Positions 1 through 50,331 of a stretch of DNA of 50,331 nt are shown one piece after another. Positions within the stretch are counted from its first letter, which is position 1. Every line of letters begins with the position of its first letter. The DNA is from Ruminococcus sp. GTDB lineage: Bacteria > Bacillota > Clostridia > Oscillospirales > Ruminococcaceae. Where the stretch lies: the NCBI GenBank assembly GCA_017460665.1, contig JAFUAO010000069.1, positions 1 through 50,331 of the forward strand, written 5' to 3'. A model generated the notes under the pieces. The model searched no databases, was not told the origin of the DNA, and saw nothing but the letters and a program-made list of their open reading frames with translations. The translations under genes were made by a program, and so were the position numbers.

Positions 1-434
1 GGACGCTTTTCACAGCTTTTAGAGAAAAGCGAAATAAGATCGAAGGCGCATCTGCACGGGGTGAATGAAAAAACAGTCCGGGGGACTGTTTTTTCAGAGG
101 GGACGCTCTGCAAGTGAGAGCGTCCCCTTCCACCGGTCCATTAGGTGGGCCTTGCCGCTCAGCGGCAACGAGGGAGGTGGCGTCGAACGTTTTCATGTGC
201 AGGAACGCTCACCGCCCGGCTTTAGCCGGGCGGCACGGGCGAACGATGTTCGCCCCTACACAGCATATATGGCGCACGGACGGCCAATGGCCGTCCCTAC
301 AGGTGTTCCGGGTTCACGGGCGCACACTGTGCGCCCCTACAAATAAGTCCGCCAACGGCGGACACAGCAATTATGCATTATACATTATGAATTGAAAAGG
401 GCGCTTCGTCGCCCATGCCCGAAAGGAGAAAACA
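1..434. repeat. Intergenic palindrome mosaic upstream of the MATE gene
   Basis: No gene is supported here. The stretch is packed with perfect or near-perfect palindromes: a 13-bp stem at 67-95, an 11-bp stem GGGGACGCTCT/AGAGCGTCCCC at 99-127, TTGCCGCT/AGCGGCAA at 152-168, then a run of short hairpins at about 217-365 (CCCGGC-GCCGGG, GGGCGAAC-GTTCGCCC, GGACGGCC-GGCCGTCC, GGGCGCAC-GTGCGCCC, GTCCGCC-GGCGGAC), several followed by CCTACA. The first three reappear, inverted, at 50058-50156. Short open frames across this DNA read through the hairpins and have no ribosome-binding site, so I do not call them. Confidence 0.8.
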
Positions 435-1811
435 ATGGAAAAAGACAAGACCCTCACCCGAATGGCGGAGACTCCCGTCAGCCGCCTTATGCTGACCATG
501 GGGATCCCCATGATCGTCTCGATGGTGCTCCAAGCCTTCTACAATATCGTGGACAGCGCCTTCGTTTCAAACATGAGCACCGGCGGCGAGGAAGCCCTCA
601 ACGCCCTGACACTGGCCTTCCCGATCCAAATGCTCATGGTGGCCGTCAGTATCGGCACCGGCGTCGGCACCAACGCCCTCCTTGCCAAGAGCCTTGGCCA
701 AGGCGACAAAAACCGTGCCGCAAAGGTCGCCGGCAACGCTGAGTTCCTCGGCGCCGTGATCTTCGCAGCCTGCCTGATCTTCGGGATCGTGGGAGCTCGC
801 CCCTACATCGTGAGCCAGACCTCTAACCCCGTGATCACTGAAATGGCAGTGAGCTACCTGCGGATCTGCTGCGTGCTCTCGCCGGGGATCGTGTTCTTCT
901 CGGTGTTCGAGAAGCTGCTGCAAGCCACCGGGCTCTCCCTCTACTCAACTATCGCCCAGATCAGCGGCGCCCTGATCAACATCGCCCTTGATCCGATCCT
1001 GATCTACGGCCTCTTTGGTCTGCCTGAGCTTGGCGTCCGTGGAGCAGCCTACGCAACTGTCCTTGGCCAGATCGCATCGTTCCTCATCGCACTTTTCTTC
1101 CACCTAAAAAAGAACACCGCCGTGGAGAACGGGCTGCGCTTCATGAAGCCTGACAGACTGGTGATCCGAGGGATATACTCTATCGGACTTCCGGCGATCA
1201 TCGCTCAGGCGCTGATGTCGGTGATGACCTACGGGCTGAACCTGATCCTTGTCCGGGTGGACGAGTCCATGGTCACCGCCTACGGGCTCTACTACAAGAT
1301 CCAGCAGTTCATCCTCTTCGCCGCCTTCGGCCTGAGAGATGCCATTACGCCGATCGTTTCCTTCAGCTACGGAATGGGCAGCAAGGAACGTGTCCGGCAG
1401 GGCGTCAAGTACGGTATACTGTACACTCTCATCATCATGTCAGCCGGCCTCATCGGTCTGGAAATATTCGCCTCACCTCTTGCCGGAGTTTTCGGCCTTT
1501 CGGGAAATACCCAAAGCCTCTGCATAAGTGCGATCCGGATCATTTCCCTGTGCTTTGTATGTGCGGGAATAAACATCGCTGCTCAGGGAATATTCCAGGC
1601 CCTTGACCGGGGAGGCTATTCTCTGGTGATCTCCGTCCTGCGCCAGCTCCTGCTGGTGCTGCCGGTGGCGTGGGGCTTTTCCCTTTTGGCAAGAAGAGAC
1701 ATGAGCCTTAGCTGGCTGGTGTGGCTGACATTTCCCATTGCGGAAATTCTCTCGGCAGCGGCAGCGCTGGTGTTCCTCAGAAGGACGGTACCCTCCGGAA
1801 AAGGAGCCTGA
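435..1811 (+). CDS. MATE family multidrug/metabolite efflux transporter
   Basis: A 458-residue polytopic membrane protein of the MATE (MatE/NorM-DinF) family, which exports cationic drugs or metabolites in exchange for Na+ or H+. It shows the family's twelve hydrophobic segments in two similar halves, the N-terminal PVSRLMLTMGIPMIVSM region and a mid-protein GLPAIIAQALMSVMTYG stretch that starts the second half. Length is normal for the family. The ATG follows GAAAGGAG with a 6-nt gap. It stands alone: surE downstream has its own promoter beginning 3 bp after this stop. Substrate cannot be told from sequence. A second, unrelated-context MATE lies at 17053-18429. Confidence 0.93.
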   Translation: MEKDKTLTRMAETPVSRLMLTMGIPMIVSMVLQAFYNIVDSAFVSNMSTGGEEALNALTLAFPIQMLMVAVSIGTGVGTNALLAKSLGQGDKNRAAKVAGNAEFLGAVIFAACLIFGIVGARPYIVSQTSNPVITEMAVSYLRICCVLSPGIVFFSVFEKLLQATGLSLYSTIAQISGALINIALDPILIYGLFGLPELGVRGAAYATVLGQIASFLIALFFHLKKNTAVENGLRFMKPDRLVIRGIYSIGLPAIIAQALMSVMTYGLNLILVRVDESMVTAYGLYYKIQQFILFAAFGLRDAITPIVSFSYGMGSKERVRQGVKYGILYTLIIMSAGLIGLEIFASPLAGVFGLSGNTQSLCISAIRIISLCFVCAGINIAAQGIFQALDRGGYSLVISVLRQLLLVLPVAWGFSLLARRDMSLSWLVWLTFPIAEILSAAAALVFLRRTVPSGKGA

Positions 1812-1813
1812 CC

Positions 1814-1842
1814 TTGAACTTTTCCCGAAAGTGTAGTATAAT
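1814..1842 (+). promoter_or_regulatory. Sigma-A promoter of surE
   Basis: TTGAAC at 1814-1819 and TATAAT at 1837-1842 are 17 bp apart and lie 18 bp upstream of the surE start, just after the MATE stop codon. Confidence 0.7.
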
Positions 1843-1859
1843 AGCTGTGAGGTGAGATC

Positions 1860-2579
1860 ATGAACAGGCTTATACTTATCACAAACGACGACGGGATCAG
1901 CTCCGAGGGGCTGATCGCTCTTGCAAGGGCAGCCTCAAGGCTAGGGGAGGTCTGGGTAGTTGCCCCGGACAGCCAGCGCAGCGCAGTTTCCCATGCAATA
2001 ACTCTCCACGGGACCTTCGATGTTTTCCCGGCTGAGTTCCCGGTGGATGGCGTAAGGGCCTTCTCCTGCACTGGGACTCCCTCTGACTGCGTGAGGATCG
2101 GGGCCCTGACCGTGCTCCCCCGAAAGCCGGACGCAGTTCTCTCCGGGATCAACAAGGGCTACAACACCGCAACGGACATACAGTATTCTGGAACGGCCGG
2201 CGCCGCCTTCGAGGGGGCGTTCCAGGGCTGTCTATCGATCGCATTTTCGGAGCAGGCCAGGAGCTGTCATGAGGTGTCTGAGGCTTATCTTGGGGATATT
2301 TTGGAGGAGCTCATGGGGCGGTCTCTGCTGCCCGGCCAGATCTGGAACGTGAACTTTCCGGGGTGTCCCTTGGCGGAATGCAGAGGAGTCCTCTACGACC
2401 GGACGGTGTCTGAGGGTATGTTCTACCGGGACCGGTATCGGGTGGTGGAGGAGCTTCCCGGCGGCGGAGTGCGGTACGAGGTCGAAGGCATCTACAACGA
2501 GGACGCCGAGGAGGGCACCGACTTCCGAGCGGTGGTGGAGAATTACATATCCGTGGGGATCGTGAACAACGTAGGGTGA
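1860..2579 (+). CDS. surE: 5'/3'-nucleotidase SurE
   Basis: A 239-residue SurE-type nucleoside-5'(3')-monophosphate phosphatase. The family uses a divalent metal bound by an N-terminal Asp pair and recycles nucleotides in stress and stationary phase. The signature is at residues 5-14, ILITNDDGIS, with the metal-binding DD, and the family loops follow: VAPDSQRSAVSHA (about residues 34-46) and SGINKGYN (about 94-101). Length is slightly short of the usual 250. GGTGAG sits upstream of the ATG. The strong upstream promoter gives a short leader. Confidence 0.95.
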   Translation: MNRLILITNDDGISSEGLIALARAASRLGEVWVVAPDSQRSAVSHAITLHGTFDVFPAEFPVDGVRAFSCTGTPSDCVRIGALTVLPRKPDAVLSGINKGYNTATDIQYSGTAGAAFEGAFQGCLSIAFSEQARSCHEVSEAYLGDILEELMGRSLLPGQIWNVNFPGCPLAECRGVLYDRTVSEGMFYRDRYRVVEELPGGGVRYEVEGIYNEDAEEGTDFRAVVENYISVGIVNNVG

Positions 2580-2820
2580 ATTTTTCAATTCGGAATTCGG
2601 GATTCGGAATGCATAATTGTTGTGTCGCCGAAGGCGACAAATAATAATTGCGGGGTGCAGGGAGCCGCTCGCTCCCTGCCGGGATCCAAGGGCAGAGCCC
2701 TTGGTCGCCCTCCGCAGAGGGCGAAACTCTCCTTGCGGACCTCTTTAAGGCAATGGAGGGGTCTGCCCTGCACCCCGCAATTTTATTATTTTGCTCGGAA
2801 GAGATCATCGCCAAAACAAA
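2580..2820. repeat. MITE-like palindromic element with 17-bp terminal inverted repeats
   Basis: No gene is seen. AATTGCGGGGTGCAGGG at 2646-2662 is repeated perfectly in inverted orientation at 2766-2782, bounding a 137-bp element. Inside are further palindromes: GCAGGGAGC/GCTCCCTGC, CCAAGGGC/GCCCTTGG and CGCCCTC/GAGGGCG. Just outside, GTCGCC-gaa-GGCGAC (2627-2641) forms another hairpin, and AT-rich imperfect repeats of GAATTCGG occupy 2586-2612. The module with CGCCCTC/GAGGGCG recurs near 50200. This looks like a non-coding mobile repeat of the host, not a terminator. Confidence 0.7.
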
Positions 2821-2853
2821 AGCTCACAGGGATCATTCCCTGTGAGCTTTTTT
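2821..2853. terminator. Bidirectional rho-independent terminator of the GH43-GH30 operon
   Basis: A 12-bp perfect stem AGCTCACAGGGA/TCCCTGTGAGCT (2821-2832 with 2837-2848) and a 4-nt loop has T-rich tracts on both strands. It lies directly downstream of the GH30 stop codon on the minus strand. Confidence 0.85.
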
Positions 2854-2855
2854 GC

Positions 2856-5540
2856 TTATCCCTGCTCCGGTATCACAGGCAGGCTCTTCACCAGCTTTGC
2901 GTCCAGCATCTGGATCGCCAGAGCGTCCCAGCCGGAGATCCCGTCGCCAGGTGCATAGCAGTCAGCGTTTTTCTTGCCCTGCTCGGAAAGGCCGTACTTC
3001 GCAGGAAGCGCCATGTACTGCAAGATCGCTACAGCGTCCGTCAGATCCACCGTGCCGTTCACATTAGCGTCCCCCGACAAGGTCACATCGGGCTCAGTGG
3101 GAGCCGCAGTCGTTGCCTCGGTGGTGGGCTCAGTCGTGGGCTCAGCCGCCTCGCTGCCGAAGATCTGGATCTCGGCCACGTTGCAGCAGTAAACATCGTC
3201 GGTGTTGTAGCCGTTGTCAGGAGCGCCCTCCGGCACCTGATACCTGACGTATCTGGCCTTGGTCTCAGGGAGGTCGGTGACGTAGGTCAGCCTGAACTGC
3301 GGCAGCTCAGAGACCGTATAGATCTCAGTCCAGTTCTCGCCGTCGGCAGAAACTGAGAAATATCCGTCCACCATGCGGACCTCATGACCGCTCCTTGGGC
3401 AGTAGCCGATAGCCTCGATCGAATAAAGGCCGCCCAGGTCAGCCTCTACCCAGCCGGCGCCCACTCCGTCGAAGAACGAGGCGATATTCCCGTCGAAGGC
3501 CTTTGCCGGGCCGTTGGAGGAATTCTGATAAGGGGCAGAGCCGGTCACTGAGGCCGGGTCGATCTTAGTCAGCCCGGTCATGACCGAGGGCTCGCCGTAG
3601 AGCTCGATCTCAGCGATATTGCAGCAGTAAACGTCGTCCTTGTTGTAGCTGTTCTGAGGAGCGCCCTCCGGCACCGCAAAGCGGATATACCTTGCGCTGG
3701 CCGTACCCGTGAGGGAGGTTATGTAGTTCATGCCAAAGGGCGGCTGGCCGGCGACGGTCGCCACGGTGGTCCAGTTGGTCCCGTCCTCTGAGAACTGGAA
3801 GAAGCTGTCTGCCATGCGGTATTCGTAGCCGCTCCTTGGGCAGTAGCCGATAGCTGTGATGTCATAGACCTCGCCCAGATCTGCCTGTACCCAGCCTCCT
3901 CCGACGCCGTCGAAGTAGGTGGAGGTGTTCCCGTCGAAGACCTTGCTGTAGGAGGTAGACGCTGTGCTGTGCCAGGAGTCTGTTCCGCTGAGCGTGGCCT
4001 TGCTCAGGTCGATCTTGTTGTCCAAGGTCAGCTTGCCCTTGACGCCGCTGATGATGAAGGTCGTGACTGAATTTGGAGCAAGCTCAGTTCTCAGGGTCTT
4101 CCCGTTAAGGGCAGTATCACCCACGTCCTTCCAGTTTTCAGAGCTGCTGGTGCGGATCGTCTGAGCCGAGGCTCCCACCTCGGAGAAGCCGGAAAGGTCG
4201 AAGGTATAGGCGTTGTTGGAGGCGGTATCGTTCACCGCAACGATCACCAGCTCGCCCTTATCGTCGTCGTATGCAGCCATGGTGTTCCCGGAGGACTTCA
4301 GCATGATCATGCCGGGCCGGATATATCTTGAGAACTGTCCGTAGGCGTAGTATTTCTTGGTGAGGATCACCTCGTTCTTGTCGTGGTCAGCGACTGCAAG
4401 TCCCCAATAGCCGCCGTCAAGGTCCACCATACCGGAGTCCTTGTTGCCGTTATAGCCGGTGGAGGAGATGTGGTTGTCGATAGCCTGCCAGAGGATCCAC
4501 GCCGAGGGGCTCAGGCCGTTGCAGTCCGTAACTATCCTGTTTGCCAGCCAAAGACCTGCTCCCATCTGTCCGGCATTTGATCCGGCAACGGATCCGCCGT
4601 CCACCTCGCTCATCCAAAGGTTCTTCCCCTCGGAAACAGCAAGGCTGCGGAGCCCTGAGCGGTCGCTCCCGCTGTAGGTATGGGTGTCGATACGTCCAAG
4701 GGCGCTCTTGGCATCGGCCGAGAGCTTGTTGTAGGAGCTGATCTGGGTGTCGATAGAGGTCTCGTCAGTTCCGCACAAAATAACGTCTCCCATGCCCCGG
4801 TCGGCCATTGCCTTTTGCAGCTCAACTATGATCTTAGACTCAGACTCGCCCTGATCGAAGTGACAGCCCTCCTGCTTGTTGGAGTTAGCTCCCCAGTAAT
4901 TCGTGTAAGGCTCGTTCATGGGGTCGATGCTCTGTATATCCACGCCCCAAGTGTTCTTGTAGTGGTAGCAGACCTCCGCCAGATACTCCGCAAAGGCCGT
5001 ATACTGGTCGCTGCGGAGGTTATCCTTCCCGGCATCGGTGTTTCCGGTGGAGCAGCCGCTGTTGGTCATATAGTAGGGCGGCGAGTTGGAGAACATCTCC
5101 ACGATCATGTCGTCACCGGCAGCCTCGATACACCTCAGCAGCACATTGCGCTGGTTGTAGTCGGCGCTCCAGTCGTAGGTGACGGTGCCGTTATTGTAGA
5201 CCGTATAGCCGGGCATATTCGAGTCTGTCCTTGTGATGTGGTCATGAGTGGGGTCGTCGCCTCCGCCGATATTGAAGCGGGCGATGTTCATTCTCAGGCC
5301 GTCCTGTCCGAAGAACAGATCGGCGGTCTTCTGGGCGAGGGTGTCGGAATAGCCCACACGGTTGGCCCACCAGCACAGCGATGTGCCCCAGCCTTGGAAA
5401 ACTCCGCCGTTTACCTCGTACCTGCTCAGCGGTGAGAGGGATACCGTGGTGGCAGCGTCAGCTCTTACCGGCACCGCTATGCCGGACACAGCCAGACTAG
5501 CCGCAGCCACTGCCGCAGTCAGTTTCTTGATAGCTTTCAT
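2856..5540 (-). CDS. Secreted GH30 glycosidase (endo-beta-1,6-galactanase-like) with two F5/8-type C modules and a dockerin
   Basis: An 894-residue cellulosomal enzyme. Residues 1-29 are a signal peptide. Residues 35-500 are a GH30 (beta/alpha)8 barrel plus side beta-domain, with acid/base Glu210 in DPMNEP and nucleophile Glu312 in MSEVDGG; the NKQEGCHF stretch at 221-228 resembles the endo-beta-1,6-galactanase branch (subfamily 5) rather than glucosylceramidases or xylanases, an inference from memory of the family. Two tandem F5/8 type C (discoidin/CBM32-like) modules follow at about 515-650 and 665-796, each with FDG and GYCPRSG. A Thr-rich linker EPTTEPTTEATT (800-811) leads to a type I dockerin at 820-890 with two calcium-loop repeats (GDANVNGTVDL, GDGISGWDAL). 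The start follows AAAGGAG. It lies 23 bp downstream of the GH43 gene, so both are probably co-transcribed and act on arabinogalactan. Confidence 0.9.
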   Translation of the reverse strand: MKAIKKLTAAVAAASLAVSGIAVPVRADAATTVSLSPLSRYEVNGGVFQGWGTSLCWWANRVGYSDTLAQKTADLFFGQDGLRMNIARFNIGGGDDPTHDHITRTDSNMPGYTVYNNGTVTYDWSADYNQRNVLLRCIEAAGDDMIVEMFSNSPPYYMTNSGCSTGNTDAGKDNLRSDQYTAFAEYLAEVCYHYKNTWGVDIQSIDPMNEPYTNYWGANSNKQEGCHFDQGESESKIIVELQKAMADRGMGDVILCGTDETSIDTQISSYNKLSADAKSALGRIDTHTYSGSDRSGLRSLAVSEGKNLWMSEVDGGSVAGSNAGQMGAGLWLANRIVTDCNGLSPSAWILWQAIDNHISSTGYNGNKDSGMVDLDGGYWGLAVADHDKNEVILTKKYYAYGQFSRYIRPGMIMLKSSGNTMAAYDDDKGELVIVAVNDTASNNAYTFDLSGFSEVGASAQTIRTSSSENWKDVGDTALNGKTLRTELAPNSVTTFIISGVKGKLTLDNKIDLSKATLSGTDSWHSTASTSYSKVFDGNTSTYFDGVGGGWVQADLGEVYDITAIGYCPRSGYEYRMADSFFQFSEDGTNWTTVATVAGQPPFGMNYITSLTGTASARYIRFAVPEGAPQNSYNKDDVYCCNIAEIELYGEPSVMTGLTKIDPASVTGSAPYQNSSNGPAKAFDGNIASFFDGVGAGWVEADLGGLYSIEAIGYCPRSGHEVRMVDGYFSVSADGENWTEIYTVSELPQFRLTYVTDLPETKARYVRYQVPEGAPDNGYNTDDVYCCNVAEIQIFGSEAAEPTTEPTTEATTAAPTEPDVTLSGDANVNGTVDLTDAVAILQYMALPAKYGLSEQGKKNADCYAPGDGISGWDALAIQMLDAKLVKSLPVIPEQG

Positions 5541-5563
5541 GATAGTAACTCCTTTACATATTC

Positions 5564-8461
5564 TTATCCGACGACGACAGTCGCCGTTACAGTTTTATAG
5601 CAGTCCGCCAGCTCGGCCTCGTCGCTGAGGCAGATCACCGGGTCGCCGTTCCCGTCATAGACCACTCTCTTGATCCTTGTGTGGCGGCAGGGGTCGTACA
5701 GTGGATCCTTGCTGTAGGTGCCGCAGTCCTGAGAGGCATGGCTGGCCGGCCTTGCGTGGTAGACGATCAGCAGGTCCCCGTACTCATCGGTGACGAAGCA
5801 GTTGTGTCCCGGACCCGACGGCCCGTTGAGATCGGCAGTTTTAAGCACCGGCCGGTCCAGCTTCGTCCAGCTCGAAGCGTCCATAAGGTCGGTGTTCTCG
5901 TCAGCCTCCAGCCGTCCCACGCAGTATTCCGAGCCTGTCCCGGAGGCCGAGAAGAAGATGTAGACCTTCCCGTTGGCCTTCATGACCGCCGGGCCCTCGT
6001 TGACCCTGTTGTTGACGGTCTCCCAGGAGAATTCCGGCTTGGTGAGGAGGATCGGCTCGCAGGTGAGCTTCCAAGGCTCAGCCGGGTCGATCTTTGCCAT
6101 GAAGAGGGAGGAGTCGCCCTTGATCTCCGCCCAGACAACATAGTGCTCACCGTTGTGCTCGAAATAGGTCATATCCAGCGAGAAGTTGGCGAAGGACTCG
6201 CTGTCCCCGGCGGAGGCCTGCATCTGTCCGCACTCGGTCCAACCGCCGGTCCAGGGGTCGCCGTCGCACTTTAGCACATAAGGCCTTATGGCCCAGACGT
6301 TGTCGCTGGCGCCTGCCGCAAAGAACATATACCAATAGCCGCCGATCTGGTGCATTTCCGGAGCCCAGATATGCTTGGCCATGATCCCGGAGGAATGAGC
6401 CTTCCAGATCGTTTTCTCCTCCGCCTGAGCGAGCCCTGCAACGGTGCTGCTCCTCCGGAGGACGATCCTGTCATAGCCCTGATCTGGGCTGCCGTAGGCC
6501 GGATATGAGGCGGTGAAGTAGTAATACATACCGTCAGTCGTGATGAAGGGGTCGGCCCTCTCCTGGATAAAGGGGTCCGAGTAGATGTCCCCGGAGGAGT
6601 GGAGCTTCCCGTGGACGGTATAGGTCCCGGGCTTCGAGGTGTCGATGCCGTAGAGCTCCTCCTTGTTCCAGTCAACGCTCATCTCGGTCCTTCCGCCGTC
6701 GGAGTAGGTGGCAGTCACCTTGCCCAGCTTCACGGTCTTGACGCCTAAGTTCGCATGGTCCGTCAGAGGCTCGATACCGGTATTCACGGCAGTGAGCCCG
6801 TCGGAGGGATAGGCACTGACCAGAGCAGTATACTGGTCGGCGTTTATGGGGATGACATAGCCGTGACGGGGAGTGAAGTCGAAGCTGTAGCTGTCCCGGC
6901 TGACAGTGGTGAAGCTCTCAAGGTCCTCGGTCTCCTGCATGACGTAATAGCCGTCACCGTAAGCGTCGGACATCATCAGCCACTTGTCCTGGCCGATGAG
7001 CCTGTAGATATTCGGCCCCTCGACGCCGATGTTCCCCTCAGAGACCTGCCTTATCTCGGAATAAGGCCCCGAGGCGTGCTCGGCCTTCGCAAGGTAGATC
7101 CTCTTGTTGGTCTCGTTCTTGTAGTACATATAGTAGGTGCCGTTCTCGAAGATGATGTCCGAGTCGATCGCATCGTTCCCGTTCTGAGGAGCGAAAAGCA
7201 GCGCCGGAGCCGTATCCAGAGTTTTCAGGTCCCTGCTGTAGGCGTAATACATGATCGTTCTGTCGTCGGTCCCGGGGACCCTCGCCGCAAAGTAGATCAT
7301 GTAGCTCTGCTTCTCCGGGTCGTAGATCGCCTGAGGAGCCCAAGCTCTGTCCGCACCCATCATGTTGGGGTACTGGTCCGCTATCTTTATCAGCGACTCG
7401 TCGGACCAGTGTATGAGGTCGGTGGACTTAGCCGAGATCAAGTTGCGGTTGCTGTTCCAGCCAAGAGAGGACTTCATGTCGGTGGCCAGAAGGTGATAAA
7501 GGCCGTCCTCCCCTTTAAATATGTAGGGGTCCCTGATGCACTCGGTGCCAACGGAGGATTTCCAAACGGCAGCTCCGCCGGCAAGGGCCTTGAAATGGTA
7601 CCCGTCAAGGCTGACAGCGTAGGAGAGCCGCTCCTGCTCGGGGGCATTTCCGAGGAAATAGGCGAAGAGATAGGCCACGTCCGGCTTTTCATAGGGGAGG
7701 CTGCACCAAGGCTCCATATCGGTCTCCTTTCCCAGAAGGAAGTCAGTCATCAGGTCAAGATCCTTGCTGTCACACACGCCGCTTCCGTCCAGATCCGCTA
7801 TCACCGAGGCCGCCCGGTCGAAGCCCTGCTCAAGGCCGGTCTGCATGAGGATCCGGTCGTAAACGTCCAGCCTGCCGTCAAGGGTCAGGTCCCCCCGGAG
7901 GAACCTGTACTCGCCATCAGCCGGTCTGATGTAGAACTTCTGGCCCTCGCCTGCCCAATAGTCCCACTGGTCGATGTTAGCGCCGTTGTCATAGCTTATG
8001 TCGTACACGTCAAGAGCGGCCTTTCCGGAGCACTCCGCCGTGATGTAGTATGCGTCGTCTGTGCGGTGGAGGATGAAGTGCTGAGAGGGCAAGTCCTCAT
8101 AGGCCGAGAGGAAGATGTTGCGGCCGTTCTCGCTGTCGCCGCCCTCCACGGTGAGAGCCTTGCCAGTTTCAGCGGAAATTATGGCGCAGCAGCCCTTTCC
8201 GGCGCTGATGATCCTCCAGCGCTGAGAGGAGCTTGCCTTGTCCTCCCACTGGATCACGTTGTCCTGATCGGCGGTGAGGAGCTTGCCGCTGAGCCTGATC
8301 ATGAGGGTGTAGTCAGCTCCGCAGAGCACATCGCCGAAGGAGTCTGCAAGGGGGACTGTGACCGGTCCGGCGGTATCAGCAGGAGCGGCCTGAGCCGGTG
8401 GAGCTCCGGAGAGCGTCACCGCAGCAGCGAGGAGCGCTGCAAGGTGTTTTTTCAGATCCAT
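5564..8461 (-). CDS. Secreted two-catalytic-module GH43 arabinosidase/galactosidase with ricin-type and internal dockerin modules
   Basis: A 965-residue cellulosomal enzyme. I chose the ATG at 8461 (MDLKKHL) because a signal peptide with an AQA cleavage site begins there and AGAGG precedes it; an upstream in-frame ATG would add 29 non-signal residues. Modules in order: signal peptide 1-25; ricin B-like/CBM13 domain 48-178 with QRWRI and QKFYI; dockerin 188-245 with two calcium loops, placed internally; GH43 propeller about 258-570 with RDPYIF (Asp311 as predicted base); an Ig-like linker domain about 595-640; a second GH43 propeller about 648-955 with ADPFIT and NEGPAV, close to alpha-L-arabinofuranosidases. 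Both propellers keep recognisable acidic motifs. With the GH30 enzyme downstream, the pair fits stripping arabinose and beta-1,6-galactan from type II arabinogalactan; the exact linkage is not provable from sequence. Confidence 0.88.
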   Translation of the reverse strand: MDLKKHLAALLAAAVTLSGAPPAQAAPADTAGPVTVPLADSFGDVLCGADYTLMIRLSGKLLTADQDNVIQWEDKASSSQRWRIISAGKGCCAIISAETGKALTVEGGDSENGRNIFLSAYEDLPSQHFILHRTDDAYYITAECSGKAALDVYDISYDNGANIDQWDYWAGEGQKFYIRPADGEYRFLRGDLTLDGRLDVYDRILMQTGLEQGFDRAASVIADLDGSGVCDSKDLDLMTDFLLGKETDMEPWCSLPYEKPDVAYLFAYFLGNAPEQERLSYAVSLDGYHFKALAGGAAVWKSSVGTECIRDPYIFKGEDGLYHLLATDMKSSLGWNSNRNLISAKSTDLIHWSDESLIKIADQYPNMMGADRAWAPQAIYDPEKQSYMIYFAARVPGTDDRTIMYYAYSRDLKTLDTAPALLFAPQNGNDAIDSDIIFENGTYYMYYKNETNKRIYLAKAEHASGPYSEIRQVSEGNIGVEGPNIYRLIGQDKWLMMSDAYGDGYYVMQETEDLESFTTVSRDSYSFDFTPRHGYVIPINADQYTALVSAYPSDGLTAVNTGIEPLTDHANLGVKTVKLGKVTATYSDGGRTEMSVDWNKEELYGIDTSKPGTYTVHGKLHSSGDIYSDPFIQERADPFITTDGMYYYFTASYPAYGSPDQGYDRIVLRRSSTVAGLAQAEEKTIWKAHSSGIMAKHIWAPEMHQIGGYWYMFFAAGASDNVWAIRPYVLKCDGDPWTGGWTECGQMQASAGDSESFANFSLDMTYFEHNGEHYVVWAEIKGDSSLFMAKIDPAEPWKLTCEPILLTKPEFSWETVNNRVNEGPAVMKANGKVYIFFSASGTGSEYCVGRLEADENTDLMDASSWTKLDRPVLKTADLNGPSGPGHNCFVTDEYGDLLIVYHARPASHASQDCGTYSKDPLYDPCRHTRIKRVVYDGNGDPVICLSDEAELADCYKTVTATVVVG

Positions 8462-8534
8462 ACCCAAAACCTCTTTTCCGGCTGCCGGGAAACGTAGGGA
8501 GGCAGCCTGTCCCGAGCGATATATACCCAGTTTA

Positions 8535-8563
8535 ATGATAACACACATTCACAAAAAATTCAA
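8535..8563 (-). promoter_or_regulatory. Probable promoter of the GH43-GH30 operon
   Basis: On the minus strand TTGAAT (8563-8558) and TATCAT (8540-8535) are 17 bp apart, giving a leader of about 70 nt before the GH43 start. The match to consensus is moderate. Confidence 0.5.
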
Positions 8564-8577
8564 CACTTTTTGAGTTT

Positions 8578-9079
8578 TTTAGTTTTAAGTTATGAGTTAT
8601 TAGTGCTTAGTAGGGACGGCCAATGGCCGTCCGTGCCTCCTCGAAAATTTGTAGGGGAGGCCGCCCTCGGCCTCCCGGAAACTGGACAATGTGTATTGAA
8701 ACGGACTGTAGGGGGCGATCCCTAACCGGGACCCGTCCCCTCTGTCAGCTTCGCTGACATCTCCCCACACTGTGGGGAGTCACCCACATCGCCCCTCCTT
8801 ATATGGAAGGTGCCATGGTATAATTGTAGGGGCGAACATCGTTCGCCCGGTGGTCATACAAAAATGGCCGGGCGCACAATGTGCGCCCCTACAATTTGTT
8901 CCCGGAGATCCGATTGATCGGGCGGGACGTCGAGGACGCCGTCCCCTACGGTCACACAGGTCATGCGGACGGTGGGTGGCCGTCCCTACATTAAAATTTC
9001 GTCCGCCGTTAGGCGGACACCACAACTAATAACTACGCACTAATAACTTGAAACTGTACGCACTAATAACTCGAAACTA
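8578..9079. repeat. Half-kilobase array of unlike short palindromes bounded by inverted AT-rich ends
   Basis: No gene is supported. At least eight hairpins with different sequences lie in a row: GGACGGCC-GGCCGTCC (about 8613-8632), GGGAGGCC-GGCCTCCC, GTCAGC-GCTGAC with TCCCCACA-TGTGGGGA, GGGGCGAAC-GTTCGCCC (about 8829-8849), GGGCGCAC-GTGCGCCC (about 8872-8889), a GGGACGTCGAGGACGCCGTCCC segment, GGACGG-CCGTCC and GTCCGCC-GGCGGAC (about 9001-9017). Many carry the flank GTAGGGG or CCCCTACA. The left end (8578-8605) and the right end share GCACTAATAACT plus AAACTAAAAA in opposite orientation, and 9034-9056 is tandemly repeated at 9057-9079 with one change. It looks like a nested build-up of small non-autonomous repeats. 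Confidence 0.7.
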
Positions 9080-9107
9080 AAAAGGACTGCGTGAGCAGTC
9101 CTTTTTT
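9079..9107 (-). terminator. Rho-independent terminator of the kinase/regulator operon
   Basis: AAAAAGGACTGC pairs with GCAGTCCTTTTT around a GTGA loop. On the minus strand it overlaps the stop codon of the sensor kinase and ends in a T tract. Confidence 0.8.
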
Positions 9108-10425
9108 AGCTATGTACGGCCTCCATGGGGAGCCTGAAAGTCACCTCCAGCCGGAACACGCCTCCCTCGGCCTTAGCCGTGAGCGTCCCGTCCAGCTCCT
9201 TCACCGCCCGGCGCATATTCCTCATGCCGAAGCCGTGATCCTTCTTGTCCTGCTTCGATGTGGAGCCGGGCTCCGCAGTCTCCGAGCAGGGATTTGTCAC
9301 CGTAAGGATCTGCACTCCGCCCCTCACCGTGCCACGGATCACGATCCGCTTCTCCGCCTCCCCCTCGTATCGGCAGCAGCCCTCAACAGCGTTGTCGATA
9401 GCGTTGAAAAGAACGGTACACAGGCTGAAGATCGGGATCTCGCCGGAGATCGCCCCCGAGAAGTCGAGGGTGCAGCCGTGCTCCGCCGCCAAGCTGTACT
9501 TGCTGTTAAGGATAGCATCGGCGAAATCGTTGCCGCTCTTGATCGTATCCGTGCGGAAGGGCGAGCCCTCGATCATGGCGTGGAGGTACTCCACCGCCTC
9601 GTCGGTCTTGTTCTTTTTCAGCAGAGCGTTAAGGCACTGCAAATGGTTCTTGTAATCGTGGCGGAAGCTCCTGATCTCGTTTGCCATGAGGCCGGACTTT
9701 TTGTAGTATTCCGCCTGAGTCAGCATCTGGCCCGACAAGAGCTCCGAGGCCTGCTTGTACTGCATCGCCGAGAAGAACATCTTCAGCATATAGATGACTG
9801 TGGTGCAGGAGAGTATTATCAGGAAGATCACCAGTATGCTGATCATGGGAGCTCTCACGGAGGAGGGTATGAAGACTGCGGAGACGAATGCGCTCAGCAG
9901 GCTCAGCAGGAACACCAGTGCCAGAGCTACTCCGGCTATGCTTTTCGGGAGAGATCCGATGTAGGCCGCAAGGCTCAGCCGCTGAGACTGCCTTTTTTTC
10001 AGCAGCACCAGCAGGAAGACCAGGTCGAACACCAGTGACACCAGCTTCGCCGGCAGCATACTATCGTCCCTTACGCTGAAGAGCTTCAAGAGCAGCGCCG
10101 TCAGCGAGGACAGCAGCGAGTCCGCCATAAGGAACATCACCGAGCAGTAAAGGGCCTTAAGCCTGTCCTTTTTGCAGACCAGTATTATGGTCAGGAAGAG
10201 CAGTGCGTACATACCGGCGAAGGTCAGGATCCTGACCCTCAGCGGCAGTCCGTCGAAGTAGAACAGGCACGACAGCGCCCCGTATGGCACAAGGAGCAGC
10301 AGGCTCCTCTTCTTTATCCTATCCGGGAAGATCATCGCCGAGGCTATCCCCATAAGGTCCAGTCCGTAGAGGATATGGGAAAGCACCGAAACGACCGCCG
10401 GGAGCCTTTCAAGTAACGCTGTCAT
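9106..10425 (-). CDS. AgrC-like membrane sensor histidine kinase (GHKL type)
   Basis: A 439-residue sensor. Residues 1-215 form six or seven membrane helices with short loops and no extracellular domain, as in AgrC/FsrC-type receptors for secreted peptides. The cytoplasmic part has an H-box RSFRHDYKNHL (phospho-accepting His near residue 254), an N-box VLFNAIDNAVEG and a G-box DHGFGMRNMRRAV, the HPK10/GHKL pattern. Its start overlaps the end of the upstream LytTR regulator gene by 17 bp, so the two are translationally coupled. There is no agrB/agrD pair nearby; the divergent biosynthetic operon is the natural candidate source of its ligand. Confidence 0.9.
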   Translation of the reverse strand: MTALLERLPAVVSVLSHILYGLDLMGIASAMIFPDRIKKRSLLLLVPYGALSCLFYFDGLPLRVRILTFAGMYALLFLTIILVCKKDRLKALYCSVMFLMADSLLSSLTALLLKLFSVRDDSMLPAKLVSLVFDLVFLLVLLKKRQSQRLSLAAYIGSLPKSIAGVALALVFLLSLLSAFVSAVFIPSSVRAPMISILVIFLIILSCTTVIYMLKMFFSAMQYKQASELLSGQMLTQAEYYKKSGLMANEIRSFRHDYKNHLQCLNALLKKNKTDEAVEYLHAMIEGSPFRTDTIKSGNDFADAILNSKYSLAAEHGCTLDFSGAISGEIPIFSLCTVLFNAIDNAVEGCCRYEGEAEKRIVIRGTVRGGVQILTVTNPCSETAEPGSTSKQDKKDHGFGMRNMRRAVKELDGTLTAKAEGGVFRLEVTFRLPMEAVHS

Positions 10426-11122
10426 TGCTTTTCAAGAATGCGAAATACCGGCTCTGGAAGTCCTTGAACCTTCCCCGTGAGATCAGGGCACGGTGGCCGT
10501 TTTTAAGCAGTATCTCAGTTTTTGAGTATGAGGCGATCTGGTCCATGTTCACAAGGAACGAGCGGTTGGTCCGGCAGAAGCGTCCCGGGTCCAGGGCCTC
10601 CTGCAATGATGAGATGCTGTTCATATACCGATAGGCGGCATCTCCGGCGGTAACGATCGAGTAGACGTTATCGGCCTGAGCGTAGATTATATCCCGTTCA
10701 AGGACCGAAACGTTCCTGTCATGCTCCATGTCTCTCAGAAGGATCCTGCGGACGTCGGCGATCTCTCTTTGAGCGGCGTCAAGGGCTTCAAAGAGCTCCT
10801 CCTTTTCCACAGGCTTCACAAGGAAGCGAAAGATGTTGTACTTTATGCTCTCAAAGACTATATCCGGATAGCTGCTCGCAAAGACTATCCTTGTGGTGAG
10901 TGAGCGTGAGCGTATCTCCTTTATGGTATCTATGCCGTTTATGCCGTTCATCATGTAGTCGAGGATGATCACGTCGAAGCTCATATCCGAGCTCAGCAGC
11001 TCACTGCCGCTGGAAAAAGTGAAGTATCCTACAGGAACGCCTCTTTCGGCGGAATAGAGCCGGCTGAGCTCAGCGAGGCGGTCCCGGAAGATCTTTTCGT
11101 CATCGCAAATCGCAATAATCAT
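10409..11122 (-). CDS. LytTR-family response regulator
   Basis: A 237-residue regulator with an N-terminal receiver domain (Asp7/Asp8 acidic pair, phospho-acceptor Asp55 in VIILDYMMNG, conserved Lys in the LVKPVEK loop near 104) and a C-terminal LytTR DNA-binding domain (about 140-233; RTNRSFLVNM and LLKNGHRALISRGRF). LytTR proteins bind two direct repeats about two helical turns apart next to a promoter. Such repeats exist 170 bp upstream (11295-11331). RBS AGGAG lies 6 nt before the ATG. It is the first gene of an operon with the AgrC-like kinase. Confidence 0.93.
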   Translation of the reverse strand: MIIAICDDEKIFRDRLAELSRLYSAERGVPVGYFTFSSGSELLSSDMSFDVIILDYMMNGINGIDTIKEIRSRSLTTRIVFASSYPDIVFESIKYNIFRFLVKPVEKEELFEALDAAQREIADVRRILLRDMEHDRNVSVLERDIIYAQADNVYSIVTAGDAAYRYMNSISSLQEALDPGRFCRTNRSFLVNMDQIASYSKTEILLKNGHRALISRGRFKDFQSRYFAFLKSNDSVT

Positions 11123-11170
11123 AAGCTACTCCTGATCAGGTGGTGATAAGAAAGGTGGAACGTATAATGT

Positions 11171-11193
11171 ATGCCGCAGCGAGGGTGCGGCAT
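11171..11193. promoter_or_regulatory. Perfect 8-bp inverted repeat in the leader of the regulator gene
   Basis: ATGCCGCA (11171-11178) and TGCGGCAT (11186-11193) are separated by 7 nt, about 50 bp upstream of the response-regulator start. It may be an mRNA hairpin or a protein-binding palindrome; no T tract follows on either strand. Confidence 0.45.
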
Positions 11194-11259
11194 TGTGGTA
11201 ATATTAGCGAACTATAGTTGGTCAAACAATTATCTATTTCAAAAAATGTCAACATTCAT

Positions 11260-11288
11260 ATTATAGCATTTTCTTTTCATGTTGTCAA
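11260..11288 (-). promoter_or_regulatory. Consensus sigma-A promoter of the LytTR-kinase operon
   Basis: On the minus strand TTGACA (11288-11283) and TATAAT (11265-11260) are exactly 17 bp apart and the -10 is preceded by TGC. It starts a leader of about 130 nt. Confidence 0.85.
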
Positions 11289-11294
11289 GGCGGA

Positions 11295-11331
11295 GGACCA
11301 TTCACAAAAAAAACGGACCGCTCACAAAAAA
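11295..11331. promoter_or_regulatory. Direct repeats, candidate LytTR regulator binding site between divergent promoters
   Basis: GGACCATTCACAAAAAA (11295-11311) and GGACCGCTCACAAAAAA (11315-11331) differ at two positions and are spaced 20 bp apart, about two helical turns. A weaker third copy, CCGTTTACAAAAAAA, starts at 11333 and contains the -35 of the plus-strand promoter. The repeats end 4 bp before that -35 and 6 bp from the -35 of the opposite promoter. Period and placement fit LytTR regulators (AgrA, ComE, VirR); the sequence itself does not match their published boxes closely, so the partner is inferred. Confidence 0.65.
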
Positions 11332-11335
11332 TCCG

Positions 11336-11363
11336 TTTACAAAAAAAGGGATAATGCTATAAT
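11336..11363 (+). promoter_or_regulatory. Promoter of the divergent biosynthetic operon
   Basis: TTTACA (11336-11341) and an extended -10 TGCTATAAT (TATAAT at 11358-11363) are 16 bp apart, with direct repeats immediately upstream. Transcription would start about 30 nt before the 13-codon micro-ORF. Confidence 0.8.
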
Positions 11364-11399
11364 GGTAAAGGTAAAAATTTAAGAAAGAGGAAATGTGCA

Positions 11400-11441
11400 A
11401 TGATCTGGGATATTTTAAGATCGCTTTTCGGGAGGCCCTAA
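11400..11441 (+). CDS. 13-residue micro-ORF, possible signal or leader peptide
   Basis: This encodes MIWDILRSLFGRP. AAGAGG lies 9 nt before the ATG, better spaced than for the overlapping ATG at 11393 (which would give 22 residues ending GSPSA). It is the first frame after a strong extended -10 promoter. The stop codon lies in the loop of a hairpin, GGAGGCCC/GGGC-t-CTCC (11431-11451), and a second hairpin CCGCT-tag-AGCGG follows at 11454-11466 before the ribosome-binding site of the next gene. The peptide is hydrophobic/amphipathic (I2, W3, I5, L6, L9, F10). It could be a leader controlling downstream translation, a peptide substrate of the operon's enzymes, or the ligand of the adjacent AgrC-like kinase. 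That it is translated is an inference. Confidence 0.45.
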   Translation: MIWDILRSLFGRP

Positions 11442-11489
11442 GGGGCTCTCCTTCCGCTTAGAGCGGAGAAGAAAAAAGAAAAGGAAGGA

Positions 11490-12776
11490 ATGATAACGAT
11501 AAGAAAGCATGCATTTTTCATCCCCACTACCCGTCAGTGCAGCGCTCCGGTGGAGAGCGCCCTCGAGGAGATAAGCCAGTATCAGCTCGAAGAGGACGAG
11601 ACAGTGGACTTTGTGCTCCTTGAGCAGAACAGGGACAAGATCTCTGCCGCCAACGGCCGGGCTTTGAAGGAGTATCAGAAGCAGTACCCTAACATCAGTA
11701 TGTACCACATCTACGCCGAGGACATCGACCGCTTCTGTGTTTCATATCTGGTAAAGACCAGAGATATGGACCCGGAGGAGGCCGCCGAGTGCTTCGGCCA
11801 CGTCTACTCCTACGGCATGACCTACAACAGGATCTTCATCATCGCCGCACTTCTGGGAGCAGACTACATACACCGCCGGGACTCCGACGTTTACACTCAG
11901 CACATCGACGGCAGGAACCTGAGCCCCTTCGAGATGGAGATGAAGTACCTCGGCAAGCGCCTGAGCAGCGTCTCCAAGAAGCGCCCGGACGACGACAGCA
12001 TGGTCTATATGGTGGGTGGAGCCTACCGTGGCAACTGGCCTATCAGCTATCAGGACATCGCCGCAAAGGACCTTGGCATTGTCTATAAGCTGATCAAGAA
12101 CGGCCGCCCGGAGGAGTCCGACGCTGAGATCGTGGACTTCGTCCAGAAGAAAATGGTCCGGGGTTGCGCCGAGGTCTATGAGAAGGACAAGGTGGAGCAC
12201 TACTCCAAGGACATGGTAGAGGTGGGCTCACAGGCCATATACAAGGTCTTCCAGTACCTGCCGATCCCCCCGGCAGAGCAGACCTCCGGCCTTGACTACA
12301 TGATAAACTTCATGCTGGAGTGCTCCGACAGCCCGATCGTCTACCACAACCGCCGTGTCCACCACGTCTACACAGACGAGCGCCAGGGCCAGCGCTGGAA
12401 CGAGAAGTACCACATCGGCCTTGCGGAGTACCGTGCATGGTACCCGGTGAACAAGAAGCTGAAGGACGTTTTCTCAGGGAGCGATGAGAAGGACTACGCC
12501 ACGATCTCGCTGACCATGGCCAAGGAGCTGGAGGGCATCGACTGGAGCAGCATACGCTCCCAGCAGGCCGAGATGCTCCACAGGATGTCAGACCTGTACA
12601 AGGAGAGCGGCAACGACAACTACATCGGCGCCGCCGGTGTCATCGAGGACAGCATAGATCAGATCATCGACAAGGTAAAAGAAAGCGTCAGCGCATATAA
12701 GGCTCTGCTGATCAACTGGGGCGCCCTTATGGAATACGCCTCAAAGAGCTCAGTGAAGAGCGTTTGCAGAGCATGA
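11490..12776 (+). CDS. DUF6271-like protein, possible GT-A-fold glycosyltransferase
   Basis: A 428-residue soluble protein with no signal peptide. I recognise similarity to an uncharacterised family (DUF6271), from memory. The N-terminus HAFFIPTTRQC followed by alternating strands and helices and a GADYIHRRDSDV segment at about residues 126-137 looks like a nucleotide-sugar-dependent GT-A fold with an acidic DxD-type motif. The C-terminal third is helical. AAGGAAGG precedes the ATG by 1-2 nt. It is the first full-length gene of an operon of eight frames with gaps of 3-36 bp, so it probably takes part in building the same product as the kinase, nucleotidyltransferase and GT2 genes behind it. 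Substrate unknown. Confidence 0.75.
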   Translation: MITIRKHAFFIPTTRQCSAPVESALEEISQYQLEEDETVDFVLLEQNRDKISAANGRALKEYQKQYPNISMYHIYAEDIDRFCVSYLVKTRDMDPEEAAECFGHVYSYGMTYNRIFIIAALLGADYIHRRDSDVYTQHIDGRNLSPFEMEMKYLGKRLSSVSKKRPDDDSMVYMVGGAYRGNWPISYQDIAAKDLGIVYKLIKNGRPEESDAEIVDFVQKKMVRGCAEVYEKDKVEHYSKDMVEVGSQAIYKVFQYLPIPPAEQTSGLDYMINFMLECSDSPIVYHNRRVHHVYTDERQGQRWNEKYHIGLAEYRAWYPVNKKLKDVFSGSDEKDYATISLTMAKELEGIDWSSIRSQQAEMLHRMSDLYKESGNDNYIGAAGVIEDSIDQIIDKVKESVSAYKALLINWGALMEYASKSSVKSVCRA

Positions 12777-12789
12777 AAGGAAGGAAGCA

Positions 12790-13488
12790 ATGACAGGATT
12801 TATCAACTATAACATCGACTACGTTATCAAATTCGGCGGCAGTATCCTTGAGGACTTCGAGGCCTGCAAGAAGACCGTTAAGGCCATATCGAAGCTGCCC
12901 GGACTGGGCGTCAGAGTGCTGGTAGTGCCCGGCGGCGGCCCCACAGACAACACTATCGAGCGCCTTGACAAGACCGCACACTTCGTGCCCTTCACCCACC
13001 ATAAGGCCTGCGCCCGTGCTCAGGACCAGACCGGCCTCATGATCTGCGATCCGGTATTCGGCGACACCTTCGCTCCCTGCCAGACCTTCGAGGAGGTCAA
13101 CGAGGCGACTGCTGCCGGAAAGGTGCCGGTGCTGCTGCCCTCCTACACGATCTTCGCCTGCGACCCCTTCGAGCGCTGCTGGGAGATCACCTCTGACGCA
13201 ATGGCAGCCTGGTATAGCTGGTTCGTCCACAGCAAGAACATCATCATCATCACCAATGTTGACGGCGTATACCCCTCCGACAAGATCGGTCAGGAGGGAG
13301 CTCTCATCTCCGAGATCACCGCAACTGACCTTATAAAGTACGGCCACAACGCCGTTGACGCCTGCACAGCGCCCTTCTTAAAGGAGAACGGGATCAACTG
13401 CTGGATCGTCAACGGGAGCTCTCCCGAGAGAATCATCGACATCGTTCAGGGCAGAAAGACAGTCGGCACCTTCATCAAGGGAGAATGA
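12790..13488 (+). CDS. Amino-acid-kinase-family protein (UMP-kinase-like)
   Basis: A 232-residue single-domain member of the amino acid kinase superfamily. Visible motifs: VIKFGGSIL at 12-20 (phosphate-binding Lys14 and glycines), PGGGPTDN at about 48-55, EITSDAMAAW at about 135-144 and TNVDGVYPSD at about 156-165. The length and lack of a regulatory ACT domain resemble UMP kinases, the molybdenum-storage protein and the small-molecule phosphate kinases of the same branch rather than aspartokinases. It probably phosphorylates a carboxylate or a monophosphate intermediate in the operon's pathway. A start 13 bp after the previous stop, with GAAAGGAAGG, supports co-translation. It is not the housekeeping pyrH by context. 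Confidence 0.85.
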   Translation: MTGFINYNIDYVIKFGGSILEDFEACKKTVKAISKLPGLGVRVLVVPGGGPTDNTIERLDKTAHFVPFTHHKACARAQDQTGLMICDPVFGDTFAPCQTFEEVNEATAAGKVPVLLPSYTIFACDPFERCWEITSDAMAAWYSWFVHSKNIIIITNVDGVYPSDKIGQEGALISEITATDLIKYGHNAVDACTAPFLKENGINCWIVNGSSPERIIDIVQGRKTVGTFIKGE

Positions 13489-13491
13489 GCC

Positions 13492-14811
13492 ATGGAGAAC
13501 CTTGAAAGCAAGCTGAGGCAGGGCCTCCTCGGGATGACCGTGTACTCTCCGGACGTTCACGCCTCGGGGATCAGCGGCGACATCGACGAGTTCATCGCCC
13601 GGCGCACGGGACTTGTGCCGGTGCTGAGACACAGGCTCTGCCATACGGCCGCTTCGATCGAGAGATTTTACGCCACCGGCGTACACAAGAACGTTCCCAA
13701 CTGGCATCATGTGGTGGACTTCTTCACCGGCGGCCCCTCCCTGATCACCTTCTGGTACGGCGAGGAGGCTATCGACAGGCTCAACTCCGTCAAGGGCAAG
13801 AGCCACCCGGCAAGAGCCGCTGCGGACACCGTCCGGGGACACTTTTTCTGCGACAACGCAGTCTGCAACCTGATACATACCAGCGACGACGTGCCGGAGC
13901 TCATCCGTGAGCTGACGGCTGCTGAGTGCTACGGCCTGCTGAAGGCCCCCTTCACCGGCAAGGCCGTTCCCAGCGAGGGCTTTTCTCAGGGAGAGCCTGA
14001 GCTCCGCCACAACGGAGCCTACACCTTCCTGAAGGTCATGGGCAGGATCCTGGGCCGTGACGTGGAGACAGATCCCGGCAGCTTCGAGGGCTCGGCAGAG
14101 CTTTACGGCGCCTGCATCGGGGAGCTACGCTCCATGGCGGAGCAGGCACCTGCGCCGGAGAGAAAGCTGATCTCCGCCTTCCTCCGGGGGGACGAGACAG
14201 TTGCCGCTGAGCTGGAAAAGTACGGCGCCTCCCCCCAAGAGCGCTTCATCGTGGCCTGCTCTGCTGCCACCCGGTCAGGCTGGGAGGAGCAGACCGGCCT
14301 TCTTGACGCAGTTACCGAGCTCCTTGGCCGGCTGGAGGGCATCGAGGGCTTCTTCATCGGAGGGAGCAGTGCAGCAAGGCTCTACGGCTACAAGTGCCTT
14401 CCCGACGACATCGACGTGATCTGCACCGACAAGGCACTGGGAGAGATCGCAGAGCGGCTGGGCCTGAAAATAAAGCGGGCCGAGAAGAGCTTCGGCAGCT
14501 ACAGCTATTGCAGTTACAGTTTCGCCGGCTATGAGGTGGAGTTCTCCACCATGGCGGACTACGCAAAGGGCTACAAGATCCTGATCGACAGCGAGATGCT
14601 GGCCCGGTCCGCCGGACAGATCCCCCTTATGCCCCCTGAGGACCTGATCTGCGAGCTGTACTCCCTCAGCCGCACAGACTATCACGACGACATCGTCAGA
14701 GCAAAGAAATACCGCAGCTTCTTCGGCAGCGCCCTTGATACGGAGTATCTGGAAAGGCGCTTCACAGGCAGCGGCATAGGAGAGGCAGCCCTTGCCGATC
14801 TTATGGGCTGA
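13492..14811 (+). CDS. NDP-kinase-like domain fused to a nucleotidyltransferase-fold domain
   Basis: A 439-residue two-domain protein. Residues 15-145 align by eye with nucleoside diphosphate kinases: FFTGGPSLITFWYGEEAID (78-96), TVRGHFFCDNAVCNLIHTSDD (113-133, taken in two parts) with the catalytic His129 in the NLIHTSD motif. The usual KPD motif near the N-terminus is SPD (Ser19 replaces Lys), so activity may be changed. After a helical linker, residues 285-410 look like a MNT/AbiEii-type nucleotidyltransferase: FFIGGSSAARLYG (287-299) and LPDDIDVI (303-310), with a third acidic position likely in YEVEFST. It starts 3 bp after the kinase stop. A kinase, an NDP-kinase-like domain and a nucleotidyltransferase in tandem suggest stepwise phosphorylation and nucleotide activation of one compound. 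I know of no named family with this fusion. Confidence 0.7.
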   Translation: MENLESKLRQGLLGMTVYSPDVHASGISGDIDEFIARRTGLVPVLRHRLCHTAASIERFYATGVHKNVPNWHHVVDFFTGGPSLITFWYGEEAIDRLNSVKGKSHPARAAADTVRGHFFCDNAVCNLIHTSDDVPELIRELTAAECYGLLKAPFTGKAVPSEGFSQGEPELRHNGAYTFLKVMGRILGRDVETDPGSFEGSAELYGACIGELRSMAEQAPAPERKLISAFLRGDETVAAELEKYGASPQERFIVACSAATRSGWEEQTGLLDAVTELLGRLEGIEGFFIGGSSAARLYGYKCLPDDIDVICTDKALGEIAERLGLKIKRAEKSFGSYSYCSYSFAGYEVEFSTMADYAKGYKILIDSEMLARSAGQIPLMPPEDLICELYSLSRTDYHDDIVRAKKYRSFFGSALDTEYLERRFTGSGIGEAALADLMG

Positions 14812-14824
14812 GGAAGGAGGCAAA

Positions 14825-15685
14825 ATGAAAAAGATCTCAGTCATCATACCCACCTACAACAGGAGCTTCCTGCTCTCAGTGACCCTCAATTCCCTCTGCG
14901 ACCAGACCCTTCCGGCGCAGGACTTCGAGGTGATCGTGGCGGACGACGGCTCCTCCGACAACACAAGAGAGATCCTTGAGGAATACTACCGCTGGCTGGA
15001 CATAAAGTACCAGTTCCAGGAGGACAAGGGCTTCCGTGTGGCCAAGGCCAGGAACATGGGCATAGCCAGCGCCGAGGCGGAGCTCTGCCTCTTCGTGGAC
15101 TCAGGGGTCTACCTTGACAGGAGATGCCTTGAGGAGCACGTCAGGCTCTATGAGCAGGAGAAATGGGACGTGGTCATCGGCAACGTCTACGGCTTTTCCT
15201 CAAAGCAGGACTACCGCTTCTCGCTGAAGGAGAGGCTCTCGGAGATCGGGATCGCCGCCACTCTGAAGGAGTGCGTGGACACCGGCTCCTACAAGGACAC
15301 AAGGATCCCCCACTACGAGAAATACGGCGGAGACATCTCAGGTCTTCCGGCGCCGTGGGTGTTCTTCTGGACCTGCCACGTCGCAGTCACCACGGATATG
15401 CTCAAAAAGGCCGGCTGCTTCGATGAGGCCTTCACCTCATGGGGGGCCGAGGACCTGGAGCTGGGCTACCGGCTCTTCTGTCAGGGAGCTAAGTTCCACT
15501 TCGGAGAAACTGCCATCTCCCTCCACTACCCCCACGACCACGACCCCAAGGAGCAGAAGAAGAGCGACAGGAACAACCTTGAATACTTCCACAAAAAACA
15601 CAACAACGATGTAACAAAGCTGCTTACCGAGATCCATATCATGGAGATCAACGACAGGCTGTTGACCACGGCAGGCAAGATATGA
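14825..15685 (+). CDS. GT2-family glycosyltransferase
   Basis: A 286-residue cytosolic glycosyltransferase of the GT-A fold. ISVIIPTYNRS (4-14), VIVADDGSSDNT (36-47), the acidic VDSG at 91-94 in place of a classical DxD, and FTSWGAEDLELGYRL (near 205-220), the ED motif of the galactosyltransferase C-terminal region seen in chondroitin-synthase-like GT2/GT27 proteins. The N-terminal Met chosen is the one 6 nt after AGGAAGGAGG; an upstream ATG at 14792 lies inside the previous gene. It has no membrane segment, so a soluble or small acceptor is likely. The operon has no polysaccharide polymerase or flippase, only a MATE exporter. Confidence 0.88.
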   Translation: MKKISVIIPTYNRSFLLSVTLNSLCDQTLPAQDFEVIVADDGSSDNTREILEEYYRWLDIKYQFQEDKGFRVAKARNMGIASAEAELCLFVDSGVYLDRRCLEEHVRLYEQEKWDVVIGNVYGFSSKQDYRFSLKERLSEIGIAATLKECVDTGSYKDTRIPHYEKYGGDISGLPAPWVFFWTCHVAVTTDMLKKAGCFDEAFTSWGAEDLELGYRLFCQGAKFHFGETAISLHYPHDHDPKEQKKSDRNNLEYFHKKHNNDVTKLLTEIHIMEINDRLLTTAGKI

Positions 15686-15721
15686 CTATCATATTCGCAT
15701 GATAAAGAGGAGAAATGAAAA

Positions 15722-17053
15722 GTGAGTACTACTACAACAGCAACAACATCTACACAAACAGCATCAACTGACAACGCAGAGCTCAAAAAGTATCTTTTCA
15801 GAGGAGAGTACGACATCCACGACCTGACCTTCGACAGGTGCGAGGGGATCTACCTCTGGGACACTGACGGAAGAAGATATATCGACACCGCTGCCGGCAC
15901 CTTCAATCTCAGCCTTGGCTACACCAACAAGGAGGTAGTGGAGACTGCCAAAGAGCAGTGCGACAAGATGATCCACCTTTCCTCTTCATATTTCAACGAG
16001 AACGTGCTCCAGCTGGCCAAAAAGCTGGTGGAGGTATCTCCTGAGAACCTGACCAGAGCACACCTCAAGGTCAGCGGCGGATCCACAGCCAACGAGGGCG
16101 CTGTGAAGCTCTCACAGTACTACACAGGCAAGCGTGAGGTGATCAGCTACTACATGAGCCACGTCGGTCAGACGATCTTCATGCAGGAGGCCTCGGGCCT
16201 TTCCTTCCGCAGGTCCAAGTTCGACTTCGGTATCGGCGGGATCTCTCATGTGCAGTACCCCTACTGCTACAGGTGTCCCTACGGCCACGGGAACTGCGAG
16301 AACTGCGGACTTGAGTGTCTCAATGAGCTGAAGAACTACATAGCCTACGGCTCCAGCGGAGACATCGCCTGCCTGATCATCGAGCCTATACAGGGCAACG
16401 GCGGCAATCAGGTGCCGCCTAAGGCCTATTTCAAGGAGCTGAAAAAGATCTGTGACGACAACGGCATCGTGCTGATCTTCGACGAGATCCAGACCGGTGT
16501 CGGACGTACAGGAAAGATGTACGCCGCCCAGCACTTCGACGTTCAGCCCAACATCATCACTACTGCAAAGGGCCTCGGCGGAACAGGCTTCCAGATCGCC
16601 GGCATACTCATGGAGGAGAAGTTCAACCGCATGGAGAGCTTCCTCCACTCCTTCACCTATGGAACGAATATCCTCAGCGTTACGGCTGCTCTGAAAACTC
16701 TCAGCATCATCGACGACCCCAAGTTCCTCAACAACGTGACGGTCTGCGGCCAGTACATCATGGACAGGCTGAGAAAGATGCAGGACAAGTACGAGTTCAT
16801 CGGCGACGTCCGTGGAGTAGGCCTGATGATCGGCTTTGAGATCGTCAAGGACCGCAAGACCAAGAAGGCCGACCGTGAGCTGACTCTCCAGATCGTACAC
16901 AGAGCTCTTGACCAGTACGGCCTTATGCTGAGGAGCTCTCTCTACGGCTTCGGCAACGTCCTGAAGATCCGTCCTGCACTGAACATCACCATGGATCAGT
17001 GCGAGGAGATGATGGACATCCTCGACGAGTGCCTTGCCTCCTTCGACCACTGA
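15722..17053 (+). CDS. Class III (PLP-dependent) aminotransferase
   Basis: A 443-residue fold-type I aminotransferase of the acetylornithine/GABA/diaminobutyrate class. PLP-binding Lys283 is in TTAKGLGG, the Asp that contacts the pyridine nitrogen is in LIFDEIQTGVGRTG (251-264), and the phosphate-binding region is SGGSTANEGAVK (118-129). A Cys cluster (182, 185, 192, 195, 199) marks a sub-branch. The start is GTG with AGGAG 9 nt upstream; the first 18 residues are a low-complexity Ser/Thr run. An overlapping micro-ORF in another frame (15715-15771) shares the start region. In the operon it would install or remove an amino group on the product or supply an amine building block. Confidence 0.9.
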   Translation: MSTTTTATTSTQTASTDNAELKKYLFRGEYDIHDLTFDRCEGIYLWDTDGRRYIDTAAGTFNLSLGYTNKEVVETAKEQCDKMIHLSSSYFNENVLQLAKKLVEVSPENLTRAHLKVSGGSTANEGAVKLSQYYTGKREVISYYMSHVGQTIFMQEASGLSFRRSKFDFGIGGISHVQYPYCYRCPYGHGNCENCGLECLNELKNYIAYGSSGDIACLIIEPIQGNGGNQVPPKAYFKELKKICDDNGIVLIFDEIQTGVGRTGKMYAAQHFDVQPNIITTAKGLGGTGFQIAGILMEEKFNRMESFLHSFTYGTNILSVTAALKTLSIIDDPKFLNNVTVCGQYIMDRLRKMQDKYEFIGDVRGVGLMIGFEIVKDRKTKKADRELTLQIVHRALDQYGLMLRSSLYGFGNVLKIRPALNITMDQCEEMMDILDECLASFDH

Positions 17054-18429
17054 TGATAAGACGGTATCTAAGGACGCTCCTTCACGACCTAAGGGGCATA
17101 AGCGCCATAGCGGTCCCCCTTGTCTTTCAGGGCCTTGTGTATCAGCTCCAGACCCTGACTGACAGGAAGTTCCTTGGCAACCTTGACATAAAGTACCTTT
17201 CCGTGGTGGGGAACACGATCTTCCCCTTCAATATCACCACTGCCGTGATCTCCGCCTTCGGGATTGGCATCACCATAAAGATCGCTCAGAGCTCAGAGGA
17301 CAGGGAAAAGGGCGTAGAGGACTACTGCAACAGGATCCTCATCTACAACACCCTGATCGGAGCAGTTATCGCTCTAGCGTGGGCAGTCCTTGCGGGGGCG
17401 GTCTTCCGGGGCATGGGCGTCAGCTCAGAGCTGCTGCCCTACTGCACCAAATACGTCAGAGTGCTCTGTCTCTTCGTGCTGCTGCTGGGACTGGACAGCG
17501 CTGTTCAGGCTACCCTGCAGGGCCTTGGGCAGACCAGGCTGATCTTCGGCGTGGGCGTCGTGAAGGTGGTGCTGAACGTTATCTTCGACATACTCTTTAT
17601 ATTTGGCAGGCTGGGGCTCCCTGAGCTGGGAGTCGTCGGCGCCGCCCTCGGAACGAGTCTGGCCAACATCATCGCTAACATCATAACTATCGTCGCAATA
17701 AAGAAGCTGCACTATTTCGACCTAAAGATCGTCGGCTGCATAAGGCGCCGCAGCCCTGAGCGCTTTAAAGAGGTGGTACAGACCGGGCTCCCGGCCAGTA
17801 TCGAGACCTTTATCTGGCATATGAGCAATCTTGTGCTGGTGCGCTTCATGAACAGCCTTGACGATCTTTCCGTGGGCATATACACACTTATCTACAACCT
17901 TGAGATCACCGTTTACCGGGTCTACTACGGCTATGCAAAGGGACTTGTCACCGCCGCAGGCCGCAGTATCGGCAAGCGCCGCTACGACCGGGCCTACAGC
18001 AAGGGAGTCAGCCTCATGACGGCGGACGTCCTTTTCTGGGCAGTGGTCTGCGTGGTGTCCGTGGTCTTTGCGTCCCAGATCCTCGGGGTCTTCATCCACG
18101 ATGAGAAGGTAGTCGCTGACAGCCGGATCTACGTTTATTTCACCGCAGTCTGCATACTGCCCAAGTCCCTCAACTCGATCGTGGGCTCAGGCATAAGAGC
18201 AGCCGGCGACACCAAGTGGATGCTCTTCACTCAGATCATCGGCAGCGTCATCGTCATATCCAGCGCCTATATCCTGATCGAAAGGCTCGAAATGGGGCTT
18301 TTGAGCATATACATCACCCTTATCATCGATGAGTCGGTGAGGTGTATCCTCAACCTTATCCACTACAGACTAAAGTTCCGCCGGCTCATGGCGGAGGAGA
18401 GGAGCGTGGAGCTGTGCTCAGATTTTTAG
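17053..18429 (+). CDS. MATE family exporter of the biosynthetic operon
   Basis: A 458-residue twelve-helix MATE protein. The hydrophobic halves, the LGLPELGVVGAALGTSLAN stretch typical of the family and the second-half start TGLPASIETFIWHMSN are visible. The start ATGA overlaps the aminotransferase stop (TGATGA), which sets the start and shows translational coupling. Being inside the operon, it probably exports the product; MATE pumps often serve as self-resistance or export for small metabolites. It differs clearly from the MATE protein at 435-1811. Confidence 0.92.
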   Translation: MIRRYLRTLLHDLRGISAIAVPLVFQGLVYQLQTLTDRKFLGNLDIKYLSVVGNTIFPFNITTAVISAFGIGITIKIAQSSEDREKGVEDYCNRILIYNTLIGAVIALAWAVLAGAVFRGMGVSSELLPYCTKYVRVLCLFVLLLGLDSAVQATLQGLGQTRLIFGVGVVKVVLNVIFDILFIFGRLGLPELGVVGAALGTSLANIIANIITIVAIKKLHYFDLKIVGCIRRRSPERFKEVVQTGLPASIETFIWHMSNLVLVRFMNSLDDLSVGIYTLIYNLEITVYRVYYGYAKGLVTAAGRSIGKRRYDRAYSKGVSLMTADVLFWAVVCVVSVVFASQILGVFIHDEKVVADSRIYVYFTAVCILPKSLNSIVGSGIRAAGDTKWMLFTQIIGSVIVISSAYILIERLEMGLLSIYITLIIDESVRCILNLIHYRLKFRRLMAEERSVELCSDF

Positions 18430-19103
18430 GCTCAGGGAGCGCCTTTGACGCCTTCCGCTGCGATACCAGCGCCTATTTTCGCCGGGGAGACACTCTCTTT
18501 ATGATCGACTGCGGCAGCACCGCCTTCAAGTGCGCTCTCAGGAAGCGGATCTTCGAGGGGGCAGAGCGTGTCTGCGTAATCCTCACTCACCTTCATATGG
18601 ACCACTGCGGCAGCCTCAGCCAGCTCGTGATGTATCTGCTGTACAAGTGCGGCGTGAAGCCTGTCATAGTGTTCCCGGACCGTGACGTGAGGGAGCTCCT
18701 TCGGATCACGGGAGTGGGGCCGGATATGTACGTCCATATCTCCGGAAGAGGAGCAGAGCTCCCCGAGGGAGTGAAGGTCCGCTATCTGGAGTCCGCCCAT
18801 GTGGACACCATAAACTGCTATTCGCTGGAGCTCTCCCTCCCCGGCGGAGACGAGATCTACTACAGCGGAGACTCCGGTGCGATACCCGATGCCGTTTTGG
18901 AGAAGTTCCTTGACGGCGGCTATAAGGCCTTCTATCAGGACACCACCGGAGAGCGGATCCAAGGCACGGTCCACCTGCACATCGAGGACCTCTGCCGGCT
19001 GATCCCCGAGGACCAAAGGGGCAGGGTATACTGTATCCACCTTGACCCCCTCCTCACCGAGGAAAGGGTCCGCAGACGGGGCTTCAACTCCGTTGAGATC
19101 TGA
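18414..19103 (+). CDS. Metallo-beta-lactamase-fold hydrolase
   Basis: A 229-residue MBL-fold protein with THLHMDHCGS (the HxHxDH metal motif, residues about 60-69), a later ESAHVDT histidine, YYSGDSG with the bridging Asp, and a final CIHLDP histidine. This is the two-metal set of RNase Z/PhnP-like phosphodiesterases. I take the GTG at 18414, with GGAGGAGAGGAG upstream, which overlaps the MATE end by 16 bp; the earlier ATG at 18342 is deep in the MATE gene. It is the last gene of the operon before a strong terminator. It may cleave a phosphodiester or ester in product maturation or self-protection. Confidence 0.85.
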   Translation: MLRFLGSGSAFDAFRCDTSAYFRRGDTLFMIDCGSTAFKCALRKRIFEGAERVCVILTHLHMDHCGSLSQLVMYLLYKCGVKPVIVFPDRDVRELLRITGVGPDMYVHISGRGAELPEGVKVRYLESAHVDTINCYSLELSLPGGDEIYYSGDSGAIPDAVLEKFLDGGYKAFYQDTTGERIQGTVHLHIEDLCRLIPEDQRGRVYCIHLDPLLTEERVRRRGFNSVEI

Positions 19104-19120
19104 CATGACACTCACCCATC

Positions 19121-19145
19121 GGCGGCCATTGGCCGCCATTTTTTT
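19121..19145 (+). terminator. Terminator of the biosynthetic operon
   Basis: GGCGGC-CATTG-GCCGCC, then A and seven Ts, 17 bp after the MBL-fold stop codon. Confidence 0.9.
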
Positions 19146-19148
19146 GCC

Positions 19149-19178
19149 TTGACAGAGCTCCTTTTGGGGTGGTATAAT
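19149..19178 (+). promoter_or_regulatory. Promoter of the RecQ-like helicase gene
   Basis: TTGACA (19149-19154) and TATAAT (19173-19178), 18 bp apart, 22 bp upstream of the helicase start. Confidence 0.8.
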
Positions 19179-19200
19179 TTACAGGAGATGAGGTGAGAGG

Positions 19201-22200
19201 ATGAGCTATACCAGACAGGAGCTGGCTGCCCTTGACCGGGAGGAGCTGGAGAAGATCTTTTGCAGCGTCATGGGCGTTGAGGGCTTCATGCCCTATCAGT
19301 ATGAGGTCATAGCGGCAATGCTCCGTGGGGAGGACGTTATGGCAGTAATGCCCACGGGAAGCGGAAAATCTGCCTGCTTCCAGTTCCTTGCGGCGGTCTC
19401 TGAGGGCGTCACTATAGTGGTGGAGCCCATAACTGCCCTTATGGAGGATCAGGTCAGGCGGGCAGGAGCTCTCTCGATCCCGGCCCAGATCCTGAGCAGG
19501 TCGATCTCCGCCCAGAAGGTGAAGTCGGTGCTGCCGGAGCAGAAGCTGCTCTTCCTCTCGCCGGAGACCCTTACTCACCCGAAATTCATGGCGCTGGCAA
19601 GGGAGCACCTGCCGGATATCTCCATGCTGGTGGTGGACGAGGCCCACTGCATACCTCTGTGGGGAGCCTCCTTCCGGCCGGCCTTCCTGCGTATCTCCGG
19701 GTTTTTCCGGACCCTTGGACGCCGTGTCCAGACCGCCGCCTTCACCGCTACCTCCACTCCCGGCATGGAGCTACAGATCAAGCTGGCCCTTGGCATGGAG
19801 GAGCCCTTTGAGCTCCGCCGGGAGCTGGACCCCGACAGCCAGAGGGCCCTCTTTGAGATGACGGGGCTGGATATGCAGGTGGTCCAGATCTCCGACAGGT
19901 ACTACGAGCAGACCCACTATCTGGTGCTCCACGACCTGCTGCTCCCCGATAAGGAGCCCAAGGCCAAGGGCAAACAGTACCTCCTGAGCCGGGCATACAA
20001 GGCCATTTTCCCCAAGGATCCCAGCCAGAGCACCGACCTGCCGGAGAGCACTGTGAACAGCTGCCGGGTGGTGAAGAGGTGGCTTTCCCTCCGCAGGACC
20101 TACGACAGGCTGAAAAAGGCCGGGACTGTCACCGAGAAGGCCTATCACCGCTATCGGCGCAGGGCGGTCTACGCCTATGAGGACTACCGCCGCAGGGTCC
20201 TGGACAAGGCCATGCTCAGGGACAAGTACCAGCGGCTGGTCAGCGACCTGATCTGGTCCTGCGGCCATTTTGAGGAGGGCAGCAAGATCATCGTCTACTG
20301 CACCCTGAGAAGGACGGTGGACCTGCTGTGGGAGAGGCTCTCATCGGAGGAGGAGCTGCTCTCACGGGGAATCGGAGTGCTCCGCTACCACGCCGGCATG
20401 GAGGGCCCAGAGAAGCGCTCCAGCGCCCTTGACCTTGCCGAAAAGCCCGAATGCAGGGTGATGCTGGCAACGATCGCCTTCGGCATGGGGATCGACAACA
20501 AGGACGTCCGCATGGTCATAAATTACGAGTTCCCCCACGACGTCGAGAGCTATTATCAGGAGATCGGCCGTGCCGGACGTGACGACAGACCGGCGGCCTC
20601 GCTGCTGTACTTCTACCGTCCCGACATCAAGAGGCTGGAGAAGATCGCCGATAACAGGAAGAGGTCCGATGCCGAGGGCCAGAGCGCAGAGGAGCTCCTT
20701 CGGGAGGCCCAGCGTGATCTGTCAGGCAAGCGCCTTCGGGAGATGCTGGCCGTGGCGGACAGCGGCAGCAGCTCGGTGGAGACCGACCGGCTGATCCAGC
20801 ATTTCCTTGGGGCCGAGGACGGGGACCAGCCGCTCAGCGAGGACATGAGGACCGTTTGCAGCTCCCCCGGCAGCCTCTACATGAACGTGTGCCTTCCGGC
20901 CTACCGGATCCTCCGTGGGGAGTACGAGCCCGGCCGCCCGGAGGAGTGCGTCCTCGGAAGCTCAGAGAAGAGCCCGAGGGTCAGCTTCACCCTGGAGGGG
21001 GAGCGGATCGGCTGGCTGGACATGATGCTGGCCAACGCCGTCTATACCCTGTATTTCGGGGGAGATCCCGAGGCGGATCCGGAGAAGCTCTTCGCCCTTT
21101 TGAACGGCACGGTGAAGGCCTCCCTCACCGGCGAGGACAGGGAGGAGATCCTTGGGCGCCTTAGAAAAATGGCGGCCGCTGTGATCGAGATCTCCTGGGG
21201 CGAGAGGCGCTTCCAAGGGAGGTTCCTGCCCCTTGACGAGGAGGACGGCAGGCTCCTGTGCAGGGAGACACCGCCGCTTTTCGCCTATGCAGAGGCCGAC
21301 GGCCGGAGGTTCTTCTCGGTGGATCTGAGCTGGCTCAACGTGACCGGCAGAGGCGGCAAAAAGCTGCCTATGACGCTGGAGAACGTGAAGATCCGGACCT
21401 TCATCGCCATGCGTGTACACCTTCTTCCAAGGTACCGCACCGACGCCAGAGCCGGCATGAGCGACAAGACCTTCAACAGCTTCCGGCTGATCCAGGAGGA
21501 CCGCCGGCGGAAGGGTATGTATCAGATCCTCCAGATCCCGGAGGAGCGCCAGAGAGCGGTCCGCACCACGGCAGAGCAGGTGCTGAGATACTACGTCAGC
21601 GCCGGGATCATCAGGGACTTCAAGCCCCAGAAGAGCTTCATCGGGGGCAAAAAGGAGGTCGTGGGCTACGGGATCGACATAGTCAGCGGCCCGGCGGCGG
21701 AGCTCCCGAAGGAGCTGCGGCTCTTCGGCGGGGAGGAGACCGAAAGGCTCAGAGGCGAGCTGAGCTTCTTTGACATCATGTGCCTGGGAGCAAGGCTGAC
21801 TCTGCAAGCTAAGGTCGTCAGATCGCCGGGGGAAAGGTCGGTGCTAGCCATGATCTCAGGCGATGACGAGATCTCTGCAAAGGGCGAGCTGAGGCGTGCT
21901 GCGGCGGAGAGCCTTAGCCGGACAGGGGAGGTCTCCACGGAACAGGGAGAAGTCATCATCCCCAGAAAATGGCTGGACGTGACGGGGCCCAGCGGCAAGA
22001 AGGTGGTGCCCTGTACTGCGGAGAACATAGCGCTGAGAGGCTATATCTGCTGGAAGGCGGCCCTTGGTGCGGATAGGCTGGACCTTGAGGAGTGCAGGCC
22101 TCTGCTGGCGGAGAAGGGCCGGGATAAGCAGGAGGCCTATCTCAGGAGGATGATCCCCAGCATACTGCGGCATCTTGTGCGGAAGAGGGCCTTGAAGAGC

Positions 22201-22284
22201 TATAAGGCGGTCAAGGACAGCGCCGGACAAGTCACGGGATATGAACTGAAGAGCAGGAAGAAAAACAGGCCGGAGAGCAAGTAG
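19201..22284 (+). CDS. Atypical RecQ-like superfamily 2 DNA helicase
   Basis: A 1027-residue helicase, far longer than the roughly 600-residue RecQ. Walker A MPTGSGKSA (50-58), DEAH box VVDEAHC (144-150), motif III FTATSTP (181-187), and motifs V-VI TIAFGMGIDNKDVRMVINY and QEIGRAGRDDRP (453-464) are RecQ-like. Between motif III and the second RecA domain sits an insert of about 160 residues (190-350) rich in Arg/Lys/Tyr. The cysteine zinc site of RecQ is absent after motif VI. The C-terminal half holds a duplicated module: WLNVTGRGGKK near 710 and WLDVTGPSGKK near 923, each followed by a similar ENxxxRxxI stretch. Probable role is DNA repair or defence; it stands as a single gene with its own promoter and terminator. 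Confidence 0.85.
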   Translation: MSYTRQELAALDREELEKIFCSVMGVEGFMPYQYEVIAAMLRGEDVMAVMPTGSGKSACFQFLAAVSEGVTIVVEPITALMEDQVRRAGALSIPAQILSRSISAQKVKSVLPEQKLLFLSPETLTHPKFMALAREHLPDISMLVVDEAHCIPLWGASFRPAFLRISGFFRTLGRRVQTAAFTATSTPGMELQIKLALGMEEPFELRRELDPDSQRALFEMTGLDMQVVQISDRYYEQTHYLVLHDLLLPDKEPKAKGKQYLLSRAYKAIFPKDPSQSTDLPESTVNSCRVVKRWLSLRRTYDRLKKAGTVTEKAYHRYRRRAVYAYEDYRRRVLDKAMLRDKYQRLVSDLIWSCGHFEEGSKIIVYCTLRRTVDLLWERLSSEEELLSRGIGVLRYHAGMEGPEKRSSALDLAEKPECRVMLATIAFGMGIDNKDVRMVINYEFPHDVESYYQEIGRAGRDDRPAASLLYFYRPDIKRLEKIADNRKRSDAEGQSAEELLREAQRDLSGKRLREMLAVADSGSSSVETDRLIQHFLGAEDGDQPLSEDMRTVCSSPGSLYMNVCLPAYRILRGEYEPGRPEECVLGSSEKSPRVSFTLEGERIGWLDMMLANAVYTLYFGGDPEADPEKLFALLNGTVKASLTGEDREEILGRLRKMAAAVIEISWGERRFQGRFLPLDEEDGRLLCRETPPLFAYAEADGRRFFSVDLSWLNVTGRGGKKLPMTLENVKIRTFIAMRVHLLPRYRTDARAGMSDKTFNSFRLIQEDRRRKGMYQILQIPEERQRAVRTTAEQVLRYYVSAGIIRDFKPQKSFIGGKKEVVGYGIDIVSGPAAELPKELRLFGGEETERLRGELSFFDIMCLGARLTLQAKVVRSPGERSVLAMISGDDEISAKGELRRAAAESLSRTGEVSTEQGEVIIPRKWLDVTGPSGKKVVPCTAENIALRGYICWKAALGADRLDLEECRPLLAEKGRDKQEAYLRRMIPSILRHLVRKRALKSYKAVKDSAGQVTGYELKSRKKNRPESK

Positions 22285-22303
22285 CTCTCCGGTCCTTTTT
22301 TTT
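22270..22303 (+). terminator. Terminator of the helicase gene
   Basis: CCGGAGAGC/GCTCTCCGG with loop AAGTA and an eight-T tract; the stop codon of the helicase lies in the loop and stem. Confidence 0.9.
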
Positions 22304-22428
22304 GGGTAAATATCCGGCAAAAACGAGGCCCCGACTGGAGATTTTTTTCTTCGCACTAAAGGATATAGTATACAAACAAAGAAAATGAATGTATTGTGTA
22401 TAAAATACCTGTATGGATAGGTCATTAT

Positions 22429-22486
22429 TTTCTTTGGGCCACGTACAGGCCGTGGCAATTTGTTTATTGAGGCCAAAGAAAGGTGG
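22429..22486 (+). promoter_or_regulatory. Inverted repeat reaching the ribosome-binding site of the 39-residue peptide
   Basis: TTTCTTTGG (22429-22437) is complementary to CCAAAGAAA (22473-22481), immediately before the GGTGG ribosome-binding site; a nested hairpin GCCACG/CGTGGC lies at 22438-22456. In RNA this stem would end at the Shine-Dalgarno sequence and could limit its access, as in the leaders of type I toxins. Confidence 0.5.
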
Positions 22487-22494
22487 TGATACTT

Positions 22495-22614
22495 GTGTCA
22501 TGGCTCGTGATCATAGCGGCGGTCTTACTTCGCCAGAAATGGAGGAAAGGCAGGCTGACAGGTGACGATCTGTGGACGCTGGCGATCATATTGGCGGTGA
22601 TCCTCCTGATCTGA
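22495..22614 (+). CDS. 39-residue membrane peptide
   Basis: A GTG-started frame with AAAGGTGGTG 6 nt upstream. It encodes two short hydrophobic segments, WLVIIAAVLL (3-12) and TLAIILAVILLI (28-39), joined by the basic loop RQKWRKGRLTGDDLW. No family is recognised. Its ribosome-binding site adjoins an inverted repeat. It lies upstream of a cassette that ends in a VirD4-like ATPase with no membrane anchor, so it might be a small anchor, a toxin-like peptide or a phage/conjugation peptide. Coding status rests on the RBS, length and composition only. Confidence 0.5.
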   Translation: MSWLVIIAAVLLRQKWRKGRLTGDDLWTLAIILAVILLI

Positions 22615-22819
22615 GAGGCGTTTCCGTCTTGCAGCAGTCAGGTACGCAGAAAAAACAACGCAGGGCTGGGTCGCAAAGGCGACCCCGATGACTATAGTGC
22701 AGGCAGTTAGCCTGATAACAAAGCAGGTGATCCCGTCGTCAGCGTATCGGCGCCGGTGACGCCTCAGAATAATAAATGAAGGGCCTTGTGCTCTATCTAA
22801 TAAGAAAGGAACAACTAAT
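22615..22819 (+). promoter_or_regulatory. Structured, gene-free leader of the nuclease/ClpP/VirD4-like cassette
   Basis: About 200 nt without a supported frame. It contains GGGTCGC-aaa-GGCGACCC (about 22669-22686), AGGC-AGTTA-GCCT (about 22700-22712), and GTCGTCAGCGTATCGGCGCCGGTGACGCC with partial self-complementarity. It lies between the membrane-peptide stop and the first cassette gene. It may be a non-coding RNA or a regulatory 5' leader. I could not match it to a riboswitch class. Confidence 0.4.
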
Positions 22820-23545
22820 ATGAACAGATCAAATTTCCCTATCGACAAGCACGGCGAGGCCGTAGTCAGCCAGTTCCTAAAGGAGAACTACTTCGACTGG
22901 CTGGTCAGTTCTGGCCAGATCAGGAGCTTCCGCTTTTGCGACGACTTCCAGTCTCAGAGGAGCGGCACTGATCTTGTCATTACAAACAATGACGGCTCAG
23001 AGTTCGCAGTAGACCTAAAGGCGGCGCTCACTTACATCAACCGCCCAAGCATGGACACCTTCGCCTTTGAGGTGGACTATAAGAACCGAGGCGTCCTCAA
23101 GACCGGCTGGCTGCTGGATAGCTGCGTGATCACCGACGTGCTGGCCTTGTGCTGGTTGAAGGGCAAGTACTTGCAGGACAGTCTCGGACGCACGGTCACC
23201 ACGGGCTACAGCTACATACGGGCCATGGAGAAGGACGACCTTACCGAGGCCACCGTCATAAGCATACGAAAGCTGGACCTGCTGAGCGCTCTCCTTGACG
23301 CAGGCCTGACTCCCGATGTGATGAGGGCCCACAGTGCCTTCATGAGGGAGAACGGCCTAAAGGAGATGAGGATCTCGCCCGACATGAAGCTCTACCTGTC
23401 CGGGCATCTGGCTGAGGAGCCCTGCAACGTGGTCGTCAGCAGAAGAAAGCTGCTGGAGATCTGCCAGAGCGCCTACACTGTCACAAGAAATGGAACAAAG
23501 CCGCTCATACCTGAGAAAGGAGGCAAAGAAAATGACCATAGATGA
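22820..23545 (+). CDS. PD-(D/E)XK-like nuclease-fold protein
   Basis: A 241-residue soluble protein. Residues 46-70 carry RSGTDLVI followed by EFAVDLKAAL, i.e. Asp51 then Asp65-x-Lys67, which with a preceding Glu (residue 13 in HGEAVV) matches the core of PD-(D/E)XK nucleases. The rest is helical with no clear family. AAGAAAGGAAC precedes the ATG. It opens a run of five genes joined by overlaps (4 bp, 1 bp and less than 15 bp), so it is probably co-translated with the ClpP-like and VirD4-like proteins. The nuclease assignment is a motif reading and could be wrong. Confidence 0.6.
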   Translation: MNRSNFPIDKHGEAVVSQFLKENYFDWLVSSGQIRSFRFCDDFQSQRSGTDLVITNNDGSEFAVDLKAALTYINRPSMDTFAFEVDYKNRGVLKTGWLLDSCVITDVLALCWLKGKYLQDSLGRTVTTGYSYIRAMEKDDLTEATVISIRKLDLLSALLDAGLTPDVMRAHSAFMRENGLKEMRISPDMKLYLSGHLAEEPCNVVVSRRKLLEICQSAYTVTRNGTKPLIPEKGGKENDHR

Positions 23546-23870
23546 GCTCAGAGCCAAGGCCTATGACCCAGTGATCAAAGACAGTGAGGTCATCGCAAGA
23601 GCCGCAGAAGCAATGCTGCGGCTCCCAGCCGATGCCCTCTACAAGTCCGGCGCTAAGGTGACGGTCGGCACCTTGAGAGAGGCCATGCTTAACGACATCT
23701 GCTACAGGCTGGACATACCCGTTTCCCCCAGCAAGCCCTGGACCCTTGCGGACCTAATAGAAAAGACAGCAGTCTTCAAGGGCAGCAAGCCGAGCACCAT
23801 GTTCCTGCTGAAGGCCTTCTCACGGCTGTATACAGGCTTCCTGCCCATAAGAGAAAGGAGAAAAAGATGA
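23532..23870 (+). CDS. Hypothetical protein, 112 residues
   Basis: The protein (MTIDELRAKAYDP...) is predicted helical, with no signal peptide, membrane segment or recognised motif. The start overlaps the end of the nuclease-like gene by 14 bp and is preceded by GAAAGGAGG, which decides it over the upstream in-frame ATG at 23490. It shares a 4-bp ATGA overlap with the next gene, so it belongs to the same translational unit. Confidence 0.7.
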   Translation: MTIDELRAKAYDPVIKDSEVIARAAEAMLRLPADALYKSGAKVTVGTLREAMLNDICYRLDIPVSPSKPWTLADLIEKTAVFKGSKPSTMFLLKAFSRLYTGFLPIRERRKR

Positions 23871-24277
23871 AACTGGAAATAGATACGATGAACAGCCTGT
23901 GCCAGGGAGACATCATACAGAGCGTCTTCATGCGCATAGACCTTAAAAGCTACTTCACGGTGATCGCCTCGATGACAGGCGATGCCCGTTTCAAGCACTC
24001 CTATAAGGAGCTGGAGAGATACACACACCTAGATCCCGTCCACCTTGTCTATATGCCCTTTGAAATGGGCTGCGACGCCCCTCCCAAGATAGAGGACATC
24101 ACCGTGGGCGAGATCCTGTGCGCCGCCAGGAATATGCTGGACCACAATGCGATACTTCCCGAAGATGCCTACACACCGGAATTGTCTGTTCTTGACGATG
24201 CAGGCATGAAGATCGTAAAGGCCGTTCTGGTGGAGCCTCTCAACGCACTCTCAAAAATAAGAAAGGATGAAAAATAA
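23867..24277 (+). CDS. Hypothetical protein, 136 residues
   Basis: A soluble protein without a recognised domain. ATGA couples it to the previous gene, and its TAATG stop-start couples it to the ClpP-like gene. Composition is balanced, with an acidic middle (KIEDITVGEIL) and a basic C-terminus. Nothing in the sequence gives a function; conserved order in the cassette would be the best clue. Confidence 0.7.
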   Translation: MKLEIDTMNSLCQGDIIQSVFMRIDLKSYFTVIASMTGDARFKHSYKELERYTHLDPVHLVYMPFEMGCDAPPKIEDITVGEILCAARNMLDHNAILPEDAYTPELSVLDDAGMKIVKAVLVEPLNALSKIRKDEK

Positions 24278-24891
24278 TGAGACCGAACATCATCAAAGAG
24301 ACCTTCAAGGGGTACCAGTGTACCTCGATCCCCGACGAGCTCTTCCGCAGGAGGACGCTGTACTTCACTGCACCCATAGGGCCTTCCACGGCTGAGGAGC
24401 TGATCGGTCAGCTCCTCTGGCTGGAGCAGGCTGCTCCCGGGAAGCCTATCACCCTTGTGATCAACAGCCCCGGCGGAGATGTGTTCTCCGGGCTTGCGGT
24501 ATGCGACGTGATCTCTCAGATCAGCTCTCCTGTAGACACAGTGTGTGCAGGCATGGCCGCAAGCATGGGAGCGCTGGTGTTCCTCTGCGGGCGGAACAGG
24601 ACCATGTTCCCACATTCAAGGCTCCTTATCCACGATCCCAGCTTCAGCAGCGGCGATCTTGCAGGAGTCAAGCCTATCGACCTCAAGGAGGACCTTGAGA
24701 AGCTGATGGCGATCCGCACGGAGCTTGCTCAGATCATCGCCGACCGCACAGGCAAGAGCCTTGAGGACATACTGGAAAAGACCAAGACCGACTTCATCAT
24801 GACCGCTCAGGAGGCCCTGGAAATGGGCGCCGCCACAAGGATCGGCATCCTGAGCCTGAACAATGAAAAGGAGGATAACGAAGATGAATAA
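24277..24891 (+). CDS. ClpP-like serine protease (S14 family)
   Basis: A 204-residue ClpP-fold protease with an apparently complete catalytic triad: Ser96 in GMAASMGA, His119 in RLLIHDPS, Asp172 in TKTDFIMTAQEAL. INSPGGDVFSGLAVCD (62-77) is the oxyanion-hole region. Housekeeping ClpP normally sits near clpX or tig; here it is wedged between unknown genes and a VirD4-like ATPase, so it is likely a specialised paralogue. Possibilities are a maturation protease of a mobile element, as in phage capsid proteases, or the effector of a small ATPase-protease system. The TAATG overlap upstream and about 8 bp overlap downstream show coupling. Confidence 0.88.
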   Translation: MRPNIIKETFKGYQCTSIPDELFRRRTLYFTAPIGPSTAEELIGQLLWLEQAAPGKPITLVINSPGGDVFSGLAVCDVISQISSPVDTVCAGMAASMGALVFLCGRNRTMFPHSRLLIHDPSFSSGDLAGVKPIDLKEDLEKLMAIRTELAQIIADRTGKSLEDILEKTKTDFIMTAQEALEMGAATRIGILSLNNEKEDNEDE

Positions 24892-26164
24892 CAGACACTT
24901 TGCAAAGGGCATCTCAGTCAGCAGCAACAGCCGAGCCACAAGGCTCAACAACAACGATGTGGTGATCGGAGTCTCCGGCAGCGGAAAGACCGGTTCCTAC
25001 GTCGTGCCCTACATCATGACCAGCGAGGAGAGCTTCATCGTCACCGACACTAAGGGAAACCTCTTCCGCAGATATAAGGACTACCTAAAGGGCCGAGGCT
25101 ACAGGGTCCGCAACATCGATCTGATCAGGCCTGAGAGAGGCGGTGGCTACGATCCGCTGCACTTCATAGGCAGGGCCAAGCGCCACGGAAAGCTGGTCTA
25201 CAGCGAAAAGGACATACTCACCGTGGCGAGCACCCTCTGCCCTGTCCAGAACAGCCGTGAGCCCTTCTGGGAGCACCAGGCACAAGAGGTCCTCTGCTGC
25301 CTGATCAGCTTCGTGCTGGAGGAATTCGACGAGGCCGACCGCAATCTTTCCACGGTATCGGACGTCTTCCGCCTGATGAGCACCTGTATCCGCAGCCAGA
25401 AGAGGGTCCCCTTCCTGGAGGAGCACTGCGTGGCCCACCCTGACTCCCTTGCCTCACGAAAGTACGAGCTGATGAGGGGATCCTTCGATGCCGACAAGAC
25501 CTGGGGCTCCACCTTCATGTTCGTATCGACGGCCCTGGACGTGTTCGACTTCGACACGGCAAGAGACATGGTGACCAGCAGGGACACCCTTGACTTTGCG
25601 GAACTTGGAAGGCGAAAGACAGCGCTCTTCCTGAACGTTTCCGACTCAGACCGCTCGCTGGACAAGCTGGTCAGCGTGTTCTACACACAGGCCTTCCAGA
25701 ACCTCCTCCGTGAGGCAGACAGCCGCCCCGACAGCAGGCTTGCCGTGCCTGTGCGGATCATTCTGGACGACTTCGCCACCAACTGTCAGATCCCGGACTT
25801 CGACAAGCTGATCTCAGTTATCCGTTCCCGTGAGATCTCGGTCAGCGTGATCCTACAGTCCATATCCCAGTTGGAGGCGGCCTATTCCGAACCTCAGAAA
25901 TGGACGATCATCAACAACTGCGACGATCTGCTCTACTTAGGCGGAGCGGACCTGTCCACGATCTACTATGTAGCAGAGCGTGCCAGACGCTCCCCCGAGG
26001 ACGTCATGGCGCTGGATCTGGACAAGGCCTACTTTATCCAGAGAGGCCGGAGCTCGGCCATGCTGGTGAACAAGCTGCTGCCATACGCCATGGAGAAGGA
26101 GCTCCCGATGAGCTCTGCTGAGGAAAAGGCCAGAGAAGCTCTGGCGCCTCAGTCCCTGGTCTGA
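24884..26164 (+). CDS. VirD4/TraG-like ATPase lacking the N-terminal membrane anchor
   Basis: A 426-residue P-loop ATPase of the type IV coupling protein group, which feeds DNA to conjugation channels. Walker A GVSGSGKT (29-36), a VTDTKGNLFRRYKDYL segment, and Walker B VRIILDDFATN (near 290-300) followed by the typical ISVSVILQSISQLEAAY sensor region. Canonical members carry two N-terminal membrane helices and 550-700 residues; this one begins directly at the ATPase and has no hydrophobic segment. I use the ATG at 24884, with AAAGGAGG 8 nt before it. There is no relaxase, VirB4 or integrase in the window, so it is either a remnant of an integrative element or an ATPase recruited into another system with the ClpP-like and nuclease-like proteins. 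Confidence 0.85.
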   Translation: MNNRHFAKGISVSSNSRATRLNNNDVVIGVSGSGKTGSYVVPYIMTSEESFIVTDTKGNLFRRYKDYLKGRGYRVRNIDLIRPERGGGYDPLHFIGRAKRHGKLVYSEKDILTVASTLCPVQNSREPFWEHQAQEVLCCLISFVLEEFDEADRNLSTVSDVFRLMSTCIRSQKRVPFLEEHCVAHPDSLASRKYELMRGSFDADKTWGSTFMFVSTALDVFDFDTARDMVTSRDTLDFAELGRRKTALFLNVSDSDRSLDKLVSVFYTQAFQNLLREADSRPDSRLAVPVRIILDDFATNCQIPDFDKLISVIRSREISVSVILQSISQLEAAYSEPQKWTIINNCDDLLYLGGADLSTIYYVAERARRSPEDVMALDLDKAYFIQRGRSSAMLVNKLLPYAMEKELPMSSAEEKAREALAPQSLV

Positions 26165-26170
26165 ACGAAA

Positions 26171-26203
26171 AAGGGCCATAGGGAGGGTCTCTCTATGGCT
26201 CTT
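26171..26203 (+). other. Imperfect hairpin after the VirD4-like gene
   Basis: GGGCCATAG pairs imperfectly with CTATGGCTCT around a GAGGG-containing loop a few bases after the stop codon; only a weak T run follows. It may help end transcription of the cassette ahead of the stronger terminator at 26250. Confidence 0.5.
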
Positions 26204-26249
26204 ATCTGTTTACATTGATAGTCTTATTATATGTGTGATCTTAACTTAA

Positions 26250-26287
26250 AAGCTCGGACTGCATTGCGGTCCGAGCTTATTTTTTTT
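26250..26287. terminator. Terminator between the VirD4-like and nifU genes
   Basis: AAGCTCGGAC (26250-26259) pairs with GTCCGAGCTT (26269-26278), followed by A and eight Ts on the plus strand. It separates convergent operons; on the minus strand it overlaps the end of nifU. Confidence 0.9.
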
Positions 26288-26702
26288 ATTCCTCTGGCTC
26301 GTGTACTTCACCGACGATCGGCAGGGGATCTATGCCCTGACGGGTGTAGTAGTCCGACAGCGCCGCTCTTACGGCCTGCTCAGCCAGCACCGAGCAGTGG
26401 ATCTTAACAGCCGGGAGCCCGTCCAGAGCCTCCACCACGGCGTCATTGGTCAGCTTCAGTGCATCGTCGATCGACTTGCCCTTGATCAGCTCCGTGGCCA
26501 TAGAAGAAGTGGCAACAGCCGCTCCGCAGCCGAAGGTCTTGAACTTGGCGTCGGTGATGATACCGCCGTCGATCTTCAGATACATCTTCATTATGTCGCC
26601 GCACTTTGCGTTGCCGATCTCGCCGATACCGTCAGCGTTCTCGATCTCGCCAACGTTCCTGGGATTTGAAAAATGGTCCAGTACCTTTTCACTGTACATC
26701 AT
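26286..26702 (-). CDS. nifU: Fe-S cluster scaffold protein NifU/IscU
   Basis: A 138-residue IscU-type scaffold that builds Fe-S clusters from sulfur supplied by the cysteine desulfurase. The three cluster-binding cysteines are Cys34 (NAKCGD), Cys59 (FGCGAA) and Cys103 (IHCSVLA), with Asp36 beside the first. Start: ATG ATG with AAGGAGAG 9 nt before the first. It is the last gene of rnhA-nifS-(EF-Tu-like)-nifU. The C-terminal extension with Pro/Glu is short. Length is that of single-domain clostridial NifU. Confidence 0.96.
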   Translation of the reverse strand: MMYSEKVLDHFSNPRNVGEIENADGIGEIGNAKCGDIMKMYLKIDGGIITDAKFKTFGCGAAVATSSMATELIKGKSIDDALKLTNDAVVEALDGLPAVKIHCSVLAEQAVRAALSDYYTRQGIDPLPIVGEVHEPEE

Positions 26703-26717
26703 AATAGTATCTCTCCT

Positions 26718-27089
26718 TTATTTGATTATCAGATCGCCCTGTTTTATATCCTTGCGCTGGAGCCCTTTCAGCAGCATTCCGGCTTCTTCCCCTTCGCTGA
26801 CTGAGGTCCTCACCTTGCGGAAGGTCTCCAGCCTCAAGATCTGGGTCTCACGGAGCTCCCCGGAAAGATCATCCAGCATGACCTTATCCCCTACAGAGAA
26901 GGTGCCTTCTGCAACGACTCCTGCCACCACGACACCTCGTCCGGCAATAGGGAATGCATCGTCTGCAATGAAGCAGGCAGAGCCGTCGGTCTGGGGAGCC
27001 TCATTTGCTCGGCACTCCTCATAGAGCCGCAGCTCCTTCTGGTCGTCTGACTCCTTGTTTTTGTTTAGCAGTTTTCCCAATAGTCCCAT
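26718..27089 (-). CDS. Small protein with an EF-Tu domain II-like beta-barrel
   Basis: A 123-residue protein. After a basic N-terminus (LLGKLLNKNKES) residues 40-122 read as a translation-factor domain II barrel: FPIAGRGVVVAGVVAEGTFSVGDKV (47-71, taken in parts) and the closing MLLKGLQRKDIKQGDLI, where EF-Tu has LLRGIKREEIERGQVL. There is no GTPase domain. It sits between nifS (12 bp upstream) and nifU (15 bp downstream) in the same operon, an unusual place that hints at a link to Fe-S assembly or to tRNA thiolation; that is inference. Confidence 0.8.
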   Translation of the reverse strand: MGLLGKLLNKNKESDDQKELRLYEECRANEAPQTDGSACFIADDAFPIAGRGVVVAGVVAEGTFSVGDKVMLDDLSGELRETQILRLETFRKVRTSVSEGEEAGMLLKGLQRKDIKQGDLIIK

Positions 27090-27101
27090 AGCTGATCCCT
27101 G

Positions 27102-28292
27102 TTATTCGTACTTCTCGCCCTTCATCATCTTCTCCCAAACAGGGGACATGGACCTGAGCCTGTCCACCACCTTGGGGATCACCTCTAAGATGTAGTCAAC
27201 GTCCTCGTCGGTGACGTCCTCCTCGATAGAGAGGCGGAGGGATCCGTGAGCGATCTCATGCTTTAGGCCGATAGACAGCAGGACGTGTGACGGATCCAGC
27301 GAGCCTGATGTGCAGGCCGAGCCTGACGAGGCGCAGATCCCGTTCATATCCAGCATCAGCAGCAGCGACTCTCCCTCAAGGCCCTCGATAGAGATGTTCA
27401 GATTTCCGGGGAGGCGCTTGTCCCTGTCGCCGTTGAGCCTGGTGTAAGGCAGCTCCAAAATGCCGTCGATCAGTCTGTTCCTTCTGGGAGTTATGATCTC
27501 GGCCTTCTCCTTGATGTTCTTAGTTGCAGCCTCGATAGCGACTCCCAGACCCACGATCGCCGGAACGTTCTCGGTGCCGGCACGCTTGCCACGTTCCTGA
27601 CCGCCGCCGTGGATAAGGTTCGGCAGGACTATGCCCTTTCTGACATAGAGGGCGCCGATGCCCTTCTGAGCGTGGATCTTGTGGCCTGAAAGAGAGAGCA
27701 TATCGATCCCCTGCTCATGGACGTTGATCTCCACATGGCCAACGGCCTGAACAGCGTCTGTGTGGAAGATCACGCCCTTTTCGTGACAGATCGCCGCGAT
27801 CTCCTCGATAGGCTGGATCGTACCGATCTCGTTGTTGGCGTACATGATAGTGACGAGAGCTGTGTCCTCCCGGATAGCCTTGCGAACGTCCTCCGGGTCG
27901 ATCAGGCCCTTGTCGCTGACAGGCACATAGGTCACCTCATAGCCCTGCTTTTCCAGATATTCGCAGGTGTGGAGCACGGCGTGGTGCTCAAAAACAGAGG
28001 TGACGATGTGCTTCTTGCCCTTTTTGCCGAGGCGCTCTGCGATGCCCTTGATCGCCCAGTTGTCGGACTCAGAGCCGCAGCTAGTGAAGAAGATCTCACG
28101 GGGCTCAGCGCCCAGTGCCTTAGCTACCTTTTCTCTTGCGTCCTCGATGTCACGCTGAGCGTCTCTGCCCAGCTTGTAGATGCTCGATGCATTGCCGTAG
28201 GCCGTAGTGAAGTGTGGGAGCATAGCCTCCAGCACCTCCTGAGAAACAGCCGTAGTTGCCGCATTATCGGCGTAAATGAATCTTTTTTCCAT
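27102..28292 (-). CDS. nifS: Cysteine desulfurase NifS
   Basis: A 396-residue PLP enzyme that takes sulfur from cysteine for Fe-S clusters and thiolation. ADNAATT (8-14), [13 protein letters not shown] (71-83), PLP-Lys205 in [12 protein letters not shown] and the persulfide-forming Cys327 in [11 protein letters not shown] are present. Full length for the NifS/IscS class I family. It starts 24 bp after rnhA and is followed by the EF-Tu domain II-like gene and nifU, which together form the Fe-S assembly pair. Confidence 0.96.
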
Positions 28293-28316
28293 GGGGATAC
28301 CTACCTTTATACTATT

Positions 28317-28769
28317 TCAGTGAGCCGCATATCTGTCCCGCTGCTCCACAGCGAGCTGGTCGCAGCGCTCGTTTTCGGGATGACCGGCGTGACCCTTGAC
28401 CCAGACGAAGGTGACCTCGTGCCTTTCCAGCAGAGGCAGCAGCCTCTCCCACAGGTCCACGTTCAGCGCAGGCTTCTTGTCGGCCTTGATCCAGCCCTTT
28501 CTCTTCCAACCGTAGACCCAGCCCTTAGTGACGCTGTCCACAACGTACTTGCTGTCGGTGGTAAGAGTGACCCTGCACGGCTCCTTTAGGGTCGAGAGTG
28601 CCTCGATGACGCCCATTAGCTCCATGCGGTTGTTGGTGGTAGCGCTCTCGCCGCCGGAGAGCTCCTTGACGAACTTTCCGTAGCGGAGGATAGCACCGTA
28701 GCCGCCGGGGCCGGGATTACCGCTGCAAGCGCCGTCGGTAAAGATCTCAACAGTCTTGATAAAGCTCAC
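28317..28769 (-). CDS. rnhA: Ribonuclease HI
   Basis: A 150-residue RNase HI that cuts RNA in RNA-DNA hybrids. The DEDD set is visible: Asp in [14 protein letters not shown] (residues 10-23), Glu in [12 protein letters not shown], Asp in [12 protein letters not shown] and Asp near the C-terminus in NERCDQLA. The start is uncertain: the GTG at 28769 overlaps its own AGGAG, so initiation may occur a few codons later. It is the first gene of the nifS-nifU operon. Confidence 0.94.
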
Positions 28770-28862
28770 TCCTTTTGATCCATTTTATATTATATATCAT
28801 TTTGATATGCATTGGGGCGGTCGTTAACCTCTGGAAACACTTTTTCAGTTAGCACGCCCTTA

Positions 28863-29813
28863 CTAAATATACTCCAGCCTTTTCAGTACGAACAGCCACC
28901 CGGTCAGGGTGAAGGCGCTCAGCAGAGTGGTCAGCATGACCGAGAGCGCCGTGATCGAGCCCTTGTGTCCCAGATTTTTCGCCATCACGAAGCAGCTCCC
29001 GGTAGTGGCGCTGCCCAGCATGACGAGGGCCGCCACCAGCTTTTCGCCCCGGAAGCCCATATACACCGCAGCAGGCAGGAAGGCTCCGCAGAAGAGGACC
29101 AGCTTGATGAAGGCTATCCCCAGACATACCGGCAGGTCTCCACGGGCCTCGGAGGTCTTGAAGGAGGCGCCCAGTGCGATGAGGGAAAGGGGCGTGGCCA
29201 TGCCTGCAAGGTAGGATACCGACCGGGAGAGGATCGCCGGCTGAGGGATCCTTGCCAATGACCAGATGATCCCCACGACGATACCCAGTATTATGGGGTT
29301 CGTGGCGATCCCCTTCAGAGTGGTCAGAGCAAGTGATCGGCCGCCCTTTTTCTTCTCCGGAGAGGTAAGGGACAGCACCGTGACCGCTGCGATATTGTAC
29401 AGGGGGACGGTCCCCACGATCATGAGCGCCGCCATAGTTGCCTTGCCGTAGATGTTGTTGACGAAGGCTATCCCCAGCACCGCAGCGCTGCTACGGTAGG
29501 CCGCCTGCACGATCTCGCCGCGCTCCGCCCTGTCCTTGTGGAGGAGGGAGAAGGCCGAGGCTATGCCGATGCTCAGCAGGGTGATCACTGCACAGAACAG
29601 CACGAAGCGCCCGTCCCAGACAGACCGGAAGTCCGCCTGAGACAGGTCGGAGAACAGCAGGGCCGGCAGAGTGGTCCGAAAGACGAAGCGGTTGAGCTGA
29701 GAGGTGGTGTGGTCGTCCAGCAGGCCCACTCTCCGGCAAAAATACCCGAACACCATCATCAGGAACACCGGGACGGTGGCGTTCAGGCTGAATAAAAGAT
29801 CGCTGAAAAACAT
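28863..29813 (-). CDS. AEC-family membrane carrier (auxin efflux carrier type)
   Basis: A 316-residue ten-helix protein of the bile/arsenite/AEC superfamily, usually exporters of organic anions or amino-acid-derived acids. The VFGYFCRRVGLLDD and N-terminal-half LNRFVFRTTLPALLFSDLS motifs are typical, and the second half repeats the fold, ending with SATTGSCFVMAKNLGHKG. It begins 10 bp after potD and has no own promoter, so it is probably co-expressed with the polyamine importer. Substrate unknown. Confidence 0.88.
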   Translation of the reverse strand: MFFSDLLFSLNATVPVFLMMVFGYFCRRVGLLDDHTTSQLNRFVFRTTLPALLFSDLSQADFRSVWDGRFVLFCAVITLLSIGIASAFSLLHKDRAERGEIVQAAYRSSAAVLGIAFVNNIYGKATMAALMIVGTVPLYNIAAVTVLSLTSPEKKKGGRSLALTTLKGIATNPIILGIVVGIIWSLARIPQPAILSRSVSYLAGMATPLSLIALGASFKTSEARGDLPVCLGIAFIKLVLFCGAFLPAAVYMGFRGEKLVAALVMLGSATTGSCFVMAKNLGHKGSITALSVMLTTLLSAFTLTGWLFVLKRLEYI

Positions 29814-29823
29814 GGGCGCCGCC

Positions 29824-31098
29824 TCAGAAAATGTCTTTCTTGGCCTTGATATGGCGCCGGATCAGCACGAAGATCATCAGTGCCACGCAGAAAATGAGGA
29901 AGATCGGGGTGATCCACCGGTTGGTGTTCTCGTCCTCGGCGGACTTCATCTCGGTCCAAAGGTCCTGCATCTTCTTGTTGGCCTGGTCGGAGAGGTTGAC
30001 GAAGACCGTGGTCTTGTCCCTGATGAACTCCTCGTCCGGGTAGGAGACATGGCTCTCACGGGTCTCCTCGTCCAGCATCTCGAAGGCCGCCGAATGGGGC
30101 GTAGAATAGCAGATATAGTCGATATTTGCGAAGGCGATGTCCGGCTCGCACATGAAGTTGATGTACATCTCCGCAGCCTCCTTCTGGCGGGCGGTAGAGG
30201 GGATACACATGGCGTCCACGAAGAGGTTGGTGCCGCTCTTTGGGACAACGAAGTCCAGATCCTCGTTGCCCTCCAGTATAGTCAGGGCGTCGCCGGCGTA
30301 GTAGGGAGCGATCAGAGCATCGCCGGCCTCCATTTTGTCGAAGACCTCGTCCATGACATAGCCCTGAACGATCCGCTTCTGCTGTCGGAGCTTGAAGGCG
30401 GCCTGCTCCAGCTCCTCCGGATCCTCGGTGTTGAGGGAGTAGCCCAGCATGAGCTCTGCGATAGCGAAGGCGTCACGGGGGTTGTCGAACATGAGGATCT
30501 GGTCGGCGTAGTCCTCGTTCCAAAGGAGGTCCCAGTCGATCTCCTCGGGAGGTATATCGATCATGGTGGTGTCGTAGATGATGCCCACAGTTCCCCAAGT
30601 ATAGGGGACGGTATAGGCGTTGTCCGGGTCATAGGCCTGCCCCCGGAAGTTATCCATGATGTACTCAAAATTGGGTATATTGTCGAAGTCCAGCGGCTGG
30701 ATCATGTCCTCCTTGATCATCTTTGAGATCATGTAGTCCGAGGGTATGATCACATCGTAGGCCGCACCGCCGCCCTTGAGCTTTGCGTAGAGCTCCTCGT
30801 TGGTGGCGTAGTTTGTGTAGTTGACCTTGATCCCGGTGAGCTTCTCGAACTCGCCGTTCACGTCGAGGGTCCCCTCGTCGGCGCCGGTGGAGATATACTC
30901 TCCCCAGTTATAGACGTTTATGGAGATCCCCTTGCCCTTGAACCGGGTATAATAGTCCGGGTCGCTGACGGTGAGGGTCTGAGCAGAGCTCTCCTCCTCT
31001 TCCTCGGGAGCCTCCTCCGGGGCTGCGGAGGAGCAGGCGGTCAGCAGGGGCAGCGCCGCAAGAGCTGCCACGGCCCATGTCAAAGTTCTTCTAAGCAT
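29824..31098 (-). CDS. potD: Polyamine ABC transporter substrate-binding lipoprotein with a C-terminal membrane helix
   Basis: A 424-residue PotD-type spermidine/putrescine-binding protein. A signal peptide ends in lipobox LLTAC (Cys about 22), then an acidic linker EEAPEEEEE. The binding domain has VYNWGEYIS, GAAYDVIIPSDYMISKM and VPYTWGTVGIIYD, all typical PotD segments. Oddly, residues about 392-415 form a clear membrane helix (WITPIFLIFCVALMIFVLI) with a basic tail, so the protein would be tethered at both ends. RBS AAGGAGG. It is the fourth gene of potABCD. Confidence 0.93.
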   Translation of the reverse strand: MLRRTLTWAVAALAALPLLTACSSAAPEEAPEEEEESSAQTLTVSDPDYYTRFKGKGISINVYNWGEYISTGADEGTLDVNGEFEKLTGIKVNYTNYATNEELYAKLKGGGAAYDVIIPSDYMISKMIKEDMIQPLDFDNIPNFEYIMDNFRGQAYDPDNAYTVPYTWGTVGIIYDTTMIDIPPEEIDWDLLWNEDYADQILMFDNPRDAFAIAELMLGYSLNTEDPEELEQAAFKLRQQKRIVQGYVMDEVFDKMEAGDALIAPYYAGDALTILEGNEDLDFVVPKSGTNLFVDAMCIPSTARQKEAAEMYINFMCEPDIAFANIDYICYSTPHSAAFEMLDEETRESHVSYPDEEFIRDKTTVFVNLSDQANKKMQDLWTEMKSAEDENTNRWITPIFLIFCVALMIFVLIRRHIKAKKDIF

Positions 31099-31110
31099 AG
31101 CCTTTCCTCC

Positions 31111-31902
31111 TTATGCAGCATTTTTCCGGGCTGCCCTGTTCTCGATAGTGTGCTTCACGATCAGCACGATCACCACTACCACGAAGATGATCGTAGACAG
31201 AGCGTTGATCTCCGGCGAGACCTTGCGTCTTGTCATGGAATAGATCGTGATCGGCAGGGTCTGCGAGGTGGAGCCTGTAGTGAAGTAGCTGACAACGAAG
31301 TCGTCCAGCGAATAGGTGAAGCTCATGAGGAAGCCGCTGACCACGCCGGGCATGATCTCAGGCAGGACCACCTTGCGGAAGGCCTTCAGCGGCGAGCAGC
31401 CAAGGTCCTGAGCGGCCTCATAGATATGGGGATCCATCTGGTTGAACTTCGGCATGACGTTGAGTATGACGTATGGCACATCAAAGGTGATGTGTGCGAT
31501 GAGCAGCGTGACGAAGCCGAATTCAAGGTTCATCCTGGCTGCGAAGAAAACGAAAAGCAGCATCAGTGAGACACCGGTAACGATCTCGGGGTCGATGATC
31601 GGGATATTGGTGATGTTCATGATGACCGACTTGGGGAGCTTCCTCATGCTGTTGATGCCGATCGCAGCGAAGGTGCCCAGCACGGTAGAGACTATGCTGG
31701 CGGCAACAGCGATGATGATAGTGTTCACCAGTGATGAGATTATGATCCTGTTATGGAACAGCCGGACGTACCAGTCCAGCGTAAATCCGCTGAAAACGCT
31801 GCGGCTCTTAGTCTCGTTGAAGGAGAAGACTATGAGCACGAAGATCGGCACATACAGGAACGCCAGCACCAGCAGCAGATATATTTTTCCCAGCTTTTTC
31901 AA
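31111..31902 (-). CDS. potC: Spermidine/putrescine ABC transporter permease PotC
   Basis: A 263-residue permease with six membrane helices. The EAA loop that docks on the ATPase is EAAQDLGCSPLKAFRKVVLP (about 163-182). Start ATG follows GGGAGGTAATAAC. It lies between potB (42 bp upstream) and potD (12 bp downstream). Confidence 0.95.
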   Translation of the reverse strand: MKKLGKIYLLLVLAFLYVPIFVLIVFSFNETKSRSVFSGFTLDWYVRLFHNRIIISSLVNTIIIAVAASIVSTVLGTFAAIGINSMRKLPKSVIMNITNIPIIDPEIVTGVSLMLLFVFFAARMNLEFGFVTLLIAHITFDVPYVILNVMPKFNQMDPHIYEAAQDLGCSPLKAFRKVVLPEIMPGVVSGFLMSFTYSLDDFVVSYFTTGSTSQTLPITIYSMTRRKVSPEINALSTIIFVVVVIVLIVKHTIENRAARKNAA

Positions 31903-31944
31903 GTTATTACCTCCCTTTTTTGGCAGAGCCTATGGCCCTTAGCA

Positions 31945-32751
31945 TTACATCAGGACCTGATCGTCCGGGTCGAACTGGTTCATGACGGTCATGATCACCA
32001 GTATTATCACCATGAGCACCAGCGAGATCGCTGCGCCCAGGTGGGGGTCGTAGGCGTTCCCCAGGAACTGCATCTCGATAAGGTCGCCGATCAGCAGGTT
32101 TGATCCTCCGCCCAGCATTCGGGAAATGATGAAGGTAGAGATCGCCGGCACGAAGACCATGGTAACTCCCGATGTGATACCCGGCATACTGAGGGGTATC
32201 ACCACACGGAAGAGAATCTGGCCGGAGCTGCACCCAAGGTCCGAGGCTGCCTCGAAGAGGCTCTTGTCGATCTTCTCCATGACGGAATACAGTGGGAGTA
32301 TCATGAAGGGCAGGTAGTTGTACACCATTCCCAGAACTACGGCTCCGGAGGTGTTGATAAGCTTGTATGGGCCAAGTCCCACAAGGCCGAAGAGGTGGTT
32401 GAGGATACCGTTGTTGCCGAGGATCGTCATCCAGGCGTAGGTCCTCAGCAGGAAGTTCATCCACATAGGCAGCATGACGATCATCAGCATGGTGCCCTGC
32501 TTGTGCTTCTCCATGCGGGAGAGTATGAAGGATACCGGGTAAGCCACCACAAGGCAGATCGCCGTCGCCACAAGGGACAGCCAGATCGACCTGACGAAGA
32601 TGTTGGCGTACTGGCCCACGTCGGAGATGTGCTTTATGGTCAGGCCGCCGTCATCGGTGGTGAAGGCGAAGTAGGCGATCATCAGCAGGGGGACTACGAT
32701 GAACACCACCATCCACACCAGATATGGGGCGGAGAAATATTTCAGCTTCAT
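31945..32751 (-). CDS. potB: Spermidine/putrescine ABC transporter permease PotB
   Basis: A 268-residue six-helix permease; EAA loop EAASDLGCSSGQILFRVVIP (about 188-207). The gene begins one base after the potA stop codon, so translation is coupled. PotB and PotC form the membrane channel energised by PotA. Confidence 0.95.
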   Translation of the reverse strand: MKLKYFSAPYLVWMVVFIVVPLLMIAYFAFTTDDGGLTIKHISDVGQYANIFVRSIWLSLVATAICLVVAYPVSFILSRMEKHKQGTMLMIVMLPMWMNFLLRTYAWMTILGNNGILNHLFGLVGLGPYKLINTSGAVVLGMVYNYLPFMILPLYSVMEKIDKSLFEAASDLGCSSGQILFRVVIPLSMPGITSGVTMVFVPAISTFIISRMLGGGSNLLIGDLIEMQFLGNAYDPHLGAAISLVLMVIILVIMTVMNQFDPDDQVLM

Positions 32752-32752
32752 G

Positions 32753-33799
32753 TCATGCCTCCTCCGTTTTCTTCATGATATGTATGTCGAAGGGATCGAA
32801 GGTCATGCCGATCATCGAGCCTACAGGCTCGGCCTTAGTGGAGTGGATCACCCATTTGTGGTCCACACCGTCAACGATCATCTCATAGTGGACGCCCTTG
32901 AACACCACTGACTCGACGATACCGGTGAGCTTGGCCTTGTCCGCAGGGATCACCTTCACGTCCTCGGGGCGGATCACCACATCGACTGTCTCGTCGGGAG
33001 AAAAGCCCTTATCTACGCACTCGAAGCGCCTTCCGGTGAACTCCACCACGCAGTCCTGGGGCATACAGCCGTTGACGATGTTGCTCTCGCCGATAAAGTC
33101 CGCAACGAAGGCATTGACGGGCTCGTTGTATATATCCGTAGGGGACCCGATCTGCTGGATATTGCCGTTGTTCATGACCACGATGCTGTCGCTCATGGTG
33201 AGGGCCTCCTCCTGATCGTGGGTGACGTAGACGAAGGTCAGCTCCAGCTCCTGCTGGATCCTTCTGAGCTCGATCTGCATCTCCTTCCTCAGCTTCAGGT
33301 CAAGAGCGCCAAGAGGCTCGTCCAGAAGGAGGACCTTCGGGCGGTTGACCAGGGCCCTTGCGATAGCCACACGCTGCTGCTGGCCGCCGGAGAGCCGGTT
33401 GACAGAGCGCTTCTCGAAGCCCATGAGGTTGACCATCTCCAGCATCTCCCCGACCCTGCTGACGATCTCCTTCTCGGGGACGTTGTTGACCCTCAGGCCG
33501 AAGGCGATGTTCTCATAGACGTTCAGATGAGGGAAGAGAGCGTATCTCTGGAAGACGGTGTTCACGTTCCTCTTGTGGGGAGGGACGCCGTTTATGCGCT
33601 TGCCCTCGAAGAAAACGTCACCGCTGGTGGGCTCAAGGAAGCCTGCTATTATGCGGAGAGTGGTGGTCTTTCCGCAGCCTGACGGCCCAAGGAAGGTGAC
33701 GAACTCCTTGTCCTTGATGTCCAGGCTTATGTCCTTGAGGATACGCTCGCTGTCCTCGAACTCCACAACGATGTTTTTAAGGCTGACGATATTTTCCAT
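32753..33799 (-). CDS. potA: Spermidine/putrescine ABC transporter ATPase PotA
   Basis: A 348-residue ABC ATPase. Walker [11 protein letters not shown] (38-47), Q-loop, signature [15 protein letters not shown] (about 136-150), Walker [13 protein letters not shown] and the switch His in THDQEEAL; residues 245-345 form a TOBE domain that binds regulators or substrate. It is the first gene of potABCD-AEC and lies 50 bp after a good promoter. Confidence 0.96.
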
Positions 33800-33848
33800 A
33801 AACCATACCCCTTTAAAGCGTTACCGCTGTAAAATTATCACAATATGT

Positions 33849-33877
33849 ATTATACCATATGATCCGCAGGATCGCAA
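33849..33877 (-). promoter_or_regulatory. Promoter of the potABCD operon
   Basis: On the minus strand TTGCGA (33877-33872) and TATAAT (33854-33849) are 17 bp apart, 50 bp before potA. Confidence 0.75.
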
Positions 33878-33909
33878 GGGCTCGTGAGGTTTTTTAGGAG
33901 CCGCCGGTC

Positions 33910-33938
33910 TTGACATGGGCGGGAAATAATGGTAAAAT
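33910..33938 (+). promoter_or_regulatory. Promoter of the zinc-ribbon protein gene
   Basis: TTGACA (33910-33915) and TAAAAT (33933-33938), 17 bp apart, 30 bp upstream of the start; diverges from the potA promoter. Confidence 0.8.
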
Positions 33939-33968
33939 ATGGGTAATACTTTATTAGGAGGTCAAACT

Positions 33969-34664
33969 ATGTTTTGCAGACACTGCGGCACCCAGATCCC
34001 TGACGGCTCTGAGAAATGTCCGTCCTGCGGAGGCGAGCTCGCTAAAAAGCCCGATCCTGCGCCGGAGACCACACCCTCTCCACAGCCGGCACCACCCCAG
34101 CCCAGCGCTCCACAGAAGCCCGACTCAGCCGTGAAGGAGCTGGCCGGAACAGTCACCGACATCGCTGCCGAGAGGACCAAGGGCCTTCCCTTGGGGCTGA
34201 TCGCAAAGGTATGCGTCCTGATAGCGATGGTGGCCTTCCTGTTCCCCTTCGTGTCGGTATCCTGTACTGAGGACAAGACCGTCCACGAGAGCTATTCGGG
34301 CCTGCGCCTCATGCTCTCTATCGAGAAGAGCAACGACTCAGTGGCAGGTCAGACCAGCTCTGAACCGAGGCCGAACTTCCTCCTCATCGTCACATTTGCA
34401 GGAGCGGCAGCAACGGCTGTCATACTCTTCCGCAAGAACGACCTGAGGCTCGGCATGATCATCTCGGCGATCTCAGCGGCAGCGCTCCTGCTGTTCCGCC
34501 TTACCTTCCGCAGCTATTACGACCTGACCGGCGACTATGCGGACTATATCAAGGTCAAAACGAAATTCGGATTTGTCCTATGCCTGCTGATGCTGCTGTG
34601 TACAGCGGCGGCGTGCCTGCTGGAGCGAAAAAACAAGGGTGAGAGCAGTCCTGCCGGTAAATAA
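33969..34664 (+). CDS. Zinc-ribbon membrane protein of unknown function
   Basis: A 231-residue protein. Residues 1-25 are a two-CxxC zinc ribbon (FCRHCGTQIP, KCPSCGGEL). A Pro-rich linker (30-55) follows, then four membrane segments (about 78-98, 138-154, 160-178, 198-214). Zinc-ribbon/membrane proteins of this layout are common and uncharacterised in clostridia. The ATG at 33969 follows AGGAGG by 7 nt; an earlier in-frame ATG at 33939 lies inside the promoter. Confidence 0.85.
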   Translation: MFCRHCGTQIPDGSEKCPSCGGELAKKPDPAPETTPSPQPAPPQPSAPQKPDSAVKELAGTVTDIAAERTKGLPLGLIAKVCVLIAMVAFLFPFVSVSCTEDKTVHESYSGLRLMLSIEKSNDSVAGQTSSEPRPNFLLIVTFAGAAATAVILFRKNDLRLGMIISAISAAALLLFRLTFRSYYDLTGDYADYIKVKTKFGFVLCLLMLLCTAAACLLERKNKGESSPAGK

Positions 34665-34711
34665 ACTCAAAAAGCCCCGAGGTAAGAACGGTACACATAC
34701 AGAAGCATTGA

Positions 34712-34757
34712 GCCATAGTACTTCTGATCTAAAGTCAGAAGTACTATGGCGTTTTTA
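34712..34757 (+). terminator. Terminator after the zinc-ribbon gene, long perfect stem
   Basis: GCCATAGTACTTCTGA (34712-34727) and TCAGAAGTACTATGGC (34735-34750) form a perfect 16-bp stem with a 7-nt loop, then G and five Ts. The stem is longer and more AT-rich than other terminators here and lies at the left border of the AT-rich gene. Confidence 0.75.
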
Positions 34758-34786
34758 TTGACGATCCAGCGATCTCATGCTATAAT
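34758..34786 (+). promoter_or_regulatory. Promoter of the AT-rich 103-residue gene
   Basis: TTGACG (34758-34763) and extended -10 TGCTATAAT (34781-34786 for the hexamer), 17 bp apart, 37 bp upstream of the start and directly after the long stem-loop. Confidence 0.75.
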
Positions 34787-34823
34787 TGTTACTAAGAAAG
34801 ATCGGGATCTAGAGGTGATTATT

Positions 34824-35135
34824 ATGGCTGAAGTTACAGTAAAAGTAATTGAAGTAATTGATGATACTGGATATCCAATGATTATTAAATGTAAGTTTAA
34901 AGACTGTAAAGATATTGAGCATTATTTTATTGATAAAGTACCTGTGATTTGCCAATGTGAAAGATATCCTTCTGAACTGCCATGCTTAAAGCAGAATTGT
35001 ACCGGAGCTATTCGATGTAATATTATTGGTGAAACAGATAAAACGTATATCATTGATACTGAATTTCCTGATGACGTTGAGTCGCTTAACAATGAGTATC
35101 AATTTGAGGTTTGGAAAGAACAGGTAAAGCTATAA
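34824..35135 (+). CDS. AT-rich orphan gene, 103-residue hypothetical protein
   Basis: Encodes an acidic soluble protein (MAEVTVKVIEVIDDTG...) with five cysteines (CKFKDC, CQCERYPSELPC, QNC) and no recognised domain. AGAGGTGAT precedes the chosen ATG; an upstream ATG at 34746 overlaps the promoter. Base composition is strikingly AT-rich (codons such as att, gat, aaa), unlike every neighbour, which suggests recent transfer. It has a complete own promoter and terminator, so it looks like a single-gene cargo. Small solitary AT-rich genes of this type include immunity and defence proteins, but nothing in the sequence shows this. Confidence 0.8.
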   Translation: MAEVTVKVIEVIDDTGYPMIIKCKFKDCKDIEHYFIDKVPVICQCERYPSELPCLKQNCTGAIRCNIIGETDKTYIIDTEFPDDVESLNNEYQFEVWKEQVKL

Positions 35136-35170
35136 ATTCTGTTTTATCTCAGCAGCCGTATAAAATACAA

Positions 35171-35210
35171 ATGCCCCGAAGCACTTTGAAATGCCTCGGG
35201 GCTGTTTTTT
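35171..35210. terminator. Terminator/repeat after the AT-rich gene
   Basis: GCCCCGA (35173-35179) pairs with TCGGGGC (35196-35202) followed by TG and six Ts. The 32-base core is nearly the reverse complement of the terminator at 43076-43115, so it is a repeated palindrome reused as a terminator. It separates convergent genes. Confidence 0.8.
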
Positions 35211-35248
35211 ATGCGGAGATCTGCTGTGTCTGTCTGACAGGGAGCCGG

Positions 35249-37879
35249 TCATTCCGTACCGTCGAACATATAGATGAACTTCACGGTGCCGTCCATATCC
35301 TCGGACTTCCCGGAGAAGGTGGTGTAGCCTCTGGAGGCGTCACGGACCGCCTTGAAGCGCTCGGTGATGTTGGGGAGCTCCTCGTCAAGGGCCCCTGTGA
35401 GCTTCGCAACGCCCTCGTCGTCGAACTTCTTCATGCCGTCCCTGAGCTCCTTGGAGCCGTCCTTTAGCTGGCCCACACCGTCGATAAGGGCAGAGCTGCC
35501 GTCCTTTAGCTGGCCGACGCCGCCCCAGAGAGCGTTTGCGCCGGAGGAGAGCTCACCTGCGCCCTTCTGGAGGGTCAGGATCGACTGGTAGAGGGTCCCG
35601 GCGCCTGCGGAGAGCTGGCCGCTGCCATCAAGGAGCTGGCCGAGGCCATTGTCCAGGGCGTAGGAGCCTGCATAGAGCCGGTCAAAGCCGCCTCCCAGAG
35701 TATCTGCGCCGGCGGAGAGCTGAGCGGTGCCGCCCTTTAGGTCAAATGCCCCTGCGGAGAGCTGGCCCAGACCGGAGTCCAGAGCGTAGGCGCCGCCGGA
35801 GAGGGCCTCGATGCCCTTTACCAGCTGGTCGATGCCGGAAACCAGGCTCGTGCCGCCGCCGGAGAGCTGTCCTATGCCGTGCTCCAGCTGAGCTGCGCCG
35901 TCGGAGACCGATCCTGCGCCCTGTGCCAGCTGCTGAGCGGAGCCTGAGAGCTGCGAGGCGCCCTCTGCCAGAGCCTTTCCGCCAAGGTCGAGCTGGCCCA
36001 GACCGTCAGTGAGGGCAGAGGATCCCTCCTGTGCGGTCTCAAGACCGGCAGAGAGCTGGCCCAGACCGGCAGAGAGAGTATCTGCGCCGGACTGTAGCGC
36101 CTCAGCGCCCTGTGAGAGCTCACCGCTCATCGCTCCGGAGATCTGCTGCTGAGCGGCGATCGTCTGCTGGAGGGTCCCGACCGCCACTGCCAGCTCCTCC
36201 GAGGGAGATGCCTCGTAAAGGGCCTGCAAAGCCTCCAGAGCCTGCTGGTCCGCAGCGATCGTGGCGTCAAGGCTCCCGGCTGCTGAGCCGATGCCCTCTG
36301 CCAGAGCTCCTGCGCCCTGTGAGAGCTCAGAGGCGCCGCCGGAGAGCGTGTCTGCGCCGGTCTTTGCCGAAGCTACGCCCTCTGCAAGAGCGTCAGCGCC
36401 GGTCTTTGCGGAGGTGATCCCCTGGCTGAGCTGTCCGGCCGATCCCGAGAGCTGTGAGGCTCCCCCTGAGAGTGCCTCAGCACCCTGAGCTACCTGAGCC
36501 GAGCCGTCACGGAGCTGAGCGCTGCCGTCGGTCAGGGACTCGGCGCCGCTGCTGAGAGCGGAAGCGCCCTGAGTTAGGGAAGAAGTGCCTTCCGAGACCC
36601 TCTCAAAGCCCGAGACAAGTTCCTGCGAGCCGTTTTTCGCCTGTGAGAGCCCCTCTGATAGGGCCTGAGCACCTTCATCTGCCTTTTTGATCCCATCGAT
36701 GAGGGCAGAAGCCCCGTCGCCGGCCTGTCCCAAGCCCTCATAGAGCTGAGACGATCCGTCCTTGGCGGACTTTAGGCCGCTGTCGAGGGCGGAGGCTCCC
36801 TGAGAAAGGCTCTCTGCGCCGCCGGCCAGCTTCCCTGAGCCGTCGCTGAGCTGAGAAGCGCCGTTTTTCAGCTCCTGCGAGCCGGAGAGCAGCTTGTCGA
36901 TGCCGTCGGTCAGGTCGCCGGACTTGTCTGAAAGGGTAGAGATCCCGTCGTAGAGCTGTGCGGCTCCGTCACAGAGCCTGTCAGCGCCGTCGGAGAGCTC
37001 CTTCAGCTTGTCTGAGAGCTCCCCGAAGGAGAAGCTGTCCTCGTCTAAGTCCAGCTGAGAGAAGATCTCGTTGGAGACCACGGTAACGGAGGTATTCATG
37101 GAAAATCCGGTAACGTCGGCGCTGAGCTCGAAGCTGTCAGGGAGGGAAAGATCTGCGCCGTCTAGGTCGTCAAGGCCAAGGCTTTCAGAGAGGCCGGGGA
37201 AGGCCGCTCCCACAACGATCAGCCTGTCGCCGTCAGAGATCACCTTTCCGCCTGTGACCTCCACATTGAGGAACTTCTCCGTATCCAGGACAGCAGCGCT
37301 GGCGGCCATGAAGGGAACGTAGATGTCCCGTTTTTCGCCGTTCACGGTAACAGTGGACTTCTCCTTGTTGGTGTAGGTCCAGCGGATCGTCAGGTGGCCG
37401 CTCTTGCCCACGATCTCCTCGGGAGAAACGGTCTTGCCGTCCAGAGAATAGCTGATCTGGACGTCCACAGGGAGCTCCTTGTCGGTGGTGCCCTTGTAGT
37501 AGATGTCGCTGCCCTGAGCGCTCCAGTCCAGCTCGTCGCCGGACTGAGCGAAGACCTCGTCGCCCTTGACGTTGACTATGTCGGAAAGTGTGGAAATATC
37601 GCTGAGAGTGCCGGCAGCCTTGGCATTTTTCAGCCAGTCGCTGACGATCACGTTCTTGACGGAGGAGTCTGAGTTACAGAGGACGTAAACTGTCTCGTCC
37701 TTGCAGGCCGAGGCCTCTGATGCGGTCCTCTCCGGAGTGCTTGCAGAGCCGGCCTTCTCCTTCATCACAGGCGAGCTCTCCTCCCTGCCAAGGCTCTTTG
37801 CGTATGCGATAGAGCCCGTAGCACCGGCGGAAACGGCTGCTGCCAGGACTCCGGCCAAGATCTTCTTATATGTTTTCAT
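35249..37879 (-). CDS. Secreted YhgE/Pip-like repeat protein, partner of the MMPL exporter
   Basis: An 876-residue protein. Residues 1-27 are a signal peptide or membrane anchor. Residues 60-280 form a mixed domain. About 285-815 is a long run of degenerate 7- and 11-residue repeats of the type LSxGAxxLxxG, the pattern of YhgE/Pip proteins, expected to form a long rod outside the membrane. Unlike classic YhgE there is no C-terminal membrane domain; the protein ends hydrophilic (MDGTVKFIYMFDGTE). At the DNA level the repeat gives a GC-rich quasi-periodic tract. It starts 19 bp after the MMPL gene, so both work together, probably in exporting a lipid or peptide. The start follows GAAAGGAGC. Confidence 0.85.
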   Translation of the reverse strand: MKTYKKILAGVLAAAVSAGATGSIAYAKSLGREESSPVMKEKAGSASTPERTASEASACKDETVYVLCNSDSSVKNVIVSDWLKNAKAAGTLSDISTLSDIVNVKGDEVFAQSGDELDWSAQGSDIYYKGTTDKELPVDVQISYSLDGKTVSPEEIVGKSGHLTIRWTYTNKEKSTVTVNGEKRDIYVPFMAASAAVLDTEKFLNVEVTGGKVISDGDRLIVVGAAFPGLSESLGLDDLDGADLSLPDSFELSADVTGFSMNTSVTVVSNEIFSQLDLDEDSFSFGELSDKLKELSDGADRLCDGAAQLYDGISTLSDKSGDLTDGIDKLLSGSQELKNGASQLSDGSGKLAGGAESLSQGASALDSGLKSAKDGSSQLYEGLGQAGDGASALIDGIKKADEGAQALSEGLSQAKNGSQELVSGFERVSEGTSSLTQGASALSSGAESLTDGSAQLRDGSAQVAQGAEALSGGASQLSGSAGQLSQGITSAKTGADALAEGVASAKTGADTLSGGASELSQGAGALAEGIGSAAGSLDATIAADQQALEALQALYEASPSEELAVAVGTLQQTIAAQQQISGAMSGELSQGAEALQSGADTLSAGLGQLSAGLETAQEGSSALTDGLGQLDLGGKALAEGASQLSGSAQQLAQGAGSVSDGAAQLEHGIGQLSGGGTSLVSGIDQLVKGIEALSGGAYALDSGLGQLSAGAFDLKGGTAQLSAGADTLGGGFDRLYAGSYALDNGLGQLLDGSGQLSAGAGTLYQSILTLQKGAGELSSGANALWGGVGQLKDGSSALIDGVGQLKDGSKELRDGMKKFDDEGVAKLTGALDEELPNITERFKAVRDASRGYTTFSGKSEDMDGTVKFIYMFDGTE

Positions 37880-37898
37880 GATGATAGCTCCTTTCGGC

Positions 37899-40007
37899 TC
37901 ATGCCAGCTTTATCTTATGCTTGTGGGAAGTCTTTTTCTGCTCGTCGTCAGGCAGGAAGCCCTTGCTGGTGCGGCAGATGATACCGTCGAACACCATGAA
38001 CATCGAGGGCAGCACGCCTATGACGACTACCATTGAGATCAGTGCTCCTCTTGAAAGGAGGACGCACAGAGATGAGATCATACCGATCTTAGAGTACACC
38101 GCAACGCCTACCGTGGCGGCGAAGAAGCCTAATGCCGAGGTGACCACTGACTTCACCGAGGTGCTCAGCGCTATGCCGACGGCCTCCTTTTTGGGCTTTC
38201 CGGAGGAGCGCTCGGTGCGGTATCTGGTAGTCATGAGGATAGCGTAGTCAACAGTCGCTCCGAGCTGGATCGTGCCGATGACTACCGATGCGATGAAGGG
38301 CAGGCTCGTGCCCATGAAGTATGCAAGGCCAAGGTTGATCATGATCGCCAGCTCGATCACTGCCACAAGGATCACCGGCAGGGAGACCGACCGGAAGGTG
38401 AAGGCGATGATCAGGAAGACCGCTGCGATCGAAAGTATGCTTACCACCTTGAAGTCGTGGTCGGTGATCTGGATAAGGTCCTGAGTAGCGGGAGCCTCGC
38501 CGATCAGCATACTGTCGGGGTCATAGCGCTCTGTGATACCGATCAGCTCCTGGATCTGGGCGCCCACCTCGTCGGTGGCCACCTTGTACTCAGAGCCGAT
38601 CATCATTAGCTGCCAGTCGTCGCTTTTGAGTATGCTGCGGATGCTGTCCGGCACCACCTCGTCGGGGATCGCCGATCCGATCAGCGAGTCGAAGCTCAGG
38701 GCGAACTGCACGCCATCGGTGTCCTTGATCTCGTCCACCATTTTTCTTGCGGACTTAGAGTCAAGGTCCGAGCTGACCAGCAGCAGGTGAGTGCTGTTCA
38801 TATCGTACTCCTCAGAGAGCTTGGTATTGGCGATGACGCTGTCCAGCTCTGCCGGGAGGGTGCTGTCCAAATTGTAGTAAACATCGTAGTTGTTGTAGCC
38901 GTAGACCGCCGGGATCAGCAGCACCACAGCTCCCACGAGGAAGATCCATGAGCGCTTCATGATGAAGGCCGAGGTCCTCTTGAAGGCCGGGAGCAGGTCC
39001 CTGTGAGAGGTCCGCTCGATCGCCTTGTCGAAGATAAGTATCATTGCCGGGAGGACCGTCACGCAGGCGACGACTCCGCAGACCACGCCCTTTGCCATGA
39101 CTATGCCCAGGTCAAGTCCCAGGGTGAAGCTCATGAAGCACATGGCAAGGAAGCCTGCGATCGTGGTGAAGGAGCTCCCCACCACGGAAACGATCGTAGC
39201 GGCGATAGCGTGGGCCATTGCCTCTCTGCGGTCGGGGAAGCTCTTCTGCTGCTCCTTGTAGCTGTGCCAGAGGAAGATCGAATAGTCCATGGTGACGCCG
39301 AGCTGGAGCACCAGCGCCAGAGCCTGAGTGATGAATGAGATCTGGCCCAGGAAGAAGTTGGATCCCAGGTTCCACACGATCGCCAGACCGATGCTCAGCA
39401 TGAAGAACACCGGTATCAGGAAGGAGTCCATGGCCAGTACCAGAACGGCGCTTGTCAGGATCACGGCGATGATGGCGTAGATCACTGACTCGCTGTCGGA
39501 GAGGTGCTTCATATCCGCAGTCACGGCGGACATACCGCTGATGAAGCACTGCTTTGAGGTGATCTTCCTCATCTCGTCGATAGCGGCAAGGGTGCCGTCG
39601 GCGGAGGTAGTGTCGTCGAAGAACACTGCCATTATGGAAGAGTCACCCTTGTTGAAGGCGTCATAGACCTTCTCCGGCAGGATCTCACGGGGAACGTTCA
39701 GGTCGGTGAGGGAGTCGTAGCAGACCACCTCGGCGACGTGGTCCACGCCGGAGATCTTATCGGCGGTCTCCTTGATCTCCTTCGGCGTCATGCCCTCAGT
39801 TATGACGAAGGAGAAGCCGCCCTTCCCGAAGTCGTCCTTGAGTATGTCCTGGCCCACCATGGTGCTCAGGTCCTTTGGCAGGTAGGAGAGTATGTCATAG
39901 TTGACACGGGTGTTGATGTATCCAAGTGCAGAGGGTATGATCAGCAGGACTCCCAAAAGGAGGATCAGTATCCTGTGCTTAACGATAAATTCGCCGAATT
40001 TCAGCAT
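37899..40007 (-). CDS. MMPL-family RND transporter
   Basis: A 702-residue export pump with about twelve membrane helices arranged as 1+5 twice, and two external loops (about 40-190 and 390-520). Typical MMPL segments include LQLGVTMDYSIFLWHSYKE and IQLGATVDYAILMTTRYR, where the Asp residues act in proton coupling. The start is the ATG at 40007 (MLKFGEF), with AAAGGA 9 nt upstream; the longer frame starting at 40130 would run through the promoter and operator. It is divergent from a TetR regulator, and three palindromes lie between the two. Confidence 0.93.
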   Translation of the reverse strand: MLKFGEFIVKHRILILLLGVLLIIPSALGYINTRVNYDILSYLPKDLSTMVGQDILKDDFGKGGFSFVITEGMTPKEIKETADKISGVDHVAEVVCYDSLTDLNVPREILPEKVYDAFNKGDSSIMAVFFDDTTSADGTLAAIDEMRKITSKQCFISGMSAVTADMKHLSDSESVIYAIIAVILTSAVLVLAMDSFLIPVFFMLSIGLAIVWNLGSNFFLGQISFITQALALVLQLGVTMDYSIFLWHSYKEQQKSFPDRREAMAHAIAATIVSVVGSSFTTIAGFLAMCFMSFTLGLDLGIVMAKGVVCGVVACVTVLPAMILIFDKAIERTSHRDLLPAFKRTSAFIMKRSWIFLVGAVVLLIPAVYGYNNYDVYYNLDSTLPAELDSVIANTKLSEEYDMNSTHLLLVSSDLDSKSARKMVDEIKDTDGVQFALSFDSLIGSAIPDEVVPDSIRSILKSDDWQLMMIGSEYKVATDEVGAQIQELIGITERYDPDSMLIGEAPATQDLIQITDHDFKVVSILSIAAVFLIIAFTFRSVSLPVILVAVIELAIMINLGLAYFMGTSLPFIASVVIGTIQLGATVDYAILMTTRYRTERSSGKPKKEAVGIALSTSVKSVVTSALGFFAATVGVAVYSKIGMISSLCVLLSRGALISMVVVIGVLPSMFMVFDGIICRTSKGFLPDDEQKKTSHKHKIKLA

Positions 40008-40050
40008 ATCATCATTCCTTTCTCGCAGGGGATAGTTTTCCTTACAAAAT

Positions 40051-40079
40051 AGTATATTCCAAAAATGACCAGAGGTCAA
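40051..40079 (-). promoter_or_regulatory. Promoter of the MMPL operon
   Basis: On the minus strand TTGACC (40079-40074) and TATACT (40056-40051), 17 bp apart. The -35 overlaps the first TetR operator, so the repressor would block polymerase directly. Confidence 0.75.
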
Positions 40080-40165
40080 TAGTTTTCGGGGAGAAAAATG
40101 ACTTTCGGTCAGGATTTCGTCGCCCTGCACAAATTAGCTCTCGTCCGGAGAATGACTAATGGTCA
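40066..40165. promoter_or_regulatory. Three TetR-type operators
   Basis: TGACCAGAGGTCA (40066-40078), TGACTTTCGGTCA (40099-40111) and TGACTAATGGTCA (40153-40165) share the pattern TGACY-NNN-GGTCA, each centred on an inverted repeat. The first overlaps the MMPL -35; the third lies 12 bp upstream of the tetR -35. This fits autoregulation and control of both directions by the adjacent TetR protein. Confidence 0.85.
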
Positions 40166-40176
40166 ATTTTGATCCC

Positions 40177-40205
40177 TTGACAGGCCCCTCCCTTTTCGCT
40201 ATAAT
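40177..40205 (+). promoter_or_regulatory. Promoter of the tetR gene
   Basis: TTGACA (40177-40182) and TATAAT (40200-40205), 17 bp apart, about 64 bp before the start codon. Confidence 0.85.
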
Positions 40206-40268
40206 AAGGATAACGACCGTTCGGGCTGTGCCGGATCTGACTGCCCGAGCTTGAGAAAGGTGTATATT

Positions 40269-40874
40269 ATGGGAAAAGTAGACGCTAACAAGCAGCTAAA
40301 GGAGTCCTCGCTGCTGAGAACTGCCTTCGAGTTCTTCACCACCAAGGGCTTCAGCAAGACCTCTATCGCCGACATCGTAGGGAAAGCAGGAGTGGCCAAG
40401 GGGACCTTCTACCTGTATTTCAAGGACAAGTACGATATCCGCAACAGGCTGATCTCCCATAAATCCAGCCAGCTCTTCCGCAATGCCCTCGACGAGCTCA
40501 GCCCTGTGCTGCCGGAGCTCCCCTTCGAGGAGAGGCTCCTGAAGATCTTGGACAATATCATCGACCAGCTCAACGAGGACAAGTCCCTGCTGACGTTCAT
40601 CTCGAAGAATTTGAGCTGGGGGATATTCAAGTCGGCCCTGACCTCGCCCACTCTCGACGAAGACATCAACTTCTCCGACGTATACCGCCAGATGCTGGAC
40701 GAGGCGCCGTATAAGTTCCGTGACCCGGAGATAATGCTGTTCATGATCATCGAGCTGGTGTCCTCGACCTGCTATTCTGCGATCCTCTACGGCGATCCCT
40801 GCGGACTTGACCGGCTAAAGCCCTATCTCTACGGAGCCGTAAGGCTGATCATCGACCAGCACAGGGAGAAATAA
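40269..40874 (+). CDS. TetR/AcrR-family repressor
   Basis: A 201-residue repressor. Residues 10-58 are the TetR helix-turn-helix (TAFEFFTTKGFSKTSIADIV, then KAGVAKGTFYLYFKDKYDI); the rest is an all-helical ligand/dimer domain. The start at 40269 (MGKVDANK) follows AGAAAGG 9 nt upstream; an in-frame ATG at 40251 would place the ribosome site poorly. It diverges from the MMPL/YhgE-like operon and three operators lie between, so it very likely controls that exporter in response to an exported or membrane-active compound. Confidence 0.93.
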   Translation: MGKVDANKQLKESSLLRTAFEFFTTKGFSKTSIADIVGKAGVAKGTFYLYFKDKYDIRNRLISHKSSQLFRNALDELSPVLPELPFEERLLKILDNIIDQLNEDKSLLTFISKNLSWGIFKSALTSPTLDEDINFSDVYRQMLDEAPYKFRDPEIMLFMIIELVSSTCYSAILYGDPCGLDRLKPYLYGAVRLIIDQHREK

Positions 40875-40972
40875 GGCCTCTCCCGATCGGCAATTTGTTA
40901 CAAAAAAGCAATATTTTCATTGTTAGAGATCCACAAATTATTTCCGCAACGGTACAAAATATTCCCAGATCA

Positions 40973-41001
40973 TTGACATTCATGCGGTTTTGTGGTAAAT
41001 T
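40973..41001 (+). promoter_or_regulatory. Probable promoter of the GH5 gene with a structured leader
   Basis: TTGACA (40973-40978) is 17 bp from TAAATT (40996-41001), itself preceded by TGG. The leader of about 100 nt to the ATG contains GC-rich partly complementary segments (41034-41070) that may fold. Confidence 0.5.
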
Positions 41002-41106
41002 ATAGGTGTAAAATAATGTCAGCTCAGACAGCAGCGTTCGGGAGTAGGCACCCGCCCGCAGCTTGGCTGTTTGTTGTGCTGTCAATAAAAAAGGAGTTTG
41101 ATAAAC

Positions 41107-43038
41107 ATGAAATTAGTACAGAAGGCTGTCTCTGCCGCTACAGCAGCGATCATGGCCGCCTCTGCGTGCGCTGTCAACATAAGCACTGTTGGCATGGCTG
41201 ACGCTGCCGGCTCAAAGGCTGCTATCGACCTTGTGAACGACATGGGCCTGGGCTGGAACCTGGGCAACACCTTCGACGCTTGGAGCGCCTCCTACGTTAA
41301 CGGCGGCTGCCCTGCAAGCTCTTATGAGACTATCTGGGGAAATGCAGTTACTACTCAGGAAATGATCAGCGAGATCCATAAGTACGGCTTCAACAGCGTC
41401 CGTATCCCGATCACCTTCGGAAAATGTACAGATCCTACCACCTTTATCATAGACGAGGATTACCTTGCCCGTGTCAAGGAGGTAGTAGGCTACTGCACGA
41501 ATGAGGGTATGTATGCTATCGTCGATATGCATTGGGACTGGCTCTCAGAAAGTGCCGGTGCGACCTCATGGCTCAATAAGGGACTTGACGCTGAGGCTCA
41601 GTTCAAGTCGATGTGGACTCAGATAGCCAACTATTTCAAGAACTGCGACGAGCACGTTGTATTCCAGGATATGAACGAGGTTTGGTGGGGCAATAACTAC
41701 ACATCTGCAACCTCCACTTCATACAATGTTCTCAATACCCTGAACAAGGACTTCGTTGACGTAGTAAGAGCTACAGGCGGCAACAATGCCAACCGTCTCC
41801 TGGTGATCGCAGGTGCGAACGCTGACCTTACGAATACTATCAGCAGCTCATATACCGTTCCCGATGACGAGATGGTAGCTGTAGATATCCACTATTATAC
41901 TCCGTCTCCGTTCTGCGTAATGAAGGCCAATGAGAACTGGGACGGCATTACTCCTCAGACCACATGGGGCACAGCCGCAGAGAAGGCTGCTGTTGCTACA
42001 GACCTTAACAAGCTCAAGAACAGATTCGTTGACAATAATATCCCCGTTATCATCGGCGAGTACGGTGTCCTCACAAATGAGGGCAAGGATCAGTCCTCTA
42101 TCGAGGCCTTCATCGAGACCGTTGCAGGTACTGCCTACTCCATGAACGGTATCTCAGGCTTCCTCTGGGACGACAGCGATGCCGGCGGACACGAGTACTT
42201 CAGCAGAAAGAACCTGAAGTGGTGGGACGAGAAGATCGGCGACATCTACTCCAGCATCTCCAAGACAGGCTATAAGGCCCCCACTATCGACTGGGTAGAG
42301 ACTGAACCTGATGAAGACAACCTTTATACGATCGGTAATTCTACAAGACTCAAGATAGACTTTGATTGTCCTTTTGCAAACGATGACCACCACATTTCAG
42401 GTACAGGTACAGTAAGCTGGTGGGATCTGGTCACAAATTCATGGCATCAGAACGCTATCATTTTCGGAGTTACATCTGACGAAAACGGTCTGCATTTCAA
42501 TGAGCTTGGTGAAGAAGACGAAAATAAAGAAAGACCGATAGTTCAGTACGGATATGTAAATATTCCTTCTGATGCTATGCCTACAAGTGTAAAGCTCGAG
42601 CTTGCATGGTTCGGCTACAACCGCTTTGAAAACGGCGAATATGTAGAATGGGCAGGAGAGGTTCCTTCGGATTCTTACCCAACAATTTCCAAGGTCTGGA
42701 TCGACGGCGTTGTCGAGGATGAGCCCACGACCGAGCCTGTTACCACTGAGCCTACTACAGAGCCTACTACAGATACTCCCTCAAATGTAGTTTGGGGCGA
42801 CGCTAACTGCAACGGCGATGTGAACCTGAGCGACGCAGTTGCTATCCTCCAGTATGTTGCACTCCCTGCGAAGTACGCACTCTCTGAGGAGGGCGAGCGT
42901 AATGCAGACGTTGTTGACAACGGCACCAGCGGTATCAACGGTATCGACGCTCTGGCCGTACAGATGGTAGACGCAAAGCTCCTGACAACAGACGATCTTC
43001 CTATCAGCAGAGAAGCTCTCTCAGCTAAGGGCAAATAA
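41107..43038 (+). CDS. Secreted GH5 endoglucanase with an unassigned beta-rich module and a dockerin
   Basis: A 643-residue cellulosomal enzyme. Residues 1-34 are a signal peptide (cleavage after ADA). Residues 38-385 are a GH5 (beta/alpha)8 barrel, subfamily 4-like: GLGWNLGNTFD (47-57), acid/base Glu191 in QDMNEVWWG, nucleophile Glu318 in IIGEYG, and WDDSDAGGHEYF near the end. Residues 405-535 are an aromatic-rich beta domain (VSWWDLVTNSWHQNAI) that could be a carbohydrate-binding module; I cannot assign a family. A linker TTEPVTTEPTTEPTTDTP (541-558) leads to a type I dockerin (562-630) with GDANCNGDVNL and NGTSGINGIDAL, very similar to the GH30 dockerin. AAGGAG lies 10 nt upstream of the ATG. 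Codon use is AT-richer than its neighbours, most of all in 42300-42690. Confidence 0.95.
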   Translation: MKLVQKAVSAATAAIMAASACAVNISTVGMADAAGSKAAIDLVNDMGLGWNLGNTFDAWSASYVNGGCPASSYETIWGNAVTTQEMISEIHKYGFNSVRIPITFGKCTDPTTFIIDEDYLARVKEVVGYCTNEGMYAIVDMHWDWLSESAGATSWLNKGLDAEAQFKSMWTQIANYFKNCDEHVVFQDMNEVWWGNNYTSATSTSYNVLNTLNKDFVDVVRATGGNNANRLLVIAGANADLTNTISSSYTVPDDEMVAVDIHYYTPSPFCVMKANENWDGITPQTTWGTAAEKAAVATDLNKLKNRFVDNNIPVIIGEYGVLTNEGKDQSSIEAFIETVAGTAYSMNGISGFLWDDSDAGGHEYFSRKNLKWWDEKIGDIYSSISKTGYKAPTIDWVETEPDEDNLYTIGNSTRLKIDFDCPFANDDHHISGTGTVSWWDLVTNSWHQNAIIFGVTSDENGLHFNELGEEDENKERPIVQYGYVNIPSDAMPTSVKLELAWFGYNRFENGEYVEWAGEVPSDSYPTISKVWIDGVVEDEPTTEPVTTEPTTEPTTDTPSNVVWGDANCNGDVNLSDAVAILQYVALPAKYALSEEGERNADVVDNGTSGINGIDALAVQMVDAKLLTTDDLPISREALSAKGK

Positions 43039-43075
43039 AAGGTCGTCCCGTAAGACGGATACCCATACAAAACCC

Positions 43076-43115
43076 ATGCCCCAAAGCATTTCAAAGTGCT
43101 TCGGGGCATTTTTTT
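43076..43115 (+). terminator. Terminator of the GH5 gene
   Basis: ATGCCCC-AAAGCA...TGCTT-GGGGCAT with a T7 tract. Same repeat family as 35171-35210, in opposite orientation. Confidence 0.85.
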
Positions 43116-43142
43116 GCCTTCATTATCTGAACTCCTACTTTT

Positions 43143-43154
43143 TGCATATATGCA
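43143..43154. promoter_or_regulatory. Perfect 12-bp palindrome upstream of feoB
   Basis: TGCATATATGCA lies 40 bp upstream of the feoB-like start. It may be a repressor-binding site or simply part of the -10 region; no Fur or DtxR consensus is recognisable. Confidence 0.35.
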
Positions 43155-43193
43155 GCTCCTCCGGAATAAGATCTATCGAGAGGGGGAGTTTCT

Positions 43194-45176
43194 GTGAAGG
43201 AAAAAACTGAGCTGAGGGTGGCCCTTGCCGGGAACCCGAACGTAGGGAAATCCACCGTATTCAACGCCCTGACCGGCATGGACCAGCACACCGGCAACTG
43301 GTCCGGCAAGACCGTTGCTCCGGCGGAGGGGCACCTTACTGCCGGGGGCTTTGACATAACTCTTGTGGACATTCCGGGGCTGTATTCGCTGAGGGGCGGC
43401 TCGGCGGAGGAGAAGGCGGCCCGGGACGAGATCGCCTCCGGCCGTGCGGAGGTCGTGGTGGTGGTCTGTGACGGAGGCTGCCTTCAGCGGAATTTGAGCC
43501 TAGCCCTTCAGATAATTGAGGAGCAGCCCCGGACGGTGATCTGCGTAAATCTTCTGGACGAGGCCGCCGCCCGTGGCATAAACGTGGACACCGATGCCCT
43601 CAGCGAGGCGCTGGGGGTCCCGGTGGTGGGAGCTGCCGCCCGGAGAGGAGAAGGCCTTGACCGGCTGACCGAGGCCATATGTCAGGCTGCCGCCGCTCCG
43701 CCCCCTGAGATCGCTCCCACCGAGCTTCCGGAGGAGCTCTCCGCAGCCGCCGACCGTGCCTGTCAGATCCTTGGCCGTGGGAGGATCCACGCTCTCCGGG
43801 CATTGGAGGGGGACCCAGATCTTGCCGAGACACCGGAGATAGCTCAGCTTCGCCGGGAGCTGGGCCTTGACTGCGGCCAGATCTCCGACATGGTGAGCCT
43901 TGCCTATATGAGCCGGGCGCAGAGGGTAGCCGAAGCCGCCCTGAGCTTCACCGAAACAGCCAGATCCGGCCGAGACCGGCGGCTGGACCGGCTCTTCACC
44001 AGCCCCCTTACCGGGATCCCCGTCATGCTCCTGCTGCTGGGAGCGGTCCTTTGGCTGACGGTGGCCGGGGCGAATTATCCCTCGGAGCTGCTGTCAAGGG
44101 GCTTCTCTTCGCTGGGGGAGGTCCTCTCACGGGGCATGATCCGCCTTGGAGCCCCGAGCTGGCTGGAGGGCGCATTGATCCAAGGCGTCTACCGGACCCT
44201 TTCCTGGGTGGTCTCGGTGATGCTGCCGCCCATGGCGATCTTCTTCCCCATGTTCACCCTGCTGGAGGACTTCGGCTATCTGCCGAGGATGGCCTTCGCC
44301 CTTGACGGCTGTTTCCGGTGCGCCGGGGCCTGCGGAAAACAGGCCATGACCATGGCCATGGGGCTGGGCTGCAACGCCTGCGGAGTGACGGGCTGCCGGA
44401 CGATCGACTCGCCGAGGGAGCGACTGATCGGGATCCTGACCAACAGCTTCATGCCCTGCAACGGCCGGTTCCCGGTGATCATCTCCGTTACCGCAATGTT
44501 CCTTGCCGGGAGCTCGCTGGGGAGCGCCGGGGTGGTCCTTGGCTGTCTTTTGGCGGGAGCCCTCATGACCCTTGCCGTGTCGAAGCTGCTGAGCGTTACC
44601 CTGCTAAAGGGCGAAACATCGGCCTTTACCCTGGAGCTCCCACCTTATCGCCGGCCCCAGATCGGAAGAGTGCTGGTCCGCTCGCTGCTGGACCGGACGG
44701 TCTTCGTTTTAGGGCGAGCCTGTGCAGCGGCGGCGCCCTGCGGACTGCTGATCTGGTGTCTGGCCAACATCTCCCCCGGAGGAGAGAGCCTTCTTGCCCG
44801 GGCAGCCGGAGCGCTGGCTCCGCTGGGGGAGCTCATGGGGCTGGACGGGACGGTGCTGCTGGCCTTCATACTGGGCTTCCCGGCCAACGAGATCGTGGTG
44901 CCGATCATACTGATGAGCTATCTTTCTCAGGGCTCACTGACGGAGGCGCCGGGGCTGACCGAGATCCGTGAGCTGCTCATAGCCAACGGCTGGGGGAGCC
45001 TCCGGGCGGTGTGCATGGTGGTGTTCACCCTGTTCCACTTCCCCTGCGCCACCACCTGTCTCACCATAAAAAAAGAAACGGGCAGCCTTAGATGGACTGC
45101 CCTGAGCATAGCCCTTCCCACGCTGGTGGGAGGAGCGTTATGCGTGGTCATTCACTTGCTGTCGGAGCTGCTCTGA
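43194..45176 (+). CDS. feoB: FeoB-like ferrous iron transporter
   Basis: A 660-residue protein with an N-terminal GTPase (G1 AGNPNVGKST 11-20, G3 DIPGLYSL 59-66, G4 NLLDEA 119-124), a helical linker, and a C-terminal membrane domain from about 270 with the two Gate regions. The gate segment GLGCNACGVTGCRTIDSPRE carries extra cysteines compared with enteric FeoB, a variant common in clostridia. GTG start with GAGGGGGAG 5 nt upstream. No feoA is adjacent. The last 25 bp overlap the 3' end of the convergent cysteine-cluster gene. Confidence 0.92.
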   Translation: MKEKTELRVALAGNPNVGKSTVFNALTGMDQHTGNWSGKTVAPAEGHLTAGGFDITLVDIPGLYSLRGGSAEEKAARDEIASGRAEVVVVVCDGGCLQRNLSLALQIIEEQPRTVICVNLLDEAAARGINVDTDALSEALGVPVVGAAARRGEGLDRLTEAICQAAAAPPPEIAPTELPEELSAAADRACQILGRGRIHALRALEGDPDLAETPEIAQLRRELGLDCGQISDMVSLAYMSRAQRVAEAALSFTETARSGRDRRLDRLFTSPLTGIPVMLLLLGAVLWLTVAGANYPSELLSRGFSSLGEVLSRGMIRLGAPSWLEGALIQGVYRTLSWVVSVMLPPMAIFFPMFTLLEDFGYLPRMAFALDGCFRCAGACGKQAMTMAMGLGCNACGVTGCRTIDSPRERLIGILTNSFMPCNGRFPVIISVTAMFLAGSSLGSAGVVLGCLLAGALMTLAVSKLLSVTLLKGETSAFTLELPPYRRPQIGRVLVRSLLDRTVFVLGRACAAAAPCGLLIWCLANISPGGESLLARAAGALAPLGELMGLDGTVLLAFILGFPANEIVVPIILMSYLSQGSLTEAPGLTEIRELLIANGWGSLRAVCMVVFTLFHFPCATTCLTIKKETGSLRWTALSIALPTLVGGALCVVIHLLSELL

Positions 45177-45658
45177 GGCTCGAAGAGGAGCACAGGGTAG
45201 CCCTCGTAGTAGGGCTTGACGATCTCCGGGTGAGCGTCTGCGTAGGCGAAGATCGTCTCGGCGAGGCCCTCCTTCAGGAACTCCACGAGCTGAGACAGGG
45301 GACGGGAGTAGAGCTCTCCGCAAAGGGAGGCGATCGTAATGGCCCGGCGGCCGCCCACGTTCATGATGCGGTAGGGCCAGATCCGGCAGTCGAAGGGCTT
45401 GTCGTCGCCCAGCATACAGCCCTTTTCGGTGAGGGCAGGGCAGGTAAAGAGCCCATCGGGGCCGAATTTTTCCACCCGGAAGATGAAGCCGCTGTCCTTG
45501 GGGACGAATTTAGTGTCTGGGGAGGCCTCACTGATCCGGTCACGGAGCTGAGGGGTAAAGACCGGGGTCTCCCAGACCTCATAGCGGTCGAAGATACAGC
45601 ACAGGCGGCACTGAGCGCAGGCCTGGCTGCTTAAGATCTTTTTGAGCAAAGGTATCAC
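45152..45658 (-). CDS. YkgJ-type cysteine cluster protein
   Basis: Residues from CAQCRLCC to CPALTEKGCMLGDDKPFDCRIWPYR form the CxxCxxCC...C...C pattern of the zinc- or iron-chelating CxxCxxCC/YkgJ family, sometimes linked to Fe-S or metal handling. I place the start at the GTG at 45658 (168 residues), because the frame further upstream reads through a 40-bp tandem repeat and palindromic repeats and has no family match; the ribosome site at the GTG is weak (TTGGA), so the start is uncertain. It is convergent with feoB and overlaps it by 25 bp. Confidence 0.75.
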   Translation of the reverse strand: MIPLLKKILSSQACAQCRLCCIFDRYEVWETPVFTPQLRDRISEASPDTKFVPKDSGFIFRVEKFGPDGLFTCPALTEKGCMLGDDKPFDCRIWPYRIMNVGGRRAITIASLCGELYSRPLSQLVEFLKEGLAETIFAYADAHPEIVKPYYEGYPVLLFEPQSSSDSK

Positions 45659-45732
45659 CGTCCAAAAACAAAAGATCGGGTTTCCAAATGGATCGCCGTT
45701 CAAAAAACAAAAGATCGGGTTTCCAAAGGGAT
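45656..45732. repeat. Tandem duplication of about 39 bp upstream of the cysteine-cluster gene
   Basis: Two adjacent copies of CCGTYCAAAAA(A)CAAAAGATCGGGTTTCCAAA, starting at 45659 and 45697, differ at a few positions. They lie at the edge of a palindromic repeat block. Confidence 0.8.
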
Positions 45733-45988
45733 CACATCCCTTTGGCGGAGTCCAGAGGCAGAGCCTCTGGCGGGTGCAGGGCAGAGCCCTGCATTGGCTT
45801 AAAGCGCCTCGCAAGGGGTGAATTGAAAAACAGTCCGGGGGACTGTTTTTCAAGAGGGGACGCCTTGCAAGTTAAGGCGTCCCCTGCCACCGGTCATAAG
45901 CAAGTGAGCCCTGCCGCTAAGCGGCAGCAAAGCCTCCCAAAAATATATCCAAAAACAAGACCCGCCGAGAGATCAGCGGGTATTCTTC
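45733..45988. repeat. Palindromic repeat block, third copy of the window-end element
   Basis: No gene is seen. Hairpins in order: CCAAAGGGAT/ATCCCTTTGG (about 45723-45745), CCAGAGGC-GCCTCTGG, TGCAGGGC-GCCCTGCA, GAAAAACAGTCC/GGACTGTTTTTC (about 45825-45851), GGGGACGCCTT/AAGGCGTCCCC and GCCGCT-AGCGGC. The order and several stems match 1-200 and, inverted, 50058-50250, with compensated base changes in the stems (CTCT against CCTT). CGCTGATCTCTCGGCGGGTC at the right edge overlaps the presumed khpA terminator (CCGC...GCGG). Confidence 0.75.
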
Positions 45989-46222
45989 TTATTCTATGGT
46001 AACAGAGACCTTGAGGTCCTTCTTGGCAGCGCCGGCTCTCATGATAGTTCTGAGCGCCTTGGCGATCCTGCCCTGCTTGCCGATGACACGGCCCATATCG
46101 TCGGGAGCGACAGACAGGTGGAATACGATGACTCCCTCTGCGTCGGGCTCGTCCTCGACGATCTTGATAGCAGTCTTGTCCTCAACGAGTCCTGCTGCGA
46201 TAGCATAAAGCAGATCTTTCAT
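45989..46222 (-). CDS. khpA: KH-domain RNA-binding protein KhpA
   Basis: A 77-residue single KH domain. GxxG loop in VIGKQGRIAKALR (about 46-58). KhpA pairs with KhpB to bind many mRNAs and affects cell division. It lies downstream of rpsP as in many Firmicutes. RBS AGGTAAG just before the ATG. Confidence 0.95.
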   Translation of the reverse strand: MKDLLYAIAAGLVEDKTAIKIVEDEPDAEGVIVFHLSVAPDDMGRVIGKQGRIAKALRTIMRAGAAKKDLKVSVTIE

Positions 46223-46292
46223 AACTTACCTCCATGAGCTCTCCGGAACAGAGGCAGAGACAAAGTCTCTCCTCCTCCGTAAAAGCCGGTGA

Positions 46293-46535
46293 TCAAAGGA
46301 TACCCTCCTTCTTGAGAAGAGCCTTAACTGTGTCTGTGGGCTGAGCACCCTTAGCGATCCATTCCTTAGCCTTATCGCCGTCGATCTTAACTACTGAGGG
46401 ATCCTTAGTGGGATCGTAGTAGCCCAGCTCTTCAACGAAGCGGCCGTCTCTGGGGTATCTTGCATCAGCGACAACGACACGGTAGAAGGGAGCCTTCTTA
46501 GCGCCCATTCTTCTGAGTCTGATCTTTACTGCCAT
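46293..46535 (-). CDS. rpsP: 30S ribosomal protein S16
   Basis: An 80-residue S16: [19 protein letters not shown] with [21 protein letters not shown]. The start is the ATG at 46535, 8 nt after AAGGAGG; a GTG three codons earlier lies inside the Shine-Dalgarno and is not used. Confidence 0.98.
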
Positions 46536-46589
46536 TATTTTCACCTCCTTAAAAGGAATTTATCTCAAGCGGCGGGAGACCGCATTGGA

Positions 46590-46769
46590 TCAAAGGAATA
46601 TAGCTGCAAGCACGAAAACGATGCCAAGCCCGATGTAAAATTTCCTGGCGCCCTGGCGTCCCAGCAGCCTGACAAGGGGAGCGGCCTTGTAGTTGCGGAA
46701 GAAGAAGTCCCAGTCGAAAACTCCTGCCAAGATACAGAACGCTCCGGCCAAGATGACGATGATCTCCAT
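46590..46769 (-). CDS. Imm17-like small membrane protein
   Basis: A 59-residue protein beginning directly after the ffh stop codon (TAA-ATG), so translation is likely coupled. Two membrane helices (about 3-18 and 44-59) flank a basic, aromatic loop with FDWDFFFRNYKA and LLGRQGARKFYI. This is the pattern of the Immunity-protein-17 family as I recall it, named for predicted immunity to polymorphic toxins. No toxin gene is near; here it sits inside the ffh-rpsP housekeeping operon, which hints at a membrane-linked or general role instead. Confidence 0.75.
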   Translation of the reverse strand: MEIIVILAGAFCILAGVFDWDFFFRNYKAAPLVRLLGRQGARKFYIGLGIVFVLAAIFL

Positions 46770-48152
46770 TTAGAAGGGGAGGTCTCCGCCGCCCTTGCCT
46801 GTCATCTTGTCGAAGTTCATGCCGGCGAGCTGCTTTCTGGCCTTTCTCAGGGACATCTTGCCGCTTTTTCCGGTGAACTGCTTCATCATCTTCTGCATCT
46901 GCTCGAACTGCTTGAGGAGGCGGTTCACGTCCTCCACCTTAGTGCCCGAGCCGGCGGCGATACGTCTTTTTCTGGACGGGTTGATGATCGAGGGCTTAGC
47001 ACGCTCGGCCTTGGTCATCGAGGTGATGATCGCCTCGACTCTGCCCAGCTGGCTCTCGTCTATATCTGCGTCCTTGATCTTATCGCCCACGCCGGGGAGC
47101 ATACCGATGATGGACTTCATGCTTCCCATGCGCTTTATCTGTTTCATCTGTTCGAGGAGGTCGTCCATATCGAACTTGTTCTCCTTGAACTTCTTGGTGA
47201 GCTTTTCGGCGTCCTTTTGGGACATAACGTTCTCGGCCTTCTCAATGAGGGTGAGCACGTCGCCCATACCCAGTATACGGGAGGCCATCCTCTCGGGGTG
47301 GAACTGCTCGAAGTCGTCCAGCTTCTCGCCCATGCCGACGTACTTGATCGGCTTTCCGGTGACTGAGAGCACCGACAGCGCAGCACCGCCTCTTGTATCG
47401 GAGTCCAGCTTCGACATGAGGACACTTGTGATGCCCACGGCCTCATCGAAGGCCTTGGCGACGTTGACGGCGTCCTGGCCGGTCATAGCGTCCACCACCA
47501 GCATGATCTCATTAGGCTGGGTGAGCTCCTTTATATCCTTGAGCTCCTGCATGAGCTCCTCGTCGATATGCAGACGGCCTGCGGTATCTATGATGAGTAT
47601 ATCGTGGCCGTAGTCCTTGGCGTATTTCAGAGCCTCGCCGGCGATAGTCACAGGGCTTATCTGGCCCATCTCGAAGACCTTCACGTCAGCCTTCTGACCG
47701 ACTACCTGGAGCTGACTGATAGCAGCCGGACGGTAGATGTCACAGGCCGCCAGCAGGGGGCGGTGGCCCTCCTTTTTCAGCAGCTTAGCCAGCTTAGCGG
47801 AGTGGGTAGTCTTACCCGATCCCTGAAGGCCGCACATCATGATGACCGTAGGCGGCTTTGAGGCGTAATTTATCCGGGCATTGCTGTTGCCCATGAGAGC
47901 GCAGAGCTCCTCGTTGACGATCTTGATGACCTGCTGAGCGGGAGTAAGGCTGGCCAGCACCTCCTCGCCCACGGCTCTCTCAGAGACCTTCGCAACGAAC
48001 TCCTTGACCACCTTATAGCTTACATCGGCCTCCAGCAGCGCCAGCTTGACCTCACGCATGGCCTCCTTGACGTCGGCCTCGGTGAGCTTTCCACGGGACT
48101 TGAGCTTTTTGAAAACGGTATTTAGTTTTTCGGAAAGTCCTTCAAAAGCCAT
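46770..48152 (-). CDS. ffh: Signal recognition particle protein Ffh
   Basis: A 460-residue SRP54 GTPase that brings nascent membrane and secreted proteins to FtsY. N domain 1-90, G1 GLQGSGKTTHSAKLA (about 108-122), DTAGRL (about 190-195), TKLD-type motif as SKLDSDTRGG, and an M domain from about 300 with MLPGVGDKIKD and the SRP-RNA-binding PSRKRRIAAGSGT (about 405-418). Follows ylxM by 20 bp, as in other Firmicutes. Confidence 0.98.
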   Translation of the reverse strand: MAFEGLSEKLNTVFKKLKSRGKLTEADVKEAMREVKLALLEADVSYKVVKEFVAKVSERAVGEEVLASLTPAQQVIKIVNEELCALMGNSNARINYASKPPTVIMMCGLQGSGKTTHSAKLAKLLKKEGHRPLLAACDIYRPAAISQLQVVGQKADVKVFEMGQISPVTIAGEALKYAKDYGHDILIIDTAGRLHIDEELMQELKDIKELTQPNEIMLVVDAMTGQDAVNVAKAFDEAVGITSVLMSKLDSDTRGGAALSVLSVTGKPIKYVGMGEKLDDFEQFHPERMASRILGMGDVLTLIEKAENVMSQKDAEKLTKKFKENKFDMDDLLEQMKQIKRMGSMKSIIGMLPGVGDKIKDADIDESQLGRVEAIITSMTKAERAKPSIINPSRKRRIAAGSGTKVEDVNRLLKQFEQMQKMMKQFTGKSGKMSLRKARKQLAGMNFDKMTGKGGGDLPF

Positions 48153-48172
48153 AGCTTGTTCCTTTCGTCCGG

Positions 48173-48508
48173 TCAGAGCAGCTCTCTGCCCTTCTCGGTC
48201 TGTTCGTTTATGATACGTCGGAGCTCCTCATCGGGGATGCTCTGGGCGGCCTGTGAGATCCTTTGGAAGCACTCACGGAGGCCTGCTGTTTTCTCGGCAG
48301 CGCCCAGTTTTTCCTCATAGTTCAGGAGGATAGCCTCAGTGCGCTTGATCATGGCCCTGACGCCCTGACGGGTGATGCCAAGGGGCTGACCTATCTCAGC
48401 CAGGGAGAGGTCCTCGCAGTAATAAAGCTCCATGACGTTCCTTTGGTGCTGAGTAAGAAGGGCGCCGTAGCAGTCCAGGAGCATGACGAATTGCAGTTGC
48501 TTAGCCAT
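48173..48508 (-). CDS. ylxM: YlxM-type helix-turn-helix protein
   Basis: A 111-residue sigma-factor-region-4-like protein associated with the SRP operon. LLTQHQRNVMELYYCEDLSLAEIG and ITRQGVRAMIKR form the helix-turn-helix. The ATG at 48508 follows CGGAG by 9 nt; a longer frame starts in the leader without a ribosome site. First gene of ylxM-ffh-imm17-like-rpsP-khpA. Confidence 0.93.
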   Translation of the reverse strand: MAKQLQFVMLLDCYGALLTQHQRNVMELYYCEDLSLAEIGQPLGITRQGVRAMIKRTEAILLNYEEKLGAAEKTAGLRECFQRISQAAQSIPDEELRRIINEQTEKGRELL

Positions 48509-48554
48509 AAAACGAGCTCCGATCGGTAGGGTGTGATCTAAAATTACTTTACAC

Positions 48555-48583
48555 ATTATACACTAAGATCGTCTTTTTGTCAA
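48555..48583 (-). promoter_or_regulatory. Promoter of the ylxM-ffh-rpsP operon
   Basis: On the minus strand TTGACA (48583-48578) and TATAAT (48560-48555), exactly 17 bp apart: a perfect consensus. Confidence 0.9.
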
Positions 48584-48631
48584 GTGCCGGAGCCCTCCTG
48601 AGAGATATTTGTGCAAATTTACAGAAAATGC

Positions 48632-48660
48632 TTGATTTTTTCTTCCGCCCATGCTATAAT
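48632..48660 (+). promoter_or_regulatory. Promoter of the 82-residue protein gene
   Basis: TTGATT (48632-48637), 17-bp spacer, extended -10 TGCTATAAT (48655-48660 for the hexamer), 33 bp upstream of the start. Confidence 0.8.
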
Positions 48661-48693
48661 ATATGTATATTTTTATGAAAGAAGGTCACCACT

Positions 48694-48942
48694 ATGGATA
48701 TCAAGAAGATCATCGAAGACCTCATCGCTAAGATCAAGAACGACAAGGACTTCGGAAGCAAGTTCAAGAGCGACCCTGTCAAGACCGTTGAAGGTGCAGT
48801 TGGCGTTGACCTCCCTGACGACAAGATCAATGAGATCGTCGAGGGCATCAAGGCTAAGGTAAACCTTGACGAGCTGGGCGAAAAGGGCGGCGGTCTCATC
48901 AAGGGCCTGATCGACAAGATCAAGGGCAGCGACAACGACTGA
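48694..48942 (+). CDS. 82-residue helical protein resembling Nif11/NHLP leader peptides
   Basis: A small charged protein. The part KFKSDPVKTVEGAVGVDLPD (23-42) recalls Nif11/nitrile-hydratase-like leader peptides of RiPP precursors, and a Gly-rich break EKGGGLIKG (63-71) separates it from an amphipathic basic tail GLIKGLIDKIKGSDND. Such a layout could be a leader and core joined at a double-glycine, but there is no modifying enzyme or peptidase-transporter close by, so it may equally be an abundant structural or regulatory protein. Strong promoter, AAGAAGG ribosome site and own terminator point to high, independent expression. Confidence 0.85.
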   Translation: MDIKKIIEDLIAKIKNDKDFGSKFKSDPVKTVEGAVGVDLPDDKINEIVEGIKAKVNLDELGEKGGGLIKGLIDKIKGSDND

Positions 48943-48951
48943 GCCAAAGGG

Positions 48952-48982
48952 GGGCGTCTGTGAGAGCAGGCGTCCTTTTTTT
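48952..48982 (+). terminator. Terminator of the 82-residue protein gene
   Basis: GGGCGTCTG pairs with CAGGCGTCC (9 bp with two G-U pairs) around TGAGAG, then seven Ts. Confidence 0.8.
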
Positions 48983-48996
48983 GAAAGGAGAACGAT

Positions 48997-49887
48997 TTGA
49001 AAAAAGCCGCAGAGCTGCTGAAGAGGATCCGTCCTCTCAGCCTTTTCATGCTGACTCTCGCCGGAGCCGTCAACGCCTTCGGCATAACCATATTCCTGAC
49101 GCCGGTGAAGCTCTATGACAGCGGCATCTCCGGCACAGCGATGCTGCTGGCTCAGGTGACACCGAAGTGGCTGTCGCTGTCGGTGTTCCTGATCCTGCTG
49201 AACATACCCCTTTTCCTGTACGGGCTGAAAAAGCAGGGCGTCACCTTCACGGTCAGTGCCATATACACCGTGGCCGTGTATTCCCTGTCGGCGTGGCTGA
49301 TCACCGATGTTTTGCCCGTTGACGTGAGCATAGCCTCGCCCCTTGCCGGTACTGACCTGCTGCTGTGCGCCCTTTTCGGCGGAGTGATCTCCGGCGTGGG
49401 GAGCGGTCTTGCGCTGCGTTTCGGCGGAGCTATGGACGGGGTGGAGGTCATGGCGGTGATCTTTGCAAAGCGCCTTGGCCTCAGCGTAGGTACCTTCGTC
49501 ATGATCTACAACGTGGTGCTCTACATCGTCTGCGGACTGGTGATCCACAGCTGGATCTTGCCGCTGTACTCGATAGTCACCTACGCCGCCGCCCTGAAAA
49601 CGGTGGACTACATCGTTGACGGCCTTGAGCGCTCGAAGGCGGCCTTTATCGTCACCGCCCGTTCGGAGCAGATCTGCGCCGCCCTCCAGAAGGAATTCCA
49701 CACCGGCATGACCATAATGGAGGCCAAGGGAGGCTATTCCGGCTCAGACAGGAGGGTGGTCTACTTCGTCGTGAACAGGTTCCAGGTCATGAAGATGAAG
49801 GACATCGTCCAAGAGGCAGATCCGCTGGCCTATATCACTCTCAGCGAGGTTGCGGACATCTTCTCAGCCAACCAGGACAAGAACTGA
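48997..49887 (+). CDS. YitT-family membrane protein
   Basis: A 296-residue protein with five or six membrane helices (DUF161/YitT region, about 15-200) and a cytosolic DUF2179 domain (about 225-285, VVYFVVNRFQVMKMKDIVQEADP). The GGAMDGVEVMAVIFAKRLGLS segment is typical. Start is TTG with AAAGGAG 7 nt upstream. The family is widespread in Firmicutes and poorly understood; transport is assumed. It starts right after the preceding terminator, so it is driven by read-through or an unseen promoter. Confidence 0.9.
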   Translation: MKKAAELLKRIRPLSLFMLTLAGAVNAFGITIFLTPVKLYDSGISGTAMLLAQVTPKWLSLSVFLILLNIPLFLYGLKKQGVTFTVSAIYTVAVYSLSAWLITDVLPVDVSIASPLAGTDLLLCALFGGVISGVGSGLALRFGGAMDGVEVMAVIFAKRLGLSVGTFVMIYNVVLYIVCGLVIHSWILPLYSIVTYAAALKTVDYIVDGLERSKAAFIVTARSEQICAALQKEFHTGMTIMEAKGGYSGSDRRVVYFVVNRFQVMKMKDIVQEADPLAYITLSEVADIFSANQDKN

Positions 49888-50331
49888 AAAAAATTTTGGA
49901 GATCTAAGATTATTTTAAGACTGGGGCGGTATCATATAGTCAGTTAAGTGATCCCTCCCAAATCCCGAAAACTGTTTTGTTTTATCTATCCCCCCTCTCA
50001 GACCTGCGTTTCTGCGCAGGTCATTATTTTTGTGTGGGAGTTTTTGCAGTCGCCTCGTTGCCGCTGAGCGGCAAGGCCTACCTAATGGACCGGTGGAAGG
50101 GGACGCTCTCACTTGCAGAGCGTCCCCTCTTCCAAAACAGTCCCCCGGACTGTTTTTTCATTCACCCCTTGCGGAGCTCCTTCGTAAGGAGAATTTCGCC
50201 CTCTGCGGAGGGCGACCAGAGGCTCTGCCTCTGGACTCCGCAAGCCTTTGAAAAGGCTTGACCTAAACTTTTAATTGCAATTTGTCAGTCCAACTTTTCA
50301 GATCTTGTCCGCCGTCAGGCGGACACAACAA
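49888..50331. repeat. Terminal repeat block, inverted copy of the window start
   Basis: No gene. A terminator-like hairpin GACCTGCG/CGCAGGTC (50001-50022) with a mixed T tract closes the yitT gene. Then come TTGCCGCT-AGCGGCAA (50058-50074), GGGGACGCTCT/AGAGCGTCCCC (50099-50127), AAAACAGTCC/GGACTGTTTT (50134-50156), CGCCCTC/GAGGGCG, CCAGAGGC/GCCTCTGG, AAGCCTTT/AAAAGGCTT and GTCCGCC/GGCGGAC. About 105 bp (50055-50160) mirror 67-172 almost base for base. Confidence 0.8.

What the first reader, a model, noticed from the sequence alone, without database searches (positions are those of the whole stretch)
9106..19103. A self-contained quorum-sensing-style locus with unknown product
An AgrC-like kinase and a LytTR regulator are divergent from an operon of micro-ORF, DUF6271-like, UMP-kinase-like, NDPK-nucleotidyltransferase fusion, GT2, class III aminotransferase, MATE and MBL-fold genes. 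Two consensus promoters face away from each other and two 17-bp direct repeats at 20-bp spacing lie between them. Seen: gene order, motifs, promoters, repeats. Known: LytTR regulators bind direct repeats at about two helical turns and commonly serve agr-like circuits. Inferred: the operon makes and exports a molecule that the kinase senses. No agrB/agrD, radical SAM, lanthipeptide, NRPS or PKS gene is present, so it does not fit a named class that I know.
Basis: partly seen in the sequence, partly recalled or inferred. Interest (0 to 1): 0.8.

Follow-up and report, generated by a model that had tools for sequence, protein, structure and literature searches.

The report
Tiny-peptide signalling switch in Ruminococcus
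A rumen bacterium carries a sensor-regulator gene pair encoded beside a gene for a 13-amino-acid peptide; in the related bacteria examined, the same kind of pair nearly always sits beside a similarly tiny peptide gene while the genes behind it differ, which suggests that the peptide itself is a signal the sensor detects.

Summary
In detail: an AgrC-like kinase and a LytTR regulator stand divergent from a micro-ORF and seven genes, with two near-perfect promoters and a 17-bp direct repeat between. All this is kept in Ruminococcus flavefaciens RUG10602.

The inference that the operon's product is sensed is probably wrong. The operon was found only in these two genomes; the pair recurs in 12 genera with differing cargo. 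What recurs with it is the micro-ORF. Of 45 pairs (kinase at least 200 bits), 42 have a divergent, Shine-Dalgarno-led, mostly Trp/Phe-rich ORF of 7-24 codons (settled by eye), two more have one placed differently. A composition-blind filter finds 39 of 45 pair regions against 9 of 163 controls.

Direct repeats 21 bp apart lie upstream (z 10.3). AgrB was found at 0 of 50 of these kinase loci and at 7 of 26 others.

Best reading: a leaderless amphipathic micropeptide (here MIWDILRSLFGRP) is the pheromone of an AgrC-type kinase lacking AgrBD. Translation, secretion and binding are untested; the operon's product is unknown.

The parts
9106..10425 (-). AgrC-like sensor histidine kinase (SPOB_a + HATPase_c_5), 439 aa, seven TM-like segments; proposed receptor
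   Evidence: 84% identical in L023
10409..11122 (-). Response regulator with LytTR DNA-binding domain, 237 aa
   Evidence: 84% identical in L023
11260..11288 (-). Promoter of the regulator-kinase genes (TTGACA-17-TATAAT)
11295..11311 (+). Direct repeat copy 1 (contains ACCATTCAC), proposed LytTR regulator site
11315..11331 (+). Direct repeat copy 2 (contains ACCGCTCAC), 20 bp from copy 1; the -10 box lies 36 bp after the start of the second 10-mer used
11336..11363 (+). Promoter of the micro-ORF and operon (TTTACA-16-TATAAT)
11400..11441 (+). Micro-ORF, MIWDILRSLFGRP, with GAGG ribosome site at 11387-11390; proposed leaderless pheromone
11431..11467 (+). Two hairpins over and after the micro-ORF stop; the second keeps its stem in L023 through a T-A to A-T change
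11490..12776 (+). DUF6271 protein with conserved HRRDSD motif; biosynthetic, function unknown
12790..13488 (+). Amino-acid-kinase-fold kinase, best NCBIfam hit MfnE (below its cut-off)
13492..14811 (+). NDK domain fused to a nucleotidyltransferase-like C-terminal part
14825..15685 (+). Family 2 glycosyltransferase
15722..17053 (+). Class III aminotransferase
17050..18429 (+). MATE transporter (start uncertain; ORF opens at 16999); second-best NCBIfam hit is the tryglysin-associated WgkD, below its cut-off
18342..19103 (+). MBL-fold hydrolase (ORF as opened by GTG at 18342; true start uncertain)
19121..19137 (+). Intrinsic-terminator-like hairpin at the operon's end

Best explanation
The locus is a self-inducing peptide-signalling module with a biosynthetic operon attached. 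The micro-ORF makes a 13-residue leaderless amphipathic peptide (proposed fMIWDILRSLFGRP). It reaches the outer membrane face, by an exporter not identified here, and binds the multi-pass membrane part of the AgrC-like kinase. The kinase phosphorylates the LytTR regulator, which binds the 20-21 bp direct repeat just upstream of the -35 box and switches on the micro-ORF (positive feedback) and the operon behind it. The operon then makes and exports (MATE) an unknown small molecule, perhaps a phosphorylated or nucleotidylated, glycosylated amino compound.

Shown by sequence: all parts, their order, conservation, recurrence and promoter architecture. Inferred: translation, secretion, binding, activation. 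Guessed: the class of product.
For: Recurrence: a divergent SD-led micro-ORF at 42 of 45 kinase/regulator pairs with kinase score of at least 200 bits (chosen by eye, partly with relaxed rules, after seeing the sequences), plus L179 and L186 in other positions. Filtered counts: strict composition filter 29 of 45 pairs against 1 of 207 control upstream regions and 123 of 5000 shuffles; composition-blind filter 39 of 45 against 9 of 163, Trp 13.3% against 3.0%.

Coding: window against L023 2 synonymous and 0 non-synonymous codon changes, while the spacer after the stop has indels. Over nine comparisons with changes (two share L182), 21 synonymous against 5 non-synonymous.

Circuit: direct-repeat spacing enriched at 21 bp (z 10.3) and 20 bp (z 4.1), at most z 2.2 elsewhere. 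A -10 box (5 of 6 or better) in 28 of 33 sites with clear repeats, 34-47 bp from the second repeat in 27 (some of the 33 are near-copies, no shuffle control).

Receptor: peptide similarity follows the kinase's membrane part (rho 0.27, 0 of 2000 permutations) better than its catalytic part (0.10, 180 of 2000).

Replacement of AgrBD: on a kinase tree one side of 51 rows holds 44 micro-ORF loci and no AgrB; the other 22 rows hold 7 AgrB and no micro-ORF. Amphipathic helix: moment z 6.6 at 100 degrees. Different cargo.
Against: No expression, secretion or binding data exist here. No exporter for the peptide was identified, and the MATE gene belongs to this cargo. The receptor-peptide correlation is modest and co-inheritance could give part of it (RR rho 0.20, 16 of 2000). 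The final 42 peptides were chosen by eye, so their Trp content is not an unbiased figure. L110 (regulator ORF of 139 aa only) has no such ORF; L197 and L198 have neither the ORF nor a recognised regulator; L203 and L238 group with the clade on the tree without one. 30 of 50 clade loci also carry a DUF5085-like protein which this model does not explain and which the window lacks. Trp-rich leader peptides can also be attenuators.
Confidence: 0.6

Rival explanations
1. One reading: the operon's small-molecule product is the ligand of the kinase, and the micro-ORF is incidental.
For: Products that induce their own clusters are known (recalled). Pair and operon are together in both genomes that were found to have the operon.
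Against: The same kinase clade stands beside other operons in other genomes, and the micro-ORF is the recurrent partner. Its codons are conserved by synonymous change.
Confidence: 0.1
2. The micropeptide acts inside the producing cell or its own membrane on the kinase, as a co-inducer rather than a secreted signal between cells.
For: No exporter was identified. The peptides are predicted short amphipathic helices that could enter the membrane from inside, and the kinase's sensor part is membrane-embedded.
Against: The LCP precedent shows leaderless peptides that are secreted (PMC10518010, passages read). Peptide diversity that follows receptor diversity fits strain-specific signalling.
Confidence: 0.15
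3. The micro-ORF is an effector: a tiny antimicrobial or membrane-active peptide controlled by the pair, which senses something else.
For: Amphipathic, Trp/Phe-rich; resembles the start of staphylococcal delta-toxin/PSMs (recalled). Up to three copies in a row, as in L117.
Against: Its constant place beside the regulator, differing cargo behind it, and similarity that follows the sensor domain fit a signal better.
Confidence: 0.1
4. The micro-ORF is a leader peptide for attenuation; the hairpins behind it control read-through into the operon.
For: Trp-rich family; the window's peptide ends Arg-Pro-stop; two hairpins follow in both genomes, one with a compensatory change.
Against: No U-run terminator follows the hairpins. 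Residues other than Trp are conserved too. The cargo proteins examined with Pfam are not amino-acid biosynthesis, and repeated copies in L113 and L117 each have their own repeats and -10 box.
Confidence: 0.05

Closest known systems
Agr quorum sensing (AgrBDCA)
   Same: AgrC-type multi-pass GHKL kinase plus LytTR regulator with paired sites; autoinduction. Some more distant kinases found here do sit near AgrB.
   Different: No AgrB found in the genome or at any of 50 clade loci, no AgrD-like precursor seen; the peptide has 13 residues and no leader.
Leaderless communication peptides (LCP/SIP) with RopB
   Same: Ultrasmall ORF with its own ribosome site, generally divergent from its regulator (PMC13361665, passages); peptide without leader, hydrophobic and Trp-containing, e.g. 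MWLILLFL (PMC10518010, passages).
   Different: The LCP receptor is a cytosolic RRNPPA regulator. Here the neighbour is a membrane histidine kinase with a LytTR regulator. The term 'histidine kinase' does not occur in the main text of PMC10518010.
ComCDE / BlpABCHR type peptide circuits
   Same: Membrane kinase with LytTR regulator; direct repeats two helical turns apart (recalled for ComE).
   Different: No double-glycine leader, no peptidase-containing ABC transporter in the locus.
AAK-NDK-NTase gene sets on Sinorhizobium, Roseibium, Rhizobium and Acinetobacter plasmids
   Same: Kinase 41-44% identical (Sinorhizobium, Roseibium, Acinetobacter); in the three alphaproteobacteria a long NDK and an NTase-like protein follow it, and a class III aminotransferase (20-22% identical to the window's) follows in two. 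The Acinetobacter NDK, a few kb away on the other strand, is fused as in the window.
   Different: No DUF6271 annotated, no micro-ORF circuit described; products unknown.

Membership tests
Agr system | AgrC-type kinase | tested here: met
   GHKL 1.9e-16; AgrC model hit 1.9e-7, far below its cut-off
Agr system | LytTR response regulator | tested here: met
   LytTR 1.4e-15
Agr system | AgrB protease/exporter | tested here: not met
   0 matches in the own genome (92.9% complete); 0 of 50 clade loci (model built from five AgrB proteins found here)
Agr system | AgrD precursor with leader, macrocycle and charged tail | tested here: not met
   The only SD-led hydrophobic short ORF found in the divergent region is 13 codons, without Cys; AgrD elsewhere in the genome was not sought
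LCP-RopB system | Leaderless ultrasmall ORF with ribosome site beside the receptor gene | tested here: met
LCP-RopB system | Cytosolic RRNPPA (Rgg/RopB) receptor | tested here: not met
   The adjacent regulators are a membrane kinase and a LytTR regulator; Rgg genes elsewhere in the genome were not sought
LCP-RopB system | Peptide is secreted and activates the receptor | not testable with these tools
   needs mass spectrometry and reporter assays
Double-glycine peptide circuits (ComCDE) | Precursor with GG leader and C39 ABC exporter | tested here: not met
   13-residue ORF without GG; no ABC gene in the operon
RiPP cluster | Micro-ORF is the substrate of the operon's enzymes | tested here: inconclusive
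LytTR-regulated promoter | Paired direct repeats about two helical turns apart upstream of -35 | tested here: met
   binding itself not tested

The most novel reading that the evidence does not exclude
A whole family of quorum-sensing systems, found here in 12 genera of the window's family, uses genome-encoded, ready-made micropeptides of mostly 7-17 residues as ligands of AgrC-type membrane kinases. It arose inside the Agr kinase family by loss of AgrBD, and serves as a portable switch for antibiotic and other operons. Peptide and sensor domain co-diverge, giving many private signalling dialects.
Probability: 0.55. Interest if true: 0.88.

Novelty: new variant of a known kind. Interest (0 to 1): 0.8.

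Why it matters
Peptide signals for membrane kinases are, as far as I know, made as precursors and then processed or cyclised. If a bare 7-17 residue ORF is enough, the ligands of dozens of orphan kinases in gut and rumen bacteria can be read straight from the genome and synthesised cheaply. That would make it directly testable which peptides switch on silent antibiotic clusters, such as the thiopeptide-like cluster in L109, in anaerobes that are hard to manipulate. It also gives a rule for finding them: a divergent micro-ORF behind a 21-bp direct repeat beside an AgrC/LytTR pair.

Tried and rejected

AgrB in the own genome: none found. Rfam: no RNA family at E up to 1 over 8549-19300.

A motif-only search (SD + ATG + W-D-I) in 125 genus genomes was too loose: it matched 84 genomes, mostly out of frame, and its listing was cut. 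Among listed matches, five genomes show the known pair loci (G000, G954, G937, G989, G1023). I inspected ten other sites picked from the listing as possibly in frame; none was a free-standing SD-led micro-ORF. Not every listed site was inspected.

Phage records: only an ordinary NDK. In 298 other genomes of the phylum the listed NDK matches looked ordinary and covered only the NDK part (list cut); a fused homologue exists on an Acinetobacter plasmid.

The C-terminal half of the NDK fusion gave no credible solved relative, no Pfam hit and no plasmid match.

Papers: ten searches. Nothing I saw in them describes leaderless peptides for LytTR-coupled kinases. I read passages of PMC10518010, PMC13361665 and PMC13289728; the rest I saw as search listings. 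The library lacks most subscription papers and all bioRxiv preprints, so this does not prove absence from print.

Selection and dropped rows: I fetched the 28 best places besides the two operon genomes, leaving out a second G1037 copy, 32 of 36 further places (G1177, G1092, G178, G157 not fetched); all 15. The search profile A4 was built from eight kinases after micro-ORFs had been seen beside seven of them. Of the 62 loci, L192 had no called kinase gene and 11 had no adjacent regulator (L104, L180, L197-L200, L203, L204, L207-L209), which leaves 50 pairs, 45 of them at 200 bits or more. Three short kinases (L199, L200, L240) were left out of the tree. In one search the AgrB model was built from five of the seven AgrB proteins that it then counts, and the DUF5085-like model from ten of the 30.

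Full report
WHAT IS THERE. The window lies in a Ruminococcus genome: its kinase, regulator and operon proteins are 83-99% identical to those of R. flavefaciens RUG10602, locus L023, which by matching contig coordinates is genome G954 of the same genus. The promoters match the consensus in 12 and 11 of 12 positions and face apart. The direct repeat (15 of 17 identical, 20 bp apart) lies between them. In L023 both promoters, the repeats and the micro-ORF are kept. The micro-ORF differs by two synonymous changes only, while the spacer after its stop has indels and many substitutions.

THE OPERON IS RARE. DUF6271 was found in 1 of 247 genomes of the family (the window's own), in 3 of 391 of the class including the window, and in 2 of 125 of the genus. 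A scan of 84,980 species genomes with one conserved pattern gave 58 DUF6271 loci (relatives without that pattern are missed). By tblastn at E up to 1e-5 only L023 among the 58 has the AAK, NDK fusion, MBL, kinase and regulator. Relatives of GT2, aminotransferase and MATE occur in one other locus each (L079, L024, L027); a more sensitive search of called ORFs also gave MATE in L041, L077 and L079 and weak GT2 in L024, L025 and L039.

DUF6271 itself occurs in other natural-product settings: with split transketolase genes on Apilactobacillus kunkeei plasmids and in Streptomyces clavuligerus, and, by my reading of the sequences, with PhyH-type dioxygenases, PLP decarboxylase-like proteins, GNAT proteins and transporters in several phyla. 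The window's kinase is 41-44% identical to enzymes on Sinorhizobium, Roseibium and Acinetobacter plasmids. In the first two and in Rhizobium sp. 007 a long NDK and an NTase-like protein follow it; a class III aminotransferase follows in Sinorhizobium and Roseibium. In Acinetobacter the NDK lies a few kb away on the other strand and is fused as in the window (22.7% identity over 344 aa, 2e-19). So the operon shares a recurrent but uncharacterised biosynthetic gene set. My guess at the product is inference from enzyme families only.

THE SIGNALLING PART IS COMMON. Relatives of the kinase were collected from the genus, the family (35 of 396 genomes at E up to 1e-40) and the class (15 of 161 genomes), and neighbourhoods of most of the best were read. 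Beside the regulator, on the opposite strand, is nearly always a tiny ORF with a ribosome site. Examples: MFIWDILNWFI, MIWDILSWFMP, MWNDIMKAIGNLF, MFWDIFKKIFG, MGGFWDFIFGR, MGDFLDWLFGGRK, MWRYIWQIIFG, MSWLGYLWYWILGK, MTWSTIIDFLFG, MQDWFDFWGWFL. Of 45 kinase/regulator pairs with a kinase score of at least 200 bits, 42 have one within 700 bp of the called regulator start, all divergent. In L179 one lies behind the kinase on the same strand, and in L186 between the two genes. L110, whose regulator ORF is only 139 aa, has none.

These 42 were settled by eye, partly with relaxed rules, so I also give filter counts. With a composition filter: 29 of 45 pairs, 1 of 207 control upstream regions from the same loci, 123 of 5000 dinucleotide shuffles of the 50 pair regions, 0 of 5 more distant pairs. 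Without a composition filter: 39 of 45 pair regions against 9 of 163 control regions; Trp makes up 13.3% against 3.0% of the residues after the first. At the 15 class-level loci no Trp/Phe-rich SD-led micro-ORF was seen; one of them, L247, begins too close to the contig end to tell. Counting L179 and L186, the loci come from the window's genus and 11 other genera of its family (genus labels).

WHY A CODING, REGULATED SIGNAL. Between close copies, nine comparisons with changes (two of them share L182) give 21 synonymous and 5 non-synonymous codon changes. The peptides are amphipathic as helices: mean hydrophobic moment at 100 degrees z 6.6 over shuffles and below chance at 160-180 degrees, for 33 distinct peptides of at least 9 residues. 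Upstream of the micro-ORFs, direct repeats are enriched at a spacing of 21 bp (z 10.3; 13 of 40 non-redundant sites with at least 9 of 10 identical) and at 20 bp (z 4.1); the highest z at any other spacing from 11 to 33 is 2.2, at 19. The repeat core, by my reading, resembles CCGTTTACTCC. In 33 sites with clear repeats (some near-copies of one another) a -10 box with at least 5 of 6 matches was found in 28, and in 27 of these it starts 34-47 bp after the start of the second repeat (no shuffle control). This is the layout expected of autoinduction by the regulator; binding was not tested.

WHY THE PEPTIDE RATHER THAN THE PRODUCT. Cargo behind the micro-ORF differs: a thiopeptide precursor (PF19409, 4.5e-13) with ABC genes and a protein weakly like lantibiotic dehydratase (1.4e-5, below cut-off) in L109; a radical-SAM enzyme with a weakly carrier-protein-like partner (0.001, below cut-off) in L105 and L106; a class III aminotransferase with an ABC transporter in L113, L116 and L117; and a dockerin protein about 780 bp away that may not belong in L103. 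In 37 non-redundant loci, peptide similarity follows identity of the kinase's membrane part (rho 0.27; 0 of 2000 permutations as high) better than that of its catalytic part (0.10; 180 of 2000) or the regulator (0.20; 16 of 2000). The effect is modest and co-inheritance contributes.

RELATION TO AGR. AgrB was not found in the genome nor at any of the 50 loci with a kinase of at least 200 bits from genus and family; it was found at 1 of 11 lower-scoring loci of genus and family and at 6 of 15 of the class. The model for this count was built from five of those seven, which Pfam confirms as AgrB; L205 and L245 were found by the model alone. One class-level locus, L238, scores 250 bits and groups with the micro-ORF kinases but has neither a micro-ORF nor a regulator beside it. 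On a kinase tree of 73 rows, one side (51 rows, support 98/92) has 44 micro-ORF loci, 7 with neither and no AgrB; the other side (22 rows) has 7 AgrB, 15 with neither and no micro-ORF. The micro-ORF label needs 6 changes on the tree, against 22.9 for shuffled labels. Of the 7 with neither, L104 and L180 are cut by contig ends. Some branches are long, and the root is at the midpoint, so the direction (AgrBD lost, micropeptide gained) is inferred.

COMPARISON WITH KNOWN SYSTEMS. The nearest described signals that I found are leaderless communication peptides such as MWLILLFL of Streptococcus salivarius, which act on cytosolic RopB (PMC10518010, passages). The window's system shares the ultrasmall ORF, but its neighbour is a membrane kinase. 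It shares kinase and regulator type with Agr but lacks AgrB and AgrD at the locus. I therefore call it a new variant of peptide quorum sensing, not a member of either family.

WEAK POINTS. Nothing here shows translation, export or binding. A DUF5085-like protein accompanies 30 of 50 clade loci, and 2 of 15 class-level loci, but not the window's closest kin (Pfam matches to DUF5085 itself are weak); it is unexplained. Attenuation by a Trp-rich leader and an effector role for the peptide remain possible.

Noticed in passing
L110-L122, L181-L218 (30 of 50 clade loci): A DUF5085-like protein of about 150 aa lies near the micropeptide module, often directly behind the micro-ORF (e.g. L182:8454-8906). 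It is absent from the window's subclade and may be a third signalling component.
   Followed up: partly
window 19201-26400: A RecQ-like helicase and mobile-element-looking genes lie between the MBL gene and the NifS-like gene (27102-28292, by my reading); in L023 the NifS-like gene follows the MBL gene closely, so this block looks like an insertion or a deletion in the relative.
   Followed up: no
L109:3-4340: Thiopeptide precursor (PF19409) with ABC transporter genes and a weakly lantibiotic-dehydratase-like protein directly behind the micropeptide MFWDIFKKIFG: a candidate antibiotic cluster with a readable inducer.
   Followed up: partly
L105:821-4631 and L106:8056-11867: Radical-SAM enzyme with a weakly carrier-protein-like 94-aa protein and a DUF1611 protein behind the micropeptide MWNDIMKAIGNLF; no obvious substrate peptide noticed.
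   Followed up: partly
L219, L221, L222, L220: AAK + long NDK + NTase-like protein, with class III aminotransferase nearby in L219 and L222, on Sinorhizobium, Rhizobium, Roseibium and Acinetobacter plasmids; an uncharacterised biosynthetic set, beside a PEP-mutase/isocitrate-lyase-family gene in Rhizobium sp. 007.
   Followed up: partly
L006:15176-22765: Plasmids of honeybee Apilactobacillus kunkeei carry DUF6271 with split transketolase, aminotransferase, methyltransferase and ATP-grasp-like genes: a candidate natural-product cluster.
   Followed up: no
L008:10952-16268, L040:4626-8982, L041:8995-14456: Recurrent cassette, by my reading of the sequences: DUF6271, PLP decarboxylase-like protein, GNAT and MFS or MATE transporter, with a PhyH-type dioxygenase in L008 and L041, across Actinomycetota, Gammaproteobacteria and Clostridia; no described product known to me.
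   Followed up: no
window 11431-11467: Two hairpins over and after the micro-ORF's end, one kept in L023 with a compensatory T-A to A-T change; possibly sets the expression ratio of peptide to operon.
   Followed up: partly
L117:3900-4560, L113:4690-5020, L185:2431-2565, L108:8106-8570: Two or three successive copies of the micro-ORF; in L113 and L117 each copy has its own repeat and -10 box.
   Followed up: no
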